From positions 2,294,001 to 2,358,000 of the forward strand of contig NC_015514.1 in NCBI RefSeq assembly GCF_000212695.1: DNA of 64,000 nt, given 5' to 3'. This document shows, piece after piece, positions 1 through 64,000 of this stretch. A program made the position numbers and the translations under genes. Below the pieces are notes generated by a model. It had not been told where the DNA came from. It saw nothing but the letters and a program-made list of their open reading frames with translations, and did not search any database. The number at the start of each line of letters is the position of its first letter. Within the stretch, counting starts at the first letter, position 1. The DNA comes from Cellulomonas fimi ATCC 484. Its GTDB lineage: Bacteria; Actinomycetota; Actinomycetes; Actinomycetales; Cellulomonadaceae.

Positions 1-1059
1 GCTGTGCGTGTGGCACGCGTCGCCCGCGATGAACACGCGCGGCGTGCGGGTGCCGACCTCGTCGAGGGGCACGTCGTCGAACCGGTCGGTGACGCGGTGG
101 CCGACCTCGTAGACGCTGTGCCACGCGACGTCCTTCACGTCGAGGGAGTAGGGCCGCAGGATTGCCTGCGCGTGGTCGACGATCTGCTCGATCGTCGTGG
201 CGCGCACGGCGTCACGGGTCTCGGGGCGCACGTCGCCGAGGTCGACGTACATGCGGAACAGGTGCCCGCCCTCGCGCGGGATGAGCAGGATGCTGCCGCC
301 CGCGCCGGACTGGATCGCGCACTTGAGCCGGATGTCGGGGAAGTCGGTCACGGCGAGCACGTCCATGACGCCCCACGCGTGGAACGCGCTGTCGCCGGTC
401 TGGGTGCAGCCGATCGCGCGCCGCACGCCGCTGTGCGCGCCGTCCGCGCCGACCACGTACCGCGCCCGCACGACCTTCTCGCTCCCCGCGTCGGCGCCGC
501 TCGTGCGCACGAGGCGCACCGTGACGGGGTGCCCGCCCTGGTCGGCGACCTCGAGGTCGCGGAACTCGTAGCCGTAGTCGGGACGCATGCGGGTCGGTGC
601 GAACGCCATGAACTCGGCGAAGTAGTCGAGCACGCGCGCCTGGTTGACGATGAGGTGCGGGAACTCGCTGATGCCGGACGGGTCGTCGGGCGGGCGCTCG
701 CCGCGCACGATGCGCGCAGGGTCGTCGGGGTCCGGGTGCCAGAAGCACATCTCGGTGATGCGGTACGCCTCCTCGGCGATGCGCCCCGCGAAGCCGAACG
801 CCTGGAACGTCTCGACGCTGCGCGCCTGGATGCCGTCGGCCTGCCCGATCGCGAGCCGCTCGGGCCGGCGGTCGACGATGCGCGTGACGACGTCGGGGAA
901 CTGCGAGAGCTGCGCGGCGGTGATCATGCCCGCGGGCCCCGTGCCGACGACGAGGACGTCGACCTCGTCGGGCAGCTCCTCGGGCCGGTCGAGGCCGACC
1001 CCGGCGGCGGGCTGGACCCGCGGGTCGCCCGAGACGTAGCCGTGGTGGTGGAACTGCAT
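1..1059 (-). CDS. FAD-dependent aromatic monooxygenase, PheA/TfdB family (3' end outside window)
   Basis: Flavoprotein hydroxylase of the phenol 2-monooxygenase / 3-hydroxybenzoate 4-monooxygenase type, which inserts one oxygen atom ortho to a phenolic OH using NAD(P)H. The visible 353 residues begin MQFHHHGYVSGDPRV and carry the dinucleotide motif VLVVGTGPAG, the DG-type motif VVGADGAHSGVRR, and GDACHTHS (the GD motif contacting FAD ribityl) at the window edge. The family runs to about 600 residues, so the C-terminal thioredoxin-like part is missing. The ATG at 1059 follows GAGGAG. It is divergent from the homoprotocatechuate operon and probably supplies its substrate; the exact phenol cannot be read from sequence. 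Confidence 0.9.
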   Translation of the reverse strand, partial: MQFHHHGYVSGDPRVQPAAGVGLDRPEELPDEVDVLVVGTGPAGMITAAQLSQFPDVVTRIVDRRPERLAIGQADGIQARSVETFQAFGFAGRIAEEAYRITEMCFWHPDPDDPARIVRGERPPDDPSGISEFPHLIVNQARVLDYFAEFMAFAPTRMRPDYGYEFRDLEVADQGGHPVTVRLVRTSGADAGSEKVVRARYVVGADGAHSGVRRAIGCTQTGDSAFHAWGVMDVLAVTDFPDIRLKCAIQSGAGGSILLIPREGGHLFRMYVDLGDVRPETRDAVRATTIEQIVDHAQAILRPYSLDVKDVAWHSVYEVGHRVTDRFDDVPLDEVGTRTPRVFIAGDACHTHS

Positions 1060-1134
1060 CGCGGACTCCTCGGACGTCGTTGTCGAGGCGGTGCTGGAGG
1101 TGCGCGCCGCGTGCGGCGACGTGCCCTCGTGCGG

Positions 1135-1158
1135 ATCGTATACGCCTGTGGCTAGGCT
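1135..1158. promoter_or_regulatory. Divergent promoter with CGTATACG operator candidate
   Basis: In the 199-nt gap between the divergent hydroxylase and TPP-enzyme genes, CGTATACG (1137-1144) is a perfect palindrome. A TAGGCT -10 hexamer for the rightward operon lies at 1153-1158, so the palindrome falls in its -35/-10 spacer. On the other strand the palindrome overlaps TACGAT (1140 to 1135), a plausible -10 for the hydroxylase. FCD-type GntR regulators often bind short palindromes centred on GTATAC, and such a regulator is encoded in the operon (4564-5289). Assigning this site to that regulator is inference. Confidence 0.45.
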
Positions 1159-1258
1159 GCCGAGTGCGCGGCCCGACGTGGCGCCCGCACCCGGCAGCGC
1201 CGCCGGGGCGCGGCGACGGGACGCGGCACCACCGCCCGACGCACCGGGAAGGTCATCG

Positions 1259-2995
1259 ATGCCCACGGTCTCCGCCCACGCCGCGGTCACGCTCGCCGCG
1301 CACGTCGACCACGTCTTCGGGCTCATGGGCAACGGCAACGCCTACTTCCTCGACGCGCTCGCCCGCCAGACCAGCGCGACGTTCACGGCCGTCCGCCACG
1401 AGGCCGGCGCCGTCGTCGCGGCCGACGCCTACCACCGCGCGTCGGGCCGGCTCGCCGCGGCGACCGCGACCTACGGGGCGGGGTTCACGAACACGCTCAC
1501 GGCCCTCGCCGAGGCCGTGCAGGCGCACGTCCCGCTCGTCCTGGTGGTGGGCGACGAGCCGACGTCGGGCCCGCGGCCGTGGGACGTGGACCAGATCGCG
1601 CTCGCGTCCGCGGTAGGTGCGCGCACGTACACGGTCGGGCGCGCCGACGCGGCCGCCACGACCCTCATCGCGGTCGAGCACGCGCTCACCTACCGGGTCC
1701 CGACGGTCCTCGCGATCCCCTACGACGTCGCCGCCGCCGACGCCGGGCCGGTGCCCGACGTGGCCGGCCCCCGGCTGCCGGCGCCGCTGCCCGCCCAGGG
1801 TGGGTTCGCCCGCGCCGCGGTGCGGGAGATCGCCGACGCGCTCGCGTCCGCACGCCGGCCGCTGCTGCTCGCGGGCCGCGGTGCGTGGCTGTCCGGCGCG
1901 GGCGCGACGCTCGGGGCCGTCGCGGACGCGACGGGGGCGCTCACGGTCACGACGGCGCTCGGGCGCGGGGTGTTCCCGCGTCCGGAGTTCGACCTCGGGG
2001 TCGCGGGCGGGTTCGGTGCGCAGGGCGCGATGGAGCTCGTGCGGCAGGCGGACGTCGCACTCGTCGTCGGGGCGTCCCTCAACCAGTTCACGATGCGGTT
2101 CGGCGAGCTGTTCGCGCCCGGGACGCGCGTGCTGCAGGTGGACGTCGCCCCGGCGGCGACGCACCCGCACGTCGGCGGCTACGTGCGTGGGGACGCGGCC
2201 GGCGTCGCCGCGGACGTCCTGGCCGCGCTCGACGGCGCGCACCCGAGCGGGTGGCGCGAGTCCGTCGACGTCGCCGCCGCGCGCCGGTACGACCCTGGCG
2301 AGCCGGTCGCGCCCGACGGGCGGCTCGACCCGCGCTCGGCCGCCGCGCGGCTCGCGGAGCTGCTGCCCGCCGACCGCGTCGTGGTGTCCGACGGTGGCCA
2401 TTTCCTGGCCTGGGCGAACATGTACTGGCCGGTCGCCGCGCCGGACCGGCTGCTCATGGTCGGGACCGCGTACCAGGCGATCGGGCTCGGCTTCGCCTCG
2501 GTGCCGGGGGCGGCGCTCGCGCGGCCCGACGCGACCGTGGTCCTGACGACGGGTGACGGCGGCGGGCTCATGGCGCTCGCCGACCTGGAGTCGGCGGTGC
2601 GCGTCGCGGGCGGACGCGGCATGGCCGTCGTGTGGAACGACGCGGCCTACGGCGCCGAGATCCACGTCTACGGGCGCCAGGGGCTCGCCCGCGAGCCCAT
2701 GCTCATCCCGGGCGTCGACTTCGCGGGCCTCGCGACCGCCGCCGGTGCGCAGGGCGTGACCGTGCGGTCCCTGGCGGACCTCGACGTGCTCGCGCGCTGG
2801 TCCGCGCGACCGCCCGCGCAGCGTCCCTTCCTGCTGCTCGACCTGCAGGTCTCCCCCGCGGTCGTCGCGCCGTACCAGGAGGAGATCGTGCGGGCGAACG
2901 CGGCGAACGCCGCGCACCTCGGGCACGCGGCGAGCACCGCGAACGCCCTCGACGCGGCACGCGCCGTCCCCGTCCCAGCCGCGCCCGGCCGGTGA
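1259..2995 (+). CDS. Thiamine-pyrophosphate enzyme, acetolactate synthase / benzoylformate decarboxylase-like
   Basis: A 578-residue three-domain TPP enzyme. The N-terminal PYR domain has the conserved glutamate in VRHEAGAV (E48) that activates the TPP ring. A central domain follows (about 190-330). The C-terminal PP domain carries the Mg-TPP motif TTGDGGGLMAL ending in WNDAAYG. The start is the ATG preceded by GGAAGG; in-frame codons upstream lack a ribosome site. It is the first gene of the homoprotocatechuate operon, 72 nt ahead of the next gene. Family members decarboxylate or carboligate 2-oxo acids; an arylglyoxylate or arylpyruvate feeding the pathway is a reasonable guess, but the substrate is unknown. 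Confidence 0.85.
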   Translation: MPTVSAHAAVTLAAHVDHVFGLMGNGNAYFLDALARQTSATFTAVRHEAGAVVAADAYHRASGRLAAATATYGAGFTNTLTALAEAVQAHVPLVLVVGDEPTSGPRPWDVDQIALASAVGARTYTVGRADAAATTLIAVEHALTYRVPTVLAIPYDVAAADAGPVPDVAGPRLPAPLPAQGGFARAAVREIADALASARRPLLLAGRGAWLSGAGATLGAVADATGALTVTTALGRGVFPRPEFDLGVAGGFGAQGAMELVRQADVALVVGASLNQFTMRFGELFAPGTRVLQVDVAPAATHPHVGGYVRGDAAGVAADVLAALDGAHPSGWRESVDVAAARRYDPGEPVAPDGRLDPRSAAARLAELLPADRVVVSDGGHFLAWANMYWPVAAPDRLLMVGTAYQAIGLGFASVPGAALARPDATVVLTTGDGGGLMALADLESAVRVAGGRGMAVVWNDAAYGAEIHVYGRQGLAREPMLIPGVDFAGLATAAGAQGVTVRSLADLDVLARWSARPPAQRPFLLLDLQVSPAVVAPYQEEIVRANAANAAHLGHAASTANALDAARAVPVPAAPGR

Positions 2996-3067
2996 ACGAC
3001 CGCCCGCCGGCCACCGACCGACCCCACCGACCACCGACCGGCACGAGCACGAGGAGCAGGAGGACGG

Positions 3068-4567
3068 ATGCCCGACGCACCGGCCCGCGACGGAGCGGAC
3101 CCGAGGTTCGCGGCGCTGCCCGGCCGCCCCGGGAAGGTCGTCGCCGTGCACGTGGGCTACGCCTCGCGCGCCGACCAGAGGGGCCGGCGACCCGCCCACC
3201 CGTCGTACTTCCTCAAGCCGTCGAGCTCGGTGGCGCCGTCGGGCGGCACCGTCGAGCGTCCCGCGGGGACCGAGCTGCTCGCGTTCGAGGGCGAGATCGC
3301 GCTCGTCGTCGGGACCACCGCGCACCGGGTCCGCGCGGACCGGGCGTGGGAGCACGTCGCGTGGGTCACCGCCGCGAACGACCTCGGCGTCTACGACCTG
3401 CGCGCCGCCGACCGCGGCTCGAACCTGCGGTCCAAGGGGCGCGACGGGTTCACGCCGCTGGGCCCCGCGCTGCTCGACGCACGCACCGTCGACCCCGGCG
3501 GTCTGCGCCTGCGGACCTGGGTGAACGGCGAGCTGCGCCAGGACGACACGACCCGCGGCCTGCTCTTCCCGCTCGCCGCGGTCGTCGCCGACCTGTCGCA
3601 GCACCTCACGCTCGAACCCGGCGACGTCGTCCTCACGGGCACGCCCGCGGGCGCGTCCGTGCTCGTCCCCGGCGACGTCGTCGAGGTCGAGGTCGACGCC
3701 CCGGACGTCCTGGGCTCCCCCACGACGGGACGGCTGGTCACGACCGTCGTGCAGGGCGAGCACCCCTTCGACGCGACGCTCGGCGCGCTGCCCACCGTCG
3801 ACGACATGCAGCGCGCGGACGCGTGGGGCTCGCGGGCCGCCGCCGGGCTGGCACCCGAGCCGGAACGGTTCCACCTCACGGACGACCTGCGCGACCGGCT
3901 CGCCCGCGCGCCCGTCGCGGGACTGTGCGCGCAGCTGCGCAAGCGCGGCCTGGACGCGGTGACGGTCGACGGCGTCGCACCGCTGCACCCCGGCGCGCGG
4001 ATGGTCGGCACCGCCCGCACGCTGCGTCTCGTGCCCGGGCGCGAGGACCTGTTCGCGCGCCACGGCGGCGGGTACAACGCGCAGAAGCGCGCGTTCGACA
4101 CCCTCGGCGAGGGCGAGGTGCTCGTGATCGAGGCCCGCGGCGAGACCGGCGCCGGCACGCTCGGCGACGTCCTCGCGCTGCGCGCCCGCGAGCGCGGCGC
4201 GGCCGGCGTGGTGACGGACGGGGCCGTGCGGGACCGCGAGGCCGTCGCGGCGGTCGGGCTGCCCGTCTTCGCGACTGCGGCGCACCCCGCGGTCGTGGGC
4301 CGCCGGCACGTGCCGTGGGACGTCGACGTCGCCGTCGCGTGCGGCGGGACGACGGTCGAGCCGGGGGACGTCGTCGTGGGCGACGCGGACGGCGTGGTCG
4401 TGATCCCGCCCGGCCTGGTGGGGGAGGTGGTCGACGCGGCGCTCGCGCAGGAGGAGGAGGACGCGTGGGTCGCCGAGCAGGTCGCCGCGGGGCACGCGGT
4501 CGAGGGGCTGTTCCCGATGGGCCCGGCCTGGCGTGCCCGGTACGAGGCGTGGCGGGCCGGCCGGTGA
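3068..4567 (+). CDS. FAH-family isomerase/decarboxylase fused to an RraA-like aldolase domain (HpaG-type role)
   Basis: A 499-residue fusion. Residues about 20-240 are a fumarylacetoacetate-hydrolase fold (FEGEIALVVG metal site, VLTGTPAGASVLVPGDVVEVEV), the fold of HpaG, which decarboxylates and isomerises the ring-cleavage triacid. Residues about 265-495 are RraA-like (GAGTLGDVLALRARERGAAG). In that domain D367 is followed by exactly 20 residues and then R388-D389, the D-X20-R-D signature of class II pyruvate aldolases/oxaloacetate decarboxylases such as HMG/CHA aldolase. E. coli HpaG is instead two FAH domains in tandem, so here the second domain is of a different fold. RBS GGAGGAC precedes the ATG. 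The stop overlaps the regulator start (GTGA). Confidence 0.88.
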   Translation: MPDAPARDGADPRFAALPGRPGKVVAVHVGYASRADQRGRRPAHPSYFLKPSSSVAPSGGTVERPAGTELLAFEGEIALVVGTTAHRVRADRAWEHVAWVTAANDLGVYDLRAADRGSNLRSKGRDGFTPLGPALLDARTVDPGGLRLRTWVNGELRQDDTTRGLLFPLAAVVADLSQHLTLEPGDVVLTGTPAGASVLVPGDVVEVEVDAPDVLGSPTTGRLVTTVVQGEHPFDATLGALPTVDDMQRADAWGSRAAAGLAPEPERFHLTDDLRDRLARAPVAGLCAQLRKRGLDAVTVDGVAPLHPGARMVGTARTLRLVPGREDLFARHGGGYNAQKRAFDTLGEGEVLVIEARGETGAGTLGDVLALRARERGAAGVVTDGAVRDREAVAAVGLPVFATAAHPAVVGRRHVPWDVDVAVACGGTTVEPGDVVVGDADGVVVIPPGLVGEVVDAALAQEEEDAWVAEQVAAGHAVEGLFPMGPAWRARYEAWRAGR

Positions 4568-5289
4568 CCCCGCACGAGCACGGCGGCGACCCGGCGGGTG
4601 CGGGTGCGGGCGCGTCGAGCAAGTCGCAGGTCGCGTACCTGTGGCTGCGGGATCGGATCGCGTCCGCCGAGCTCGCGCCCGGGTACCGCATCGTCCTCGC
4701 GACGGTGGCGCACGACCTCGGCATGAGCGTCGTGCCGGTGCGCGAGGCGGTCCGCCGGCTCGAGGCCGAGGGGCTCGTGACGTTCGAGCGGAACGTGGGC
4801 GCGCGGGTCTCGATGATCGACGACTCGCAGTACCGGCAGAGCATGCAGACCCTCGCGCTCCTGGAGGGGGCGGCGACGGCGCTCGCGGCCCCGCACCTCA
4901 CGGCCGACGACCTACGCCTCGCGCGCGAGCTCAACCAGCGGCTCGTGGAGCAGCTCGACGACTTCGACCCGCGCGTCTTCACGGCGCTCAACCAGCGCTT
5001 CCACGCGGTGCTGTTCGGTGCGTGCCCCAACCTGCGCCTGCGCGCGCTCGTCGACGCCGAGTGGGTCCGGCTCGCGCACCTGCGTGACTCGACGTTCAGC
5101 TTCGTCCCGGGCCGCGCGCAGGAGTCGGTGCGCGAGCACGACGCGCTCGTCGACCTGATCGAGGCCGGCGCACCGCCGGCGGACGTCGAGCGCGCGGCGC
5201 GCGGCCACCGCTCGGCCACGCTCGTCGCCTACCTGAGCCACGAGCACCCCGACGAGTCGCCGGCGGTGACCGGCGCGAGGAGGCCTTGA
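4564..5289 (+). CDS. GntR-family transcriptional regulator with FCD domain
   Basis: A 241-residue regulator. An N-terminal winged helix-turn-helix (about 20-85: YLWLRDRIASAELAPG, VPVREAVRRLEAEGLV) is followed by an all-helical FCD ligand domain (about 95-230) with the usual scattered His residues for metal or carboxylate ligand (FHAVLF, VREHDALV, GHRSAT). The GTG start overlaps the upstream stop as GTGA, so it is translated with the catabolic genes. It is probably a repressor of the operon and of the divergent hydroxylase, acting at the CGTATACG palindrome and relieved by an aromatic acid. That role is inferred from position. Confidence 0.9.
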   Translation: MTPHEHGGDPAGAGAGASSKSQVAYLWLRDRIASAELAPGYRIVLATVAHDLGMSVVPVREAVRRLEAEGLVTFERNVGARVSMIDDSQYRQSMQTLALLEGAATALAAPHLTADDLRLARELNQRLVEQLDDFDPRVFTALNQRFHAVLFGACPNLRLRALVDAEWVRLAHLRDSTFSFVPGRAQESVREHDALVDLIEAGAPPADVERAARGHRSATLVAYLSHEHPDESPAVTGARRP

Positions 5290-5291
5290 GC

Positions 5292-6848
5292 ATGGACGAC
5301 AGCAGCGGCGCGGTGACGGCACGCGGGCCGGTGCCCGCGGACCTGCCGGACCGGATCCGGCACTACGTCGGGGGCGAGCACGTCGACTCGGTGGACGGCG
5401 CGACGTTCGACGTCCTCGACCCGGTGTGGCGCACCCCGTACGTGCAGGCGGCGGCGGGGAAGGCGGCGGACGTCGAGCGGGCCGTGGCGTCGGCCCGGCG
5501 CGCGTTCGAGGAGGGACCCTGGCCGCGGATGCTGCCGCGCGACCGCTCGCGCGTGCTCCACCGCGTCGCGGACCTCGTGGAGTCCCGCGACGCCCGGCTG
5601 GCGGAGCTCGAGAGCTTCGACTCGGGGCTGCCGATCACGCAGGCCCTCGGGCAGGCGCGGCGCGCGGCCGAGAACTTCCGCTTCTTCGCCGACCTCGTGG
5701 TCGCGCAGGTCGACGACGCGTACAAGGTGCCGGGGCGGCAGCTCAACTACGTCAACCGCCGGCCGATCGGCGTCGCGGGCCTCATCACGCCGTGGAACAC
5801 GCCGTTCATGCTCGAGTCCTGGAAGCTCGCGCCCGCGCTCGCGACGGGCAACACCGTCGTGCTCAAGCCGGCCGAGTTCACGCCCCTGTCGGCGTCGCTG
5901 TGGGCGGGCATCTTCGAGGAGGCGGGCGTCCCGACGGGGGTGTTCAACCTGGTTCACGGCCTGGGCGAGGAGGCGGGGGACGCGCTCGTGCGGCATCCGG
6001 GGGTGCCGCTCGTCTCCTTCACGGGCGAGAGCCGCACGGGGCAGCTGATCTTCGCCAACGCCGCACCGCACCTCAAGGGACTGTCGATGGAGCTCGGCGG
6101 CAAGTCGCCCGCGGTGGTCTTCGCGGACGCCGACCTCGACGCGGCCGTCGACGCGACCGTCTTCGGGGTGTTCTCGCTCAACGGGGAGCGGTGCACGGCC
6201 GGCAGCCGGATCCTCGTGCAGCGCGAGGTGTACGACGAGTTCGTCGGGCGGTTCGCCGAGCAGGCGCGGCGCGTCGTCGTCGGCCCGCCGCACGACCCGG
6301 CGACCGAGGTCGGCGCGCTCGTCCACCCCGAGCACGTCGAGAAGGTGCTCCGCTACATCGAGATCGGCCGCACGGAGGGCCGGCTCGTCGCGGGTGGTGG
6401 ACCGCCGGACCACCTGCCGGGCGGCAGCTACGTGGCACCGACGGTCTTCGTGGACGTGCCGCCCGACGCGCGCATCTTCCAGGAGGAGATCTTCGGACCG
6501 GTCGTCGCGATCACGCCGTTCGACACCGACGCCGACGCGCTCGCCCTCGCCAACGGGGTCCGGTACGGGCTCGCGGCGTACGTGTGGACGAACGACCTGC
6601 GCCGCGCGCACACGTTCGCGCAGTCCGTCGAGGCCGGGATGGTCTGGCTGAACAGCAACAACGTGCGCGACCTGCGCACCCCGTTCGGCGGCGTCAAGGC
6701 GTCCGGCCTCGGGCACGAGGGCGGGTACCGCTCGATCGACTTCTACACCCACCAGCAGGCCGTGCACGTCGCGCTCGGCGACGCGCACCAGCCCACGTTC
6801 GGCCGGGCGACCCCGCACGGCACGCACGACGAGAGGGAGGGACGCTGA
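5292..6848 (+). CDS. hpaE: 5-carboxymethyl-2-hydroxymuconate semialdehyde dehydrogenase
   Basis: A 518-residue NAD-dependent aldehyde dehydrogenase with complete catalytic apparatus: N169 in TPWNTPF, K192 in LKPAEFTPLS, FTGESRTG nucleotide motif (243-250), general base E267 in SMELGGKSP and nucleophile C301 in NGERCTAGSR. In the homoprotocatechuate pathway it oxidises the semialdehyde made by the extradiol dioxygenase encoded next. I chose the ATG at 5292 over the in-frame TTG at 5286 because GAGGAGG ends 8 nt before it. Only 2 nt separate it from the regulator and 1 nt from hpaD. Confidence 0.93.
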   Translation: MDDSSGAVTARGPVPADLPDRIRHYVGGEHVDSVDGATFDVLDPVWRTPYVQAAAGKAADVERAVASARRAFEEGPWPRMLPRDRSRVLHRVADLVESRDARLAELESFDSGLPITQALGQARRAAENFRFFADLVVAQVDDAYKVPGRQLNYVNRRPIGVAGLITPWNTPFMLESWKLAPALATGNTVVLKPAEFTPLSASLWAGIFEEAGVPTGVFNLVHGLGEEAGDALVRHPGVPLVSFTGESRTGQLIFANAAPHLKGLSMELGGKSPAVVFADADLDAAVDATVFGVFSLNGERCTAGSRILVQREVYDEFVGRFAEQARRVVVGPPHDPATEVGALVHPEHVEKVLRYIEIGRTEGRLVAGGGPPDHLPGGSYVAPTVFVDVPPDARIFQEEIFGPVVAITPFDTDADALALANGVRYGLAAYVWTNDLRRAHTFAQSVEAGMVWLNSNNVRDLRTPFGGVKASGLGHEGGYRSIDFYTHQQAVHVALGDAHQPTFGRATPHGTHDEREGR

Positions 6849-6849
6849 C

Positions 6850-7956
6850 GTGGACGCGACCCCGGACCGGATCCCGACACCGGCGTCCCCGCCCCCCGAC
6901 GTCGTGCGGTGCGTCGCGATGGAGCTGGTCGTGACCGACCTCGCGGCGTCGCGGCACTTCTACGTCGACGTGCTCGGCCTGGTCGTGACCGAGGAGGACG
7001 AGACGTGCGTCTACCTGCGCACCTACGAGGAGTTCGTGCACCACAACCTGGTGCTGCGGCAGGGGCCCGTCGCGGCGGCTGCGGCGTTCTCGTTCCGTGT
7101 GCGCTCCCCGCAGGACGTCGACCGGGCCGTCGCCTTCTACGAGGAGCTGGGCTGCCGGGTCGCGCGGCGCGCGGACGGGTTCACGCGCGGGGTCCGCGAC
7201 GCGGTGCGCGTGCAGGACCCGCTCGGGTTCCCGTACGAGTTCTTCCACGAGGTGGAGCACGTCGAGCGGCTCGCGTGGCGGTACGACCTGCACCCGCCGG
7301 GCGTGCTCGCGCGACTCGACCACTTCAACCAGGTGACGCCGGACGTCCCCCGCGCGGTGCGGCACCTGGAGGACCTCGGCTTCCGCGTCACCGAGGACAT
7401 CCAGGACGCGGCCGGGACGACGTACGCCGCCTGGATGCGCCGCAAGCCGACCGTGCACGACACCGCGATGACCGGTGGGGACGGGCCGCGGCTGCACCAC
7501 GTCGCCTTCGCGACCTACGAGAAGCACAACGTCCTCGCGATCTGCGACCGGCTCGGGGCGCTGCGGATGTCCGACCGCATCGAGCGGGGGCCCGGCCGGC
7601 ACGGCGTGTCCAACGCGTTCTACCTCTACCTGCGCGACCCCGACGGGCACCGCGTCGAGATCTACACGCAGGACTACTGGACCGGCGACCCCGACAACCC
7701 CGTGGTCACGTGGGACGTGCACGACAACCAGCGCCGCGACTGGTGGGGCAACCCCGTGGTCCCGTCCTGGTACACCGAGGCGTCGCTGGTGCTCGACCTC
7801 GACGGCGTCCCGCAGCCCGTGGTCGCCCGCACCGACTCGAGCGAGATGGCGGTGACCATCGGCGCGGACGGGTTCTCCTACACCCGGCCCGGCGACGCGC
7901 CCGAGGCACTGCCGAGCTGGAAGCAGGGCGAGTACAAGCTGGGGCACCAGCTGTGA
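6850..7956 (+). CDS. hpaD: 3,4-dihydroxyphenylacetate 2,3-dioxygenase (type I extradiol)
   Basis: A 368-residue two-module vicinal oxygen chelate protein, very like the Brevibacterium/Arthrobacter homoprotocatechuate 2,3-dioxygenases (about 365 residues). The metal triad is visible: H158 in DHFNQV, H217 in LHHVAFAT and E270 in HRVEIYTQDYW. The N-terminal module (about 20-135) lacks the metal site, as is normal. It opens the ring of homoprotocatechuate with O2 at an Fe(II) or Mn(II) centre. The GTG start follows a purine-rich GAGAGGGAGGG stretch and lies 1 nt after hpaE. Confidence 0.95.
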   Translation: MDATPDRIPTPASPPPDVVRCVAMELVVTDLAASRHFYVDVLGLVVTEEDETCVYLRTYEEFVHHNLVLRQGPVAAAAAFSFRVRSPQDVDRAVAFYEELGCRVARRADGFTRGVRDAVRVQDPLGFPYEFFHEVEHVERLAWRYDLHPPGVLARLDHFNQVTPDVPRAVRHLEDLGFRVTEDIQDAAGTTYAAWMRRKPTVHDTAMTGGDGPRLHHVAFATYEKHNVLAICDRLGALRMSDRIERGPGRHGVSNAFYLYLRDPDGHRVEIYTQDYWTGDPDNPVVTWDVHDNQRRDWWGNPVVPSWYTEASLVLDLDGVPQPVVARTDSSEMAVTIGADGFSYTRPGDAPEALPSWKQGEYKLGHQL

Positions 7957-8001
7957 GCGGCGTCCGGGGCCCGGTGCGCGTCGCGTCGCTCGGAGGTGCC
8001 C

Positions 8002-8787
8002 GTGCTCGGCGCTGACGTCGTCGCCGCGATCGCCGACGAGCTCGCCGCCGCGGAGCGCGGCCGCACCACCGTGCCGCTGCTCACCGCGCGGCACCCCGGC
8101 ATGACGGTCGAGGACGCCTACGCCGTGCAGCGCGAGTGGCGGCGCCGCGCCGTCGCGGCGGGTCGGCGCCCGGTGGGCCGCAAGATCGGCCTCACGTCGA
8201 AGGTCATGCAGGCGGCGACCGGGATCGACGAGCCCGACTACGGCGCGATCCTCGCCGACATGGTCCACGAGGACGGCGCCGTCCTCGAGCACGGCAGGTT
8301 CTCGAACGTGCGCGTCGAGGTCGAGCTGGCCTTCGTGCTCGCCGCGCCCGTCGACGGGCCGCACGCGACCCTGCTCGACGTGCTGCGTGCGACCGACTAC
8401 GTCGTGCCCGCGCTCGAGGTCCTGTCGTCGCGGGTCGAGCTCGCGGGACGCACGATCGTCGACACCATCAGCGACAACGCCGCGATGGGCGCGATGGTGC
8501 TCGGCGGCCGGCCCGTCGCACCCGACGCCGTCGACCTGCGCTGGGTCGCCGCGACGCTGCACCGCAACGAGAGCATCGAGGAGTCCGGCGTCGCCGCCGC
8601 GGTCCTCGGGCACCCGGCGCGCGGCGTCGCGTGGCTCGCCAACGCGCTCGCGCGGCACGGCGACCGCCTCGACGCCGGGGAGGTCGTGCTCGCCGGCTCC
8701 TTCACCCGACCCGTGTGGGTGCACCCCGGCGACACCGTGCACGCCGACTACCGCGACCTGGGGACGATCACGTGCCGCTTCGTCTGA
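8002..8787 (+). CDS. hpaH: 2-oxohept-4-ene-1,7-dioate hydratase
   Basis: A 261-residue hydratase of the HpaH/MhpD fold. Typical stretches are GRKIGLTSKVMQ, the acidic metal site VEVELAFVL, and DTISDNAAMGAMVLGG. It adds water to the decarboxylated, isomerised ring-cleavage product, giving the aldolase substrate. Two GTG codons compete: 7996 lies inside the CGGAGG sequence, whereas 8002 sits 5 nt after it, so I take 8002. The 3' end overlaps the aldolase start by 16 nt. Confidence 0.92.
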   Translation: MLGADVVAAIADELAAAERGRTTVPLLTARHPGMTVEDAYAVQREWRRRAVAAGRRPVGRKIGLTSKVMQAATGIDEPDYGAILADMVHEDGAVLEHGRFSNVRVEVELAFVLAAPVDGPHATLLDVLRATDYVVPALEVLSSRVELAGRTIVDTISDNAAMGAMVLGGRPVAPDAVDLRWVAATLHRNESIEESGVAAAVLGHPARGVAWLANALARHGDRLDAGEVVLAGSFTRPVWVHPGDTVHADYRDLGTITCRFV

Positions 8788-9596
8788 CGCCCACGCTCCG
8801 CGACGCGCTCGCCGCCGCCGACCGCCCGCTCGTCGGCATGTGGGTGTGCACCGGCAGCCCGCTCGTCGCCGAGATCTGCGCCGGGGCCGGTCTCGACTGG
8901 CTGCTGCTCGACATGGAGCACGCGCCCAACGGGCTGGAGTCGGTGCTCGCGCAGCTCCAGGCGGTCGCGGCCTACCCCGTCACGCCCGTCGTCCGCGTGC
9001 CGGACGACGACCCGGTGACGATCAAGCAGGTGCTGGACCTCGGCGCACGCACCCTCCTCGTGCCGATGGTGTCGACCGCGGACGCCGCGCGAGCGGCGGT
9101 CGAGGCCGTGCGCTACCCGCCCCGCGGGCGCCGCGGGGTGGGTTCCGCGCTGTCGCGCTCGGCGCGCTGGGACCGCGTCGAGGGCTACCTCACGCACGCC
9201 GACGACCACGTGTCGCTCCTCGTGCAGGTCGAGACCGCCGAAGGCGTGGACGCCGCTGCCGACATCGCGTCCGTCGACGGCGTCGACGGCGTCTTCGTCG
9301 GCCCGTCCGACCTGGCGGCGTCCCTGGGGCTGCTCGGCCGGCAGACCCACCCCGACGTCGTCGCCGCGGTGCGCCGCACGTTCGACGCCGTGCGGTCCAC
9401 GGGCACGCCCGTCGGGGTCAACGCGTTCGACGCCGCGCTCGCGCGCACCTACGTCGACGCGGGCGCGCGCTTCGTCCTCGTGGGCGCCGACGTCACGCTC
9501 CTGGCGCGCGGGTCCGAGGACCTCGCGCGCCGCCTCGCCGTGGACGGCACGCCCGACGGGAGGTCGCCGTCCGGTGCACCCGCCGGGTCACCGTAG
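8772..9596 (+). CDS. hpaI: 4-hydroxy-2-oxoheptane-1,7-dioate aldolase (HpcH/HpaI family)
   Basis: A 274-residue class II aldolase releasing pyruvate and succinic semialdehyde, the last step of the pathway. Family marks are LLLDMEHAPNGLES, LVPMVSTADAAR, metal ligand VQVETAEGV and FVGPSDLAASLG, and VGVNAFD near the end. About 12 C-terminal residues (PDGRSPSGAPAGSP) exceed the usual 262-residue length and look disordered. The GTG start lies inside hpaH, so translation is probably coupled. It is the last gene of the operon. Confidence 0.92.
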   Translation: MPLRLTPTLRDALAAADRPLVGMWVCTGSPLVAEICAGAGLDWLLLDMEHAPNGLESVLAQLQAVAAYPVTPVVRVPDDDPVTIKQVLDLGARTLLVPMVSTADAARAAVEAVRYPPRGRRGVGSALSRSARWDRVEGYLTHADDHVSLLVQVETAEGVDAAADIASVDGVDGVFVGPSDLAASLGLLGRQTHPDVVAAVRRTFDAVRSTGTPVGVNAFDAALARTYVDAGARFVLVGADVTLLARGSEDLARRLAVDGTPDGRSPSGAPAGSP

Positions 9597-9621
9597 GTAG
9601 CACCACTCACGCGGCCGGACG

Positions 9622-9638
9622 CGGTGCGCTGCGCACCG
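9622..9638 (+). terminator. Weak hairpin after hpaI
   Basis: CGGTGCG-CTG-CGCACCG forms a 7-bp stem 25 nt downstream of the hpaI stop, with no T-tract. It may end the catabolic transcript, or it may be an operator in the leader of the META-domain gene. The gap (9597-9694) also holds ACTCACGC at 9605-9612, identical to one arm of the inverted repeat at 12053-12074. Confidence 0.3.
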
Positions 9639-9694
9639 GGTCCACTGGGTCCGTCGCGTGGGAGAGGCCCGCGCAGGACCGGAAGGACACCCCC

Positions 9695-10126
9695 ATGCGC
9701 ACGCGTCTCCTGCGCCCCGTCGTCATCGGCTCCGCCGCCGTGCTCGCCGCCGGCGTGGCGACCGCAGCGACCCTCACGTCCCGCCCCGTCGACGGGCCGG
9801 ACCTCGCAGGGCTCTCGTTCGTCAGCACGCACGTCGACGGGCACGAGCTCGTGGACGGCACGTACGTCGTGCTGGCGTTCCAGGACGACCACCTGGCCGC
9901 GACGGCGGGGTGCAACCACCTGCTGGGTCCCGCGACGTGGGACGACGGGACGCTCGTCACGCAGTCGCTGGCGACGTCGATGATGGCCTGCCCGCCCGAC
10001 CTCGCGGCGCAGGACGACTGGCTCGGCGCGCTCCTCACGGAGCGGCCGACGCTGACCCTCACGGGGACCACGCTCGAGGTGCGCTCGGGCGGGACCACGC
10101 TGGTGCTGGAGGGCGCCGACGTCTGA
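9695..10126 (+). CDS. Secreted META-domain protein (HslJ-like)
   Basis: A 143-residue exported protein: signal peptide of about 27 residues (MRTRLLRPVVIGSAAVLAAG), then one META domain with the recognisable folate-like cadence LAFQDDHLAATAGCNHLLG and SLATSMMACPPDLAAQ. META domains occur in HslJ (heat shock, novobiocin resistance) and in many surface proteins; no catalytic activity is known. The ATG follows GGAAGGA. It converges on the sensor kinase gene, whose response regulator may act on it through the ACTCACGC half-site at 9605. Confidence 0.8.
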   Translation: MRTRLLRPVVIGSAAVLAAGVATAATLTSRPVDGPDLAGLSFVSTHVDGHELVDGTYVVLAFQDDHLAATAGCNHLLGPATWDDGTLVTQSLATSMMACPPDLAAQDDWLGALLTERPTLTLTGTTLEVRSGGTTLVLEGADV

Positions 10127-10152
10127 GGGTCCACGAGGCGGCGGGCGGGTCG

Positions 10153-11304
10153 TCAGGTGCGGGCGTCGGCGGAGGGGCCGACGGGCAGCCGCACCTGCAC
10201 CCGCCCGCCGCCGTGCGTCCCCGGACCGAGGGTCACCGCTCCCCCACGCCCGCGCGCACGCTCGTCCAGTCGGGCCAGCCCGCTGAGCTGCACGCCGGCC
10301 GCCGGGCCGGACCCGTCGTCGTCCACGGTGACGACCAGTGCCGGGCCCTCACCGGGGCCGGTGGGCAGGTCCACGTCCAGCGCGACCGCGACGGACCCCG
10401 CGCCGCCGTGCCGGACGGCGTTCGTCACGGCCTCCTCGACGACGTCGAGCACCAGCAGCCGGTCCACGACGGACAGGTGCGGACGGTCCGGGTCGTCCAG
10501 GTGCGCGGCGACGAGGTCCGTGAACGTCACGCTCGTCGCGACGCTCGCGGGCAGCCGGCCGAGCGCGACGTACAGCGCCTCGCGCAGACCGATGTCCACG
10601 CCCGCGGGCAGGAGCGACCGGCTGATCTCGCGCACGTCCTGCTCACGCACCTCGTCGAGCTCCCCCGCGACCGCGCGCACCCGGTCCGCGGTCGCCGCCG
10701 GCTGCACGGTGTCCGCGAGCGCCTCGAGCTCGACCGACGCCAGGACGAGGCGCTGCTGCACGGTGCCGTGCAGCCGACGCGACACGTCGCGACGCACCTC
10801 GAGCTCGGCGACCTCCGCCTGGTGCCGGGCCTCGGCGGCCCGGCGCTCCTCCTCGATGCGTCGAGCCTCCTCGCGGCGGGCGCGCGCCGTGACGTCGTGG
10901 TCGTAGACGGGGACGAGCAGCGCGGCGAGGACGACGAGCACGCCGAACCCGGCCTCCGCCGCGACGAACCAGACGTCGCCAGGCGTGCGGCGCAGCTCCA
11001 GGAGCACGACCAGGCGGGCGGTCCCCGCGACGACGGAGGCGACCGCTGCCGCCGTGAGCCGGAAGGGCCAGCCGCGTTCGGTGATCCGCAGCGCCCCCAG
11101 GCACACCCCCACGGCGACGAGACCCGGACCGACGGACGCGACGACGACGCCGAGCGCACGCCAGGCATCGGGCGGCGTGGGCTGCAGGCCGGCCGCGTTC
11201 TCCCCGAGCCAGGCGACCCACTGCGCGAGGGACGCGAGCCCGACGAGGACGACGTTCGCCGTGCCGAGGACGAGCGCGCGACGGACCGGCTCGTCGGGGT
11301 CCAT
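10153..11304 (-). CDS. Membrane sensor histidine kinase, NarL-type system
   Basis: A 383-residue kinase. Four or five hydrophobic helices occupy residues about 8-133, followed by a charged coiled coil (138-172) and a dimerisation/phosphoacceptor helix with H179 in RRLHGTVQQRLVLAS. The HATPase_c domain has an N-box EEAVTNAVRHG and a glycine-rich GTHGGGRVQVRLP end. There is no extracytoplasmic sensor loop, so the signal is probably sensed within the membrane. The ATG overlaps the response-regulator stop (ATGA), making a two-gene operon. The signal is unknown; adjacency to arcD suggests arginine, low oxygen or pH, which is inference. Confidence 0.88.
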   Translation of the reverse strand: MDPDEPVRRALVLGTANVVLVGLASLAQWVAWLGENAAGLQPTPPDAWRALGVVVASVGPGLVAVGVCLGALRITERGWPFRLTAAAVASVVAGTARLVVLLELRRTPGDVWFVAAEAGFGVLVVLAALLVPVYDHDVTARARREEARRIEEERRAAEARHQAEVAELEVRRDVSRRLHGTVQQRLVLASVELEALADTVQPAATADRVRAVAGELDEVREQDVREISRSLLPAGVDIGLREALYVALGRLPASVATSVTFTDLVAAHLDDPDRPHLSVVDRLLVLDVVEEAVTNAVRHGGAGSVAVALDVDLPTGPGEGPALVVTVDDDGSGPAAGVQLSGLARLDERARGRGGAVTLGPGTHGGGRVQVRLPVGPSADART

Positions 11305-11987
11305 CAGTACCGGCTCGTCTGCTGGACGTAGGCGAGCACGGCCGCGACGCGGGGGTTCATGGTGTCGGCGGGCACGTCGAGCGCCCGGTAGATCGCGTAC
11401 AGGTGGTTCTCCACGGAGCGCGGCGAGATCCCGAGGCTCTCCGCGATGTAGGCGTTGGAGAACCCCTCGGCCGCGAGACGCAGCACCTTGACCTGCCCCG
11501 CCGTGAGTCCCGCGAGCGGCGTCCCGGCGCGCGTCTGCGCGCGTTCGACGAGCTCGGGGTCGATGACCACGTCACCGCGGGCGGCGCCACGCACGGCGCG
11601 CACGAGGGTCGCGGCGTCGAGCGAGGACTTCTTCGACAGGTAGCTCCAGGGGCGCGCGTTCCCCGCGCGGGCCGCCAGCACCAGGTCGAGGACGTCCTGC
11701 GCCGACAGCAGCAGGATCGCGACGTGCGGGTCGGCGCGCTGCACCGCGGTGGCGAGCGCGATGCCGTTGCCGGTGCCCAGGTCCACGTCCATGACGACGA
11801 CGTCGACCGTGCCGGGCGTCAGGCGATCACGTCCCTCGGCGTAGTCCGCGGCCTCGGCGACGAGCCGCATGTCCTGCTGGGCGTCGAGGATCCGGCCGAC
11901 GAACGTCCGCATGAGGGTCTCGTCCTCGACCACGGCGACGCGCAGGGCGAGCTGCCCGGCGCTGCGGGGACCAGTCGTCGTGGCCAC
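11304..11987 (-). CDS. Response regulator, NarL/FixJ family with LuxR HTH
   Basis: A 227-residue regulator: receiver (about 16-135) with the acidic pair in VVEDE, phosphoacceptor D67 in VVVMDVDLG and lysine in YLSKKSS, then a LuxR helix-turn-helix (about 160-222: LTAGQVKVLRLAAEGFSN, RSVENHLYAIYRAL). I chose the GTG at 11987, which has GGAAGG about 6 nt upstream, over an ATG 81 nt further out with no such signal. The promoter region is shared with arcD and contains a 22-bp inverted repeat (12053-12074) that may be its target. Confidence 0.88.
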   Translation of the reverse strand: MATTTGPRSAGQLALRVAVVEDETLMRTFVGRILDAQQDMRLVAEAADYAEGRDRLTPGTVDVVVMDVDLGTGNGIALATAVQRADPHVAILLLSAQDVLDLVLAARAGNARPWSYLSKKSSLDAATLVRAVRGAARGDVVIDPELVERAQTRAGTPLAGLTAGQVKVLRLAAEGFSNAYIAESLGISPRSVENHLYAIYRALDVPADTMNPRVAAVLAYVQQTSRY

Positions 11988-12052
11988 CCCCCGACCTTCC
12001 CGCCCGGCCGGGACGCCGTCAATCGCTGCCGCCGTCGGCGCGTCCGCGGTGC

Positions 12053-12074
12053 GCGTGAGTGGCAGCACTCACGC
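12053..12074. promoter_or_regulatory. Inverted repeat GCGTGAGT-N6-ACTCACGC between the two-component system and arcD
   Basis: Perfect 8-bp arms (12053-12060 and 12067-12074) with a 6-nt spacer GGCAGC lie midway in the 178-nt divergent gap. NarL/FixJ regulators bind inverted heptamer-like half-sites, so this is the obvious candidate operator for the adjacent response regulator, controlling itself and/or arcD. One arm (ACTCACGC) recurs at 9605-9612 ahead of the META-domain gene. Confidence 0.5.
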
Positions 12075-12165
12075 CGCCGCCCGGCCGGTGGTGCGCGCGG
12101 CGCAGCATCGACGTCGTACCCAGCCGCACGCCGCGTCCGACGCGGCACCCACCGGAAGGCCGATC

Positions 12166-13650
12166 GTGAGCACCTCGACCGTCACGGCGCCGAGCGCCAC
12201 CTCCCCCGCGACGGGCGCCGTCGCGCCGCCGGACGCCCCGGCACGGCCCGGGGCGGCCGCCCGCGTCGCCACCATCGGGCTGCCGGCGCTGACGGCGATG
12301 GTCGTCGGCTCGATGGTCGGCGCGGGCGTGTTCTCCCTGCCCCGGCAGTTCGCCGCGCACACGGGCGTGTGGGGCGCACTGGTCGCGTGGGGTGTCGCGG
12401 GCCTCGGGATGCTCATGCTCGCGCTGGTCTTCCAGCACCTCGCGGTGCGCGAGCCGCGGCTCGACGCGGGGGTCTACAGCTACGCGCGCGCCGGGTTCGG
12501 GCCGTACCCCGGGTTCCTGTCGGCGTTCGGGTACTGGGCCAGCGCGTGCGTCGGGAACGTCACCTACTGGATCCTCATCATGTCGACGCTGGGCGCGCTG
12601 CTGCCGGCCCTGGGCGACGGCAGCACGCTGCCTGCGCTGGTCGCGTCGAGCGTCGGCGTGTGGGCGTTCTTCCTGCTCGTGCGCCGCGGCGTGCGAGAGG
12701 CGACGTCGGTGAACCGGGTCGTGACGATCGCGAAGGTCGTGCCGATCCTCGTGTTCGTCGTGCTGTGCGCCACGGTGCTCGACCTCGACGTGCTGGCCGG
12801 CAACCTCGGCGGCGGCCTGGACGCGGGCCCGCTCACCACCCAGGTGCGCGGCACGATGCTCGCGACGGTGTTCGTGTTCCTCGGGGTCGAGGGTGCGAGC
12901 GTGTACTCCCGCCACGCCCGCCGCCGCGAGGACGTGGGCCGCGCGACCGTCCTGGGCTTCCTGGGCGTGCTCGCGGTGTTCGCGTCGGTCACGCTCGTCG
13001 CGTACGGCATCCTGCCGCGCGAGGAGATCGCCTCGCTCGCCCAGCCGTCCATGGCGGGCGTGCTGGAGGCGGCCGTCGGGCCGTGGGGCCGGGTGCTGGT
13101 CAGCGTCGGTCTGATCGTGTCGGTGCTCGGCGCCTACCTCGCGTGGTCGCTCATGGCCGCGGAGGTCCTGCACGTCGCCGCGAAGGCCGGAGACATGCCG
13201 CGCTTCCTCGCCCGCACGGGCCGCCGCGGCGTGCCGACCCCGGCGCTGCTGCTGTCCGCGGTGCTCGTCCAGGTCATGCTCGTCGTCACGACGCTCTCGT
13301 ACGACTCGTTCTCGTTCGCGCTCGAGCTGACCGCAGCGCTCTCGCTCGTCCCCCTGCTTCTGGCCGCCGCGTTCGCCGTGCGCGTCGGGCTGCGGACGGG
13401 CGCGCGAGGGGAGCTCGTCGTCGCGGTGCTGGCCACCGCCTACACGACGCTGCTCGTCGTCGCGGCCGGCTGGCGGTTCGCCCTGCTGTCCTTCCTCGTC
13501 TACGCCCCCGCGACCCTGCTGTACGTCCGTGCCCGCCGTGAGCAGGGCCTGCGCGCCTTCCGCCGGGTCGACCTCGCCGTGCTCGCCGTGTGCGTCGCGG
13601 GCGCCATCGCCGCCGTCGTCGCGCTCGCCACGGGCGCCCTCACGCTCTGA
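12166..13650 (+). CDS. arcD: Arginine/ornithine antiporter (APC superfamily)
   Basis: A 494-residue amino acid permease with about 12-13 membrane helices. The first helix has the substrate-binding [15 protein letters not shown] typical of basic-amino-acid/polyamine antiporters. It would exchange external arginine for ornithine or citrulline. The GTG start follows GGAAGG by 6 nt; the preceding in-frame sequence has no ribosome site. About 90 nt separate it from arginine deiminase, so the two are probably one transcript. No ornithine carbamoyltransferase or carbamate kinase is in the window. Confidence 0.85.
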
Positions 13651-13707
13651 CCGTCCATCCGCTGACCGTCCGTCCGTTGACCGTCCATCCGCTGACCGTC
13701 CACCGCA
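13648..13707 (+). repeat. 15-bp tandem repeat, four units, overlapping the arcD stop
   Basis: Units TGACCGTCCATCCGC (13648), TGACCGTCCGTCCGT (13663), TGACCGTCCATCCGC (13678) and a decayed TGACCGTCCACCGCA (13693) run head to tail. The first TGA is the arcD stop, and every unit repeats a TGA in the same frame, so copy-number change cannot extend ArcD. The repeats fill most of the arcD-arcA spacer. Confidence 0.85.
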
Positions 13708-13739
13708 CCACCGACCTGTCCCCCCGAGAGGAGACCCCC

Positions 13740-15029
13740 GTGTCCGTCACCACCACCCCCCGTCCCGCGGCCGTCGAGCCGAGCACCGTGAGCACCCCGA
13801 TCCCGTTCGGCGTCCACTCCGAGGTCGGGCGCCTGCGCACCGTCCTGACGTGCGAGCCGGGCCTCGCGCACCGCCGCCTCACCCCCGCCACGGCCGACGA
13901 CCTGCTGTTCGACGACGTGCTCTGGGTGGAGCGCGCGCAGGAGGACCACCGCCACTTCGTCGACACCATGACGGCGCGCGGCGTCGACGTGCTCGAGCTG
14001 CACGACGTCCTCACCGCGACGCTGCGGGTGCCGGGCGCGCGGGACTGGGTCCTGGACCGTGTCCTGACGCCGGACACCGTCGGCCTCGGCCTGGTGGACC
14101 CGGCCCGGGCCTACCTCGAGACGCTCGACGCCCGTGCGCTGGCCACCCGCCTCTTCGGCGGCCTGTCGGCGGCGGACCTCGCCGAGGTCAGCGACGCCGA
14201 CCACCTCGCGCTCGTGCGCACCGCGCACCACGGCCGCGAGTACCTGCTGCGCCCGCTGCCGAACATGCTCTACACGCGCGACACGACGTCCTGGCTGTAC
14301 GGGGGCGTCACCCTCAACCCGCTGTACTGGCCCGCGCGGCACGACGAGACGCTGCTCATGAAGGCCGTCTACCTGTTCCACCCGGCGTTCACGGGTGCGC
14401 ACGTGTGGTGGGGCGACCCGGAGACCGACCAGGGCCGGGCGACGCTCGAGGGCGGCGACGTCATGCCCGTGGGCGGCGGCGTCGTGCTCGTCGGGATGAG
14501 CGAGCGCACGTCGCACCACGCGATCACGCAGCTCGCGGACGCGCTCTTCGCGGCCGGCGCCGCCGAGCAGGTCGTCGTCGCGGGCATGCCGCAGATGCGC
14601 TCCGCGATGCACCTCGACACCGTCATGACGTTCGTCGACCACGACGTCGTGACCGCCTACCCGGCCGTCGTCGACGACGTGCACGCCTTCACGCTGCGCC
14701 CCGGCACGGCGGCCCGGCCCGTGCACGTCACGGACGAGGGCAGCACGCCGTTCCTCGACGTCGTCGCCGCCGCGATGGGCCTGCGCGGGATCCACGTCAT
14801 CGAGACGGGCGGCGACGACTACGAGGCCGAGCGGCAGCAGTGGGACAGCGGCAACAACGCGGTCGCGCTCGAGCCGGGCGTCGTCGTGACCTACGACCGG
14901 AACACCACGACCAACCGGCTGCTGCGGGCGGCCGGCATCGAGACGGTCGAGATCGCGGGCGGCGAGCTCGGGCGCGGGCGCGGCGGCGCGCACTGCCTGA
15001 CGGCGCCGCTGGTGCGCGACGCGGTCTGA
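13740..15029 (+). CDS. arcA: Arginine deiminase
   Basis: A 429-residue amidinotransferase-fold enzyme hydrolysing arginine to citrulline and ammonia, the first step of the ADI pathway. Signature segments are [19 protein letters not shown] at the start, [26 protein letters not shown], and the nucleophile C419 in [17 protein letters not shown] at the C-terminus. Length is standard. The GTG follows GAGAGGAG. Together with ArcD it gives arginine uptake and deimination; energy recovery would need arcB/arcC elsewhere. Confidence 0.95.
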
Positions 15030-15038
15030 CCGACGCCA

Positions 15039-15075
15039 CGGACGGCACGCCCCCGGGTCGGGGGCGTGCCGTCCG
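15039..15075. terminator. Bidirectional terminator hairpin
   Basis: A 16-bp GC-rich stem (CGGACGGCACGCCCC... with its complement) and a 5-nt loop lie between the convergent arcA and aldo/keto reductase genes. There is no strong T-tract on either side, which is common in high-GC actinobacteria. Confidence 0.8.
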
Positions 15076-15078
15076 GCG

Positions 15079-16047
15079 TCAGGCCGCCGGCTGGTAGAAG
15101 TTGCGCTCCCAACGGTGCCGCCGGACGACCTCGTGCTGCTCCGGCGTCAGACGGCGGCCGTCGCTCGTGGCCGCGTTGCGCTCGACGTTGCGCACCGTGC
15201 GCATCCCCGCGATCACCGTGGACACCGCGGGCTGGTCGAGCACGTAGCGCAGCGCGAGGTCCGGCAGCGCGTCGGTGTCGATGCCGAGGTCCCGCACGAG
15301 CGCGGCGACGTGCTCCTCGACCTGTGCAGGCCGGTCGCCGCCGAAGTACGTGTTCCGGAAGTCCCCCTCGGGGAACGTCGAGGCGGCGGTGATCCGCCCG
15401 GTCAGGCCGCCCTCGTCGAGCGCGACGCGCACGATCACGCCGACGCCGTGCTCGGCGCACGCGGGCAGAAGCTGCTCCTGCGGCTCCTGGTGCCAGACGT
15501 TGGCGATGACCTGCACGGTGTCGACCGTGCCGCTGCGCACGAGCGCGAGGACGTTCTGGGGCTGGTAGTCGTTGACCGACACCCCGAAGAACCGGATCTT
15601 GCCCTCGCGCCGCAGGTCGTCGACCGTCTCGAGCCAGTCGCCCTTGCCGACCCACTCGTCGCTCCACACGTGGAGCTGCAGCACGTCGAACGCCTCGAGG
15701 CCCGACGCCGCCAGGCTCGTCTCGAGGCTCTGGCGGATGTGCGAGCCCGGGAACGTCTCGTCGGGGTGCAGGCCGGCGGGCGCGGGCCACACGCCGTTCT
15801 TCGGCGGCACCTTGGTGGCGACGTGCACGTCGGGGTGGTCGCGCAGGACCCGGCCCACGATCCGCTCGCTCTCGCCGTACCCGCGTGCGGTGTCGACCAG
15901 GTTCACGCCCAGCTCGATCGCCCGGTGCAGCGCCGCGACGGACTCGTCCTCGCGCGCGCCGACCCACTGCGACGCCCCGATGCCCCAGGCGCCGTAGCCG
16001 ATCTCGGACACGGTCAGCCCGGTGCGGCCGAGCGGTCGGTACTCCAT
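15079..16047 (-). CDS. Aldo/keto reductase
   Basis: A 322-residue NADP(H)-dependent TIM-barrel oxidoreductase. The tetrad is complete: D52 and Y57 (VDTARGYGESE), K79 (VATKVPP) and H126 (LQLHVWSD). The N-terminus MEYRPLGRTGLTVSEIG is typical of the AKR11/12-like bacterial subfamily, and the C-terminal ALRYVLDQPAVSTVIAGM loop contributes the cofactor phosphate site. The ATG has GAGGAG about 7 nt upstream. Substrate is unknown; the neighbours do not define a pathway. Confidence 0.88.
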   Translation of the reverse strand: MEYRPLGRTGLTVSEIGYGAWGIGASQWVGAREDESVAALHRAIELGVNLVDTARGYGESERIVGRVLRDHPDVHVATKVPPKNGVWPAPAGLHPDETFPGSHIRQSLETSLAASGLEAFDVLQLHVWSDEWVGKGDWLETVDDLRREGKIRFFGVSVNDYQPQNVLALVRSGTVDTVQVIANVWHQEPQEQLLPACAEHGVGVIVRVALDEGGLTGRITAASTFPEGDFRNTYFGGDRPAQVEEHVAALVRDLGIDTDALPDLALRYVLDQPAVSTVIAGMRTVRNVERNAATSDGRRLTPEQHEVVRRHRWERNFYQPAA

Positions 16048-16151
16048 GCCAGCTCCTCGTCACGGTCGGCCGCGTCGCGCGGCGGGCCGTCGTCGCGACC
16101 CGCCGCCCAGCCTCTCCCCGCGCCGTCGACGGCGCGACCGCGGGCGGCCCC

Positions 16152-17150
16152 TCAGGCGCCGTCGTGCGGACCCGCCGCACCGGCCGGCCCGGCGCCCGCC
16201 GCGACCGCGAGCACCCCGTGCGCGGCGGTCCCGGCGGGCACCAGCACGCGGACCGTCGTCGCCCCGCACGAGAGGACCGCGACGACGACGTGCGCGTAGT
16301 CCGGGTGCCACGCGAGCTCGACGCGGTCGACCGCGCCCAGCGGGACGACGAGCCGCGACGCGGAGTGCACGGGCGCCCGGCCGCGCAGCAGCCACGCGTG
16401 CCGTCCGACGACCTCGAACGCGGTGTCGTCGCCCGCGAGCACGCAGCCGTGCAGCACGGCGGGCGACAGCGCGTGCGCGACGCGCGCGACGACACCCTGC
16501 GACCCGGTCGCGCTGGGCGTGACGAGGCGACGGGGGTGCCCCGCCCACGGGACCAGGGACGGCCGGCGGCGCACGGCCTCGCGGACGTCCGCGCGCAGCG
16601 ACAAGTCGGCCGGTCCGAGCCGGAGGGCGTCCGGGTCCGCGTGCGCGGTGCCCGCCCGCAGCAGCGCAAGGCCCGCGGGGGTCGCCGGGACGGCGGCGGC
16701 TCCCGCGCGCAGCTCCTCGACGAGGCCGTGCACCGCGTCCGCCGCCGAGCCGTTGTAGCGCACGGTCACGTGCGCGCCGTCGCGGGTGTGGACCGTGAGC
16801 CGCGCGTCGAGCAGGTTCACGACGTCCCGGACCGCGACGACGTCGGCCAGCCGGACGTGCCGCACGTCGTAGCCGCCCGGCGCCTTGGCGCGCGGGCTGG
16901 TCCGCCGGGACAGCACCGTCAGCGTGTCGTCCGCGACGACGAGCAGGTGGTCGTACAGGTCCATGTCGGGGGTCGCGTCCCGGCGCGCGACGTTGCGCGG
17001 CACCTTGAGCACGAGCCGTGCGGCGTCGAGGTCGAGCGGGTGGTCGCGGTACAGGCGCGGCACGTCGCGCGGCTCGCGCACCTCGTCGATCCACGGCCCG
17101 AACCGGTCGTACTCGCTGGTCCCTGCGGTGCTGGTCTCCGTCGACGCCAC
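16152..17150 (-). CDS. Conserved hypothetical protein, possibly tandem PH-like
   Basis: I do not recognise this 332-residue protein. No membrane helix or signal peptide is visible. Two beta-rich segments (about 45-130 and 220-310) have alternating hydrophobic strands, the first with a YDHLLVVADDTLTVL core and the second with HAWLLRGRAPVHSAS; both look like PH-type or lipid-binding beta sandwiches. It ends in an Ala/Gly-rich tail. The GTG at 17150 (VASTETSTAG) is the first sensible start after a low-complexity Arg/Pro stretch. A longer in-frame extension to 17738 exists but has no coding character. Confidence 0.6.
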   Translation of the reverse strand: MASTETSTAGTSEYDRFGPWIDEVREPRDVPRLYRDHPLDLDAARLVLKVPRNVARRDATPDMDLYDHLLVVADDTLTVLSRRTSPRAKAPGGYDVRHVRLADVVAVRDVVNLLDARLTVHTRDGAHVTVRYNGSAADAVHGLVEELRAGAAAVPATPAGLALLRAGTAHADPDALRLGPADLSLRADVREAVRRRPSLVPWAGHPRRLVTPSATGSQGVVARVAHALSPAVLHGCVLAGDDTAFEVVGRHAWLLRGRAPVHSASRLVVPLGAVDRVELAWHPDYAHVVVAVLSCGATTVRVLVPAGTAAHGVLAVAAGAGPAGAAGPHDGA

Positions 17151-17334
17151 GTGCCGGTCCCCGTCCTGTCGCCCGGCCGCCACGCGGCCCCGCGGGCGCG
17201 GCCCCGACGCCACGCCGATGCGTCGCACCCTACGGCAGCGACGCGCGACGCCGGCCCGGGTGCCGTCCCGGATGCACGCACCGGGCGCACGCACGACAGT
17301 GGAGCACCACGGGACGACGAGCGGGAGCGGGCGT

Positions 17335-18081
17335 GTGAGCAGGAACGCAGTGGCCGAGCTGGTGCTGGTACGGCACGGCGAGAGTGTCGGCAACGTCGCC
17401 GCGACGCGGGCGGAGCGGGCGGGCGCCGAGGTCATCGACCTCGCGACGCGGGACGCCGACACCCCCTTGTCCCGTCGCGGCGAGGAGCAGGCCGAGGCGC
17501 TCGGGACGTGGCTGCGCGAGCAGCCCGACGGGTCGGCGCCGCAGTCGGTGTGGTGCTCGCCGTACGTCCGCGCGGTGCAGACCGCGACGATCGCGCTGCG
17601 GGCCGGCGGCCGGGACCTCGCGCCGCACCTCGACGAACGCCTGCGCGACCGCGAGCTCGGGATCCTCGACCTGCTCACCACGCGCGGCGTCGAGGCCCGG
17701 TACCCCGCCGAGGCCGCACGCCGCCGCCACCTGGGCAAGTTCTACTACCGGCCGCCGGGCGGGGAGTCGTGGGCGGACCTCGTGCTGCGGGTGCGGGCGT
17801 TCCTCGGCGACCTGGACCGCGCCGAGGACGGGCGCCGGGTGCTGCTCGTCGCGCACGACGCGGTCATCATGGTCGTGCGGTACGTGTGCGAGGGGCTCAC
17901 CGAGCACGAGGTGCTCGACCTGGGCCGGCGCACCCCCGTGCGCAACGCCGCCGTCACCCGGCTCGTGCGCACCGGCGCGGCGGCCTGGACCGTCGCGGCC
18001 TTCAACGACGACGGCCACCTGGCCCGCGAGGGCGCCCCCGTGACGACGCACCCCGGAGACCGCGATGCCCTCCCGCACTGA
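17335..18081 (+). CDS. Histidine phosphatase family protein (phosphoglycerate-mutase-like)
   Basis: A 248-residue branch-1 histidine phosphatase. The phosphohistidine motif LVRHGESVGN is near the N-terminus, the catalytic Arg is in WCSPYVRAVQTA, and the second histidine is in LLVAHDAVIMVVRY. Such enzymes dephosphorylate sugar phosphates or other small metabolites; substrate cannot be assigned. Start is the GTG after GGGAGCGGG. The 3' end overlaps the next gene by 17 nt, suggesting a shared transcript with the NAD(P)HX dehydratase. Confidence 0.88.
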   Translation: MSRNAVAELVLVRHGESVGNVAATRAERAGAEVIDLATRDADTPLSRRGEEQAEALGTWLREQPDGSAPQSVWCSPYVRAVQTATIALRAGGRDLAPHLDERLRDRELGILDLLTTRGVEARYPAEAARRRHLGKFYYRPPGGESWADLVLRVRAFLGDLDRAEDGRRVLLVAHDAVIMVVRYVCEGLTEHEVLDLGRRTPVRNAAVTRLVRTGAAAWTVAAFNDDGHLAREGAPVTTHPGDRDALPH

Positions 18082-18928
18082 GCCGATCACGCCGGCGCTC
18101 CTGCGGGGGTGGCCGCTGCCGACGCCCGCGTCGTCGAAGTACAGCCGCGGCCAGGTGGTCGTCGTCGGGGGCGCGCGTCGCACGCCCGGCGCGGCGCTGC
18201 TGGCCGGCGTCGCGGCCCTGCGGGTCGGGGCCGGCCGCCTGACGCTCGGCGTCGCCCGGTCGGTCGCCGTCCCGCTCGCCGTGCGCGTGCCCGAGGCGGG
18301 TGTCGTCGAGCTGCCCGAGACGGAGGACGGCTGCCCCGACGGCACCGGGCTGGACCGGCTCGAGGCCGACCTGCGCGGCGCCGACGCGGTGCTCGTCGGC
18401 CCGGGCCTCGACGACGCGGACCGCACGGTCGACCTGCTGCGCGCCGTCGCCCCGGTGCTCCCCCGCCGCACCCCGGTCGTGCTCGACGCGTTCGCGCTCG
18501 GCGTCCTGCCGCGCGTCGACGACGTCGCGCAGCGGCTCGCCGGGCGGCTCGTCCTGACGCCCAACCTCACCGAGGCCGCGCTGCTGCTCGGCGTCGACGA
18601 GGCCGACGAGGGCGCCGGCGCACGCATCGCGCGGCAGTACGGCGCCGTCGTGACCTGCCAGGGCCGCGTGTCCGCTCCCGACGGGTCGCAGTGGGCGGTG
18701 TCGACCGGCATGTCGGGACTCGCGACGTCCGGCAGCGGCGACGTGCTCGCGGGGGCGACGCTCGGCGTGGTCGCGCGCGGCGCGGACCTCGCGCAGGCCG
18801 TCTGCTGGGCGACGCACCTGCACGCGGCCGCGGGCGACCGGCTGGCCACGCGCGTGGGCCGGCTCGGCTACCTGGCACGCGAGCTGCCCGACGAGCTGCC
18901 CGCGCTCCTCGCCGAGCTCGCGCCCTGA
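18065..18928 (+). CDS. nnrD: ADP-dependent NAD(P)H-hydrate dehydratase
   Basis: A 287-residue ribokinase-fold repair enzyme that converts damaged NAD(P)HX back to NAD(P)H at the expense of ADP. Family marks are [41 protein letters not shown] and the phosphate/catalytic loop TSGSGDVLAGATLG with the catalytic Asp. It lacks the N-terminal epimerase domain found in bifunctional Nnr proteins, so NnrE must be encoded elsewhere. The ATG overlaps the phosphatase gene. Confidence 0.92.
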   Translation: MPSRTEPITPALLRGWPLPTPASSKYSRGQVVVVGGARRTPGAALLAGVAALRVGAGRLTLGVARSVAVPLAVRVPEAGVVELPETEDGCPDGTGLDRLEADLRGADAVLVGPGLDDADRTVDLLRAVAPVLPRRTPVVLDAFALGVLPRVDDVAQRLAGRLVLTPNLTEAALLLGVDEADEGAGARIARQYGAVVTCQGRVSAPDGSQWAVSTGMSGLATSGSGDVLAGATLGVVARGADLAQAVCWATHLHAAAGDRLATRVGRLGYLARELPDELPALLAELAP

Positions 18929-18946
18929 GCGCGGCCGCCGCCGCGA

Positions 18947-19633
18947 TCAGCCCTCGACGCCCGTCGCCATGTGCGAGGCGCCGACCGGCTTCGACTCGGG
19001 TGACCCGCGCTCGCGCAGGTAGATCGACAGCACGACCATGCTGAGGACGGCGAGGAACTCCGACTGCCAGTTCTGGAGCGTGCGGTTCCAGAACTCGGGG
19101 AGCAGCAGGTACTCCCCGTACGTCACGGGGTCGGCGTGCTCGCGCAGCTGGTCCTCGGAGTACGCGACCGCACCGGCGAGCGACTGGGCGAACCAGCTCA
19201 GCACGAACAGCAGGCCCATGACGAGGCCGAGCGAGTGCGAGTACAGCGACAGGCGCCAGCCGCGCACGCGTGCCCAGGCCGGGGACTCCTGCGTCGCGTG
19301 CTCGGCGACCTTCTGGTCCTCGTCGCTCTCCCGTCCGGGCTGGTCGAGGCTCTTCGACTCGGGCGACCCCTTCTGCAGGAGCCACACGGTCGCCACGATG
19401 TAGAGCAGGAACTGGAGGAACTCCGACTGCCAGTTCTCGGCGACGTCGACGGCGAACGCGGACGACACGACGTACCGCGCGAGCGTCACGGGCTCGAGCC
19501 CCGCCTCGAGCTGCTCGCGGTTGAGCACCGCGACCCCGCTGACCGCCTGCCCCACGAGGGACGCCAGGAAGATCGCCGCGAAGAACAGGCTGAGCGAGTT
19601 CTCCCGGACGACCCGGCCCGCGCGCCCGCTCAC
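18947..19633 (-). CDS. DUF6766 membrane protein with internal duplication
   Basis: A 228-residue integral membrane protein with four predicted helices. It is built of two homologous halves: each has a helix, then NWQSEFL, a second helix and the cytosolic motif GSPESK (residues about 66-95 and 190-220). A charged linker (about 100-125) joins the halves. Function is unknown. The GTG start overlaps the stop of the 29-residue peptide gene as GTGA and has no ribosome site of its own, so translation should be coupled. Confidence 0.8.
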   Translation of the reverse strand: MSGRAGRVVRENSLSLFFAAIFLASLVGQAVSGVAVLNREQLEAGLEPVTLARYVVSSAFAVDVAENWQSEFLQFLLYIVATVWLLQKGSPESKSLDQPGRESDEDQKVAEHATQESPAWARVRGWRLSLYSHSLGLVMGLLFVLSWFAQSLAGAVAYSEDQLREHADPVTYGEYLLLPEFWNRTLQNWQSEFLAVLSMVVLSIYLRERGSPESKPVGASHMATGVEG

Positions 19634-19719
19634 AGCCGCGCCGCCGCGACGGCCACGACGGCGAGCAGGCCCAGCAGGGCACCGCCCAGCGTCACGACGA
19701 AGAGCACACGCTGCGTCAC
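19630..19719 (-). CDS. 29-residue single-helix membrane peptide
   Basis: A short ORF begins with GTG overlapping the upstream stop (GTGA) and ends with TGA overlapping the downstream GTG start (GTGA again). The peptide, VTQRVLFVVTLGG followed by ALLGLLAVVAVAAARL, is one hydrophobic helix with Arg at both ends. The double overlap in a tight operon is the main reason to believe it is translated. It may be a small subunit or assembly factor for the DUF6766 protein; that is inference. Confidence 0.6.
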   Translation of the reverse strand: MTQRVLFVVTLGGALLGLLAVVAVAAARL

Positions 19720-20147
19720 GCCGCCTCCAGGTCGCAGTCGTAGGGTCGCGGCGGGCGGGGGTCGCACGACGCCGCGCTGACCAGCCAGGAGGTGCCCGAC
19801 GCGGTGAGGAACACGGTGTCCAGGGCGGTGCGGACCTGCGCCTCGCCGCCCGCACGCGTCACCTGCGCGTCGGTGGCGGGCGCCCGGGAGCGCAGCAAGT
19901 CCGCGAGGTCGCCGTCGACGAGGGCCTCGGCGCACGCGACGCCCTCGTCCTCCTCGACGGTCTCCACGACCCCCGGGGTGAGCAGCGCGCACGCGCGCGC
20001 GCCGTCACCGGCGTCCACCGCGTCGTAGAAGTCGCGCACCACGTCCCGCGCGTCGGCCGTCCGGGCGGTGCCCGCGCACGCCGCACATGGCGTGACCAGC
20101 AGCGTCGCGAGCAGCAGGGCCGCGCCCCGTGCCGTCGTCGTCCTCAT
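19716..20147 (-). CDS. Exported NTF2-like protein, possible lipoprotein
   Basis: A 143-residue protein: signal sequence MRTTTARGAALLLATLL followed by two cysteines (C21, C24), then a SnoaL/NTF2-like segment (DVVRDFYDAVDAGDGARACALL), a pattern common in actinobacterial lipoproteins. Neither cysteine has a textbook lipobox, so lipid attachment is uncertain. The ATG lacks a Shine-Dalgarno but has CATCGT about 5 nt upstream, consistent with leaderless translation. It is the first gene of the operon with the 29-residue peptide and DUF6766 protein. Confidence 0.72.
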   Translation of the reverse strand: MRTTTARGAALLLATLLVTPCAACAGTARTADARDVVRDFYDAVDAGDGARACALLTPGVVETVEEDEGVACAEALVDGDLADLLRSRAPATDAQVTRAGGEAQVRTALDTVFLTASGTSWLVSAASCDPRPPRPYDCDLEAA

Positions 20148-20321
20148 GGCTGACGATGCTGGCACCGCTGCACCCGCGCCGCTCGTCGGCGCACGGCGCG
20201 CCCACCGCCCCGCGACCTGCAGCGACGGCGCCGGCCCGCGCGACGGCCGCGCCCCGCAGGGCGACGATGGGCGGGCGGGCCGGCAGCGCCCGCACGGTTC
20301 GGGGGGAGGAGGGCCCGAGAC

Positions 20322-21083
20322 GTGAGCGGCCGCAGCCCCGACGCGCCCGTCCGTGCGCCCGCGTCGTACCAGCGGTGGGACGGGATCACGTTCCTGCACT
20401 GGCCGTACCCGCCCGCGGTCGTCGGCGCCCTGCTGCCGCCCGGGCTCGTGGTCGACGTGCTCGACGGCGCGGCGTGGGTGGGGCTCACGCCGTTCGCGAT
20501 GCGCGACGTGCGGGTCCCCGGCCTGCCCGCGCTCCCCCGCTGGTCGCAGTTCCTCGAGGTGAACGTGCGCACGTACGTGCGGCACCCGGCGAGCGGCACG
20601 GACGGCCTGTGGTTCCTCACCCTCCTGTGCCCGCGTCGGGCGTTCGTCGCCGCGATGCGGGTCCTCGGGCTGCCGTACGTGCACGCGGCGGGGGCGGTCG
20701 TCCGCACGACCGGCGCGGTCGAGTACGCGGCCGCCACGGACCGGGGGCGACGGCTGCGCGTGGTCGTCGAGCCGGGCGACGCGGTCCGGTTCCCCGACGC
20801 GTGGTCCGACGCGGTGACCGGCCGCTGGAACGCCTTCACCCGACGCGCGGGGACGCTGTGGCGGGTCCCCGTCGAGCACGCGCCCTGGCCGCTGCACGAC
20901 GCCGCCGCGCCACGTCTGCGGACCGACCTGCTGGAGGCCTGCGGGCTGCCGACCCCGTCCGGCGCGCCCCGGGTGTCGTGGTCGCCCGGCGTGGACGTGC
21001 GGGTGGGCGCCCCGCGTCCCGTGGCCCTCGTGCACGTCCCGCACCGACGTGGACGTGCGGCGGCTGTCGGACCCGGTGGCTAG
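20322..21083 (+). CDS. DUF2071 (YqjF-like) family protein
   Basis: A 253-residue member of the acetoacetate-decarboxylase-related DUF2071/COG3361 family. The characteristic N-terminal block is seen as LHWPYPPAVVGALLPPGL and WVGLTPFAMRDVRVPG, followed by FLEVNVRTYV and GLWFLTLLCPRR. No enzymatic role is established. GTG start after a strong GGGGGGAGGAGGG. It ends 9 nt before the next gene. Confidence 0.85.
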   Translation: MSGRSPDAPVRAPASYQRWDGITFLHWPYPPAVVGALLPPGLVVDVLDGAAWVGLTPFAMRDVRVPGLPALPRWSQFLEVNVRTYVRHPASGTDGLWFLTLLCPRRAFVAAMRVLGLPYVHAAGAVVRTTGAVEYAAATDRGRRLRVVVEPGDAVRFPDAWSDAVTGRWNAFTRRAGTLWRVPVEHAPWPLHDAAAPRLRTDLLEACGLPTPSGAPRVSWSPGVDVRVGAPRPVALVHVPHRRGRAAAVGPGG

Positions 21084-21086
21084 CGT
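21081..21086 (+). promoter_or_regulatory. -10 hexamer TAGCGT for a leaderless gene
   Basis: TAGCGT ends 6 nt before the ATG at 21093, the spacing expected if transcription starts at the initiation codon. It overlaps the stop region of the DUF2071 gene, so the downstream gene may have its own promoter. Confidence 0.5.
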
Positions 21087-21092
21087 CGGGCC

Positions 21093-22031
21093 ATGGACGC
21101 GACGGCGTGGCTCCTCGACGGTGACCCGGCGATCCGGTGGCAGGTCCTGCGCGACCTGACCGACGCACCCGCCGACGCGGTCGCGGCCGAGCGGGCGCGT
21201 GTCGAGCACGAGGGGTGGGGCGCCGCGCTGCTCGCCGCGCAGGACCCCGACGGCCGGTGGGCGGGCGGTGCCTGCTTCCCCGCCGGGTACGCGGGCGACG
21301 AGCCGGGCCAGCCCTGGACGGCGACCATGCACGTCCTGCAGACGCTGATCCTGCTGGGGCTGGACCCCGGATCGGCGTCCGCGCGGCGCACCGCGGCGCT
21401 CGTCGCCGAGAGCTGCCGGTGGGAGCACGACGGCCAGCGCTACTTCGACGGCGAGGTCGAGCCGTGCATCAACGGGCGGACGATCGAGGCCGGCGTGTGG
21501 GCCGGGGTGGACGTGCGTCCCCTCGTGGAACGCGTGCTCGACGAGCAGCTCGCCGACGGCGGCTGGAACTGCGAGGCGGAGCTCGGCTCGGTCCGCTCCT
21601 CCTTCGACACGACGATGTGCGTGCTGGACGGCCTGCTCGCCGTCGAACGGGCGCACGGCGACCCGACGGTGCGGGCGGCGCGGCTGCGCGGGCTGGAGTA
21701 CCTGCTGGAGCGGCGGCTGTTCCGCCGCGCCAGCACCGGGCAGGTCGTGGACCCGGCATACCTCGAGCTCGCGTTCCCGTACTACTGGCACTACGACGTG
21801 CTGCGCGCGCTCGACCACGTCCGGGCCGCGGGCGACCCGCCGGACCCCCGGATGACGGAGGCCGTCGAGCTCGTGCGCAGCCGGCGCCGGGCCGACGGCC
21901 GCTGGGCGCTCGACCGCGTGCACCCGGGTCGGGTCCACCTCGAGATCGAGGGTCCCGTGGGTGCGCCGAGCCGGTGGAGCACGCTGCGGGCGATGCGCGT
22001 CCTGCGGTGGTGGGACGCGGCCTCAGCCTGA
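21093..22031 (+). CDS. Prenyltransferase/squalene-cyclase-like toroid protein
   Basis: A 312-residue all-helical protein resembling the alpha/alpha-toroid repeats of squalene cyclases. It has QW-like repeats (AAQDPDGRWAGG, LADGGWNCEAE, SRRRADGRWALD). It lacks the DxDD catalytic motif of class II terpene cyclases and is about half their length, so cyclase activity is doubtful. No membrane helix or signal. Related short proteins are annotated as hypothetical in actinobacteria. It is probably leaderless (TAGCGT at 21081). Confidence 0.7.
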   Translation: MDATAWLLDGDPAIRWQVLRDLTDAPADAVAAERARVEHEGWGAALLAAQDPDGRWAGGACFPAGYAGDEPGQPWTATMHVLQTLILLGLDPGSASARRTAALVAESCRWEHDGQRYFDGEVEPCINGRTIEAGVWAGVDVRPLVERVLDEQLADGGWNCEAELGSVRSSFDTTMCVLDGLLAVERAHGDPTVRAARLRGLEYLLERRLFRRASTGQVVDPAYLELAFPYYWHYDVLRALDHVRAAGDPPDPRMTEAVELVRSRRRADGRWALDRVHPGRVHLEIEGPVGAPSRWSTLRAMRVLRWWDAASA

Positions 22032-22133
22032 CGCCGGCGGGCCGGTCGCCGCCGGGTGAAACCGCGGGTGACACGTCCCCTCGGCGGCCCCTCGACCCTT
22101 GTCGGCGCGGCAGCGGCGTTCGTAGCCTCGAGA

Positions 22134-22210
22134 GGTCAGACAAGGGCACACCCGTCGCGAGGCGGGGCCGCAAAGCCACGGGACCCACGCGGTCAGCCGG
22201 GCTGCCGACC
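22134..22210 (+). promoter_or_regulatory. Cyclic di-GMP-I (GEMM-I) riboswitch
   Basis: The aptamer core is readable. P1 is GGTC (22134-22137) with GACC (22207-22210). Next comes GGGCACA, then a CCCGTC-GCGA-GGCGGG hairpin with a GNRA tetraloop (22151-22166), the conserved GCCGCAAAGCCACGGGACC, and AGCCGGGCTGCCGACC holding the tetraloop receptor and closing P1. The 3' strand of P1 directly abuts AGGGGG, the ribosome site of the gene at 22225, so c-di-GMP probably controls translation initiation. There is no room for an intrinsic terminator. Confidence 0.88.
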
Positions 22211-22224
22211 AGGGGGCCTTCCAC

Positions 22225-24174
22225 ATGCACGCCATGCACTGGCGCGCGCCCGCGCGCACGCTCGTCCGCACCCGCACCCGCACCCACACCCGCACCCGAA
22301 TCCGCACCGGCGCCGGCACGGGGCGCAGCCGAACCGCCCACGCGACCCCGCGGCCCCGTCGCGCGGGCCGGGTTGGGCTCGTCGCGCTGCTGCTCGCCAC
22401 CACGGCGGTGCTCGTCCCGCTCGTCCCCGCGCCCGCGGCGGCGGCAGAGCCGGACCTCGCGCCGTCCGGCCTGCTGTTCGGTGCCTACGTCGCGCAGCGC
22501 TCGGCACCGAGCGTCGAGGCGGCCACCGCGGCGTTCGAGGAGCGGGTCGGCCGTCGCCTCGAGCTGCACCGCTGGTACAGCCGCTGGGACGAGACGATGC
22601 CGCCATCCGGGCTGCGCGCGTCGGTCGCCGCGGGACGCACGCCGGTCCTGTCGATCGAGCCGCGCACGCTCGCGGGCACCCGGCTGTCCTGGGCGTCCGT
22701 CGCACGCGGGGACCACGACGCACGCATCCGGGCGCAGGCCACGGGCGTCGCGTCGCTCGGCGTCCCCGTGCTGCTCGCGTTCCACCACGAGCCCGAGCTC
22801 GCGGGCACGCACGGCACCCCCGCCGAGTTCCGCGCGGCGTGGCGGCGCTACGTCGAGGTCTTCCGGGCAGCGGGCGTCACGAACGTGCTGTGGACGTGGA
22901 TCGTGACGCCCACGGTGCTCGGCGGCACGACGGGTCCCACGGCGACCGACCTGTACCCGGGCGACGACGTCGTCGACCGCGTGGGGCTCGACGCCTACAA
23001 CTGGGCGGGCTGCGCACCGGGAGTGCCGACCGCGTGGCGCTCGATGGCGACGATCGCGGGACCGGCCCGCGACTTCGCCCGCGCGCACGGCAAGCCGCTG
23101 CTCCTCGCGGAGTGGGGCTCGGTCGAGGACGCGGCGGACCCGGGCCGCAAGGCGGCGTGGCTGCGCGAGTCGCTCGCGACGCTCGCGTCGTGGCCCGAGG
23201 TCGAGGGCGCGCTGTACTTCCACCAGCACGGCACGTGCCCGTGGTGGACGGACTCCACGGCGACGACGGCGGCCGCGTTCACCGAGATCGCGAACTCCCC
23301 CACCGCGCACGGGCGCACGAGCGCGTGGCTGCGCGCCTCCACGGTGCTCGGCGGTGCACCCCTCGCCGTCGCGTTCGACGCGTCCCGCAGCGCGGGCGCC
23401 GGCACGGCGACCGGCAGCGGCGTGACGACGTGGCGGCTCGACCCCGGCGACGGCACGCCACCCACGACCGGCACGGGCACACCACCGGCCGTCCTGGCGC
23501 ACACGTACCGGACGGCCGGCACGTTCCGGGCGCGGCTCGACGTCACCGACGCCGCGGGCGGCACGGCCACGGACCAGCGGACGGTGACGGTGGCCGCGGC
23601 GCCCACGCTCGAAGTCGCCGCGCGCGCCGTGACCACGACCGGTGCCGAGCTCGTCGCGTGGGTCGACCCGGACGGGCTGACCGGCATGGTCCGGTTCGAG
23701 TGGGGCACGTCCACGGCCTACGGCGCGACCGCCACCGCGTCCGTGCCTGCCGTGACCTACGCGGCGACCACGCCCGTCGTCGCCACCGGCCTCGCGCCGT
23801 CGACCACGTACGCGGTGCGGGTCACGGCGGCCACGGCGGCCGGCACCACGACCCGCAGCACGACCTTCAGCACCGCGGGCGCGCCGACGACGTCCACCAC
23901 GTGGGCGTCGGGCACCGCGCGCACGTCCACCACGCTCGGCGCCACCGTGAACCCGCGTCTCGCCGCCACGAGCGCCTGGTTCGAGTGGGGTCCCACGGCG
24001 GCGCTCGGCGCGGGGACGGCTCCCGTCGCGCTGTCCGCCGTCGGGTACGACACGACCCTCACGACCGCCGTGGCAGGACTCGCCCCCGGCACGACGTACC
24101 ACTACCGGCTCGTCGCCCGGAACGCGCACGGCTCCGTCGCCGGTCCCGTCCGCACGGTCACGACGAGCCGCTGA
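22225..24174 (+). CDS. Secreted GH26-like glycoside hydrolase with PKD and fibronectin-type modules
   Basis: A 649-residue exported protein under the c-di-GMP riboswitch. Residues 1-46 are an unusual Arg/Thr-rich leader, 47-75 a hydrophobic signal segment ending in PAPAAAAEP. Residues about 80-375 form a TIM barrel resembling GH26 mannanases, with acid/base E189 in AFHHEPEL and nucleophile candidate E296 in LLLAEWGSVED. A PKD-like domain follows (about 380-455: VAFDASRSAG, HTYRTAGTFRARLDVTD), then two Ig/fibronectin-like repeats (about 460-550, 555-645), each with a FEWG motif. It likely cleaves a beta-mannan or related exopolysaccharide; substrate is inferred only. Confidence 0.82.
   Translation: MHAMHWRAPARTLVRTRTRTHTRTRIRTGAGTGRSRTAHATPRPRRAGRVGLVALLLATTAVLVPLVPAPAAAAEPDLAPSGLLFGAYVAQRSAPSVEAATAAFEERVGRRLELHRWYSRWDETMPPSGLRASVAAGRTPVLSIEPRTLAGTRLSWASVARGDHDARIRAQATGVASLGVPVLLAFHHEPELAGTHGTPAEFRAAWRRYVEVFRAAGVTNVLWTWIVTPTVLGGTTGPTATDLYPGDDVVDRVGLDAYNWAGCAPGVPTAWRSMATIAGPARDFARAHGKPLLLAEWGSVEDAADPGRKAAWLRESLATLASWPEVEGALYFHQHGTCPWWTDSTATTAAAFTEIANSPTAHGRTSAWLRASTVLGGAPLAVAFDASRSAGAGTATGSGVTTWRLDPGDGTPPTTGTGTPPAVLAHTYRTAGTFRARLDVTDAAGGTATDQRTVTVAAAPTLEVAARAVTTTGAELVAWVDPDGLTGMVRFEWGTSTAYGATATASVPAVTYAATTPVVATGLAPSTTYAVRVTAATAAGTTTRSTTFSTAGAPTTSTTWASGTARTSTTLGATVNPRLAATSAWFEWGPTAALGAGTAPVALSAVGYDTTLTTAVAGLAPGTTYHYRLVARNAHGSVAGPVRTVTTSR
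22266..22307 (+). repeat. Hexanucleotide repeat CCGCAC encoding the Arg-Thr leader
   Basis: Seven units of CCGCAC, two of them altered (CCACAC, CCGAAT), sit within the first 30 codons of the hydrolase gene and give the RTRTRTHTRTRIRT stretch. The 6-bp unit keeps the frame, so slippage would change only leader length. Confidence 0.8.
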
Positions 24175-24234
24175 CCGCGGGACCGCCCGGCAGGCCCGTG
24201 CTCGCGTGGAGCGGCGGGGCCGGCCGCGCGCGGC

Positions 24235-24240
24235 TAGCGT
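24235..24240 (+). promoter_or_regulatory. -10 hexamer TAGCGT ahead of the glycosyltransferase gene
   Basis: TAGCGT lies 50 nt before the ATG at 24291, giving a transcript leader of about 44 nt that contains the CGGAGG ribosome site. The gene can thus be transcribed independently of the riboswitch-controlled gene upstream. Confidence 0.45.
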
Positions 24241-24290
24241 GGGACGCGGTGCAGCAGCCGCCGCCTCGTGGAGAGGCCGACGGAGGCGCG

Positions 24291-25274
24291 ATGACCGGTA
24301 CGCCCGCCGTGCGCGACCCCGGTCGCGTCGAGTACGTCCTGCCGCTGCGGTGGACCACGGACGAGGACCTGCCCGAGCTGACCGCGTACCTGCGGGCGCT
24401 GTCCGCGGCGGTCCCCGTCATGGTCGTCGACGGCTCGCCGGAGCCGCTGTTCGCCGCCCACCGGCGCGCCTGGGCCGGGGTCGTCCGCCACGTCCGCCCC
24501 GAGCCCTGGCCAGGGGCGAACGGCAAGGTGCGCGGCGTCATGACGGGGCTGCACCTCGCGTGGGCCGATGCGGTCGTCCTGGCCGACGACGACGTTCGGT
24601 GGCGTCCCGCGCAGCTGCGCCGTGCGCTGCGGCTCCTGGAGGACGCCGACGTCGTCGTGCCGCAGAACGTGTTCGAGCCTGCGCCGTGGCACGCCCGGTG
24701 GGACACCGCGCGCACGCTGGTGAACCGCGCGTGCGGCGGCGACTGGCCGGGCACGCTCGTCGTGCGCCGCTCACGGCTCCTCGACTGGGGCGGCTACGAC
24801 GGCGACGTCCTGTTCGAGAACCACGAGCTCGTCCGCACCGTCGCGGCGCACGGTGGCCGGGTGCTCCGGGCGGACGACCTCTACGTGCCGCGGCGCCCGC
24901 CGCGGACCCGGACCTTCTGGTCGCAGCGCGTGCGGCAGGCCTACGACGACCTCGCGGAGCCGCTGCGGCTGACGGTCGAGGCGGCGGTGCTCCCGACGCT
25001 CGTGGCCGCGGCCGTCACGCGCCGCGCCGGACCGGCGCTGGTCGTCGCGGGCGCGTCCGTGGGCCTCGCGTGGCGGGGTCGACGGCTCGGCGGGGGCCGT
25101 GCCGTGTTCCCCGCGGGAGACGTGGCCCTCGCGCCGCTGTGGGTCGCCGAGCGCGCGGTGTGCGTCTGGGCCGCGCTCGCGCTGCGCGCCCGCGGCGGGG
25201 TGCCCTACGCGGGCGGTCGGCTGCTGCGGGCGGGGACGCCCGGCCGGCGCCTGCGCACGCGCGTGACGCTCTGA
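24291..25274 (+). CDS. Family 2 glycosyltransferase
   Basis: A 327-residue GT-A fold glycosyltransferase. The nucleotide-sugar site has the metal-binding ADDDVRWRPAQL; VVPQNVFEPAPWHARWD and the GDWPGTLVVRRS segment follow, with ENHELVRTV as the likely catalytic-base (ED-like) region. The C-terminal part (about 235-327) is hydrophobic with one or two possible membrane helices. ATG after CGGAGG. Its position behind a c-di-GMP-regulated secreted hydrolase suggests a cell-surface polysaccharide role; donor and acceptor are unknown. Confidence 0.85.
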   Translation: MTGTPAVRDPGRVEYVLPLRWTTDEDLPELTAYLRALSAAVPVMVVDGSPEPLFAAHRRAWAGVVRHVRPEPWPGANGKVRGVMTGLHLAWADAVVLADDDVRWRPAQLRRALRLLEDADVVVPQNVFEPAPWHARWDTARTLVNRACGGDWPGTLVVRRSRLLDWGGYDGDVLFENHELVRTVAAHGGRVLRADDLYVPRRPPRTRTFWSQRVRQAYDDLAEPLRLTVEAAVLPTLVAAAVTRRAGPALVVAGASVGLAWRGRRLGGGRAVFPAGDVALAPLWVAERAVCVWAALALRARGGVPYAGGRLLRAGTPGRRLRTRVTL

Positions 25275-25320
25275 CCGGCCCGGGGCGACCTGCGGAGACC
25301 GGCCCGGAGCGACCCGCGGA
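25273..25320 (+). repeat. 24-bp direct duplication after the glycosyltransferase stop
   Basis: Two adjacent 24-bp copies beginning GACCGGCCCGG (25273-25296 and 25297-25320) differ at two positions; the first overlaps the TGA stop. A second short direct repeat, CCCCGAACCTC, lies a little further on and touches the stop of the convergent CDGSH gene. The region may act as an imperfect termination zone. Confidence 0.7.
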
Positions 25321-25367
25321 GCCGCGACGGCGGCGCCGGGCGCCCCGAACCTCCGGAGCCCCGAACC

Positions 25368-25589
25368 TCAGGGCGCCTCGAAGCCGATCGCCTTGTGGCT
25401 GCCGTCGCACCACGGCTTGATCGCGGACGCCCCGCACCGGCACAGCGCGACGGTCGCCCTGTGCTTCTCGACGGGGTTGCCGCGGTCGTCGACCACGGGC
25501 ACGTCCCCGCGCACGAGCAGCGGGCCGTCGGGGCACGCGACGATCGAGCCGCGCGGCACGGCGCCCTCGTGGGGTCCGGCGGGGCTCAC
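25368..25589 (-). CDS. CDGSH iron-sulfur domain protein
   Basis: A 73-residue small protein with the complete [2Fe-2S] ligand pattern C-x-C-x6-P-x-C-D-G-S-H, seen as CRCGASAIKPWCDGSH near the C-terminus. These proteins bind a redox-active cluster through three Cys and one His. The GTG start overlaps the stop of the upstream diiron oxygenase-like gene (GTGA), so the two products are made together, and the CDGSH protein is a likely electron donor or cluster partner. Confidence 0.92.
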   Translation of the reverse strand: MSPAGPHEGAVPRGSIVACPDGPLLVRGDVPVVDDRGNPVEKHRATVALCRCGASAIKPWCDGSHKAIGFEAP

Positions 25590-26611
25590 GCGGGCACCCG
25601 GAGCGAGGTCGCGCCGCGTTCCCAGGCCGCGACGAGGTGCTCGCCGACGAGCTCGTCGAGGTAGAGGCACGCGCACGCCCCGAACAGGATGTCCGGCACG
25701 AGGTCGGGTTCCTGCTCGGCGAGGCCCCCGGCCAGGTCCCGTCCGGCGATCTGCTCGTGCACCGCGTCCGCCTCCACGTGCTCGTCGAAGTACTCGGTCA
25801 CGTCGGCGCCGTACCCGTGCCGGCGGAACCCGTCGCCGTAGCGCCGGTTCGGCAGCGACGACGTCATCTCGAACGCCGCGAGGTGGCCCGCGGTCGCGCC
25901 GCGCAACCGGCGGTGCAGCCCGAACAGCGACATCGTGTTGACGGCGGCGAGCGTCACGGCGGGCACCTCGTCGACGTAGCGTCCGAACGTCGACTCGAGC
26001 CCGGCCCCGCGCATGGTGCGCGCGAACAGCTCGGCGTGCATCCGGTCCGGGGCGCCGCCGCCGTACTCGTCCGCCTGGATCTCCACGAGCGCGGCCTTCG
26101 CCGGGCCCTGCAGCCGGGGCACCGCCCACGTGTGCGGGTCGGCCTCCTTGAGCTGGTACACCGAGCGCTGGACGAGCAGCTCGCGGAGCTGGTCGCGTGT
26201 CGCCTGCTTGCCCACGTACCGCGACAGGCTCGGCCCGGGTCCCGGCGCGGTCAGCGTGAACAGCGTGTCCGCCACGGCCCGGCGGTCCGGGGGCACGTCC
26301 GCGGGCACCTGGACGCGCTCGCGCAGGGTGCGCTCGAGCGCGTCCTCGAGCAGCCCGCGGGCGCGCAGCACGTCGGGGTGCCACTCCCACGCGTCGTCGA
26401 CGCCCTCGATGCCGCCGTAGTGCAGCTCGTACAGCACGAACAGCGCGAGCTGCACGTCGTCGTCGAGGAGCAGGTCGTCGGACGCGTCCACGGCGGCACG
26501 GGCCGCGTCGAGCAGCCGGTCGTCGGGGGGCGCGTCGAGGCGGCCCGGGGCGGCGGCCAGCGTGTCGGCGAGCAGCGTGCCCAGCGGTCCGCGGGGCTGG
26601 GGCGGCTTCAT
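25586..26611 (-). CDS. Heme-oxygenase-like diiron protein (iron-containing redox enzyme family)
   Basis: A 341-residue helical protein of the heme-oxygenase-like diiron oxidase/oxygenase (HDO) superfamily. Likely metal ligands are visible in YELHYGGIEG, KEADPHTWAVPRL, EIQADEYGGG with a following HAELF, and EYFDEHVEADAVHE. Members include N-oxygenases and fatty-acid decarboxylases; this subgroup has no known substrate. ATG after GGAGGACC. Its tight coupling to a CDGSH protein is a recurring actinobacterial pairing. Confidence 0.85.
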   Translation of the reverse strand: MKPPQPRGPLGTLLADTLAAAPGRLDAPPDDRLLDAARAAVDASDDLLLDDDVQLALFVLYELHYGGIEGVDDAWEWHPDVLRARGLLEDALERTLRERVQVPADVPPDRRAVADTLFTLTAPGPGPSLSRYVGKQATRDQLRELLVQRSVYQLKEADPHTWAVPRLQGPAKAALVEIQADEYGGGAPDRMHAELFARTMRGAGLESTFGRYVDEVPAVTLAAVNTMSLFGLHRRLRGATAGHLAAFEMTSSLPNRRYGDGFRRHGYGADVTEYFDEHVEADAVHEQIAGRDLAGGLAEQEPDLVPDILFGACACLYLDELVGEHLVAAWERGATSLRVPA

Positions 26612-26811
26612 CAGGTCCTCCGTCCGGGCGCGGCTCGGCCACGACTCCGAAGCCGACGAGCAGCACCAGCGTCACACGGCTCCGCCGGGCCCGCACGGCG
26701 GCACCCGCACCCGTCGCAGGTGGGAGCCCCGCCGCCTCACGCCGCGGGCCGCGACCGGGCGCGAGCGCGCCTCCGCGCGCGCCCTGGCGCCCGCTCCCCC
26801 AGACTGTCCGC

Positions 26812-27897
26812 GTGCGAACCATGGGTGTCGAGGAGGAGTTCCTGCTGGTCACGCCTGACGGCGTACCGACGGCGGTCGCGCCGGCGGTGCTGCGGCTCGC
26901 GGCCGCGGAGCCGTCCGACCCGCGCCCGGGCGGCGACGTCGAGAAGGAGTTCAAGCAGGAGCAGGTCGAGACCTCGACGCACCCGTGCACCGACCGCGAC
27001 GACCTGCTCGCGCAGGTGCGCGACGGCCGCGCCCGCGCGGACGCGCTCGCGCAGGCCGCCGGCGCCCGCGTCGCCGCGCTCGGCGCGCCGCCCCAGGACG
27101 TCGAGTCGACCGTGATCCCCGACCGGCGCGCGCACGAGATCCGTGCCCGCTTCGGGCAGACGGCACGCGAGCAGCTGACGTGCGGGTGCCACGTGCACGT
27201 CGCGGTGCAGGACGACGACGAGGGCGTGCGCGTCCTCGACCACCTGCGCCCGTGGAACGCGGTGCTCCTGGCCCTCAGCGCGAACAGCCCGTCCTGGTCC
27301 GGGTCGAGCACCGGCTACGCGAGCTACCGCTCGCAGGTGTGGGGCCGCTGGCCGACGTCGGGCCCGACCGCGCCGTTCGGCGACGGCGCGACCTACCGGC
27401 ACGTGATCGCCGACCTGCTGCGCACGGGCACGGTGCTGGACGACGGGATGGTCTACTTCGACGCGCGGCTGTCCGCGCACTACCCGACCGTCGAGGTCCG
27501 CGTGGCCGACGTGTGCCTCGACGCCGCGGACGCCGTGCTGCAGGCCGTGCTCGTGCGCGCGCTGGCCGAGACCGCGGTGCGGACGGAGCCGGCCGTGGCC
27601 CCGGTGCGCGCCGAGGTGCTGCGGACGTGGACGTGGCGGGCCGCGCGCTCGGGCGTGACGGGGGACCTCGTGAGCCCGTCGACCGGCGAGCCGCGCCCCG
27701 CGGCGGACGTCGTCGGCGAGCTCCTCGACCACGTGCGCGACGCGCTCGCCGAGGCGGGCGACCTGGAGTGGACGGAGCGGCAGCTCGGGCACGTCCTGCG
27801 CCGCGGCAACGGTGCGGTGCAGCAGCTCGCGTGGCGCGCGCAGGGCGCCGACGACGACGCGCTGGTGCGGCGCGCCGTCGACGTCACGCAGCTCTGA
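26812..27897 (+). CDS. Carboxylate-amine ligase, glutamate-cysteine ligase GCS2 family (YbdK-like)
   Basis: A 361-residue GCS2-fold ligase. Typical motifs are GVEEEFLLV at the N-terminus (ATP/metal site), VEKEFKQEQVETSTHP, TCGCHVHVAV, and SANSPSWSGSSTGYASYRS. YbdK-type proteins have weak gamma-glutamylcysteine ligase activity and unclear physiological substrates; actinobacteria make mycothiol, not glutathione. The GTG at 26812 has no Shine-Dalgarno but CAGACT ends 6 nt upstream, fitting a leaderless start; an ATG three codons later is the alternative. It converges with the P-type ATPase gene (6 nt apart). Confidence 0.87.
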   Translation: MRTMGVEEEFLLVTPDGVPTAVAPAVLRLAAAEPSDPRPGGDVEKEFKQEQVETSTHPCTDRDDLLAQVRDGRARADALAQAAGARVAALGAPPQDVESTVIPDRRAHEIRARFGQTAREQLTCGCHVHVAVQDDDEGVRVLDHLRPWNAVLLALSANSPSWSGSSTGYASYRSQVWGRWPTSGPTAPFGDGATYRHVIADLLRTGTVLDDGMVYFDARLSAHYPTVEVRVADVCLDAADAVLQAVLVRALAETAVRTEPAVAPVRAEVLRTWTWRAARSGVTGDLVSPSTGEPRPAADVVGELLDHVRDALAEAGDLEWTERQLGHVLRRGNGAVQQLAWRAQGADDDALVRRAVDVTQL

Positions 27898-27903
27898 GAG
27901 CCC

Positions 27904-30744
27904 TCATGCGGCCGCCGCCGGGCCGGCACCGGTCGACCCGTCCGGAACCGCGACCTCCGGCACCGTCGCGCGTCCGCGCACCGGGCTGACCGCCTCCTGC
28001 GGCGAGAGCTGCGCGGACGGCGTCGCCCGCCGGCGACGCATGAGCACCTTGTCGAGCTCGGCGACGACCGGCAGGACCAGCGCGAGGCCGATCGCGGCGA
28101 GCCACTGCTCGCCGGACAGCGACTGCGTCGTGAGCCAGCGCTGCAGGAAGTCGAGCTCGGTGGCGAGCACGACGAGCACCACGGGGATCGACAGCACCTT
28201 GACCGCCGACAGCACGGGCGGCAGCAGCCCGGACTCCGGCTCGCGCCGCAGCACGAGGCCCGAGAGCGTCGACCCGAGGCCCATGACGACGAACGCCATC
28301 GTCATGGACGCGCTCGGCTCGGTCGTGGACAGCGCGTCGGGGCCCGCGACGAGCGGCACGGCCGTCGCCGCGCACAGCACCACGCCGTACAGCACCCAGC
28401 GGCTGATCGCGTGCCGGTTCCCGATCCCCTGCTTCGGGTCGCGTGGCGGCCGGCTCATGATCTCGGGGCCGACCGGGTCGAGCATGATCGCGACGACGGG
28501 TGCGACGCACACGAAGAAGTTGAGGAACAGCACCATCATGGGCGTGAGCGCGACGCCGTCGTTCAGGTCGGCGATCGTCGCGAGCAGGAACAGCAGCACG
28601 AGCCCGATGAGCTGGCTCATCTGGAACCGGATGTACGCGGTGATCTTCTGGTAGATGCTGCGGCCGAGCTCGACGGCGTGCACGAGCGTCGAGAAGTTGT
28701 CGTCGGTGAGGACGAGCCGCGCGGCCTGCTTGGTGACCTCGCTCCCCGAGCCCATGGCGACGCCGATGTCCGCCTGCTTGATCGCCGCGGCGTCGTTGAC
28801 CGCGTCGCCCGTCATCGCGACGACGAGCCCCTGGCGCTGCATGAGCTGCACCAGGCGGAGCTTGTCCTCCGGGGTGACGCGCCCGAACACGTGCAGGTCG
28901 GGCAGCCGCGCGAGCAGCTCGTCGTCGGTGAGGCGGGCCAGCTCGGCGCCGCTGATCGCGCCGGGCGGCAGGCCCAGGTCGGACCCGATCGCGGACGCCG
29001 TGACCGCGTGGTCGCCCGTGATCATCCGGACGTCGATGCCGGCTCGGTGCGCGATCTCGACGGACACCTTCGCCGAGGGCCGCAGCGGGTCGACGATCCC
29101 CACCATGCCGACGAACACGAGCCGCTCGACGTAGGCCATCGGGTCCGCGACGAGGCCCGGCTCGTCGGCGGGCGTCAGGACCCGCACCGCGAACGCGAGG
29201 GTGCGCAGCCCGGCGTGGGCCAGCCGGTCCTGCTCGGCGTCGATCTGCTCGCGCAGCACCGCCAGGTCGACGAACTCGCCGGGGGCTGCGAGCGCGTGGG
29301 TGCACCGGTCCAGCACGACGTCGGGGCCGCCCTTGACGACCTCGACCAGCGAGCGCTGCCCGCGCCACGGCATCCAGTGCGCGGTCGCCATGAACTTGTA
29401 CGCCGAGTCGAACGGCACCTCGGCGACCCGCGGGTACTCGCGGCGGCTCTCCTCGGCGTCGACGCCGAGCTTCGCGGCGAGCACGACGAGCGCGGCCTCG
29501 GTCGGGTCGCCGACGACATCACCCGCGTCGGAGACGAGCGCGTCGCTCGCGAGGCACAGCCCGTACGCCAGCGGCGTGAGGTCCGGGACCTCGGCGCCCG
29601 CGGCCGCGAGCACGCGACCGGTCTTGGTGTAGCCCGCACCCTCGACGGTGTAGTGCCGGCCGCCGAGCCACAGGGCGGTGACCGTCATCTCGTTGAGCGT
29701 GAGCGTGCCGGTCTTGTCGGAGTTGATCGCGCTCGTCGCCCCGAGCGTCTCGACGTCGGAGAGGTTCGCGACGATCGCCTTCGCGGCGGCGAGCTGCTTC
29801 GCGCCGTACGCGAGCATGGCCTGCACGAACGTCGGCAGGCCCGTCGGGATCGCGGAGATCGCGACGGCCGTCGCGAGGAACAGCAGGTCGGCGATCGGGT
29901 CGCCGCGCACCACGCCGATGACGACGATGAGCGCGACGGCGGACCACGCGATCGCGCCGAGCACCTTGGTCAGCGCGTCGAGCTCGCGCTGCAGCGGCGA
30001 GCGCGTCTTCTCGACGGACGACAGGAGCGTCGCGATGTGGCCGATCTGCGTCGTCATCCCGGTCGACGTCACGAGCAGCGTGCCCGTGCCGCGCGTCACC
30101 GCGGTGTTCTGGAACGCCATGTTGGTGCGGTCGCCGAGCGGCACGTCCTCGTCGGCGAGCGCCTCGGTGGACTTGCCGATCGGTGCGCTCTCGCCGGTCA
30201 GCGCGGCCTCCTGCGTCTCCATGGTCGCCGTCCGGGCGAGCCGGCCGTCGGCGGGCACGATGTCCCCCGCCTCAAGCTCGACGACGTCCCCGGGGACGAG
30301 CTGGCTGGCGGGGACGAGCGAGACGGCACCGTCGCGGCGGACCTTGCTCGTCGGCTCCTGCATCGTCGCGAGCGCGTCGACGCTCTTGCGCGCCTGCATC
30401 TCCTGGCGCGTGCCGATCACGACGTTGAGCAGCACGAGGAACCCGACGATCGCCGCCGTGGACCCCTGCCCGATCGCGATGCTCACGACCGCGACCGCGA
30501 CCAGCATGAGGTTCATCGGGTCGCGGACCTGGCTCAGCAGCACCGACCACACGGACGGCGGGGCCTGCGCCGTCAGCGTGTTCGGACCGTACTGCCGCTG
30601 CCGCAGCCCGGCCTCGGCGGCCGTCAGCCCTGTCGCCGGTGCGGTGCCGAGTGCCCGCGCCGCCTCGTCGGTGCTGAGCGCCCACCACCGGGTCTCGCTC
30701 CCGGTCGCGCCCTGCACGGCCGGCACGCTCGTCGTCTGGGCCAC
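27904..30744 (-). CDS. P-type cation-transporting ATPase (P2-like, CtpF type)
   Basis: A 946-residue P-type ATPase. The N-terminal cation-ATPase domain (about 20-85) and about ten membrane helices are present. The actuator loop has TGES, the phosphorylation site is D343 in NSDKTGTLT, the nucleotide domain has KGGPDVV, and the hinge reads MTGDAVNDAAAIKQADIG. Both hinge Asp residues are kept although GDGVNDAP is altered. Helix M4 has IPTGLP rather than the IPEGLP of Ca-ATPases, so the ion cannot be called from it. GTG start after GGGGAGG. Transcription likely starts at a TAGCGT -10 (30805-30800) under the inverted repeat at 30828. Confidence 0.92.
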   Translation of the reverse strand: MAQTTSVPAVQGATGSETRWWALSTDEAARALGTAPATGLTAAEAGLRQRQYGPNTLTAQAPPSVWSVLLSQVRDPMNLMLVAVAVVSIAIGQGSTAAIVGFLVLLNVVIGTRQEMQARKSVDALATMQEPTSKVRRDGAVSLVPASQLVPGDVVELEAGDIVPADGRLARTATMETQEAALTGESAPIGKSTEALADEDVPLGDRTNMAFQNTAVTRGTGTLLVTSTGMTTQIGHIATLLSSVEKTRSPLQRELDALTKVLGAIAWSAVALIVVIGVVRGDPIADLLFLATAVAISAIPTGLPTFVQAMLAYGAKQLAAAKAIVANLSDVETLGATSAINSDKTGTLTLNEMTVTALWLGGRHYTVEGAGYTKTGRVLAAAGAEVPDLTPLAYGLCLASDALVSDAGDVVGDPTEAALVVLAAKLGVDAEESRREYPRVAEVPFDSAYKFMATAHWMPWRGQRSLVEVVKGGPDVVLDRCTHALAAPGEFVDLAVLREQIDAEQDRLAHAGLRTLAFAVRVLTPADEPGLVADPMAYVERLVFVGMVGIVDPLRPSAKVSVEIAHRAGIDVRMITGDHAVTASAIGSDLGLPPGAISGAELARLTDDELLARLPDLHVFGRVTPEDKLRLVQLMQRQGLVVAMTGDAVNDAAAIKQADIGVAMGSGSEVTKQAARLVLTDDNFSTLVHAVELGRSIYQKITAYIRFQMSQLIGLVLLFLLATIADLNDGVALTPMMVLFLNFFVCVAPVVAIMLDPVGPEIMSRPPRDPKQGIGNRHAISRWVLYGVVLCAATAVPLVAGPDALSTTEPSASMTMAFVVMGLGSTLSGLVLRREPESGLLPPVLSAVKVLSIPVVLVVLATELDFLQRWLTTQSLSGEQWLAAIGLALVLPVVAELDKVLMRRRRATPSAQLSPQEAVSPVRGRATVPEVAVPDGSTGAGPAAAA

Positions 30745-30827
30745 GACCGCCTCCCCTGGGTCGGCCCGGACGTACCGGGCGCATGGACCTGGACGTCGGA
30801 CGCTAGGGCGGCTGCGCGCGCGGCACA

Positions 30828-30844
30828 TCACTCGCGGCAGGTGA
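30828..30844. promoter_or_regulatory. TCACYC-N5-RGGTGA box, divergent ATPase/membrane-protein promoters
   Basis: The element reads TCACTCGCGGCAGGTGA and extends to ATCAC/GTGAT arms. It is a variant of the box found at 34230, 37565 and 38530. A TAGCGT -10 for the ATPase begins 22 nt to its left (30805 to 30800), and GACACT (30869-30874) for the leaderless membrane-protein gene begins 24 nt to its right, so one box could serve both directions. Confidence 0.6.
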
Positions 30845-30880
30845 TGCGAGCGCCCCCGGGTGCGGGGCGACACTGCCCGG

Positions 30881-31408
30881 GTGACCGACGACTCCCCCGC
30901 CACCGGAGCCCCGCGGTCGGTGCGGGTACGCACGCACGCGGCCGAGCACCGCCGCCGCGCGTCGCACCTGTACGGTCTCGTGATCTCGGGCTCGGTCCTC
31001 GCGGCCGCGCCCGACGACTTCGGGCTCGTCCGGCTCGGCTCCGCGGTGGTCGGGACGCTCCTCGTCTACTGGCTCGCGGAGTCGTACGCGCACTGGACGG
31101 CGCTGCGCGCGCTGCAGGGCCGTCCCCTGACGCCGCACGAGCGCCGCGAGGTCTTCCTCGACGGTCTCCCGCTCGTGGCCGCCTGCGCGGTCCCCGTGAC
31201 GGTGCTGGTGGTCGAGGCGGCGCTCGGCGTCGAGCCGGGGCTCGGCGTGCGGGTCGCGCTCGCCATCAACGCCGCGCTGCTGGTCGTGGTGGGGTGGAAC
31301 ATGGCCGGGGAGGGCGGCATCTCCGGCTGGCGGCGCGTCGGCGCGAGCGCGCTGACGGGGGCGCTGGGCCTCGCGATGGTGGTGCTCAAGCTCGGCCTGC
31401 ACCACTGA
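30881..31408 (+). CDS. Four-helix integral membrane protein, unknown function
   Basis: A 175-residue conserved membrane protein with four predicted helices (about 30-50, 55-75, 105-130, 145-170) after a charged N-terminus (THAAEHRRRASHLYGLVISG). No known motif. The GTG start has no Shine-Dalgarno; GACACT ends 6 nt upstream, so it is likely leaderless. It is divergent from the P-type ATPase and shares the 17-bp box in between, which suggests co-regulation. Confidence 0.75.
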   Translation: MTDDSPATGAPRSVRVRTHAAEHRRRASHLYGLVISGSVLAAAPDDFGLVRLGSAVVGTLLVYWLAESYAHWTALRALQGRPLTPHERREVFLDGLPLVAACAVPVTVLVVEAALGVEPGLGVRVALAINAALLVVVGWNMAGEGGISGWRRVGASALTGALGLAMVVLKLGLHH

Positions 31409-31426
31409 CGCGACGTCGCGGGCCGC

Positions 31427-31457
31427 GCCCTGACGGCCCGGCCCGGCCCGTCAGGGC
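31427..31457. terminator. Terminator hairpin between convergent genes
   Basis: GCCCTGACGG (31427-31436) pairs with CCGTCAGGGC (31448-31457) across an 11-nt loop. The right arm overlaps the stop codon of the LuxR-family gene. There is no T-tract. Confidence 0.55.
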
Positions 31458-34210
31458 AGCAGGCCCAGCTCGCGCCCCCGGCGGACGGCGGCGCGGCGGC
31501 TGCCGACCTCGAGCTTGCGGAACAGCGACTTCAGGTGCGCCTTGACGGTGTTGACCGAGACGAACAGGTCGTCCGCGATCTCGGCGTTGCTCTGCATGGT
31601 CGCCAGCGCGGTGAGGACCGCGAGCTCGCGGTCGGTGAGCGCGCCCGCGAGCGGTGCGGGCTCGGCGACGGGCGCCTGCGGGCCGATGAGCTCGCGCACG
31701 CTCGCGGCGAGCGCGTCGGTGCGCGCACCGGCGACACGGGCCACGGGCTGGCGCACCGAGGGCGGCGCGGGCCGGACGAACGGCAGCACGACTCCCTCCG
31801 CGGCGGCCTCGTCGAACGCGGCGCGGGCGAGCGCGTCCGCCCGGCGCGGCTCGCGCGCGGCCTCCGCCACGCCGGACGCCACGAGCAGCGCCTCGACCCG
31901 GGTGAGCAGGTCGAGGTCCGCGTCGTCGGCGAGGACCTCCTGCACCTCCTCGGCCGCCGCCGGCGTCTGGTGCCGGGCCAGGTCGGTGCGCGCGCGGCAG
32001 ACGCGCCGCACGTCCGCGCTCGGCCGGCCGGGGATCGCCAGACCGGCGAAGGGCTCGTCGCGCAGGGCAGCGCGCACGCGCAGGTCGGTGGCCGCGCGGG
32101 CGACCATGTCCGCGGCGACCGGCGGCACGTCGATGCCCTCGGCGGCGCGCGCGGCGTCGGCCAGTGCGGCCGTCGCGGCCCGGGTCCGACCCGCGGCTAG
32201 CGCGACCTGCGCCTGCAGGGCGTGCATGGCGACCACGAGCACCGGCTCGTCGCCCCCGACGTCGGCCGCCCAGCCGTACGCGAGCGCCCGCTCGGCCCCG
32301 CGCCAGTCCCCCCGGACCAGCCCGACCACGGCCGCCGCCGCGTACGCGGGGCGCAGCTGCTCGTACGACGTCCAGCCGGCCTGCTCGGCGAGCACGAGGA
32401 TCGTCGTCACGCGCTCGAGCGCGGCCTCGTACCGGCCCTGCACCGCGTCGCACAGGGCGAGGTACGCACGCCCGTTGAGCGCCATGAGGCTCAGCGGCGC
32501 CGGGTCGTCGCGCACGAGCCGCTCGAGCTCGGTGCGTGCCGCGTCGACCCGGCCGGACCAGAACAGCCCGGTGGCGCGCAGGTCGTGGGCCCAGCTGCGG
32601 TACGTCGCGAACGCGGGGAACGGCACGGGGGTCCGCGCGAGGACGTGGTGCGCGGCGGTCGCGGCGGTCGTCGTCGCGGTCACGTCGCCGCGCCCCCGGG
32701 CGGCGTGCGCGTCGAGGATCTCGACGAGCACCTCGGCCGCACCGCGGTGCGCGTCGTCGAGGTCGTCCAGCAGCGCCCGGGCGCGCGCGACGTGGTGCCG
32801 GCACGCCGGGATCCGGCCCTCGACGCCCGCCACGGCACCGGCGCACAGCGCGCACCACACGGACTGCGTCTGCTCCTCGAGCGGCACGGCGTGCGCCGCC
32901 GCCAGCACCGCCGTGCGGTCCGGCCCGGGCAGCAGCAGCGCCGCCGACTCGACGAACACCTGGGCGAACAGCTCGAGCTCCTCCGCGGCCGCGGCGTGCT
33001 CGAGCGCGCGCAGCGGGTCGCCGTGCTCGACGTGCCACCGTGCCGCGCGCGCGTGCGTCAGCCGGTAGGCCGCAGGGTCCTCGAACCGCAGCGTGCCGCG
33101 CAGCATGTCCCGCAGCAGCGGGTGGAACCGGTACTGGACGGCGCCCGTGCCGCCGTCGCGCCGCGTGTCGTCGACGCCCCAGCCGTGCCCGGTGACGACC
33201 GAGACGAAGTCGTGCGCGGCGACGCGCTCCTCCAGGTAGCGACCCGCGGGCGCTCCCGGCACGAGCGCCGCGGCGAGGTCGATCGTCAGCGGCGACGCCA
33301 CCGACGTCCGCAGCAGGAAGTCCCGCACCGCGGGCTCCTGCCGCGCGAGCACCTCCTCGACGAGGTACTCCGCGACCGCCCGGTCGCCGTCGCCGAAGTC
33401 GACGAGCACGGCGCGGCCCGGCTCGGCGAGCTGCTGCAGCCCGAGCCGCACGCCGACGGGCCACCCCTCCGTGCGCTCGAGCAGGTGCTCGACGTCCTCG
33501 GGCTCGACGTCCACGCCCTCGGTGCCGGCGAGCGCCCCGACGTCGGTCGCGTCGAACGCCAGGTGCTCGGCCCGGACGTGGCCGACGCGGCCGTCGAGCG
33601 CGAGGCGGCGCAGCGGCAGGGGCGGGTCGGTGCGGCTGATGAGCACGACGTGCACGGCAGGCGCGTAGCGGACCAGGTCGCCGACGGCCTCCACGACCTC
33701 GGGCGAGCGCAGGTGCTGGGCGTCGTCGAGCACGAGCACCACGTCGCCGGGCAGCGTGCCGAGCGTGTGCAGCAGGTGCGTCGTGAACGCGTCGGTGATC
33801 GCCGGCGGGACCTGCAGCCGGTGCACCTCGTGGTGGCGCGGGACGGGCGTGGACGCGACCGCGGCGACGACCCGGTGCCAGAACACGGGCAGCACGTCGT
33901 CGCGCGCCTCGAGGGTCACCCACGCCGGGCGCAGGCCCCGGTCCGCGCACCAGCCGGCCACCGCGGTCGACTTCCCCCACCCGGCGCCACCGACGACCGC
34001 GGTCAGACGCCGGTGCCGCGCCCCGTCGAGGAGCGCCCACACCCGCTCGCGCGGGACGGCGTGCGGGACGACGGGGGGCGGGGCGACGGGGCGCACGACG
34101 GACGCCTGGGAGGAGGCGACGGGCGCGACCGAGGCCAGGGCGTCGCGGACCCCTCCCCGAGCCGCTATCCCCTCCGGTTCCTGGCGTCGAGCCGGCCCGG
34201 TGGTGGCCAT
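31451..34210 (-). CDS. MalT-like large LuxR-family transcriptional regulator (STAND ATPase)
   Basis: A 919-residue regulator of the LAL/MalT class. The N-terminal NTPase has Walker A GGAGWGKST (74-82) and Walker B VVLVLDDAQHL; a TPR-like helical sensor region fills about 370-840. The C-terminal LuxR helix-turn-helix reads LTDRELAVLTALATMQSN and VNTVKAHLKSLFRKLEVGS. Such proteins switch on when ATP and an inducer cause oligomerisation. The ATG at 34210 is probably leaderless: TACGGT (34222-34217) ends 6 nt before it. The TCACCC-N5-GGGTGA box at 34230 lies over its own -35 region, suggesting autoregulation. Confidence 0.9.
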   Translation of the reverse strand: MATTGPARRQEPEGIAARGGVRDALASVAPVASSQASVVRPVAPPPVVPHAVPRERVWALLDGARHRRLTAVVGGAGWGKSTAVAGWCADRGLRPAWVTLEARDDVLPVFWHRVVAAVASTPVPRHHEVHRLQVPPAITDAFTTHLLHTLGTLPGDVVLVLDDAQHLRSPEVVEAVGDLVRYAPAVHVVLISRTDPPLPLRRLALDGRVGHVRAEHLAFDATDVGALAGTEGVDVEPEDVEHLLERTEGWPVGVRLGLQQLAEPGRAVLVDFGDGDRAVAEYLVEEVLARQEPAVRDFLLRTSVASPLTIDLAAALVPGAPAGRYLEERVAAHDFVSVVTGHGWGVDDTRRDGGTGAVQYRFHPLLRDMLRGTLRFEDPAAYRLTHARAARWHVEHGDPLRALEHAAAAEELELFAQVFVESAALLLPGPDRTAVLAAAHAVPLEEQTQSVWCALCAGAVAGVEGRIPACRHHVARARALLDDLDDAHRGAAEVLVEILDAHAARGRGDVTATTTAATAAHHVLARTPVPFPAFATYRSWAHDLRATGLFWSGRVDAARTELERLVRDDPAPLSLMALNGRAYLALCDAVQGRYEAALERVTTILVLAEQAGWTSYEQLRPAYAAAAVVGLVRGDWRGAERALAYGWAADVGGDEPVLVVAMHALQAQVALAAGRTRAATAALADAARAAEGIDVPPVAADMVARAATDLRVRAALRDEPFAGLAIPGRPSADVRRVCRARTDLARHQTPAAAEEVQEVLADDADLDLLTRVEALLVASGVAEAAREPRRADALARAAFDEAAAEGVVLPFVRPAPPSVRQPVARVAGARTDALAASVRELIGPQAPVAEPAPLAGALTDRELAVLTALATMQSNAEIADDLFVSVNTVKAHLKSLFRKLEVGSRRAAVRRGRELGLLP

Positions 34211-34229
34211 GGGGACACCGTAGCGACGT

Positions 34230-34246
34230 TCACCCGTCCGGGGTGA
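34230..34246. promoter_or_regulatory. TCACCC-N5-GGGTGA box between the LuxR and DUF6325 genes
   Basis: A perfect copy, TCACCCGTCCGGGGTGA. To its right, CACGCT (34270-34275) begins after 23 nt and is a plausible -10 for the DUF6325 gene. To its left the -10 of the LuxR gene (TACGGT, 34222-34217) is only 7 nt away, so binding would cover that promoter. This asymmetry fits activation rightward and repression leftward; that is inference. Confidence 0.65.
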
Positions 34247-34303
34247 GGGGTAGATCGTCCTTTTTCCACCACGCTGGGCGCACGGAGCGGCGCGGGAGGT
34301 CGG

Positions 34304-35269
34304 ATGGCTACGGGGCTCGCGGAGATCACGGTGGCCGGGGCGCTCCCGGTGCCGTGGCGGCCCTGGCTGCGGGCGCGCGGCGTGCGCGCGATGCGCCGGC
34401 AGACCGTCCTGCAGGGCTCGGTGCCCGACGGCGCCGCGCTGCCCACGCTGCTGGAGCAGGCGCACGACCTCGGGCTCGGGGTGTCGGTGCTGTGGCAGGA
34501 GAGCCGCCGCGACACCTCCGGCGGCGTCGCGGTGCGGCTCGTCGTGGACGGCGGCGTCGGGGACGTCCTGCTGTCGATGCTCGACCAGCTCCGCGACGGC
34601 GACCGTGTCCCGTGCACGACGCTGGCCGTGCGCACCGGTGCCGTCGACGACGTCGCGCGCTGGCTGACCGAGCACGGCCGCGTCGTGCTCGGCACCGTGC
34701 ACCCCCTACCACCCGAGGCGGGTGATGCCCGCGCACCGGCGGGCGCGCAGGGTGGCGTCGCGGTGGACCCGCCGCACGGGTGGGGCACCGGTGACGAGCA
34801 CGGCCCGGACGAGGAGGCGGACGTGGAGGCTGACGTGGACGTGACCGAGGAGCTCGGGCCGATCGACTACCTGGTCGTCGAGTTCCCGCAGAACAAGCTG
34901 GACGGCACGGCGTTCCCGCTGCTCGTCGACCTGGTCGACCGCGGGATCATCCGCGTGCTCGACCTGGCGTTCGTCGAGAAGGACGCCGACGGCCAGGTGC
35001 ACGCGATCGAGCTGCACGAGGCGGCGTCGGGCGAGGTCGACCTCTCGTTCTTCGAGGGGGCGTCGTCGGGGCTGCTCGGCGACGACGACATCGCGGAGGC
35101 GGCGCAGGCGCTGGAGAACGGCTCCGCGGCCGGGATCCTCGTCTTCGAGAACCGCTGGGCCGCACCGTTCGCGGCGGCGCTGCGACGCGGCGGCGGTCAG
35201 CTGGTGGCGAGCGGGCGGATCCCCGTGCAGGCGATCCTCGCGGCGCTCGACGACCTGGACGCTGCCTGA
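34304..35269 (+). CDS. DUF6325 family protein with extra N-terminal domain
   Basis: A 321-residue protein. The C-terminal half (about 185-320) is a DUF6325 domain, recognised by GPIDYLVVEFP, LLVDLVDRGIIRVLDLAF, FEGASSGLLG and ENRWAAPFAAALRR. Typical DUF6325 proteins are only about 140 residues. The N-terminal 130 residues are an alpha/beta domain I cannot name, joined by an acidic linker (DEHGPDEEADVEADVDV). Function unknown; the family is usually next to SHOCT proteins, as here. GGGAGG ribosome site. Promoter carries the box at 34230. Confidence 0.75.
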   Translation: MATGLAEITVAGALPVPWRPWLRARGVRAMRRQTVLQGSVPDGAALPTLLEQAHDLGLGVSVLWQESRRDTSGGVAVRLVVDGGVGDVLLSMLDQLRDGDRVPCTTLAVRTGAVDDVARWLTEHGRVVLGTVHPLPPEAGDARAPAGAQGGVAVDPPHGWGTGDEHGPDEEADVEADVDVTEELGPIDYLVVEFPQNKLDGTAFPLLVDLVDRGIIRVLDLAFVEKDADGQVHAIELHEAASGEVDLSFFEGASSGLLGDDDIAEAAQALENGSAAGILVFENRWAAPFAAALRRGGGQLVASGRIPVQAILAALDDLDAA

Positions 35270-35345
35270 CGCAGCCCCGGGGAAGGCGCCCGCGGCCACG
35301 CCGGCCGGCGAGGCGCGCGACGGAAGCGGGACGAAGGAGGGGACG

Positions 35346-35666
35346 ATGCCTGGACTGATCCGCGGGGTGGCCCGCACGGCGGTGGTCGCCGGGACCGCGA
35401 GCGCGGTGTCCGGCCGGGTGCACCACCGGCAGCAGCAGAGGTGGGCGGACCAGGCGGGGCCCGGGTACGAGCCGGCGCCGCAGGAGGCGTACGCGGCTCC
35501 CGTCGCCTACGCCCCGCCGCCTCCCCCGCCTCCGGCCGCCGCTGCGCCGTCGCCCGACATGGACGCCAAGATCGCGCAGCTCAAGCAGCTCGCGGAGCTC
35601 CGCGACCAGGGGGTGCTGTCCCCCGCGGAGTTCGAGGTGCAGAAGGCGAAGCTGCTGGGCTTCTGA
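35346..35666 (+). CDS. SHOCT-domain protein
   Basis: A 106-residue small protein: basic N-terminus (MPGLIRGVARTAVVAG), a Pro/Ala-rich linker with PPPPPPP, and a C-terminal SHOCT domain (MDAKIAQLKQLAELRDQG, LSPAEFEVQKAKLLGF). SHOCT is a short oligomerisation or protein-interaction motif. Ribosome site GGAGGGGACG. It lies 76 nt after the DUF6325 gene and probably shares its transcript, which ends at the hairpin at 35674. Confidence 0.85.
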   Translation: MPGLIRGVARTAVVAGTASAVSGRVHHRQQQRWADQAGPGYEPAPQEAYAAPVAYAPPPPPPPAAAAPSPDMDAKIAQLKQLAELRDQGVLSPAEFEVQKAKLLGF

Positions 35667-35673
35667 GCGGACG

Positions 35674-35710
35674 GCGACGGCCCCGGGGCACGGTTCCCCG
35701 GGGCCGTCGC
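35674..35710 (+). terminator. Terminator hairpin after the SHOCT gene
   Basis: A 15-bp perfect stem (GCGACGGCCCCGGGG and its complement) with a 7-nt loop begins 8 nt after the stop codon. No T-tract. Confidence 0.8.
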
Positions 35711-35758
35711 GTGTGCGCGGGCGGCGGTCGGCGGCACCCGTCACCGCCATGGCGTGAC

Positions 35759-35907
35759 CCGTCCGTGCGGACGCCGGGCGACGACGCTCCTCCGTCCGGA
35801 CGCCCGGCCGTGACGCTCAGCCGTCCGGACGCCCGGCGACGACGCTCAGCCGTCCGGACGCCCGGCGACGACGCTCAGCCGTCCGGACGCCCGGCGACGA
35901 CGCTCAG
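35759..35907. repeat. 29-bp tandem repeat array ending in the MFS stop codon
   Basis: Four head-to-tail 29-bp units (35792-35820, 35821-35849, 35850-35878, 35879-35907), each starting CCGTCCGGACGCCCGG and ending CGCTCAG, are preceded by a degenerate 33-bp unit (35759-35791). The last three are identical. Each unit contains the palindrome CGTCCGGACG. The rightmost unit contains the stop codon of the leftward MFS gene (35904-35906), so the array looks like repeated duplication of that gene's end. The rest of the 35711-35903 gap shows nothing else. Confidence 0.9.
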
Positions 35908-37496
35908 CCGAAGGCGGCGCCCTCGGCGGCGCTGCCCGGGCGCGGGTCCGGCAGGCGGCGCATGCGCAGCGCCCCGACGACGCCCGCGAGGCCGACGGCC
36001 AGCGGCACGAGCAGCGCGACCTGCAGGGCGCGCGGCCGCACCTCGGTGTTGATCCGCACGATCTCGTCCTGCACGTCGGGCGGCTCGTCGGCGAGCAGCT
36101 CGGCGAGCTGGGTGTTGCTCATGAGCTGCGCGTCGTCCTCGAGCGCGCGGGCGACCTGCTGCTGCTGCTCGGGGTCGAGCACGGAGCTCGCGGACGCCTG
36201 CGACGTGAACCCGACGGCGAGCGCGCCGAGCATGAGCGCACCCGCGACGGCGAGCCCGAACGACAGCCCGAACGACCCGGCTGCCGAGTTCACGCCCGCG
36301 GCCTCGCTCACGCGCTCCTCGCTCACGGGCGACAGCGTGTAGTTGTTGAGCTGCGACACGAGCAGGCCCAGCCCGGAGCCGGCGACGACGAGCGGCAGCG
36401 CGAGCGCCCACCCGGAGGTCGCCCGCGGCACGACGGGCAGCAGCGCGGCGATCCCGACGACGAGCAGCGCGAAGCCCGCCAGGACGAGGTCCGCGGGCCG
36501 CCGGGTCCCGGCGCGCCGCCCCGCGAGGAGTGCGACGGCGAACATGCTGAGCGAGAGCGGCGCGAGCGACAGGCCCGCCGCCATCGCGTCGTACTCGAGC
36601 ACCATCTGCAGGAAGATCGGCAGCGCGATCATGGCGCCGCCGAGGGCGATCTGCTGGAGCATCTGCTGCGAGACGCCGACGCGGAACAGCGGCGAGCGGA
36701 ACAGCCCGGGGTCGATCAGGACGGGCCTGTCCGTGCGCTCGCGGCGCAGCAGCCAGCGCACGAGGGCCACGAGCGCGACGGCGCCGACGGCGAGCAGCGC
36801 GCCGACCGCCTCGCCGCCCTCCTGCCAGACGAGCACGCCCAGCACGATGCCGCCCATCGCGAGCGCGGACAGCACCGCGCCCACGACGTCGACGGACCGG
36901 TCGCCGGTGTACGGGACGTCCCGGACCCGCCGGATGCCCGACAGCACGACGGCGATGACGACCGCCTCGAGCGCGAACGCGACCCGCCACGACAGGTAGG
37001 TCGTGAGGAACCCGCCGATGAGGGGACCGACCGCGGCGGCGATCGACGCCGACGCCCCGACGAGCGCGTACACCTTCTTCTGCGCGGGGCCGGTGAAGTT
37101 GCCGTGCACGAGCGACTGCATCGAGGGCAGCAGCAGCGACGCGCCGAGCCCCCCGACGACGGCCCACAGCACGACGATCGCCGTCAGGCTCTGCGCGAAC
37201 GTCATCGCGAGCGCGCCCGTCGCGTAGCCGAGCAGCCCGAGGACGTACGCACGCTTGCGCCCGACGAGGTCGCCGACCTTGCTGCCGACGAGGATGAACG
37301 CCGCGGACACCAGCGCCTCGAGCGCGATCGCGGACTGCACGCCGCTGACCGTCGTGCCCAGGTCGCGCACGACCGCCGAGATCGACACGTTCATCAGCGA
37401 GGTGTCCACGACCAGCACGAACATCGCCATGGCCAGCAGCACCGCCAGCCGGCGGTCGAGGCCCGCGGCTGCGGCAGGTCCGGCCGGTGCGCCCAT
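35904..37496 (-). CDS. MFS multidrug exporter, 14-TM DHA2 (EmrB/QacA) family
   Basis: A 530-residue transporter with about 14 helices. Family motifs are VDTSLMNVSISAVVRDLG (motif D1) in helix 1, GSKVGDLVGRKRAY (motif A) and the GPLIGGFLTTYLSWR motif-C region. A long hydrophilic loop (about 445-500) with VLDPEQQQQVARALEDD precedes the last helix. It would export drugs or metabolites by proton antiport. The ATG has only a weak GGGA upstream. GACGCT (37541-37536) is a fitting -10, 23 nt from the box at 37565. The 3' end is part of a 29-bp repeat array. Confidence 0.88.
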   Translation of the reverse strand: MGAPAGPAAAAGLDRRLAVLLAMAMFVLVVDTSLMNVSISAVVRDLGTTVSGVQSAIALEALVSAAFILVGSKVGDLVGRKRAYVLGLLGYATGALAMTFAQSLTAIVVLWAVVGGLGASLLLPSMQSLVHGNFTGPAQKKVYALVGASASIAAAVGPLIGGFLTTYLSWRVAFALEAVVIAVVLSGIRRVRDVPYTGDRSVDVVGAVLSALAMGGIVLGVLVWQEGGEAVGALLAVGAVALVALVRWLLRRERTDRPVLIDPGLFRSPLFRVGVSQQMLQQIALGGAMIALPIFLQMVLEYDAMAAGLSLAPLSLSMFAVALLAGRRAGTRRPADLVLAGFALLVVGIAALLPVVPRATSGWALALPLVVAGSGLGLLVSQLNNYTLSPVSEERVSEAAGVNSAAGSFGLSFGLAVAGALMLGALAVGFTSQASASSVLDPEQQQQVARALEDDAQLMSNTQLAELLADEPPDVQDEIVRINTEVRPRALQVALLVPLAVGLAGVVGALRMRRLPDPRPGSAAEGAAFG

Positions 37497-37564
37497 CGTC
37501 GTCCCACCCGTCCGTCGGCGGCGTCCGTCGACGGCAGCGTCACGGTCACGGCAGGGCCGCCACG

Positions 37565-37581
37565 TCACCCGCCGCGGGTGG
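37565..37581. promoter_or_regulatory. TCACCC-N5-GGGTGR box, divergent MFS/hydrolase promoters
   Basis: TCACCCGCCGCGGGTGG matches the box at 11 of 12 arm positions. GACGAT (37605-37610) begins 23 nt to the right and ends 6 nt before the leaderless hydrolase ATG. GACGCT on the other strand (37541-37536) begins 23 nt to the left for the MFS gene. The symmetric spacing suggests one site drives both genes. Confidence 0.6.
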
Positions 37582-37616
37582 TCTCTCCCGGGCGGACCAG
37601 CCGCGACGATCGGGCG

Positions 37617-38516
37617 ATGGTGCGGCTCGCGCCCGGGTGGACCGAGCGCACCGTCCGGGTCGACGGGCGGCGCGTGCTCGTGCGGTGCAGCGCGCCCGTC
37701 GACGACGCGGTGCCGATCCTGCACGTGCACGGCTTCGCGATCTCCGGCACGTCGCTGCTGCCCACGGCCGAGCGCCTCACGGGCCGCGCGCGCAACGTGG
37801 TGCCGGACCTGCCCGGGTACGGGCGCAGCGAGAGCCCGCCCGCGACGCTGGGCATCCCCGGGCTCGCCGACGCCGTGCTGACGGTCCTCGACGCGCTCGA
37901 GCTGCCGGAGGTGGTGCTCGTGGGCAACTCCATGGGCTGCCCGGTGGTGCTCGAGGTCGCGCACTGGGCGCCCGAGCGCGTGCACCGTGCCGTGCTCGCG
38001 TCGCCCGCGGGCGGCATGTACAACCAGCCGTTCGTCCGCGGTCTGTGGCAGCTCGCGAAGGACGCCACGCGGGAGAGCCCGGCGATGGCCCGCACCGCGG
38101 TGCCCGACTACCTGCGGTTCGGCCCGGTGAACACGCTGCGGCTGTTCGACGAGCTGGTCCGCTTCCCGTCGCAGGAGCGGCTGCTGCGCATGCCCGTGCC
38201 GACGCTCGCGGTGATCGGCAGCCGTGACCCGATGATGCCGCCGCCCTGGCGGGTCCGGGAGATCGCACGGCTCGCTCCCGACCACGTGACGCTCGCCGTC
38301 GTCGTGGGCGCCGCGCACGCGATCAACTTCAGCCACCCGGGAGAGCTCGCGCACGTGGTCGGCTCGTGGCTCGACGGCGTGCCGATCGTGGACGACCCCG
38401 ACGAGCCCGGCGAGTCCCGCGTGCTGCAGCTCCCCCGCGACGGCGCCCCGCCGCCCGTCGACCGCAGCGTCGCCGAGCCCGGGCCGGGTCCTGCGCCGCG
38501 GCGCGCAGGTCCCTGA
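37617..38516 (+). CDS. Alpha/beta hydrolase
   Basis: A 299-residue alpha/beta-hydrolase fold protein. Oxyanion region HVHGFAISG, nucleophile elbow VGNSMGCPV, acid in VIGSRDPMM and catalytic His in VGAAHAINFSHP are all present. The overall pattern (DLPGYGRSESPP) is that of esterases and meta-cleavage hydrolases; substrate unknown. About 35 C-terminal residues are Pro-rich and disordered. No Shine-Dalgarno; GACGAT ends 6 nt before the ATG, so probably leaderless. Confidence 0.87.
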   Translation: MVRLAPGWTERTVRVDGRRVLVRCSAPVDDAVPILHVHGFAISGTSLLPTAERLTGRARNVVPDLPGYGRSESPPATLGIPGLADAVLTVLDALELPEVVLVGNSMGCPVVLEVAHWAPERVHRAVLASPAGGMYNQPFVRGLWQLAKDATRESPAMARTAVPDYLRFGPVNTLRLFDELVRFPSQERLLRMPVPTLAVIGSRDPMMPPPWRVREIARLAPDHVTLAVVVGAAHAINFSHPGELAHVVGSWLDGVPIVDDPDEPGESRVLQLPRDGAPPPVDRSVAEPGPGPAPRRAGP

Positions 38517-38529
38517 CCAGCGCACCCGA

Positions 38530-38546
38530 TCACCCGGCGCGGGTGA
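38530..38546. promoter_or_regulatory. TCACCC-N5-GGGTGA box upstream of the SHOCT membrane-protein gene
   Basis: A perfect copy, TCACCCGGCGCGGGTGA, 14 nt after the hydrolase stop. CAGGGT (38569-38574), a possible -10, begins 22 nt downstream, predicting a transcript starting near 38581 and reading through the GTG at 38621. Confidence 0.6.
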
Positions 38547-38620
38547 GGGGGACGGGCGGCGCCGCGGCCAGGGTGGGAACCGAGGCCGGAGCACGCCGGC
38601 ACCGACCGAGGAGGAACCCC

Positions 38621-38998
38621 GTGGACAGCTTCTGGGACTGGTTCTGGCTGATGGTGTGGTGGTTCGTGTTCTTCATGTACCTGGTCCTGCTGTTCCAGAT
38701 CTGCGCCGACCTGTTCCGCGACCGCACGACGGGCGGCTTCGCGAAGGCGCTCTGGGTGGCGGGCCTGATCCTGCTGCCGTTCCTGACCGCGCTGATCTAC
38801 CTGATCGCGCGCGGCAACGGCATGGCGGAGCGGCAGGTCGAGCAGGCGCGGCAGACGCGTGCCGCGACCGACGCATACATCCGGGAGACGGCGAACACGT
38901 CGCCCGCGAGCGCGATCGCGGACGCGAAGCAGCTGTACGACCAGGGCGTCATCAGCGCCGACGAGTTCGCGACGCTCAAGGCGAAGGCACTGGCCTGA
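38621..38998 (+). CDS. Two-helix membrane protein with SHOCT domain
   Basis: A 125-residue protein: an aromatic-rich N-terminal helix (FWDWFWLMVWWFVFFMYLVL), a second helix (LWVAGLILLPFLTALIYLIA) as in phospholipase-D-nuclease N-terminal (PLDc_N) segments, a cytosolic linker, and a C-terminal SHOCT domain (IADAKQLYDQGVISADEFAT). Probably a small membrane stress protein. GTG start after GAGGAGGA. It is followed directly by the potassium-channel gene. Confidence 0.85.
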   Translation: MDSFWDWFWLMVWWFVFFMYLVLLFQICADLFRDRTTGGFAKALWVAGLILLPFLTALIYLIARGNGMAERQVEQARQTRAATDAYIRETANTSPASAIADAKQLYDQGVISADEFATLKAKALA

Positions 38999-39054
38999 TC
39001 GCCGCGACACCCGCCGCCGAGGGGGCAGGCGGGCGCGCGGGCCGCACCCGACGC

Positions 39055-39771
39055 GTGGTGCGGCCCGCGCAGGCGCCACCCGACAAGTTCGGCGTGGTGC
39101 TCGTGCTGCTGTGCGTGGGCTACCTCGTCTACGCCCTGACCGCCGCGCCGTGGGCGCACTGGGTGGTCCCGGCCGTGTACCTCGCGGCCCTGTCGTTCGC
39201 CGTGCGGACCTCGCGCCCCGGCCCCCGGGTGCGCCGTCTCGTGCGGGTGCTGCTCGCGGTGTCGGCCGTCGTGGTCGCCGGGGCCCTGGCGCTCCTGCCG
39301 CGCGACGCCGCGATCGGGGTGCTCGACGCGGTCCTCATCGTGCTGCTGGGTACGACCCTGGCGATCATCCTGGGCCGGGTGCTGTCGGGGCGCGACGTGA
39401 CGTTGAGTGCGATCGCCGGCGCGCTCAGCGCGTACCTCGTCATCGGCCTGCTGTTCGCGAACGTCTTCGGGGTGCTCGCGTGGGTCATGCCCGAGCCGTT
39501 CTTCGCCGGCGGGCAGGAGGCCGACCAGCAGTCGCTGCAGTACTTCTCGTTCACGACGCTGACGACCGTCGGCTACGGCGACTACACCGCCGCGAGCTAC
39601 CCGGGCCGCGGCGTCGCGACCTTCGAGGCGCTCGTCGCCCAGGTGTTCCTGGCGACCCTGGTCGCCCGCCTGGTGGCGTCGTTCCGCCGCCCCGGCGCAC
39701 CGCCGGAGCAGGGACCGGGCGTCGCACCGGGCCCGGCGACCGCTCCGGGTCCGCCGGGCACGTCCGCGTGA
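39055..39771 (+). CDS. Potassium channel, Ion_trans_2 type
   Basis: A protein of about 238 residues with roughly four N-terminal hydrophobic helices, then a pore helix and selectivity filter in FSFTTLTTVGYGDYTAAS, and a final helix (FEALVAQVFLATLVARLV). The GYGD filter marks K+ selectivity. The C-terminus is a Pro/Gly-rich tail without an RCK or cyclic-nucleotide domain, so gating is unclear. The start is uncertain: GTG 39055 and 39058 are the first candidates, neither with a good ribosome site. It may be translated by coupling to the SHOCT gene. Confidence 0.8.
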   Translation: MVRPAQAPPDKFGVVLVLLCVGYLVYALTAAPWAHWVVPAVYLAALSFAVRTSRPGPRVRRLVRVLLAVSAVVVAGALALLPRDAAIGVLDAVLIVLLGTTLAIILGRVLSGRDVTLSAIAGALSAYLVIGLLFANVFGVLAWVMPEPFFAGGQEADQQSLQYFSFTTLTTVGYGDYTAASYPGRGVATFEALVAQVFLATLVARLVASFRRPGAPPEQGPGVAPGPATAPGPPGTSA

Positions 39772-39778
39772 GCGACGC

Positions 39779-39934
39779 TCAGCCCGGGGTGCCCTTCGCG
39801 TCGTCGTCCTCGTCGAACGGCTCGGTCGTGGGCGCCTCGCCCTGGTGACCCTCGGGCACGGGGTCGGGGTCGACGCCGAGGGACGGGACGTCGGGCTGCT
39901 GCGGGTCGAAGCTGTCGGGGATGCTCTCGCTCAT
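39779..39934 (-). CDS. Small acidic hypothetical protein
   Basis: A 51-residue, very acidic protein (MSESIPDSFDPQQPDVPSLG... ending DEDDDAKGTPG), probably disordered. The ATG has GGTGG upstream. Small proteins of this composition are seen in other actinobacteria, but no function is known. It converges with the potassium-channel gene (7 nt apart). Confidence 0.55.
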   Translation of the reverse strand: MSESIPDSFDPQQPDVPSLGVDPDPVPEGHQGEAPTTEPFDEDDDAKGTPG

Positions 39935-40110
39935 GCCACCACGGTCACACCGGCGGACGCCCCGCGCACGCGGGGCGCGGCACGGCTCGGCATGCGGGCA
40001 CGCGCGTCCGGGCCGACGATGGACGACGGGTGAAGCAGCAGCCCGCGTGGGCGGCCGCCGGCCGCCCGTCACCGCGCACAGCCCCCGCCGGGGCGCTGGA
40101 GGTGCACGTC

Positions 40111-40341
40111 ATGAGCTTCGAGCAGGAGACCGGCCACCTGACCGGCACGAAGGACAAGGACTACAACATCCTGTGGTTCGTCCAGGCGTGCCTCGACAAC
40201 GTGCTGCGCCTGGAGACGTACGCGCAGGACGCCGAGCGCGACGGCGACACCGAGCTCGCGGAGTTCTTCCGCCGGGCCCAGGGCGAGAGCCGCAAGGGCG
40301 CCGAGCAGGGCAAGCAGCTCCTCGCGGCGCGGCTGCGCTGA
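40111..40341 (+). CDS. Conserved hypothetical protein (76 residues)
   Basis: A short helical protein with sequence MSFEQETGHLTGTKDKDYN then WFVQACLDNVLRLETYAQD and ELAEFFRRAQGESRKGAEQG. I recognise the pattern as a conserved actinobacterial hypothetical, but it has no named domain. The helical pattern loosely resembles half of a ferritin-like bundle. I chose the ATG with GGAGG upstream rather than the longer in-frame GTG-side extension (40030), which is low-complexity. It lies 3 nt ahead of the next gene. Confidence 0.75.
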   Translation: MSFEQETGHLTGTKDKDYNILWFVQACLDNVLRLETYAQDAERDGDTELAEFFRRAQGESRKGAEQGKQLLAARLR

Positions 40342-40344
40342 GCC

Positions 40345-40893
40345 GTGGCGGCGAGCGTCCCGGTCGGCACGCCCGACCTGCGCCTGGTGCGCACCTACCT
40401 GAGCGACCACCTGATGGGCGCGACGGGCGTCATCTCCCGCGTCGAGTGGATGACCGAGCGCTACGCCGGCACCAGCGCGGCGCCGGTCCTGGAGCGGCTG
40501 CGCGACGAGCTGCACCAGGAGCGGCGCGTGCTGCGGGGCCTGGCGGAGCACCTCGACATCACGCTGTCGCCGTGGAAGCCCACGGCGGCGGCGGTCGCGG
40601 AGCGCGTCGGGCGGCTCAAGCCGAACGGCCGGGCGGTGTCGCGGTCGCCGCTGTCGCTGCACCTCGAGCTGGAGGCGATCCGCTCGGGCGTCGCGGGCAA
40701 GCGGTCGCTGTGGGCCACGCTCGAGGTGTGGTCGGGGCCGCTCGGCCTGGACGCGGGCCGGTTCGTCGCGCTGCGCCGCCAGGCCGACGCGCAGGTCGCG
40801 TCCGTCGACGCGCTCGCCGAGCGGGTGCGCACGGTGGCCTTCGCGCCCGACGAGGTCGTGCCGGACGTGACCGAGGACCCCTCGCCCGTCTGA
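40345..40893 (+). CDS. Conserved helical hypothetical protein
   Basis: A 182-residue, mostly alpha-helical soluble protein (VRTYLSDHLMGATGVISRVE, LRDELHQERRVLRGLAEHLD, SPLSLHLELEAIRSGVAG). It appears regularly in actinobacteria next to small ferritin-like hypotheticals; its helices and the spaced His/Glu residues hint at a four-helix bundle, but I cannot define a metal site. GTG start 3 nt after the previous stop, so likely co-translated. Confidence 0.72.
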   Translation: MAASVPVGTPDLRLVRTYLSDHLMGATGVISRVEWMTERYAGTSAAPVLERLRDELHQERRVLRGLAEHLDITLSPWKPTAAAVAERVGRLKPNGRAVSRSPLSLHLELEAIRSGVAGKRSLWATLEVWSGPLGLDAGRFVALRRQADAQVASVDALAERVRTVAFAPDEVVPDVTEDPSPV

Positions 40894-40926
40894 CCCGACG
40901 ACCGCGTCGCGCCCTAGCGGGTCGTC

Positions 40927-40961
40927 GTGTCCCGGGTGCGCCGGTGGTGCACCCGGGACAC
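40927..40961. terminator. Bidirectional terminator hairpin
   Basis: GTGTCCCGGGTGC (40927-40939) pairs with GCACCCGGGACAC (40949-40961) around a 9-nt loop, between the convergent hypothetical and endonuclease IV genes. Confidence 0.8.
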
Positions 40962-40969
40962 GGGGACGG

Positions 40970-41731
40970 TCAGCCCGCGAGCGTCGCCTGCAGGAACGCG
41001 ACGTCCTCCGCCTGCCGCTCGGCGGGCGTCTCGACGAGCGCGTCGCAGCCCGCCTCCCGGACGACGTGCGCGATGAGCTCGGGCGGGATCGTGCCCGTGG
41101 CGAAGTTCGCGTGCCGGTCCCGGCTGGACCCGGCCTCGTCGCGCGAGCTGTTCGCGTGGACCAGGTCGATGCGGCCCGTGATCGCGCGCAGCCGGTCGAC
41201 GACCGTCTCCAGGTCCTCGCCGGCGGCCCACGCGTGGCACGTGTCGAGGCAGACCCCGACGTCGTAGCCGCCGATCGCGTCCCAGAGCATCGCCCAGCGG
41301 TCGAGCGTGCGGGCGCACGCGTTCTCCCCGCCGGCGGTGTTCTCCACGAGCACCCGGACCGGGAAGGTGGCCCGCTCGAACGTCTTGCGCCAGTTGTCGA
41401 TCCCGACCGCGACGTCGTCGCCTTCCCCCACGTGCCCGCCGTGCACGACGAGCCCGCGGGCGCCCAGGGTCGCGGCGGCCGCGGCGTGCTGCGCGATCAT
41501 GTTCCGGCTCGGGATGCGGATCCGGTTGTTGGTCGACGCGACGTTGACGAGGTACGGCGCGTGCGCGTAGATCCCGAGGCCGCTCGCGACGAGCGCGTCG
41601 GCGTCGTCGCGCGGCACGGGCTTCTTCCAGCCCTGCGGGTCGGCCAGGAAGATCTGGACGCTCTGCGCCCCGACGGCGGCTGCGGCCGCCACCGGGTCGT
41701 CGTCACGGACATGGGCGCCGATCAGCACCAC
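40970..41731 (-). CDS. nfo: Deoxyribonuclease IV (AP endonuclease, class II)
   Basis: A 253-residue Zn-dependent TIM-barrel AP endonuclease of base-excision repair. Signature blocks include IGAHVRDDD, IYAHAPYLVNVAST, LVVHGGHVGEG, VLVENTAGG, VCLDTCHAWAAG and HANSSRDEAGSSRDRHANF, supplying the His/Glu/Asp ligands of the trinuclear Zn site. GTG start with GGAG upstream; a second GTG one codon later is possible. Confidence 0.92.
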   Translation of the reverse strand: MVLIGAHVRDDDPVAAAAAVGAQSVQIFLADPQGWKKPVPRDDADALVASGLGIYAHAPYLVNVASTNNRIRIPSRNMIAQHAAAAATLGARGLVVHGGHVGEGDDVAVGIDNWRKTFERATFPVRVLVENTAGGENACARTLDRWAMLWDAIGGYDVGVCLDTCHAWAAGEDLETVVDRLRAITGRIDLVHANSSRDEAGSSRDRHANFATGTIPPELIAHVVREAGCDALVETPAERQAEDVAFLQATLAG

Positions 41732-41782
41732 GGGGCACTCCTTCGTTCGGGCTGGCCGTCAGGCTAGCCGCGGGCACCGACG

Positions 41783-43021
41783 TCACGCGTCCGCGACGAG
41801 CGACGCGAGCGGCACGTCGGGGTCGGCGAGCCGGTCGCGGTCCACGACCGCGCGCGAGCGGACGAGCGCCTGCACGTCGTCGACGACGTCCCACACGTTG
41901 ACGTTCATGCCGCCGACGACGCGGCCGTCGCGCCGCCAGAACGCGACGAGCTCGCGCGCGGCGAGGTCGCCCCGCACGACGACCTCGTCGTACCCGCCGC
42001 GCGTCACGTGCCCGACCATCTCCATGCCGAGGTCGTACTGGTCGGTGAAGAAGTACGGCAGCCGGTCGTACGGCTCGTCGCGGCCGAGGATCGTCGCGGC
42101 GGCCGTCTCGGGCTGGTGCAGGGCCGTGGCCCAGTGCTCGACGCGCACGTGCGTGCCGAGGAACGGGTGCGCGGCGCGCGCGATGTCGCCCACGGCGAGC
42201 ACGCGCGGGTCGGACGCGCGCAGGTGCGCGTCGACGACGACGCCGTCGTCGACCCGCAGGCCGGCGGACTCCGCGAGCGCGGTGCGCGGGGACGCGCCGA
42301 TGCCCACGACGACGAGGTCGGCGGGCAGCCGTGTGCCGTCCGTGAGCGCGACCGCGCCGACGTGCGCGCCGTCGGCGGCGGGCAGGATCTCGGCGACCTC
42401 GGCCCGCGTGCGCAGGTCGACCCCGTGCTCGCGGTGCAGGTCGGCGAACAGGGCGGCGAGCTCCGGACCGAGGACCGCCAGCAAGGGCAGCACGTCACGG
42501 ACCAGCACGGCCACCTCGCAGCCGGCGGCACGTGCGGCGGCCGCGACCTCGAGCCCGATCCACCCGCCGCCCACGACCACGACCCGCCGCCCGGCGGTCA
42601 GCGCCGCGCGGAGCCGGTCGCTGTCGGGCAGCGTGCGCAGGTAGGCGATGCCGTCGAGGTGGGCACCCGGGACGTGCAGGCGGCGCGGCTCGGAGCCGGT
42701 GGCGAGCACGACGTGCGTGAACGGGGTGCGCACGCCCGTCGCGTCCAGCACCTCGCCCGCGGCGAGGTCGAGGGCGGTGACGGTCGTCCCGGTGCGCAGG
42801 TCGACGTCGTGCTCCGCGTACCAGGCCGGCGCGTGCACGAACGCGGCGTCGCGCTCGTCGGAGCCCTGGAGATACCCCTTGGACAGCGGCGGGCGCTCGT
42901 AGGGCCGCTCGGTCTCGGTGCCGATCAGCGCGACCGGCCCGGCATACCCGCCCGTGCGCAGCGCCTCGACGGTCCTGGCCCCGGCCAGCCCCGCCCCGAC
43001 GACGACCACCCGACCGTCCAC
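41783..43021 (-). CDS. FAD-dependent NAD(P)H oxidoreductase, ferredoxin-reductase type
   Basis: A 412-residue pyridine-nucleotide-disulfide-fold flavoprotein like the reductases of Rieske oxygenases and P450s. FAD motif VVVVGAGLAGARTVEALR and ERPPLSKGYL at the start, NAD(P) motif VVVVGGGWIGLEVAAAAR in the middle, VLAVGDIARA near the end, then the C-terminal reductase domain. It transfers electrons from NAD(P)H to a ferredoxin; no partner is adjacent. Start GTG 43021 follows GGGAGG by about 5 nt. Confidence 0.88.
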   Translation of the reverse strand: MDGRVVVVGAGLAGARTVEALRTGGYAGPVALIGTETERPYERPPLSKGYLQGSDERDAAFVHAPAWYAEHDVDLRTGTTVTALDLAAGEVLDATGVRTPFTHVVLATGSEPRRLHVPGAHLDGIAYLRTLPDSDRLRAALTAGRRVVVVGGGWIGLEVAAAARAAGCEVAVLVRDVLPLLAVLGPELAALFADLHREHGVDLRTRAEVAEILPAADGAHVGAVALTDGTRLPADLVVVGIGASPRTALAESAGLRVDDGVVVDAHLRASDPRVLAVGDIARAAHPFLGTHVRVEHWATALHQPETAAATILGRDEPYDRLPYFFTDQYDLGMEMVGHVTRGGYDEVVVRGDLAARELVAFWRRDGRVVGGMNVNVWDVVDDVQALVRSRAVVDRDRLADPDVPLASLVADA

Positions 43022-43217
43022 GGCCACCTCCCGGCGCGACCGCGCCCGGCGACGTCCGGGCGGTGGGGTGCGTGCGCCGCGCACACCACGGGGCCAGCGC
43101 AGCAGGTCACGCCGTCCCGCGCAACGGCTGCGGGGTCCCCCGACGTGTGGCGAAGTCCACCCCGCGCGGGTACTCCTCCCCCGCGCCGGTTCGCCGCTGG
43201 CCTGGCACATTGGGCGG

Positions 43218-45470
43218 ATGTTGATCTGGCCGGGACGCCCCTACCCCCTGGGCGCGACGTACGACGGGACCGGGACGAACTTCGCGCTGTTCTCCGAGGT
43301 CGCCGAACGGGTCGAGCTGTGCCTGTTCGACGAGGACGGCGCCGAGACGCGGGTCGACCTGACCGAGGTCGACGCGTTCGTGTGGCACGGGTTCCTGCCC
43401 GCGGTCGGGCCCGGGCAGCGGTACGGCTACCGCGTGCACGGACCGTACGACCCGTCGCGCGGCCTGCGCTGCCACCCCTCGAAGCTGCTGCTCGACCCGT
43501 ACGCGAAGGCGATCGACGGCCAGGTGGACAACGACCCGTCGCTGTACACGTACCGGTTCGACGACCCGACCGCGACGAACGACGCCGACTCCGCGGCGCA
43601 CACCATGAAGTCCGTCGTCGTGAACCCGTACTTCGACTGGGGGCACGACCGTCCGCCGCAGCACCAGTACCACGAGTCCGTGATCTACGAGGCGCACGTG
43701 CGCGGCCTGACGCAGCAGCACCCGGCCGTGCCGGAGGAGCTGCGCGGCACGTACTCGGGCCTCGCGCACCCGGCGGTCGTCGAGCACCTGTCGTCGCTCG
43801 GCGTGACGGCCGTCGAGCTCATGCCCGTGCACCAGTTCGTCAACGACCCGGTGCTGCAGGACAAGGGGCTGTCGAACTACTGGGGCTACAACACGATCGG
43901 CTTCTTCGCGCCGCACAACGAGTACTCCGCGTACGGGGGCTCGGGGCAGCAGGTGCAGGAGTTCAAGGCCATGGTCAAGGCCCTGCACGAGGCGGACATC
44001 GAGGTCATCCTCGACGTCGTCTACAACCACACGGCCGAGGGCAACCACCTCGGCCCGACGCTGAGCTTCCGCGGGATCGACAACGCGAACTACTACCGGC
44101 TGGTCGACGACGACCCGGCGCACTACTTCGACACCACGGGCACGGGCAACTCGCTGCTCATGCGCTCGCCGCACGTGCTGCAGCTCATCATGGACTCGCT
44201 GCGGTACTGGGTCACGGAGATGCACGTCGACGGTTTCCGCTTCGACCTGGCCGCGACGCTCGCCCGCCAGTTCCACGAGGTCGACCGCCTGTCCGCGTTC
44301 TTCGACCTGGTGCACCAGGACCCGGTGATCTCGCAGGTCAAGCTCATCGCCGAGCCGTGGGACGTCGGAGAGGGCGGCTACCAGGTGGGCGGGTTCCCGC
44401 CGCTGTGGTCGGAGTGGAACGGCAAGTACCGGGACACCGTGCGCGACTTCTGGCGCAGCGAGCCGTCGACGCTGGGCGAGTTCGCGAGCCGCATCTCCGG
44501 TTCGTCGGACCTGTACGAGCACACGGGCCGCCGCCCGATCGCGAGCGTCAACTTCGTCACCGCGCACGACGGCTTCACGCTGGCCGACCTCGTCTCCTAC
44601 AACGAGAAGCACAACGACGCGAACGGCGAGGGCAACGCCGACGGCGAGAGCCACAACCGGTCGTGGAACTGCGGCGCCGAGGGCCCGACGGACGACGAGC
44701 ACGTGCTCAACCTGCGCGCGCGCCAGCAGCGCAACTTCCTCACGACGCTGCTGCTGTCGCAGGGCATCCCCATGCTGCTGCACGGCGACGAGCTGGGCCG
44801 CACGCAGCAGGGCAACAACAACGTGTACTGCCAGGACGGCCCGATCTCGTGGCTGGACTGGGACCTCGACGAGCGGCAGAACCACCTGCTCGAGTTCACG
44901 CGGCGCCTCGTGCGCCTGCGGCAGGACCACCCCGTGTTCCGACGCCGCCGGTTCTTCGCCGGGAAGCCGGACGTGGCGGACGCCTCCGACCTCAAGGACC
45001 TCGAGTGGCTCGCGCCGACGGGCGAGCACATGAGCCAGGAGGCGTGGAACAGCGACATGGCGCGCGCCGTCATGGTGTTCCTCAACGGGGACGCCATCGT
45101 CGAGCCCGACTCGCGGGGCGAGGAGATCGTCGACGACTCGTTCCTCGTGCTGTTCAACGGGCAGCCGGAGCCGGCGACGTTCGTCGTCCCGTCCGACCGG
45201 TACGGCGCGTCGTGGACCGTCGTGCTCGACACCGACTCCCAGGTCGCGCCGGGCGCGGTGCTCGAGGCGGGACAGGACGTCGCGCTCGCGCACCACTCGG
45301 TCGTGGTCCTGACCCGTCCGCCGCTGGCGCAGACGCCGTCGGCGTCGGGGATCGGTGCGGCCGCGGCCGCGTCGAGCGAGGCGGCGAAGGCGACGCGGGA
45401 GGGCGCGAGCGGACGCTCGTCCGAGTCCTCGCCGCGGCGTCGGGCGACGCGGACGGGGCCGAGCGCGTGA
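43218..45470 (+). CDS. glgX: Glycogen debranching enzyme (isoamylase type, TreX/GlgX)
   Basis: A 750-residue GH13 enzyme: CBM48 domain (about 1-130), catalytic barrel with region I DVVYNHTAEG, nucleophile D343 in GFRFDLAATL, acid/base E379 in IAEPWDVGEG and D451 in VTAHDGFTL, then a C-terminal beta domain with an Ala/Ser/Arg-rich tail. It removes alpha-1,6 branches from glycogen or limit dextrin, giving linear maltodextrins for TreY. No Shine-Dalgarno; CACATT ends 6 nt before the ATG, so probably leaderless. The stop overlaps treY (GTGA). Confidence 0.94.
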   Translation: MLIWPGRPYPLGATYDGTGTNFALFSEVAERVELCLFDEDGAETRVDLTEVDAFVWHGFLPAVGPGQRYGYRVHGPYDPSRGLRCHPSKLLLDPYAKAIDGQVDNDPSLYTYRFDDPTATNDADSAAHTMKSVVVNPYFDWGHDRPPQHQYHESVIYEAHVRGLTQQHPAVPEELRGTYSGLAHPAVVEHLSSLGVTAVELMPVHQFVNDPVLQDKGLSNYWGYNTIGFFAPHNEYSAYGGSGQQVQEFKAMVKALHEADIEVILDVVYNHTAEGNHLGPTLSFRGIDNANYYRLVDDDPAHYFDTTGTGNSLLMRSPHVLQLIMDSLRYWVTEMHVDGFRFDLAATLARQFHEVDRLSAFFDLVHQDPVISQVKLIAEPWDVGEGGYQVGGFPPLWSEWNGKYRDTVRDFWRSEPSTLGEFASRISGSSDLYEHTGRRPIASVNFVTAHDGFTLADLVSYNEKHNDANGEGNADGESHNRSWNCGAEGPTDDEHVLNLRARQQRNFLTTLLLSQGIPMLLHGDELGRTQQGNNNVYCQDGPISWLDWDLDERQNHLLEFTRRLVRLRQDHPVFRRRRFFAGKPDVADASDLKDLEWLAPTGEHMSQEAWNSDMARAVMVFLNGDAIVEPDSRGEEIVDDSFLVLFNGQPEPATFVVPSDRYGASWTVVLDTDSQVAPGAVLEAGQDVALAHHSVVVLTRPPLAQTPSASGIGAAAAASSEAAKATREGASGRSSESSPRRRATRTGPSA

Positions 45471-47989
45471 CGGACGCCCGCACGGGGTCGCGCCCGACGC
45501 CGGCCCGCCGGCTGCCCGCGCCGGGGCGGCCCGTCCCGGTCTCGACGTACCGCGTGCAGCTCGGCGCGGACCTGACGCTCGACGACGTCGCGGAGCGCGT
45601 CCCCTACCTGGCGTCGCTCGGCGTGACGCACGTGTACCTGTCCCCCGTGCTGACCGCGGCCCCGGGCTCGACGCACGGCTACGACGTCGTCGCGCACGAC
45701 GAGGTCTCTCCCGTGCTCGGCGGGGTCGCGGCGCTGCGGCGGCTGTCGGCCGTGGCGCACGAGGCGGGCCTCGGGCTGGTGCTCGACATCGTGCCCAACC
45801 ACATGGCGGTCCCGACGCCCGTGTGGCACAACCGGCCGCTGTGGTCCGTGCTCGACAAGGGCGCGGACTCGCCGTTCGCGTCGTGGTTCGACGTCGACTG
45901 GTCGGCGGGCGGCGGCGACGTCCTCATGCCCGTGCTGGGCGACCGGATCGGGGCGGTGCTCGCGCGCGACGAGCTGCGGCTCGACGAGGTCGACGTGCCC
46001 GGCGAGGGCGTGCGGACCGTGCTGCGCTACTACGACCACGTGTTCCCCGTCCGGGAGGGCACGCAGGCCCTGCCGCTCGCCGAGCTGCTGGAGCGCCAGC
46101 ACTACCGGCTCGCGTACTGGCGGGTGGCCGACGAGGAGCTCAACTACCGGCGCTTCTTCGACGTCGGCACGCTCGTCGCGGTCCGCGTCGAGGACCCCGA
46201 GGTGTTCGACGCGACGCACCGGCTCGTGCTCGACCTGGTCGCCGACGGGACGCTCGACGGGCTGCGGATCGACCACCCCGACGGCCTCGCGGACCCCACG
46301 GGGTACCTCGCGCGGCTGCGCGAGGCGTCGGGCGGCGCGTGGGTCGTCGTGGAGAAGATCCTGCAGGGCGAGGAGCGGCTGCCCGCCGACTGGGACACCG
46401 CCGGGACGACGGGCTACGAGGCGCTGTGGCGCATCCAGCAGACGTTCGTCGACCCGGGCGGCGCGGCGCTGCTGGGCGCGACGATGCACCGCCTGACCGG
46501 GGACACGTCCGACGCGTTCGCGGCCATCGCGGAGCAGGCCAAGCGCGAGATCGTCGACGGCCCGCTGTACGCCGAGGTGCACCGGCTCACGGCGCTCGCC
46601 GCGGACATCTGCACCGAGGACCTGCGGCTGCGCGACCACACGTGGCGCGCGCTCGAGGAGTGCCTCGTCGAGCTGCTCGTGGCCTTCGACCGCTACCGCG
46701 CGTACGTCGTCCCGGGCGAGCCCGTGCACCCGGAGTCGGTCGAGGTCGTCGAGGCGGCGGCCCGGACCGCCCGCGCGCGCCTGTCGCCCGAGCGGGGCGA
46801 GACCATGGACGTGCTGGTGGACCTGCTGCTGGGCCGCGAGGTCGGCAGCGCGGGCCGGACCCGCGGGCGCCGGCGCGACGAGCTCGTGGTGCGGTTCCAG
46901 CAGACGTGCGGCGCGGTCACCGCGAAGGGCGTCGAGGACACCGCGTTCTACCGCTGGACGCACCTCGTCGCGCTGTGCGAGGTCGGCGGCGAGCCCGAGC
47001 GGTTCGCGCTCACCCCCACGGACCTCGCGGCATGGGCCGCGGAGCAGCAGGTCGCGACGCCGCTCGGCATGACGACGCTGTCGACGCACGACACCAAGCG
47101 CGGCGAGGACACGCGCGCCCGGCTGGGTGTGCTCGCGGAGCTGCCGCTCGAGTGGGCGGAGCTCGTCGACGGGCTCCGCGCCGCGTCGGCGCCGTACCGC
47201 CCGACGCTGGTCGACGGCCGCACCGAGTACCTGCTGTGGCAGACGCTGGTCGGCACGTGGACGCCCGGGGGGCCGATCGCGCCCGACCGGCTGGAGGAGT
47301 ACCTGACGAAGGCGGTGCGCGAGGCGAAGTCGCGCACGACGTGGACCGCGCCCGACGAGGCGTACGAGCGGGCCGTGCTCGGCACCGCCCGGCAGGCGCT
47401 GACCGACCGGGCCGTGCTCGACCTGCTGGAGGCGTGGGACGCACGCACGCGCGGCGCGGTCCGGGCGGCGACGCTCGGCATGAAGCTCGTGCAGCTCACG
47501 CTGCCCGGGGTGCCCGACGTGTACCAGGGCACCGAGGTCGTCGCGCCGACGCTCGTCGACCCGGACAACCGGCGGCCCGTGGACCACGACGCGATCGCGG
47601 CCCGGCTCGCGCGGCTCGACGACGGCGCGGGCCCGCGCGACCTGGACGACGAGAAGCTGCTCGTGACGTCCCGGGCGCTGCGCACCCGGCGCGACGTGCC
47701 GGAGGCGTTCGTGGGGCCCGACGCGGGGTACGTGCCGCTCGCGCACTCCTCGGGGCACAGCCTCACGTACGCGCGCACCGTGGCCGGTGAGCCGCGTGTC
47801 GCGGTCGTCGCGACCCGCCTGCAGGCGGCGGTCGACCGGCTCGGGGGGTGGGGCGAGCACACCGTCGCGCTCCCCGAGGGCGACTGGCACGACGTGCTGA
47901 CGGACCGCGCGGTGACCGGCGGCGTGCGCGAGGTCGGCCCGCTGCTCGACCGGCTGCCGGTCGCGCTGCTCGTCCGGGCGGAGGGCTGA
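45467..47989 (+). CDS. treY: Malto-oligosyltrehalose synthase
   Basis: An 840-residue GH13 isomerase that turns the reducing-end alpha-1,4 bond of maltodextrin into a trehalose alpha-1,1 bond. N-terminal marks are STYRVQLGADLTLDDV and HGYDVVAHDEVSP, region I is DIVPNHMAV, the nucleophile region is LDGLRIDHPDGLADP, acid/base VVEKILQGEE, and STHDTKRGEDTRARL is the family-specific fourth region. The GTG overlaps the glgX stop and the gene ends 1 nt before treZ. Confidence 0.95.
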   Translation: MTDARTGSRPTPARRLPAPGRPVPVSTYRVQLGADLTLDDVAERVPYLASLGVTHVYLSPVLTAAPGSTHGYDVVAHDEVSPVLGGVAALRRLSAVAHEAGLGLVLDIVPNHMAVPTPVWHNRPLWSVLDKGADSPFASWFDVDWSAGGGDVLMPVLGDRIGAVLARDELRLDEVDVPGEGVRTVLRYYDHVFPVREGTQALPLAELLERQHYRLAYWRVADEELNYRRFFDVGTLVAVRVEDPEVFDATHRLVLDLVADGTLDGLRIDHPDGLADPTGYLARLREASGGAWVVVEKILQGEERLPADWDTAGTTGYEALWRIQQTFVDPGGAALLGATMHRLTGDTSDAFAAIAEQAKREIVDGPLYAEVHRLTALAADICTEDLRLRDHTWRALEECLVELLVAFDRYRAYVVPGEPVHPESVEVVEAAARTARARLSPERGETMDVLVDLLLGREVGSAGRTRGRRRDELVVRFQQTCGAVTAKGVEDTAFYRWTHLVALCEVGGEPERFALTPTDLAAWAAEQQVATPLGMTTLSTHDTKRGEDTRARLGVLAELPLEWAELVDGLRAASAPYRPTLVDGRTEYLLWQTLVGTWTPGGPIAPDRLEEYLTKAVREAKSRTTWTAPDEAYERAVLGTARQALTDRAVLDLLEAWDARTRGAVRAATLGMKLVQLTLPGVPDVYQGTEVVAPTLVDPDNRRPVDHDAIAARLARLDDGAGPRDLDDEKLLVTSRALRTRRDVPEAFVGPDAGYVPLAHSSGHSLTYARTVAGEPRVAVVATRLQAAVDRLGGWGEHTVALPEGDWHDVLTDRAVTGGVREVGPLLDRLPVALLVRAEG

Positions 47990-47990
47990 C

Positions 47991-49784
47991 GTGCAGCCGC
48001 GCGTGTGGGCGCCGGACGCGGGCCGCGTCGACCTGGTCCTGCCGTCGACGGGCGCGCGCGTCCCGCTGAGCCCCGACGACGACGGCTGGTGGTCCGGCGA
48101 CACCGACCTGCCGCACGGCACGGACTACGCGTTCGCCCTCGACGACGGTCCCCCGCTGCCGGACCCGCGCAGCGCGTGGCAGCCGGACGGGGTGCACGGG
48201 CCCAGCCGCGTGCTCGACACGGACGCGTTCGCGTGGACCGACCAGGGCTGGGCGGGCCTCGACGTCCGCGGACGTGTCCTGTACGAGCTGCACGTCGGGA
48301 CGTTCACGCCCGAGGGCACGCTCGACGCGGCCGCCGCCGCGCTGCCCGACCTGGTCTCGCTGGGGGTCGACGTCGTCGAGCTCATGCCGGTCGCGCCGTT
48401 CGACGGGCCGCGCGGCTGGGGCTACGACGGCGTCGGGCTGTACGCGGTGCACGAGCCCTACGGCGGACCGGCCGCGCTCGCGCGGTTCGTCGACGTCGCG
48501 CACGGCCTCGGGCTCGCGGTGTGCCTGGACGTCGTGCACAACCACCTCGGCCCGTCCGGCAACTACACGGGGTCGTTCGGCCCGTACGCGACGGACGCGC
48601 ACCACACGCCGTGGGGCTCGGCGATCAACCTGGACCAGCCGGGCTCGTCGGTCGTGCGGCGCTGGATCGTCGACAGCGCGCTGCGCTGGCTGCGCGACTT
48701 CCATGTGGACGCGCTGCGGCTCGACGCGGTGCACGAGCTGCGGGACGACTCGGGCCGTCACGTGCTCGCGCAGCTCTCCGACGAGGTCGCGGACCTGTCC
48801 GCCACGCTGGGCCGGCCGCTGTCTCTCGTCGCGGAGACCGATCTCAACGACGTCGTGAGCGTCGCCCCGACGCACGTCGGCGGGTGGGGCGTGACGGGCC
48901 AGTGGGCCGACGACGTCCACCACGCCCTGCACGCGCTCGTGACCGGCGAGCGGCACGGCTACTACGTCGACTTCGGCGCGGCCCCGACGCTGCGGCAGGC
49001 GTTCACGGGCGTGTTCGTGCACGCCGGCACGTACTCGACGTTCCGCGGCCGCACGTGGGGGCGGCCGGTGCCGAGCGGCACGGACGGCCACCGCTTCGTC
49101 GTGTGCGCGCAGAACCACGACCAGGTCGGCAACCGTGCGCTCGGCGACCGCCCGTCGGAGCGCCTCGACGCCGACACGCTCGCGGCCGAGGCGGCGCTGC
49201 TGCTGCTGTCGCCGTTCACGCCGATGCTCTTCCAGGGCGAGGAGTGGGGCACCCGCACGCCGTTCCAGTTCTTCACGTCCTTCCCGGACCCGGACCTGGG
49301 CCGGGCCGTGAGCGAGGGGCGCCGCGGCGAGTTCGGCGGGCACGGCTGGACCGAGCTGTACGGCGGTCCCGTCGACGTCCCCGACCCGCAGGACGAGGCG
49401 ACGTTCCGCCGGTCCGTCCTGGACCGGGCCGAGCGGGAGGCGCCCGGGCACGCCCGGCTGCTCGCCTGGTACCGCGAGCTCGTCGCGCTGCGCCGCTCCG
49501 TGCCGGACCTGGGGTCGGGCGACCTCGCGGTCACCGACCTGGAGTGGGACGGCCCGGACGAGGCCGACGGACCGTGGCACGGCGTCCTCGTGCTGCACCG
49601 CGGTGCGGCGCGCGTCGTCGTCAACCTCACGGCCGAGGAGCGCTCGGCGTCGCTGCCCGCGGGCGCACCGCTCGACGTCGCCGCCGCGTGGGGGTCGGCG
49701 CGGGTCGAGCCCGGTGCGGAGCCGCGGGTCGTGCTCGGTCCGGGCGCGACCGTCGCGCTGGTGCCGGCGTCCGCCGACGCCTGA
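47991..49784 (+). CDS. treZ: Malto-oligosyltrehalose trehalohydrolase
   Basis: A 597-residue GH13 hydrolase releasing trehalose from maltooligosyl trehalose, completing the TreX-TreY-TreZ route. An N-terminal CBM48-like domain (about 1-85) precedes the barrel with YELHVGTFTPEGT, DVVHNHLGPSGNY, nucleophile D245 in LRLDAVHEL, acid/base E282 in VAETDLND, and AQNHDQVGNRALG. C-terminal beta domain follows. GTG start 1 nt after treY. The trehalose product is an osmoprotectant and carbon store in actinobacteria. Confidence 0.95.
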   Translation: MQPRVWAPDAGRVDLVLPSTGARVPLSPDDDGWWSGDTDLPHGTDYAFALDDGPPLPDPRSAWQPDGVHGPSRVLDTDAFAWTDQGWAGLDVRGRVLYELHVGTFTPEGTLDAAAAALPDLVSLGVDVVELMPVAPFDGPRGWGYDGVGLYAVHEPYGGPAALARFVDVAHGLGLAVCLDVVHNHLGPSGNYTGSFGPYATDAHHTPWGSAINLDQPGSSVVRRWIVDSALRWLRDFHVDALRLDAVHELRDDSGRHVLAQLSDEVADLSATLGRPLSLVAETDLNDVVSVAPTHVGGWGVTGQWADDVHHALHALVTGERHGYYVDFGAAPTLRQAFTGVFVHAGTYSTFRGRTWGRPVPSGTDGHRFVVCAQNHDQVGNRALGDRPSERLDADTLAAEAALLLLSPFTPMLFQGEEWGTRTPFQFFTSFPDPDLGRAVSEGRRGEFGGHGWTELYGGPVDVPDPQDEATFRRSVLDRAEREAPGHARLLAWYRELVALRRSVPDLGSGDLAVTDLEWDGPDEADGPWHGVLVLHRGAARVVVNLTAEERSASLPAGAPLDVAAAWGSARVEPGAEPRVVLGPGATVALVPASADA

Positions 49785-49793
49785 GGCCAGGGT

Positions 49794-49814
49794 CCGGGCC
49801 GGTGGCCGGCCCGG
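49794..49814. terminator. Hairpin between convergent treZ and zapE
   Basis: CCGGGCCGG-TGG-CCGGCCCGG, a 9-bp perfect stem 10 nt after the treZ stop, between convergent genes; no T-tract. Confidence 0.6.
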
Positions 49815-49817
49815 CGG

Positions 49818-50894
49818 TCAGCCGGCGGCGACGACCCGCGCGGCGCCGTCGGCGGCCAGCGCGCCCAGCCGCGACAGCGCGCGGTAGTACTTCTTGCGGT
49901 ACCCGCCGGTGAGCATGTCGGCGGAGAACAGGTCGTGCTCTCCCCCGCCGCCGAGCAGCACGGGGACGTCGCGGTCGTAGAGCCGGTCGACGAGCACGAC
50001 GAGCCGCAGCGCCACGTCCTGCGTCGGCACGGGCACGACGCCCGTGAGGCCGACCAGCTCGACGCCGTCGAGCAACGCGCCGTACCGGCTGGGGTGGACG
50101 CGCGCGAGGTGGTCCAGCAGGTCGGGGAACGCGTCGAGCGTCGCGCCCCGCACCCCCGCGACCGCGGCCCGCACGGCGGCGTCGGCGAGGCCCTCGGCGT
50201 CGGTCACGACGGCGCGGTGCCGGTAGTCGTCGCCGTCGACGCGCAGGACCTCGAACCGGGCGGCGAGCGCCTGGATCTCCCGCAGGAAGTCGTCGGCGGC
50301 GAACCGTCCCTCGCCGAGCGACTCGGGCAGCGTGTTGGAGGTGGCCGCGAGAGCGACGCCCCGGTCGGCGAGCTCGCGCAGCAGGCGGGACATGAGCACG
50401 GTGTCGCCGGGGTCGTCGAGCTCGAACTCGTCGATGCAGACGAGCTTCTTGGCGGCGAGCGCCTCCACCGTGGGCAGGAACCCGAGGGCGCCGACGAGGT
50501 TGGTGTACTCGACGAACGTGCCGAACGCGGCGTCGTGCGTGCCGACCGCGTGCGCGAGCGAGGCGAGCAGGTGGGTCTTGCCGACGCCGAAGCCGCCGTC
50601 GAGGTACACGGCCGCGGGCGTCGGGCGGGAGCGGCGGAAGATCCCGCGGGGGGCGCCGCCGGACGTGACGGCCCGCGCGACGGCACGCAGCCGCTCGACC
50701 GCGGCGCGCTGCGACGGGTGCGCGGCGTCGGGCACGTAGGTGTCGAACGACTCGCCGGCGAAGTGCCGCGGCGGGACGAGCTCCGCGAGCAGCCGCTCGG
50801 GCGGGACGGCGGGCTGGCGCCCCGTGAGCGAGCCGGGCGCCTGTGCGGGCAGCGCGTCGCCGGACCCTGCGGGCCGGGGGTCGGGGGCTGTCAC
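49818..50894 (-). CDS. zapE: Cell division protein ZapE / AFG1-like ATPase
   Basis: A 358-residue AAA-type ATPase. Walker A GGFGVGKTHLLASLA, the family segment FVEYTNLVGALGF, Walker B KLVCIDEFELDDPGDT and sensor region LAATSNTLPESLGEGRF are intact, followed by the FSADMLTGGYRKKYYRALSRL tail. ZapE in E. coli destabilises FtsZ rings under low oxygen; the actinobacterial homologue is poorly studied. The GTG has no Shine-Dalgarno but a TAGGCT -10 ends 7 nt upstream, so it is leaderless. Confidence 0.9.
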   Translation of the reverse strand: MTAPDPRPAGSGDALPAQAPGSLTGRQPAVPPERLLAELVPPRHFAGESFDTYVPDAAHPSQRAAVERLRAVARAVTSGGAPRGIFRRSRPTPAAVYLDGGFGVGKTHLLASLAHAVGTHDAAFGTFVEYTNLVGALGFLPTVEALAAKKLVCIDEFELDDPGDTVLMSRLLRELADRGVALAATSNTLPESLGEGRFAADDFLREIQALAARFEVLRVDGDDYRHRAVVTDAEGLADAAVRAAVAGVRGATLDAFPDLLDHLARVHPSRYGALLDGVELVGLTGVVPVPTQDVALRLVVLVDRLYDRDVPVLLGGGGEHDLFSADMLTGGYRKKYYRALSRLGALAADGAARVVAAG

Positions 50895-50901
50895 GGTGGG
50901 C

Positions 50902-50936
50902 AGCCTACGTCCGGGGCCCGGGACGTACGTCCCGGG
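50902..50936 (-). promoter_or_regulatory. zapE promoter with 20-bp perfect palindrome
   Basis: On the minus strand TAGGCT (50907-50902) is the -10 for the leaderless zapE. Immediately upstream is the perfect palindrome CCCGGGACGTACGTCCCGGG (50917-50936), centred about 32 nt before the start codon, over the expected -35. It looks like an operator, probably repressing; the regulator is unknown. Confidence 0.6.
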
Positions 50937-51054
50937 GTGACCGCGGTCACGCGAGGCCGCGCGGGCAGGCCCTGGGCGGCCCCTCTACACCCGGACTGGA
51001 CGTCCGTCCCACATGGCGAGCACGCGTCTCATCATCCGGATGCGCTCTCCCGCG

Positions 51055-51086
51055 TCACCCGAACGTCTGACAGCCTCGTCGGGTGA
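51055..51086 (+). promoter_or_regulatory. Inverted repeat flanking the promoter of the cys leader
   Basis: TCACCCGA (51055-51062) and TCGGGTGA (51079-51086) are perfect 8-bp arms separated by 16 nt. Between them CAGCCT (51071-51076) is a possible -10 ending 6 nt before the leader GTG at 51083. A protein bound to both arms would bracket the RNA polymerase site. The rest of the gap between zapE and sirA (50895-51274) holds the zapE promoter, this site, the leader ORF and the attenuator region. Confidence 0.45.
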
Positions 51087-51169
51087 TCGCGTGGTCCTCC
51101 TCCCGGTGTCGGTGCTCGTGCGCCGTCGCGGACCTGCGCATGTGCTGCTGCTGTCCGCGGACCGACTGA
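51083..51169 (+). CDS. Polycysteine leader peptide of the sulfate-assimilation operon
   Basis: A 28-codon ORF starting at GTG 51083 contains Cys at positions 9, 11 and 13 and ends M-C-C-C-C-P-R-T-D (51140-51169), with four consecutive Cys codons (TGC TGC TGC TGT). An alternative start is the ATG at 51140. Leaderless polycysteine ORFs upstream of sulfur genes are known in mycobacteria as cysteine-responsive attenuators: ribosomes stall at the Cys codons when cysteine is scarce, changing downstream RNA structure. This ORF lies 105 nt upstream of sirA and fits that arrangement. Confidence 0.75.
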   Translation: MIAWSSSRCRCSCAVADLRMCCCCPRTD

Positions 51170-51189
51170 CCCCGCCCACGTCCCCCCAC

Positions 51190-51214
51190 CTCGGGCGCGC
51201 GGTCTGCGCCCGGG
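51190..51214 (+). promoter_or_regulatory. Hairpin in the cys attenuator region
   Basis: Nucleotides 51190-51198 pair with 51206-51214 (9 bp including one U-G, loop GCGGTCT), starting 20 nt after the leader stop. A second small hairpin, CCGCC/GGCGG (51217-51221 with 51228-51232), follows. These lie between the polycysteine ORF and the sirA ribosome site (GGAGG at 51261), where a stalled ribosome could influence folding. Which conformer is the off-state cannot be decided by eye. Confidence 0.4.
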
Positions 51215-51274
51215 TCCCGCCCTCGCAGGCGGTGGGTGCAGCGCACGTCCATGATCCCCCGGAGGTAGCGCCCG

Positions 51275-52933
51275 ATGGCGCAGACCAGGATCGCCCCGCC
51301 CGCCGCCCGCCTCGAGGGCCAGTGGGCGTTCGACCAGCGTGAGCCGCTGAACGGCAACGAGCAGCTCAAGCAGGAGGACGACGGCCTCAACGTCCGCCAC
51401 CGCATCGAGACGATCTACGCCCAGCAGGGCTTCGACTCCATCCCCGGCGACGACCTGCGCGGACGCATGCGCTGGTGGGGCCTGTACACGCAGCGCAAGC
51501 CGGGGATCGACGGCGGCCGGACCGCCACCCTCGAGCCGCACGAGCTCGAGGACGCGTACTTCATGCTCCGCGTGCGCTGCGACGGCGGCACCCTGACGCT
51601 CGAGCAGCTGCGGACCGTCGCCGGCGTCTCGCGCGAGTTCGGGCGCGACACCGCCGACATCACCGACCGCCAGAACATCCAGCTGCACTGGGTCCGCATC
51701 GAGGACGTCCCCGAGATCTGGCGGCGGCTGGAGTCCGTCGGCCTCACCACGCAGGAGGCGTGCGGCGACGTCCCGCGCGTCATCCTCGGATCCCCCGTCG
51801 CGGGCGTCGCGGCCGACGAGATCATCGACGGCACGCCGGCGATCGAGGAGATCCGCCGCCGCTACATCGGCGACCCGTCGTTCTCGAACCTGCCGCGCAA
51901 GTTCAAGACCGCCGTCAGCGGGTCCCCGCACCAGGACGTCGCGCACGAGATCAACGACGTCGCGTTCGTCGGCGTGCAGCACCCCGAGCTCGGGCCCGGC
52001 TTCGACCTGTGGGTCGGCGGCGCGCTGTCCACCAACCCCATGCTCGGCAAGCGGCTCGGCGCGTTCGTCACGCTCGAGCAGGTGCCGGACGTGTGGGTCG
52101 GCGTCGTCAGCATCTTCCGCGACTACGGCTACCGGCGGCTGCGGACCCGCGCGCGCCTGAAGTTCCTGCTCGCCGACTGGGGCACCGAGCTGTTCCGGCA
52201 GGTCCTGGAGCAGGAGTACCTCGGCTACGCGCTCGCCGACGGCCCCGCGCCGCCCCCGCCGCCCACCGGGCAGCGCGACCACGTGGGCGTGCACCCGCAG
52301 AAGGACGGCCGGTTCTACGTCGGCGCGGCCCCGACCGTGGGCCGCGTCTCGGGTCCGATGCTCGACGCCGTCGCCGACCTGGTCGAGGCCGCGGGCTCCG
52401 ACCGGCTGCAGCTCACCACGGAGCAGAAGCTCGTCGTCCTGGACGTGCCCGCCGACCGCGTCGACGCGCTCGTCGACGGCCTGGAGGCCCTGGGCCTGCG
52501 CGTGCGCACCGCCACGCCGTTCCGCCGCGGCACCATCGCCTGCACCGGCATCGAGTTCTGCAAGCTCGCGATCGTCGAGACCAAGGCCCGCGCCGCGCAC
52601 ATCGTCGACGAGCTCGAGCGCCGGCTGCCGACGTTCGACCAGCCGATCACGATCAACGTCAACGGGTGCCCCAACTCGTGCGCGCGCATCCAGACCGCCG
52701 ACATCGGCCTCAAGGGCGCGCTCGCGCAGGGCGAGGAGGGCTACCAGGTCCACCTCGGCGGCGGCCTCGGCCTCACCAGCGGGCTGGGCAAGACGCTGCG
52801 CGGCCTGCGCGTGCCGTCCTCCGAGCTGCCCGACTACCTGGAGCGCGTGACGCGCCGGTTCGACGAGCAGCGTCTCGAGGGCGAGCTGTTCGCCGAGTGG
52901 GTGCACCGCGCGGCCGAGGAGGACCTGCGATGA
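51275..52933 (+). CDS. sirA: Ferredoxin-dependent assimilatory sulfite reductase
   Basis: A 552-residue siroheme/[4Fe-4S] reductase making sulfide from sulfite by six-electron reduction. Cluster ligands are C423 and C429 (ACTGIEFCKLA) and C465 and C469 (NVNGCPNSCAR). Y71 (WWGLYTQRKPG) and C163 (TQEACGDVPR) occupy the places of the covalently linked Tyr69-Cys161 pair in M. tuberculosis SirA/NirA, which supports sulfite over nitrite as substrate. ATG 9 nt after GGAGG. First gene of sirA-cysH-cysD-cysN-cysG, behind the polycysteine leader. Confidence 0.94.
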   Translation: MAQTRIAPPAARLEGQWAFDQREPLNGNEQLKQEDDGLNVRHRIETIYAQQGFDSIPGDDLRGRMRWWGLYTQRKPGIDGGRTATLEPHELEDAYFMLRVRCDGGTLTLEQLRTVAGVSREFGRDTADITDRQNIQLHWVRIEDVPEIWRRLESVGLTTQEACGDVPRVILGSPVAGVAADEIIDGTPAIEEIRRRYIGDPSFSNLPRKFKTAVSGSPHQDVAHEINDVAFVGVQHPELGPGFDLWVGGALSTNPMLGKRLGAFVTLEQVPDVWVGVVSIFRDYGYRRLRTRARLKFLLADWGTELFRQVLEQEYLGYALADGPAPPPPPTGQRDHVGVHPQKDGRFYVGAAPTVGRVSGPMLDAVADLVEAAGSDRLQLTTEQKLVVLDVPADRVDALVDGLEALGLRVRTATPFRRGTIACTGIEFCKLAIVETKARAAHIVDELERRLPTFDQPITINVNGCPNSCARIQTADIGLKGALAQGEEGYQVHLGGGLGLTSGLGKTLRGLRVPSSELPDYLERVTRRFDEQRLEGELFAEWVHRAAEEDLR

Positions 52934-53649
52934 GCACGTCCACCCCCGCGGTCGCGGACCTCTCCCCCGACGAGCTGCGCGCCTTCGCGGAGCGCGCCGG
53001 TGCGGAGCTCGAGGGTGCGCACCCGGCCGAGATCCTCGCGTGGGCGGGCCGCACGTTCGGCACCGACCTCGTCGTCGCGTCGTCGATGGGCGACGAGGTG
53101 CTCGTCGACCTCGCCGCGAAGGCCGTGCCCGGCGTCGAGGTGATCTTCCTCGACACCGGGTACCACTTCGCCGAGACGCTCGGCACGCGCGACTACTACG
53201 CCGAGTTCACCGACATCCGGCTGCGCACGGTCCTGCCGCTGCGCACGGTCGCCGAGCAGGACGCCGAGCACGGTCCGCGGCCGCACGAGCGGGACCCCAA
53301 CCTGTGCTGCGCGCTGCGCAAGGTCGAGCCGCTCGAGCGCGGCCTCGCGCCGTACACCGCCTGGGTCACGGGCATGCGGCGCGAGGACGCCCCGACCCGC
53401 ACCGACATCACCGTCGTCGGGTGGGACGCCAGGCGGTCCAAGGTCAAGCTCAACCCGCTCGCGGCGTGGACGCAGGACGACCTCGAGGCGTACGTCGCCG
53501 AGCACCACGTCGTGCTCAACCCCCTGCGGCAGATCGGCTACACCTCGATCGGCTGCGCCCCCTGCACGCGTGCGACGGCCCCGGGCGAGGACCCGCGGGC
53601 CGGACGCTGGTCCGGTACCTCCAAGACGGAATGCGGTCTGCACACATGA
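52930..53649 (+). CDS. cysH: Adenylyl-sulfate (APS) reductase, [4Fe-4S] type
   Basis: A 239-residue thioredoxin-dependent reductase. Cluster cysteines C126-C127 (NLCCALRKV) and C209/C212 (GCAPCTRA) mark it as an APS rather than PAPS reductase, and the catalytic C235 is in the terminal ECGLHT. PP-loop SSMGDEVLVDLA and LDTGYHFAET complete the family pattern. Direct APS reduction explains why no APS kinase (cysC) is present. The ATG overlaps the sirA stop (ATGA). Confidence 0.94.
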   Translation: MSTSTPAVADLSPDELRAFAERAGAELEGAHPAEILAWAGRTFGTDLVVASSMGDEVLVDLAAKAVPGVEVIFLDTGYHFAETLGTRDYYAEFTDIRLRTVLPLRTVAEQDAEHGPRPHERDPNLCCALRKVEPLERGLAPYTAWVTGMRREDAPTRTDITVVGWDARRSKVKLNPLAAWTQDDLEAYVAEHHVVLNPLRQIGYTSIGCAPCTRATAPGEDPRAGRWSGTSKTECGLHT

Positions 53650-54602
53650 CGACTCAGGCCACGGCCCCCACCGCGGCGACGCACCCTGCCCCTTCCACCC
53701 CCGACGGCCCGCGGCTCACCCAGCTCGACGCGCTGGAGTCCGAGGCGATCCACGTGATGCGCGAGGTCGCCGGCGAGTTCGAGCGGCCCGTGCTGCTGTT
53801 CTCCGGCGGCAAGGACTCGATCGTCATGCTGCACCTCGCGCGCAAGGCGTTCTGGCCGTCGCCGGTGCCGTTCACGGTCATGCACGTCGACACCGGGCAC
53901 AACTTCCCCGAGGTCCTCGCCTACCGTGACGAGACGGTCGCGCGGCACGGGCTGCGGCTCGTCGTGGCGAGCGTGCAGGACGCGATCGACGACGGCCGCG
54001 TCGCCGAGCGTCCCGACGGCTCGCGCAACCCGCTGCAGACGATCCCCCTGCTCGACGCGATCACCGCGCACCGGTTCGACGCCGTGTTCGGCGGCGGGCG
54101 GCGCGACGAGGAGAAGGCGCGCGCGAAGGAGCGGATGTTCTCCCTGCGCGACGAGTTCGGGCAGTGGGACCCGCGCCGCCAGCGCCCCGAGCTGTGGGAC
54201 CTGTACAACGGCCGGCACAAGCCCGGTGAGCACGTGCGCGTGTTCCCGCTGTCCAACTGGACCGAGCTCGACGTGTGGCGCTACATCGAGCGCGAGCGCA
54301 TCGAGCTGCCGTCGATCTACTACGCGCACGAGCGCGAGGTGTTCCTGCGCGACGGCATGTGGCTCGCCCCCGGCGACTGGGGCGGCCCGCGCGACGCGGA
54401 GCACGTCGAGCGACGGACCGTGCGCTACCGGACGGTCGGCGACATGAGCTGCACCGGCGCGGTGGAGTCGACGGCCTCGACGGTCGCCGACGTCATCGCC
54501 GAGGTGGCCGTGAGCCGCCTCACCGAGCGCGGGGCGACCCGCGCGGACGACCGGGCCTCGGAGGCCGCCATGGAGGACCGCAAGCGCGAGGGCTACTTCT
54601 GA
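53646..54602 (+). CDS. cysD: Sulfate adenylyltransferase, small subunit
   Basis: A 318-residue ATP-PP-loop enzyme (LLFSGGKDSIVMLHLARKAF, HVDTGHNFPEV, GGGRRDEEKARAKER). With CysN it forms APS from sulfate and ATP. N-terminal extension of about 22 Thr/Ala/Pro-rich residues. ATG overlaps the cysH stop (ATGA); its stop overlaps the cysN start (TGATG). Confidence 0.95.
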   Translation: MTTQATAPTAATHPAPSTPDGPRLTQLDALESEAIHVMREVAGEFERPVLLFSGGKDSIVMLHLARKAFWPSPVPFTVMHVDTGHNFPEVLAYRDETVARHGLRLVVASVQDAIDDGRVAERPDGSRNPLQTIPLLDAITAHRFDAVFGGGRRDEEKARAKERMFSLRDEFGQWDPRRQRPELWDLYNGRHKPGEHVRVFPLSNWTELDVWRYIERERIELPSIYYAHEREVFLRDGMWLAPGDWGGPRDAEHVERRTVRYRTVGDMSCTGAVESTASTVADVIAEVAVSRLTERGATRADDRASEAAMEDRKREGYF

Positions 54603-56077
54603 TGACGACGACCCCCACCACCGACCTGCCCGCCGACCCCGACTCCGGCTCCCGGGCCGACCAGGCCCCGCTCGACACCGACCACGCGCAGCGCGAGCTG
54701 CTGCGCCTGGCCACCGCCGGCTCCGTCGACGACGGCAAGAGCACCCTCATCGGCCGCCTGCTCTACGACACCAAGTCGGTCCTCGCCGACCAGCTCAGCG
54801 CCGTCGAGCGCGCCACCGCCGCGCGCGGCGGGTCCGAGGTCGGCGCGGTCGACCTCGCGCTGCTCACCGACGGCCTGCGTGCCGAGCGCGAGCAGGGCAT
54901 CACGATCGACGTCGCGTACCGGTACTTCTCGACGGCACGCCGGGCGTTCGTGCTCGCGGACACCCCCGGCCACGTGCAGTACACGCGCAACATGGTCACG
55001 GGCGCCTCGACCGCCGAGCTCGCGATCGTGCTGGTCGACGCGCGCAAGGGCGTCCTCGAGCAGACCCGCCGGCACGCGACGATCACGGCGCTGCTCGGCG
55101 TGCCGCACGTCGTCCTCGCCGTGAACAAGATGGACCTCGTCGACTTCGACGAGACCGTGTTCCGCACCATCGCGGACGACTTCGCGCGGTACGCGGACGC
55201 GATCGGGCTGCCCGACGTCCAGGCCGTGCCGCTGTCGGCGCTCGCCGGCGACAACGTGGTGGACCGCTCGGGGCGCACGCCGTGGTACGACGGGCCGACG
55301 CTGCTCGAGCACCTCGAGCAGGTGCCCGTGGGGCGTGACGCGCGCGCCGAGTCGTTCCGCTTCCCCGTCCAGGTCGTCATCCGCCCGCGCACCGCGGAGC
55401 ACCCCGACTACCGCGGCTACGCGGGACGGGTCGCGTCCGGGGTCGTGCGGGTCGGCGACCAGGTCACCGTGCTGCCGTCGGGCAAGACGAGCACCGTCAC
55501 GGGGATCGACACGTTCGACGGGCCGCTCGCCGAGGCGCACGCCCCGCAGTCCGTGACCCTGCGGCTCGCGGACGACGTCGACGTGGCCCGGGGCGACGTC
55601 CTGGTGCCGACGGGCGAGCAGGTGACCGTCGGAGCCGACCTCGAGGGCACCGTCTGCTGGCTCGCCGAGCGGCGGTCCGTGCTCGGGGCCCGGGTCCTCG
55701 TCCGCATCGGCACGCGCACCGTGCGCGCGCTGCTGCGGGAGGTCAACGCGCGCCTCGACGTCGACACCCAGACCGTCGAGGTGTGGGAGGGCGTCGACAC
55801 GCTGCACACGGTGGACGCGACCGACACGTCGTCCGACACCCCGCCCCGGGCCCTGACGCTCAACGCGATCGGCCGCGTGCGGCTGCGCCTGGCGGAGCCG
55901 GTCGCGCTCGACGACTACGCGACGCACCGCAGCACGGGCGGCTTCCTCGTCGTCGACCCGGCCGACGGCACGACGCTCGCCGCGGGCATGGTCGGTCCGA
56001 CGCTGCTGGACCGGCTCACGCCGACCCCGCCGCCGAGCGCCGCCGACGACGACTGGCTCGCCGGGGCCGGCATATGA
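54602..56077 (+). CDS. cysN: Sulfate adenylyltransferase, GTPase subunit
   Basis: A 491-residue translational-GTPase-like protein whose GTP hydrolysis drives APS synthesis by CysD. G1 [13 protein letters not shown]3 [12 protein letters not shown]4 NKMDLVDF; two beta-barrel domains follow (about 260-440). It lacks the C-terminal CysC kinase domain fused in many bacteria, which agrees with an APS-reductase pathway. Overlaps cysD (TGATG) and cysG (ATGA). Confidence 0.95.
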
Positions 56078-57393
56078 CGGGACCGTCCACCGGGACGGGC
56101 ACACTGGACGCCATGCCTCGCCATCCGCTGCTCCTCGACCTCACGGGACGACGGGTGGTCGTCGTCGGCGGCGGTCCCGTCGCGGCCCGCCGGACGGCCC
56201 GCCTCGTCGCCGACGGCGCGGACGTGCTGGTCGTGGCGCCGCGGCTGTGCGAGGACCTCGCGGAGCTGGTCGCGCGGGACGCCGTGCGGTGGGCGCCGAG
56301 GGAGTACCTCGCGACCGACCTCGACGGCGCCTGGCTCGTGCACACCGCCACCGGCGAGCGCGACGTCGACGCGGCCGTCGCCGCGGACGCGGACGCGCTG
56401 CGCGTGTGGTGCGTGCACGCGGGCGACGGCGCACGGTCGACCGCGTGGACGCCCGCGGTCGCGCGCGTCGACGACGTGACCGTCGCCGTGACCGCGGGCG
56501 GCGACCCGCGCCGCGCGACGGCGGTCCGGGACGCCGTCGCGCTGCTGCTCGACACCGGCGCCCTGCCGCTGCGCCGGCACCGCCGCGCCGCGGTCGGGAC
56601 CGTGACCCTCGTCGGCGGCGGGCCGGGCGACCCGGGGCTCGTCACGACCCGCGGCCGCCGCGCGCTCGCCGAGGCCGACGTCGTCGTCGTGGACCGGCTC
56701 GCACCACGCACCCTGCTCGACGAGCTCGACCCCGACGTGGAGGTGGTCGAGGCGGGCAAGCAGCCGCACGCGCACACGCTCACCCAGGAGCAGATCAACG
56801 AGGTGCTCGTCGAGCGTGCGCTGCGCGGCCTGCGCGTCGTGCGTCTCAAGGGTGGCGACCCCTTCGTGCTCGGCCGCGGCGGCGAAGAGGTGCTCGCGTG
56901 CCTCGAGGCCGGCGTCCCCGTCGAGGTCGTGCCCGGCGTGACCAGCGCGATCGCCGTCCCGGGCGTCGCGGGCATCCCCGTCACGCAGCGCGGCGTGTCC
57001 CGCCAGGTGACGATCCTGTCGGCGCACGACAGCGCCCCCGACTGGTCGAGCCTCGCCGCGGTCGAGGGCACGCTCGTGCTGCTCATGGGCGTCGGGCGGC
57101 TCGCGGAGCACGCCGCCGCGCTCGTCGCGCACGGCAAGGACCCGGCGACGCCGGTCGCGGTCGTGGAGAACGGCACGCTGCCCGGGCAGCGCACGACGGT
57201 GGCGACGCTCGCGACGATCGCGCAGCGCGCGGCCGAGCGCGGCGTCGGCAACCCGGCCGTGGTCGTCGTCGGCGAGGTCGCGGCACTCGCCGACGTCCTC
57301 GGCCCGCACGGGACCGGCCCGGCCGCCGAGCCCGCCGCCACGCCCGCACGCGCCGGCACCGCAGCCGCGGAGGCACCCGACGCGACGCCGTGA
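56074..57393 (+). CDS. cysG: Siroheme synthase: precorrin-2 dehydrogenase plus uroporphyrinogen-III methyltransferase
   Basis: A 439-residue fusion making the siroheme cofactor of SirA. Residues about 17-175 are the NAD-binding dehydrogenase/ferrochelatase-like domain ([20 protein letters not shown]). Residues about 180-410 are the SAM-dependent methyltransferase ([50 protein letters not shown]). The methyltransferase is fused at the C-terminus as in E. coli CysG. The last 30 residues are an Ala/Pro tail. ATG at 56074 overlaps the cysN stop; a second ATG 13 codons in is an alternative. Confidence 0.92.
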
Positions 57394-57452
57394 CGTGCAG
57401 CGACGTGCCGTTCCCCACACCGCCCCGGCGCGCCCGGCCGGGCGACGTGGCC

Positions 57453-57458
57453 TAGCGT
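57453..57458 (+). promoter_or_regulatory. -10 hexamer TAGCGT for a leaderless gene
   Basis: TAGCGT ends 7 nt before the GTG at 57466, which decides that start over the GTG at 57457 (which overlaps the hexamer). The gene is therefore probably a separate unit from the sulfate operon, 72 nt after cysG. Confidence 0.6.
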
Positions 57459-57465
57459 GAGGGCC

Positions 57466-58281
57466 GTGCCCACGACCGACGACCTGCCCCCGCTCGACGT
57501 CCTGCTGCCCGTGGAGCACGCCGGCGAGCGCCTCGACCCCCGTCCCGACGAGGCCGAGCTGCTCGGCCTGTTCACCGACCGGATGCCCGTCGACCCGCCG
57601 CGCGGCGTGCACGTGCGCGCCAACATGGTGAGCTCGCTCGACGGCGCCGCCACCGGTGCGGACCGGCGCAGCGGCAGCATCAACGACCCTGCCGACCACC
57701 GCGTGTTCCGCGTGCTGCGCGCGCTCGCCGACGTCGTCCTCGTGGGCGGCGGCACGGTGCGCGCCGAGCACTACAGCGCGCTGGAGGTCCCCGCGGGCCT
57801 GGAGGAGGCACGCCGCGCGCTGGGTCGTTCGCCGGAGATCGAGCTCGCCGTCGTGACCGCGGGTGCGGACCTCCCCGGCGCGCTGCTCGACGGACCCCGA
57901 CCGCCGATCGTGATCACGACGTCGCAGTCCCCCGGCCTCGACCAGGTCCGGGACCGGGTCGGCCCCGAGCGCGTCATCGTCACCGAGTCCGACACCCCGG
58001 GGGTCGTGGACCTGCGCGTCGCGCTCGCCGCCCTGGGCGCCCGCGGGCTGTCGCACGTGCTCGCCGAGGGCGGCCCGTCGCTGCTCGGCCAGCTCCTGGA
58101 GGCGGACCTCGTGGACGAGCTGTGCGCGACGTCGAGCCCGGTGCTCGTCGGCGGCCCCGCGCCCCGGATCGTCGCCCGGCACGACTGGCTCGACCCGGCG
58201 CGTGCCGTCCGACCCCTGCACCTCCTGCACTCCGACGGCGTGCTGCTGGGCCGCTGGCAGGTCGTTAGGCTCGGCGCGTGA
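57466..58281 (+). CDS. RibD C-terminal-domain family reductase
   Basis: A 271-residue dihydrofolate-reductase-fold protein like the pyrimidine reductase domain of Rib[16 protein letters not shown] at the N-terminal substrate site, [15 protein letters not shown] (NADPH site), and [21 protein letters not shown] are typical. It lacks a deaminase domain, so it is a stand-alone reductase, either for riboflavin synthesis or for another pteridine or flavin-like substrate. No riboflavin gene is adjacent. Its stop overlaps the following GTG (GTGA). Confidence 0.87.
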
Positions 58282-58763
58282 CCGACACGATCCTGGTCCT
58301 CGTCGAGGACACCCTCACCGCGTCCGACGTCCAGCACCTGCTCTCCCTGCACCCCGACGAGGAGCTCGCGTACCGCGTCCTCGTCCCGGCGGACACCGAG
58401 CGGCCGCTGCTGTCGACGATCATCGACGACCTCAGCATGGGCGAGCTGCGGCAGGCGTTCGACCGCGCGCGCGGCAAGGAGCCGTCGGAGCACGAGGCGC
58501 GGGCCACCGCGGCCGAGCAGCTCACGGGCAGCCTGGCGCAGTTCACGGCGGCCGGGCGCAGCGCCACGGGCGAGGTCACGCAGGACGACCCGATCCCGGC
58601 GCTGCGGTCGGCGGTCGCCGCGGGCGGCGTGCGCGAGGTCGCCGTCGTGACCTACCCGCACGCGCTCGAGGACACGTTCCACCGCGACTGGGCGTCGCGG
58701 GCGCGCGACGAGCTGCGGGTCCCGGTGCTGCACCTGTACGCCGGCACGAGCGAGCTCGGCTGA
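58278..58763 (+). CDS. Conserved actinobacterial hypothetical protein
   Basis: A 161-residue soluble alpha/beta protein ([62 protein letters not shown]). The strand pattern and central VTYPHALED are reminiscent of universal-stress-like Rossmann folds, but no ATP motif is seen. GTG start overlaps the upstream stop and is also 6 nt after TAGGCT (58266-58271), so it can be expressed both by coupling and from its own leaderless promoter. Confidence 0.72.
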   Translation: MTDTILVLVEDTLTASDVQHLLSLHPDEELAYRVLVPADTERPLLSTIIDDLSMGELRQAFDRARGKEPSEHEARATAAEQLTGSLAQFTAAGRSATGEVTQDDPIPALRSAVAAGGVREVAVVTYPHALEDTFHRDWASRARDELRVPVLHLYAGTSELG

Positions 58764-58781
58764 GCGCCCTTCACGCGTCGC

Positions 58782-58823
58782 ACGACGAGGGCCGGACCCC
58801 GCTGGGGGTCCGGCCCTCGTCGT
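58782..58823. terminator. Strong bidirectional terminator hairpin
   Basis: A 19-bp perfect stem (58782-58800 with 58805-58823) closed by a GCTG tetraloop separates two convergent genes. Confidence 0.88.
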
Positions 58824-58842
58824 CGGCGCGGCTCGCGCCGGG

Positions 58843-60132
58843 TCAGAACCCCGTCTCGGTGACGGCGGGGTACCAGCGCCGGAACTTGCGCACCTGGTTG
58901 AGCTTCGCGGCCCACACGTAGGCCCGCCGCCGCGGCGACAGGTCCTTGCCGTACGCGAGCGGGTGCGCCGTGGCGCGGGCGCGCACGAGCCGCCGGACGC
59001 GCTGCGCGAGCTGCGGGTCGCGGACGTACCGCAGCAGCAGACGGTGCGGCACGATCGAGTACAGCACCTCACGGTCGACGACGACGGGCTCGACGGCCCG
59101 GCCCTCGACCTGGTCCTCCACGACGAACCGCATGGGGTTCGCGCCCGCCGCGGTGACGTAGTAGTTGTTGCGCCCGATCCGGGGGTTGACCTCGAAGAAC
59201 CGGAACCGGTCGGTGCGCGGGTCGACCTTGACGTCGAAGTTCGCGAACCCGCGGTAGCCCGTCGAGGTGAGGAAGCGGCGCGCCTGCTCGAGCATGGCGT
59301 CGTCGCGGTACGTGATCATCGCTGCGGGGTTGCCCAGGCCGGAGGGCGTGTGCTCCTCGAGCAGGACGTGTGCGCTGCACAGCAGCGTGATCTCGCCGCG
59401 GCTGTCGACGTACGCGGTGATGGAGCGCATCTGCGTGTCGTCGCCGGGCACGAGCTCCTGCACGACGAACCGGCCGCGGAAGCCGGCTGCGCGCAGCGCG
59501 GACCACAGCCACGTGAGCTCGTCGGGCGTCGCGATCTCGAAGACCTTCTTCTTGCCCTCGAACTCGACGTCCTGGTAGTCCGCGCTGCTCGCCGCCTTGG
59601 CGATGAGCGGGTAGTCCAGGTCGACCGCGGCGGGCGCCCAGCCGGGCTCGTGGGCCGCGGTGAAGTCCTGCACGATCGTGCGCGGGACGGAGATGTCGAG
59701 CCGCTCGCAGATCTCCGCGAACGTCGCCTTGTCGGAGATCTGGTCGAGCAGCCCCTCCGACAGGAAGGGCACGACGTAGTACGGCTCGAGCTCGGCGCGG
59801 TGCTGCACCACGACGCGGACGAGCCAGTCCGAGTTCGCCATGAGCAGCAGGCGACGGTCGGGCATGCGCCGGGCGACGTCGAGCAGCCGGTCGACGAGCT
59901 GACGGGGGTCGTGCCCGTCGGCGACGATCTCGTGGTCGACGATCCGGGAGTGCGCGACGGGTCCGAGTGCGGCGCCGGCGACGACGACCGAGCGCACGCC
60001 GTAGGCCTCGTGGAACGAGCGGGCGAGCGCGTAGACGCCGATGTCGGCGCCGAGGATGACGGGCTGGAGCGGGGCCACCCCGCCGGCCCGGGGGGCGACC
60101 GGGGCGGCGGGGGCCGGGGCGGTGTCGCTCAC
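58843..60132 (-). CDS. ATP-grasp carboxylate-amine ligase, D-aspartate-ligase-like
   Basis: A 429-residue ATP-grasp enzyme. The N-terminal LQPVILGADIGVYALARSFH, the lid segments YPLIAKAASSADYQDVEF and KKKVFEIAT, QELVPGDDTQMRS and the metal site FFEVNPRIGRNNYYVT follow the pattern of Enterococcus faecium D-aspartate ligase (Asl), which adds D-Asp to peptidoglycan precursors. Cellulomonas-type walls have L-Orn with D-Glu or D-Asp bridges, so a D-amino-acid ligase for the cross-bridge is the best guess. GTG overlaps the gnd stop (GTGA). A longer in-frame start at 60162 is less likely. Confidence 0.78.
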   Translation of the reverse strand: MSDTAPAPAAPVAPRAGGVAPLQPVILGADIGVYALARSFHEAYGVRSVVVAGAALGPVAHSRIVDHEIVADGHDPRQLVDRLLDVARRMPDRRLLLMANSDWLVRVVVQHRAELEPYYVVPFLSEGLLDQISDKATFAEICERLDISVPRTIVQDFTAAHEPGWAPAAVDLDYPLIAKAASSADYQDVEFEGKKKVFEIATPDELTWLWSALRAAGFRGRFVVQELVPGDDTQMRSITAYVDSRGEITLLCSAHVLLEEHTPSGLGNPAAMITYRDDAMLEQARRFLTSTGYRGFANFDVKVDPRTDRFRFFEVNPRIGRNNYYVTAAGANPMRFVVEDQVEGRAVEPVVVDREVLYSIVPHRLLLRYVRDPQLAQRVRRLVRARATAHPLAYGKDLSPRRRAYVWAAKLNQVRKFRRWYPAVTETGF

Positions 60133-61583
60133 GCGTCCTGCTCGGTGCGGTCGGTGGACCACGTCGTGTGGAACGTGCCCTCGCGGTCGGTGCGCCGGTA
60201 GGTGTGCGCACCGAAGAAGTCACGCTGCGCCTGGATGAGCGCGGCGGGCAGCCGCTCGGCGCGGACCCCGTCGTAGTAGGCGAGCGAGGAGGCGAACGCA
60301 GGGGTCGGCACCCCGTGCAGCGCGGCTCCCGACACGACGCGACGCCAGGCCTGCACGCCGTTGCCGACCGCGCCGGTGAAGTACTCGTCGGCCAGCAGCA
60401 GGGGCAGGTCGGCGTTGCGCTCGTACGCCTCCGTGATCCGGTTGAGGAACCGCGCGCGGATGATGCAGCCACCGCGCCAGATGCGCGCCATCGCGCCCCG
60501 GTCGATGTCCCAGCCGAACTGCTCGGACGCGGCGGCGATCTGGTCGAACCCCTGGGAGTACGCCACGACCTTCGACGCGTACAGCGCCAGGCGGACGTCC
60601 TCGACGAACGCGTCGCGGTCCTCGACCGCCCACGGCGTGGTGTGCGCGGGCAGCGTGCCCAGCGCGGCCGTGCGCTGCGGGACCGACCCCGACAGGGCGC
60701 GGGCGAACGTCGCCTCCGCGATCCCCGTGATCGGCACACCGAGGTCGAGGGCGTTCTGCACCGTCCAGCGGCCGGTGCCCTTCTGCTCGGCCTGGTCCAG
60801 GACGACGTCGACGAACGCCGCGCCCGTGGCCGCGTCGACGTGCTGCAGCACGTCCGCGGTGATCTCGATGAGGAACGACTCGAGGTCGCCCGTGTTCCAC
60901 TCCGCGAAGATCTGCCCGATCTCGGCCGCGGAGGCCCCGAGCCCCTGCTTGAGCAGGTCGTACGCCTCGGCGATGAGCTGCATGTCGGCGTACTCGATGC
61001 CGTTGTGCACCATCTTGACGAAGTGCCCCGCACCCCCGGGACCCACGTAGGTGCAGCACGGCACCCCGTCCACCTTCGCCGAGATCTTCTCGAGGATCGG
61101 CCCCAGCCACTCGTAGGACTCCGCGGTCCCACCCGGCATGATCGACGGGCCCAGCAGCGCGCCCTCCTCGCCGCCCGAGACGCCCGTGCCGACGAAGTGC
61201 AGACCCTTCGCGCGCAGCGCCGCCTCGCGGCGCACCGTGTCGGGGAAGTGGGCGTTGCCCGCGTCGACGACGATGTCGCCCTCGTCGAGCAGCGGCACGA
61301 GCTCGTCGATCACCGCGTCGGTGGCCGCACCGGCCTTGACCATCACCACGACCTTGCGCGGCCGCGCCAGCGAGGCCACGAAGTCCTCGACCGACTCGGA
61401 GGCGACGAACGTGCCCTCGTCGCCGTGGTCGTCCAGCAACGACTGCGTCTTGGCGAACGACCGGTTGTGGATCGCCACCGTGAACCCGTTCCGCGCGAAG
61501 TTGCGCGCGAGGTTCCTGCCCATCACCGCCAGCCCGGTGACGCCGATCTCCGCCGTGCCGGGTGCCGTGGTGTTCGCGGCCAT
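60129..61583 (-). CDS. gnd: 6-phosphogluconate dehydrogenase, decarboxylating
   Basis: A 484-residue pentose-phosphate enzyme giving ribulose 5-phosphate, CO2 and NAD(P)H. N-terminal dinucleotide fold GVTGLAVMGRNLARNFARNG, substrate loop GTGVSGGEEGALLGPSIMPG, catalytic Lys in GHFVKMVHNGIEYADMQLI and the C-terminal helical domain are complete. The homodimer length (about 470) is normal. ATG with GGAG upstream. The downstream ATP-grasp gene is translationally coupled. Confidence 0.96.
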   Translation of the reverse strand: MAANTTAPGTAEIGVTGLAVMGRNLARNFARNGFTVAIHNRSFAKTQSLLDDHGDEGTFVASESVEDFVASLARPRKVVVMVKAGAATDAVIDELVPLLDEGDIVVDAGNAHFPDTVRREAALRAKGLHFVGTGVSGGEEGALLGPSIMPGGTAESYEWLGPILEKISAKVDGVPCCTYVGPGGAGHFVKMVHNGIEYADMQLIAEAYDLLKQGLGASAAEIGQIFAEWNTGDLESFLIEITADVLQHVDAATGAAFVDVVLDQAEQKGTGRWTVQNALDLGVPITGIAEATFARALSGSVPQRTAALGTLPAHTTPWAVEDRDAFVEDVRLALYASKVVAYSQGFDQIAAASEQFGWDIDRGAMARIWRGGCIIRARFLNRITEAYERNADLPLLLADEYFTGAVGNGVQAWRRVVSGAALHGVPTPAFASSLAYYDGVRAERLPAALIQAQRDFFGAHTYRRTDREGTFHTTWSTDRTEQDA

Positions 61584-61745
61584 GCGTGAGGTGCTCCTTG
61601 TCGTCGACGGCCGGACCGCGCCGACGACCGGTGCACGAGGTGCGGAGCGGGGGCGCGACGTCCGGGTGGGAGTGCCCGGTCAGCCTAGCGGCGTAGTGCT
61701 CACCCGGGAGCGGCGTGCCGGACGTCAAGACGGCGCCCCCGCACG

Positions 61746-61751
61746 TACGCT
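61746..61751 (+). promoter_or_regulatory. -10 hexamer TACGCT for the leaderless DUF3000 gene
   Basis: TACGCT ends 7 nt before the GTG at 61759, in the 175-nt divergent gap with gnd. It fixes the start of the DUF3000 gene. Confidence 0.55.
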
Positions 61752-61758
61752 CCCGATC

Positions 61759-62343
61759 GTGACCCCCGCAGGCCCCGAGGACGTCCCGGCCGAGTTCGTC
61801 CGCGCGCTGCGCTCGCTGCGCACCGTGACCGTCCGGCCCGAGGTCGTGCTCGACGAGGTCCCCGGCCCCGCCCGGATCGCCCCGTTCTCCGCGGCCCTGA
61901 CGGCCGAGGTGCGCAGCGCTCGCCGCTCGGTCGCGGCCGCAGAGCTCGCGTCGGGGCGTTTCGTCGTGCTCTACGACCCCGAGGGCCAGGAGGCGTGGGA
62001 CGGCACGTTCCGCCTCGTGACGCTCGTGCGGGCGTCGCTGGAGAGCGAGGTCGGCGCCGACCCGCTGCTCGCAGAGGTCGCGTGGTCGTGGTTCTCCGAC
62101 GCCCTCGAGCAGGCCGGCCTGGAGCCGCACGCGGCGGGCGGCACGGTCACGCGCGTGCTGTCGCAGAGCTTCGGCGCCCTGGAGCGCCGCGCGGAGCAGA
62201 CCGAGCTCGAGATCCGCGCGTCGTGGACGTCGGCGGGCGAGGACCTGGGCCCGCACCTGCGGGCGTGGGCGACGCTGCTGTGCACCGCGGCGGGCCTGCC
62301 GCCGCTGCCCGAGGGCGTCGTGCCGCTCGGCCCGCGCCGCTGA
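61759..62343 (+). CDS. DUF3000 family protein
   Basis: A 194-residue member of the actinobacterial DUF3000 family, recognised by PAEFVRALRSLRTVTVRPEV, LDEVPGPARIAPFSAAL and the acidic WSWFSDALEQAGLE region. It is conserved beside ribonuclease D in many actinobacteria. Function unknown. Leaderless GTG (TACGCT 7 nt upstream). Confidence 0.9.
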   Translation: MTPAGPEDVPAEFVRALRSLRTVTVRPEVVLDEVPGPARIAPFSAALTAEVRSARRSVAAAELASGRFVVLYDPEGQEAWDGTFRLVTLVRASLESEVGADPLLAEVAWSWFSDALEQAGLEPHAAGGTVTRVLSQSFGALERRAEQTELEIRASWTSAGEDLGPHLRAWATLLCTAAGLPPLPEGVVPLGPRR

Positions 62344-62441
62344 CCAGGGAGCTCGCCGCACCCCCTCCTTGATGGACGTCCGACACGATCGGGACGCCCG
62401 GGACTCTCAAGAACACCACGGCGCCTGCCGATGGAAGGCAT

Positions 62442-62954
62442 GTGAGCATCGAGCCCCTGCGTCGTGACGTCGCCCTCCGCCGGCCGGCCGTGCGGACGGC
62501 AGCGCCCGCGACCCGGCGGTTGTCCAGCCCGACCCAGCAGATGTGCGTCGTCGTCTCGGAGATCGCCGACGGCGACGGGGTGGCCCTCGTGCAGAACCTG
62601 CGCCGTCGTGGCGCCCCGCGGGTCGTCGTCCTGACCCGCCGCGCGAGCCGCGGCGAGCTGTCGGTCCTCCTGCAGGGCGGTCTGCGCGGCGCGGTCGCGA
62701 GCACGACCGCCGCGAGCGTGGCGCGCCAGCCGGCGCCGGCGCCCGCCCCGCCGACGCTGCCCGAGCTCACCGCGCGCGAGATCAGCGTGCTCAAGCTCGT
62801 GGCCGACGGCCGCAGCAACCGGCTCATCGGCGAGGAGCTCGGGCTCTCGGCGCTGACCGTCAAGAGCCACCTCGCGCGCATCTCGCGCAAGCTCGGCACC
62901 GGCGACCGCGCGGAGCTCGTGGCGATCTCGTTCCGCGGCGGCGTGCTCGACTGA
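62442..62954 (+). CDS. LuxR-type regulator with degenerate receiver-like N-terminus
   Basis: A 170-residue regulator. The C-terminal NarL-type helix-turn-helix is clear (LTAREISVLKLVADGRSN and ALTVKSHLARISRKLGTGDR). The N-terminal 100 residues resemble a shortened receiver (MCVVVSEIADGDGVALVQNL, RVVVLTRRASRGELSVLLQG), but the acidic pocket and phosphoacceptor Asp are absent, so it is not a standard phosphorylated response regulator. GTG after GGAAGG. The DUF3000-LuxR-ribonuclease D order is conserved in related actinobacteria. Confidence 0.82.
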   Translation: MSIEPLRRDVALRRPAVRTAAPATRRLSSPTQQMCVVVSEIADGDGVALVQNLRRRGAPRVVVLTRRASRGELSVLLQGGLRGAVASTTAASVARQPAPAPAPPTLPELTAREISVLKLVADGRSNRLIGEELGLSALTVKSHLARISRKLGTGDRAELVAISFRGGVLD

Positions 62955-63041
62955 GCGACCCCCGGCTCCGCCCGGGTGACGTGCGCCGCACCCCGCGCGG
63001 CCTGCACGGCCGCACGGACGCCGTCGCATACGGTTGACCTC

Positions 63042-64000
63042 ATGCACTCCGAGGTTGCCGACGACGCCCGTGACACCGGGGACGACGTCACGCCGACCCC
63101 GGTGGTCCCCGACGTCGTGCCGCTGGTCGAGCCGGCCGACGGCGTGCCGCACGTCGTCGACACGCCCGAGGAGCTCGCGCGCGTGGTGGCCGCCTTCGGG
63201 GCCGGCACGGGTCCCGTCGCCGTCGACGCCGAGCGCGCGTCGGGCTACCGCTACGGCCAGCGCACCTACCTCGTGCAGCTGCGCCGCGAGGGCGCGGGGA
63301 CCGCGCTGATCGACCCGGTGGCGCTGCCGGACCTGTCGGCGCTGTCGGAGGCACTCGTCGGCGTCGAGTGGGTGCTGCACGCCGCGTCGCAGGACCTGCC
63401 GGGGCTCACGGAGCAGGGCATGCGCCCGACGCGCATCTTCGACACCGAGCTCGGGGCGCGGCTGCTGGGCATGGAGCGCGTGGGCCTGGCCGCGGTCGTC
63501 GCGGATGCGCTCGGCCTTGGCCTGGCCAAGGAGCACTCGGCCGTCGACTGGTCGACCCGCCCCCTGCCGCAGGAGTGGCTGCGGTACGCGGCGCTCGACG
63601 TCGAGGTCCTGGTCCCGCTGCGCGAGGTGCTCGCGGAGCGGCTCGCCGTCGCCGGCAAGGCCGAGTGGGCGGCGCAGGAGTTCGAGGCGGTGCGCACCGC
63701 ACCCACGCCGCCTCCGCGCGTCGACCCGTGGCGCCGCGTCTCGGGCTTGCACCAGGTCAAGGACGCGCGCCGGCTCGCCGTCGTGCGCGAGCTCTGGCTG
63801 ACGCGCGACCAGAACGCCCGCCAGCGCGACATCTCCCCCGGCCGTGTGCTGCCCGACGCCGCGATCGTCGCCGCCGCGCAGGCGCTGCCGCGCTCGGTGC
63901 CGCAGCTCACGGCCCTGCCGGCGTTCTCGGGCAAGGGCACCCGCCGCCGCGCGACGCTGTGGCAGCAGGCGATCGACCGGGGGCTCGCGCTGCCGGACGC
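63042..64000 (+). CDS. rnd: Ribonuclease D / HRDC-domain exonuclease (3' end outside window)
   Basis: The first 319 codons of a DEDDy exonuclease. The DEDD site is seen in VAVDAERASGYRYG (ExoI), WVLHAASQDLPGL with FDTELGARLLGM (ExoII region) and the EWLRYAALDVEVLVPL (ExoIII Y/D). An HRDC domain begins at about 235 (VKDARRLAVVRELW, RDISPGRVLPDAAI). It trims 3' ends of stable RNAs. Leaderless ATG: TACGGT (63029-63034) ends 7 nt upstream. About 80-100 C-terminal residues are missing. Confidence 0.9.
   Translation, partial: MHSEVADDARDTGDDVTPTPVVPDVVPLVEPADGVPHVVDTPEELARVVAAFGAGTGPVAVDAERASGYRYGQRTYLVQLRREGAGTALIDPVALPDLSALSEALVGVEWVLHAASQDLPGLTEQGMRPTRIFDTELGARLLGMERVGLAAVVADALGLGLAKEHSAVDWSTRPLPQEWLRYAALDVEVLVPLREVLAERLAVAGKAEWAAQEFEAVRTAPTPPPRVDPWRRVSGLHQVKDARRLAVVRELWLTRDQNARQRDISPGRVLPDAAIVAAAQALPRSVPQLTALPAFSGKGTRRRATLWQQAIDRGLALPD

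Follow-up and report, generated by a model that had tools for sequence, protein, structure and literature searches.

LAL regulators, large MalT-like proteins of the LuxR type, have been called poorly studied (PMC3282765), and prediction of a consensus site failed for one of them (PMC9628970). In Actinoplanes sp. SE50/110, the inverted repeat TCATCC-5nt-GGATGA is found at 17 mapped starts, 34.4 ± 1.0 nt from the start, and deletion of MalT (ACSP50_3915) lowers, and its overexpression raises, expression of the targets, i.e., MalT activates them. The authors assume that MalT binds this motif and relate it to the MalT box GGGGA(T/G)GAGG (PMC7567727). Escherichia coli MalT activates the mal genes and has its activator site at about −35, with the core GGA(T/G)GA as quoted in the same article. 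A third LAL protein, Streptomyces SCO6993, is a 606-aa repressor that binds short palindromes and its own promoter (PMC9628970). Beyond the LAL proteins, the Streptomyces BldM homodimer footprints on TCACcCgnncGgGTGA, a palindrome of GGGTGA half-sites with a 4-nt spacer, and BldM activates the Group I genes of Streptomyces venezuelae (PMC4125116).

The 64 kb of DNA analyzed here (the window; positions 2294001–2358000 of a 4.27 Mb single-contig genome) carries repeated copies of the box TCACCC-N5-GGGTGA around a gene for a LAL protein. The box shares with the Actinoplanes MalT motif its 17-bp 6-5-6 inverted-repeat geometry, its place at −35, and its fixed distance from the start, which is deduced here from the −10 hexamer: a gap of 22 to 23 nt, the 6 nt of the hexamer, and about 6 nt more place the box edge 34 to 35 nt from the start, as in Actinoplanes. 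The Actinoplanes LAL gene lies within its own maltose-regulated large genomic region, and the window LAL gene likewise lies within its own predicted regulon. Class II glutamine amidotransferase (in this genome) and ThrE threonine/serine exporters (in other genomes of the genus) carry the box, as such genes carry the motif in Actinoplanes, whereas the frequent targets here, namely DUF7144, DUF1269, DUF6325, SHOCT, P-type ATPase, and sulfatase, differ from those described there. The half-sites are one base apart, GGATGA in Actinoplanes and GGGTGA here, and no GGATGA composite (box plus −10) was found in this genome. GGATGA is also a form of the MalT core quoted in PMC7567727, from which GGGTGA likewise departs by one base. 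Mixed boxes occur in other genomes. The published SCO6993 sites have no consensus in common and bear no resemblance to the window box. BldM Group I sites have the half-sites of the window box with a spacer of 4 nt (16 bp) versus 5 nt (17 bp) in every window box, and BldM is an orphan response regulator of sporulation genes, e.g., whiB and ssgR, whereas the regulator proposed here is a LAL protein.

The original prediction, made from the window alone, held that no described system has this box; that statement has to give way, since Actinoplanes MalT uses the same geometry and BldM the same half-site with a 4-nt spacer. For the 5-nt GGGTGA box itself, no description was found in the part of the open-licence literature that was searched, and in the accessible parts of PMC6921075, PMC9599347, and PMC7509140 matching letters stand solely in primers or unrelated sequence tables. 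The box system thus appears, from its sequence features, to be a variant of the actinobacterial MalT-type regulon with a GGGTGA half-site, spread over the phylum.

Inverted repeats and predicted promoters in the window

All four inverted repeats of the original prediction were found where it had placed them; those at 34230 and 38530 are exact, and those at 37565 and 30828 have one and two mismatches, respectively. The six −10 hexamers paired with them are also present at the quoted distances and were scored with a composite model, i.e., the weights of box and −10 trained solely on other genomes. Above a score of 19, the window holds seven directional sites, these six promoters and one more at 34709; since the box model was trained on promoters of the genus, the scores of the exact-box promoters are not fully independent. 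The features, other than those of the DUF6325 and LAL genes, are as follows.

27904–30744, minus strand: predicted target, P-type cation ATPase (Pfam); promoter composite 22.1
30800–30805, minus strand: −10 TAGCGT for the P-type ATPase gene; gap to box 1, 22 nt
30828–30844, unstranded: box 1, two mismatches, common to the P-type ATPase and membrane-protein genes
30869–30874, plus strand: −10 GACACT for the membrane-protein gene; gap to box 1, 24 nt
30881–31408, plus strand: predicted target, small membrane protein with no Pfam family; promoter composite 20.8
34230–34246, unstranded: box 2, exact; flanked by the LAL gene and the ORF at 34304
34270–34275, plus strand: −10 CACGCT for the ORF at 34304; gap to box 2, 23 nt
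35904–37496, minus strand: predicted target, MFS transporter (Pfam; nearest NCBIfam model of the DHA2 efflux type, below cut-off)
37536–37541, minus strand: −10 GACGCT for the MFS gene; gap to box 4, 23 nt
37565–37581, unstranded: box 4, one mismatch, common to the MFS and hydrolase genes
37605–37610, plus strand: −10 GACGAT for the hydrolase gene; gap to box 4, 23 nt
37617–38516, plus strand: predicted target, alpha/beta hydrolase (Pfam)
38530–38546, plus strand: box 5, exact, before the SHOCT gene; kept in all 14 genomes that have a close LAL
38569–38574, plus strand: −10 CAGGGT for the SHOCT gene; gap to box 5, 22 nt
38621–38998, plus strand: predicted target, SHOCT-domain membrane protein (MDSFWDWF...; Pfam)

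Exact boxes number 2 in the window versus 0.006 expected from base composition, and 5 in the genome versus 0.40 expected; the pattern read backwards has no match in the same genome, and with up to one mismatch there are 11 boxes versus 2 for the control. Thirty first-order Markov sequences yielded no composite site above 19. A box also precedes the P-type ATPase orthologues of four other genomes (G049, G012, G019, and G050), and an equivalent of box 4 is in the same place in loci L112 and L130. The in-frame GTG at 30881 would give the membrane-protein gene a leaderless start, and the hydrolase gene, with its ATG 6 nt past GACGAT, is likewise predicted to be leaderless.

Box spacing and placement in the genus

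A scan of related genomes, the check that had been proposed for the box, returned 79 exact copies in 60 genomes of the genus versus 4 for reversed controls. We examined the surroundings of 69 of the 79, which gave 76 distinct gene-facing flanks (a gene start 20 to 250 nt from the box), 4 of them from the window's own genome. A hexamer of the form nAnnnT lies 22 nt from the box in 22 of these flanks and 23 nt from it in 28, a total of 50 of 76 (two from the window's own genome), so that the constant −10 spacing first noticed in the window recurs in other genomes; at each other offset from 0 to 59 nt, the hexamer is found in 0 to 5 of the 76. Among the 62 remaining flanks, the counts at 22 and 23 nt are 1 and 4.

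The 69 examined boxes are mostly intergenic or across a gene edge (53), with 11 at the stop codon of the upstream gene and 5 inside genes, in loci that are 89.1% coding; these assignments use genes from a simple caller, so that some starts are wrong, and the gene at L118 is probably over-extended. At 24 divergent sites of the genus, both −10 hexamers are found in 7, one in 15, and none in 2, and one-sided sites have the hexamer in 22 of 29. The symmetric sharing of one box by divergent genes, which had been noted in the window, is therefore real but, with both −10s in 7 of 24 sites, not the rule.

The DUF6325 locus and its internal box

A fifth box, at 34709–34725, is absent from the original prediction and lies inside the long reading frame that encodes DUF6325.

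34304–35269, plus strand: predicted target, 321-aa ORF with Pfam DUF6325 at residues 184–318, its C-terminal part
34709–34725, plus strand: box 3, one mismatch, internal to the longer ORF; matches the conserved DUF6325 promoter box
34748–34753, plus strand: −10 CAGGGT of DUF6325, 22 nt from box 3
34823–35269, plus strand: probable stand-alone DUF6325 gene; most stand-alone relatives start about here
35346–35666, plus strand: SHOCT-domain protein (Pfam SHOCT) 3′ of DUF6325; order kept in L089, L130, L116, and L121

DUF6325 relatives that are separate genes mostly encode 144 to 152 aa and start at about the same point within the window ORF. In six loci (L086, L103, L112, L116, L121, and L132), CCACCC-N5-GGGTGA stands 94 to 97 nt before the DUF6325 start with the −10 at 22 nt; the promoter in L092 has a weaker box and the −10 at 23 nt, and L089 and L130 have a long frame with an internal box, as in the window. 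Because stand-alone relatives carry this matching upstream box, box 3 most likely marks a promoter of DUF6325 within a longer frame. A coding accident was considered for this box and rejected, given the presence of such a box ≈95 nt before stand-alone DUF6325 genes. The start is likely the GTG at 34823, which has GAGGAGG upstream, with the GTGs at 34835 and 34841 as possible alternatives; the SHOCT gene at 35346–35666 is probably on the DUF6325 transcript.

The proposed LAL regulator gene and its own promoter

The proposed regulator and its −10 are placed as follows.

31451–34210, minus strand: proposed regulator, 919-aa LAL/STAND protein with a MalT-like ATPase half and a C-terminal GerE HTH
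34217–34222, minus strand: −10 TACGGT of the LAL gene, 7 nt past box 2, followed by 6 nt and the ATG, a leaderless layout

The protein has both halves of a LAL regulator: a GerE HTH (PF00196) at residues 858–910 (E 9.6e-16; Pfam) and an ATP-binding half, residues 44–446, that matches the STAND ATPase half of E. coli MalT (PDB 8bob, E 5e-20) and contains GAGWGKST, which we take to be a Walker A motif. Unlike E. coli MalT, it falls below the cut-off of the NCBIfam MalT model NF003420 (171.5 bits versus 537) and thus does not qualify as a MalT orthologue under this model. The comparison of HTH sequences was visual and is the basis for no residue-level claim.

Box 2 spans about −20 to −36 of the LAL promoter, including the −35, and ends 7 nt before TACGGT, in agreement with the original prediction. 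The order TCACCC-N5-GGGT, 7 to 9 nt, TAnnnT, 6 nt, ATG also occurs in L051, L089, L130, and L106, so that a leaderless −10 preceded closely by a box is found in 5 of 11 close LAL orthologues, the window included; the 11 come from 14 close orthologues, and the boxes of L089 and L130 are sub-threshold and were read by eye. Since a bound box would cover about −20 to −36, self-repression by the LAL protein, as originally proposed, is plausible: the box position fits in these 5 of 11 orthologues, and the argument is one of position.

Linkage and co-occurrence of the box with LAL genes

LAL matches with E up to 1e-20 are found in 34 of the 60 genus genomes. Among 75 listed boxes (from the 79), 28 are no more than 7.5 kb away from a LAL match, versus an expectation of 0.45; a box is equally near to 25 of 57 LAL matches (57 of 58 rows, the one dropped being a second fragment of the same gene). 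The 14 genomes with a close LAL average 3.0 boxes and the other 46 average 0.80 (rank test p 1e-6).

Orthologous promoters, whose conservation the original prediction had made a point to examine, keep the SHOCT and P-type ATPase boxes wherever a close LAL is present. Where a close LAL is present, 14 of 14 genomes have the SHOCT promoter box, versus 3 of 16 where it is absent (one-sided p 5e-6; 30 listed loci, of 41 genomes with a match). For the P-type ATPase promoter, the counts are 14 of 14 versus 1 of 14 (p 4e-7; one gene per genome, 30 loci from 28 genomes); second ATPase paralogues in G057 and G014 have no box, and at this promoter the scores of two genomes that lack a close LAL, 13.4 and 14.4, are just below the cut of 15. 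For the MFS promoter box, the corresponding counts are 4 of 13 versus 1 of 13 (26 of 26 loci), and control stretches within the SHOCT, P-type ATPase, and MFS genes contain no boxes.

The genomes are related and the cluster moves as a block, so these co-occurrence p values overstate independence, and linkage and co-occurrence in part reflect block inheritance of the cluster. Against regulation by LAL proteins, boxes persist at 0.58 per genome in the 26 genus genomes that have no LAL match at E 1e-20, although in some of them a weaker LAL or a fragment of one adjoins the box (L091, L101, and L111). The MFS count of 4 of 13 and the two near-cut P-type ATPase scores also speak against it.

Distant sites and spread over the order and phylum

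The regulon was originally described as local. Its definition by the box holds, but it is not solely local, as promoters far from the window also carry composite sites: the DUF7144–DUF1269 operon (L012 9891) and a membrane-protein gene downstream of a groEL-like gene. A 1-mismatch site upstream of class II glutamine amidotransferase has a composite score of 26.6 here and 19.4 in G057; it scores 3.4 or less in the other 25 of 27 orthologues, and conservation in just 2 of 27 counts against the LAL as its reader. The exact site at 695472 overlaps the end of a signal-peptidase-like gene and lacks a −10 at the expected spacing, and the 1-mismatch sites at 1155437, 1734415, and 2493634 form no composite.

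In the order, the box with a −10 at 22 or 23 nt gives 50 matches in 19 of 198 genomes versus 2 for the control (one site entered at both spacings, 5 of the 50 from the genus). In the phylum, it gives 96 matches in 34 of 396 genomes versus 18, of which 14 are in one family; the GGATGA composite gives 18 versus 1 in the same 396 genomes, mostly as single sites, so that GGGTGA is the commoner half-site in the sampled phylum genomes. These loci were picked by the box and one −10, and the spacing is therefore circular there, save at the second flank of divergent sites, where both −10s are found in 8 of 23. A LAL gene is present in 21 of 59 fetched order and phylum loci with a box, some of them cut by the end of the fetched stretch, and 5-nt boxes adjoin LAL genes and divergent LAL paralogues in other families as well.

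A Pfam survey of 99 non-redundant of 130 targets counts DUF7144 (11), DUF1269 (10), SHOCT (6), DUF6325 (5), P-type ATPase, sulfatase, and PLDc_N (4 each), SulP, alkyl sulfatase, SfLAP, DUF308, and GerE (3 each), and ThrE and CLC (2 each). DUF7144, DUF1269, and DUF6325 are absent from the 25 families listed for 86 control genes, which include every family with at least two members (set A2; of 99 sampled genes, 13 running to the end of their stretch were left out). SHOCT is equally common in the two sets (6 of 86 control genes versus 6 of 99 targets) and so does not discriminate targets.

Proposed mechanism and alternatives

We consider it very probable that the box serves as operator for the LAL protein encoded at 31451–34210, which would act as an activator at its targets and as a repressor at its own promoter; binding, activation, and self-repression are what we infer from the observed box, its spacing and conservation, and its linkage to and co-occurrence with LAL genes. 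In this mechanism, an inducer would switch on the ATPase half, and the activated protein would assemble on the two GGGTGA half-sites at the −35 position, centered near −43.5, and recruit RNA polymerase, turning on the P-type ATPase, membrane-protein, DUF6325–SHOCT, MFS, hydrolase, and SHOCT genes together with a small number of distant promoters. At the LAL promoter, where the box is directly upstream of the −10, the bound protein would block transcription and limit its own amount. The activator-like position (originally put near −44) and the choice of the MalT-like LuxR protein as regulator both find support in other genomes, the latter through linkage and co-occurrence, and in Actinoplanes MalT.

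The alternative that survives best, though improbable, is that BldM or another response regulator of the NarL type reads the box and that the LAL gene is merely a neighbor or target. BldM likewise belongs to the GerE-type HTH family. Its homodimer site TCACcCgnncGgGTGA has the same half-sites one base closer (PMC4125116), and some genomes have boxes with no LAL match at 1e-20. The 4-nt form, TCACCC-N4-GGGTGA, is present at 169 sites in 58 of the same 60 genomes versus none for the control, with one copy in this genome, at 669522. These boxes are independent of LAL genes: they number 2.79 per genome with a close LAL and 2.83 without (p 0.96), and none of 75 listed (of the 169) lies within 7.5 kb of a LAL match. 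They also have no fixed −10, as nAnnnT occurs at 22 nt in 0 of 20 and at 23 nt in 2 of 20 gene-facing flanks (22 loci). The genus therefore has two operator types that share their half-sites, of which only the 5-nt one is associated with LAL genes and a fixed −10. Since the 4-nt boxes ignore both, the simplest BldM explanation is removed, although some cross-binding may occur, and BldM was set aside as the reader of the 5-nt box on these differences in distribution, neighbors, and −10 spacing. The 5-nt boxes, moreover, adjoin LAL genes and are gained or missing together with the close LAL, and the Actinoplanes genetics links a sister motif with a 5-nt spacer to a LAL protein (PMC7567727). The existence of the BldM site and the result of the 4-nt control offset each other, leaving the odds for the LAL protein as reader unchanged.

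Less probable still is that the LAL protein represses its targets from an operator over the −35. The box does cover the −35, and at the LAL promoter it is placed for repression; the tight spacing of 22 to 23 nt is, however, what an activator requires, and the Actinoplanes MalT targets fall upon deletion and rise upon overexpression (PMC7567727). A promoter element of an alternative sigma factor would account for the fixed distance between box and −10, but this distance is 22 to 23 nt versus the usual promoter spacer of about 17 nt, the palindrome is used both ways by some divergent genes (7 of 24 sites), and the box is linked to LAL genes, all of which makes this reading very unlikely. Chance palindromes in GC-rich DNA, which the weakness of the individual −10 matches might suggest, are a negligible prospect and were rejected on the control counts (79 versus 4 sites), the 30 random sequences without a site above 19, the expectation from base composition, and the conservation of orthologous promoters.

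Implications for LAL regulation in Actinomycetota

Beyond the assignment of the box to the window LAL protein, we incline, with limited confidence, toward a wider reading in which the box would be a main operator of a MalT-derived STAND family across Actinomycetota, running an unrecognised envelope and ion-homeostasis regulon. Several paralogues per genome may read it, as activators at the targets and self-repressors at the regulator gene, and one extra spacer base would separate this network from the BldM type. If true, the regulon would take in DUF7144, DUF1269, DUF6325, and SHOCT proteins, cation ATPases, sulfate-ester enzymes, SulP, and ThrE; the predicted targets are largely unstudied and of the envelope type. 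The box would predict start sites that can be checked by ordinary dRNA-seq and would make testable whether one spacer base separates LAL from BldM-type control. It would widen the Actinoplanes case to a pattern found in many families of the phylum and give the unstudied DUF7144, DUF1269, and DUF6325 families a common regulatory context, and a box readable from sequence would let the targets of many LAL regulators be predicted.

Regulator and target linkage in a second genome

In one genome of the order scan, which covered 198 genomes (G063), 11 composite sites, each comprising a TCACCC-N5-GGGTGA box with a -10 hexamer at a spacing of 22 or 23 nt, are distributed over four contigs, and a gene for a LAL, a large MalT-like LuxR regulator, was found in only one of the nine stretches fetched from it; the targets and the regulator are therefore largely unlinked in this genome.

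Other genes in the window

Two further features of the window are:
43218-49784, three consecutive genes, which by their sequences look like genes for glycogen debranching and malto-oligosyl-trehalose enzymes
62442-62954, 170-aa protein with a LAL-like HTH (match to the HTH of the window LAL, E 3.5e-9)
A scan of the 64-kb window with the box and -10 model found no box upstream of the three consecutive genes.

Variation in box context

Among the genus loci, 11 of 69 boxes also terminate the preceding gene, whose stop codon coincides with the TGA or TCA at the box edge. Some promoter regions carry paired neighboring boxes (L092, positions 6178 and 6217; L113, 5975 and 6013; also L083, L111, and L129), the second of which is altered, with a mixed TCATCC/GGGTGA form among them. 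Upstream of LAL paralogues in loci L084, L104, L122, and L133, the box is directly adjoined by another repeat, which reads GGGAGTCA...TGACTC (GTGACAC in L104), and there is a divergent gene on the opposite side, DUF1254/DUF1214 in L084.

Boxes with a 4-nt spacer

The same half-sites separated by 4 nt, as in the Streptomyces BldM site (PMC4125116), are strongly over-represented in the genus set, where a pattern search recovered 169 TCACCC-N4-GGGTGA sites versus 0 for the control, in 58 of 60 genomes; the C. fimi ATCC 484 genome has one at genome position 669522. Genes downstream, among the sites looked at, include oxidoreductase-like and secreted-protein genes. These 4-nt-spacer boxes are an unlinked operator set of their own.
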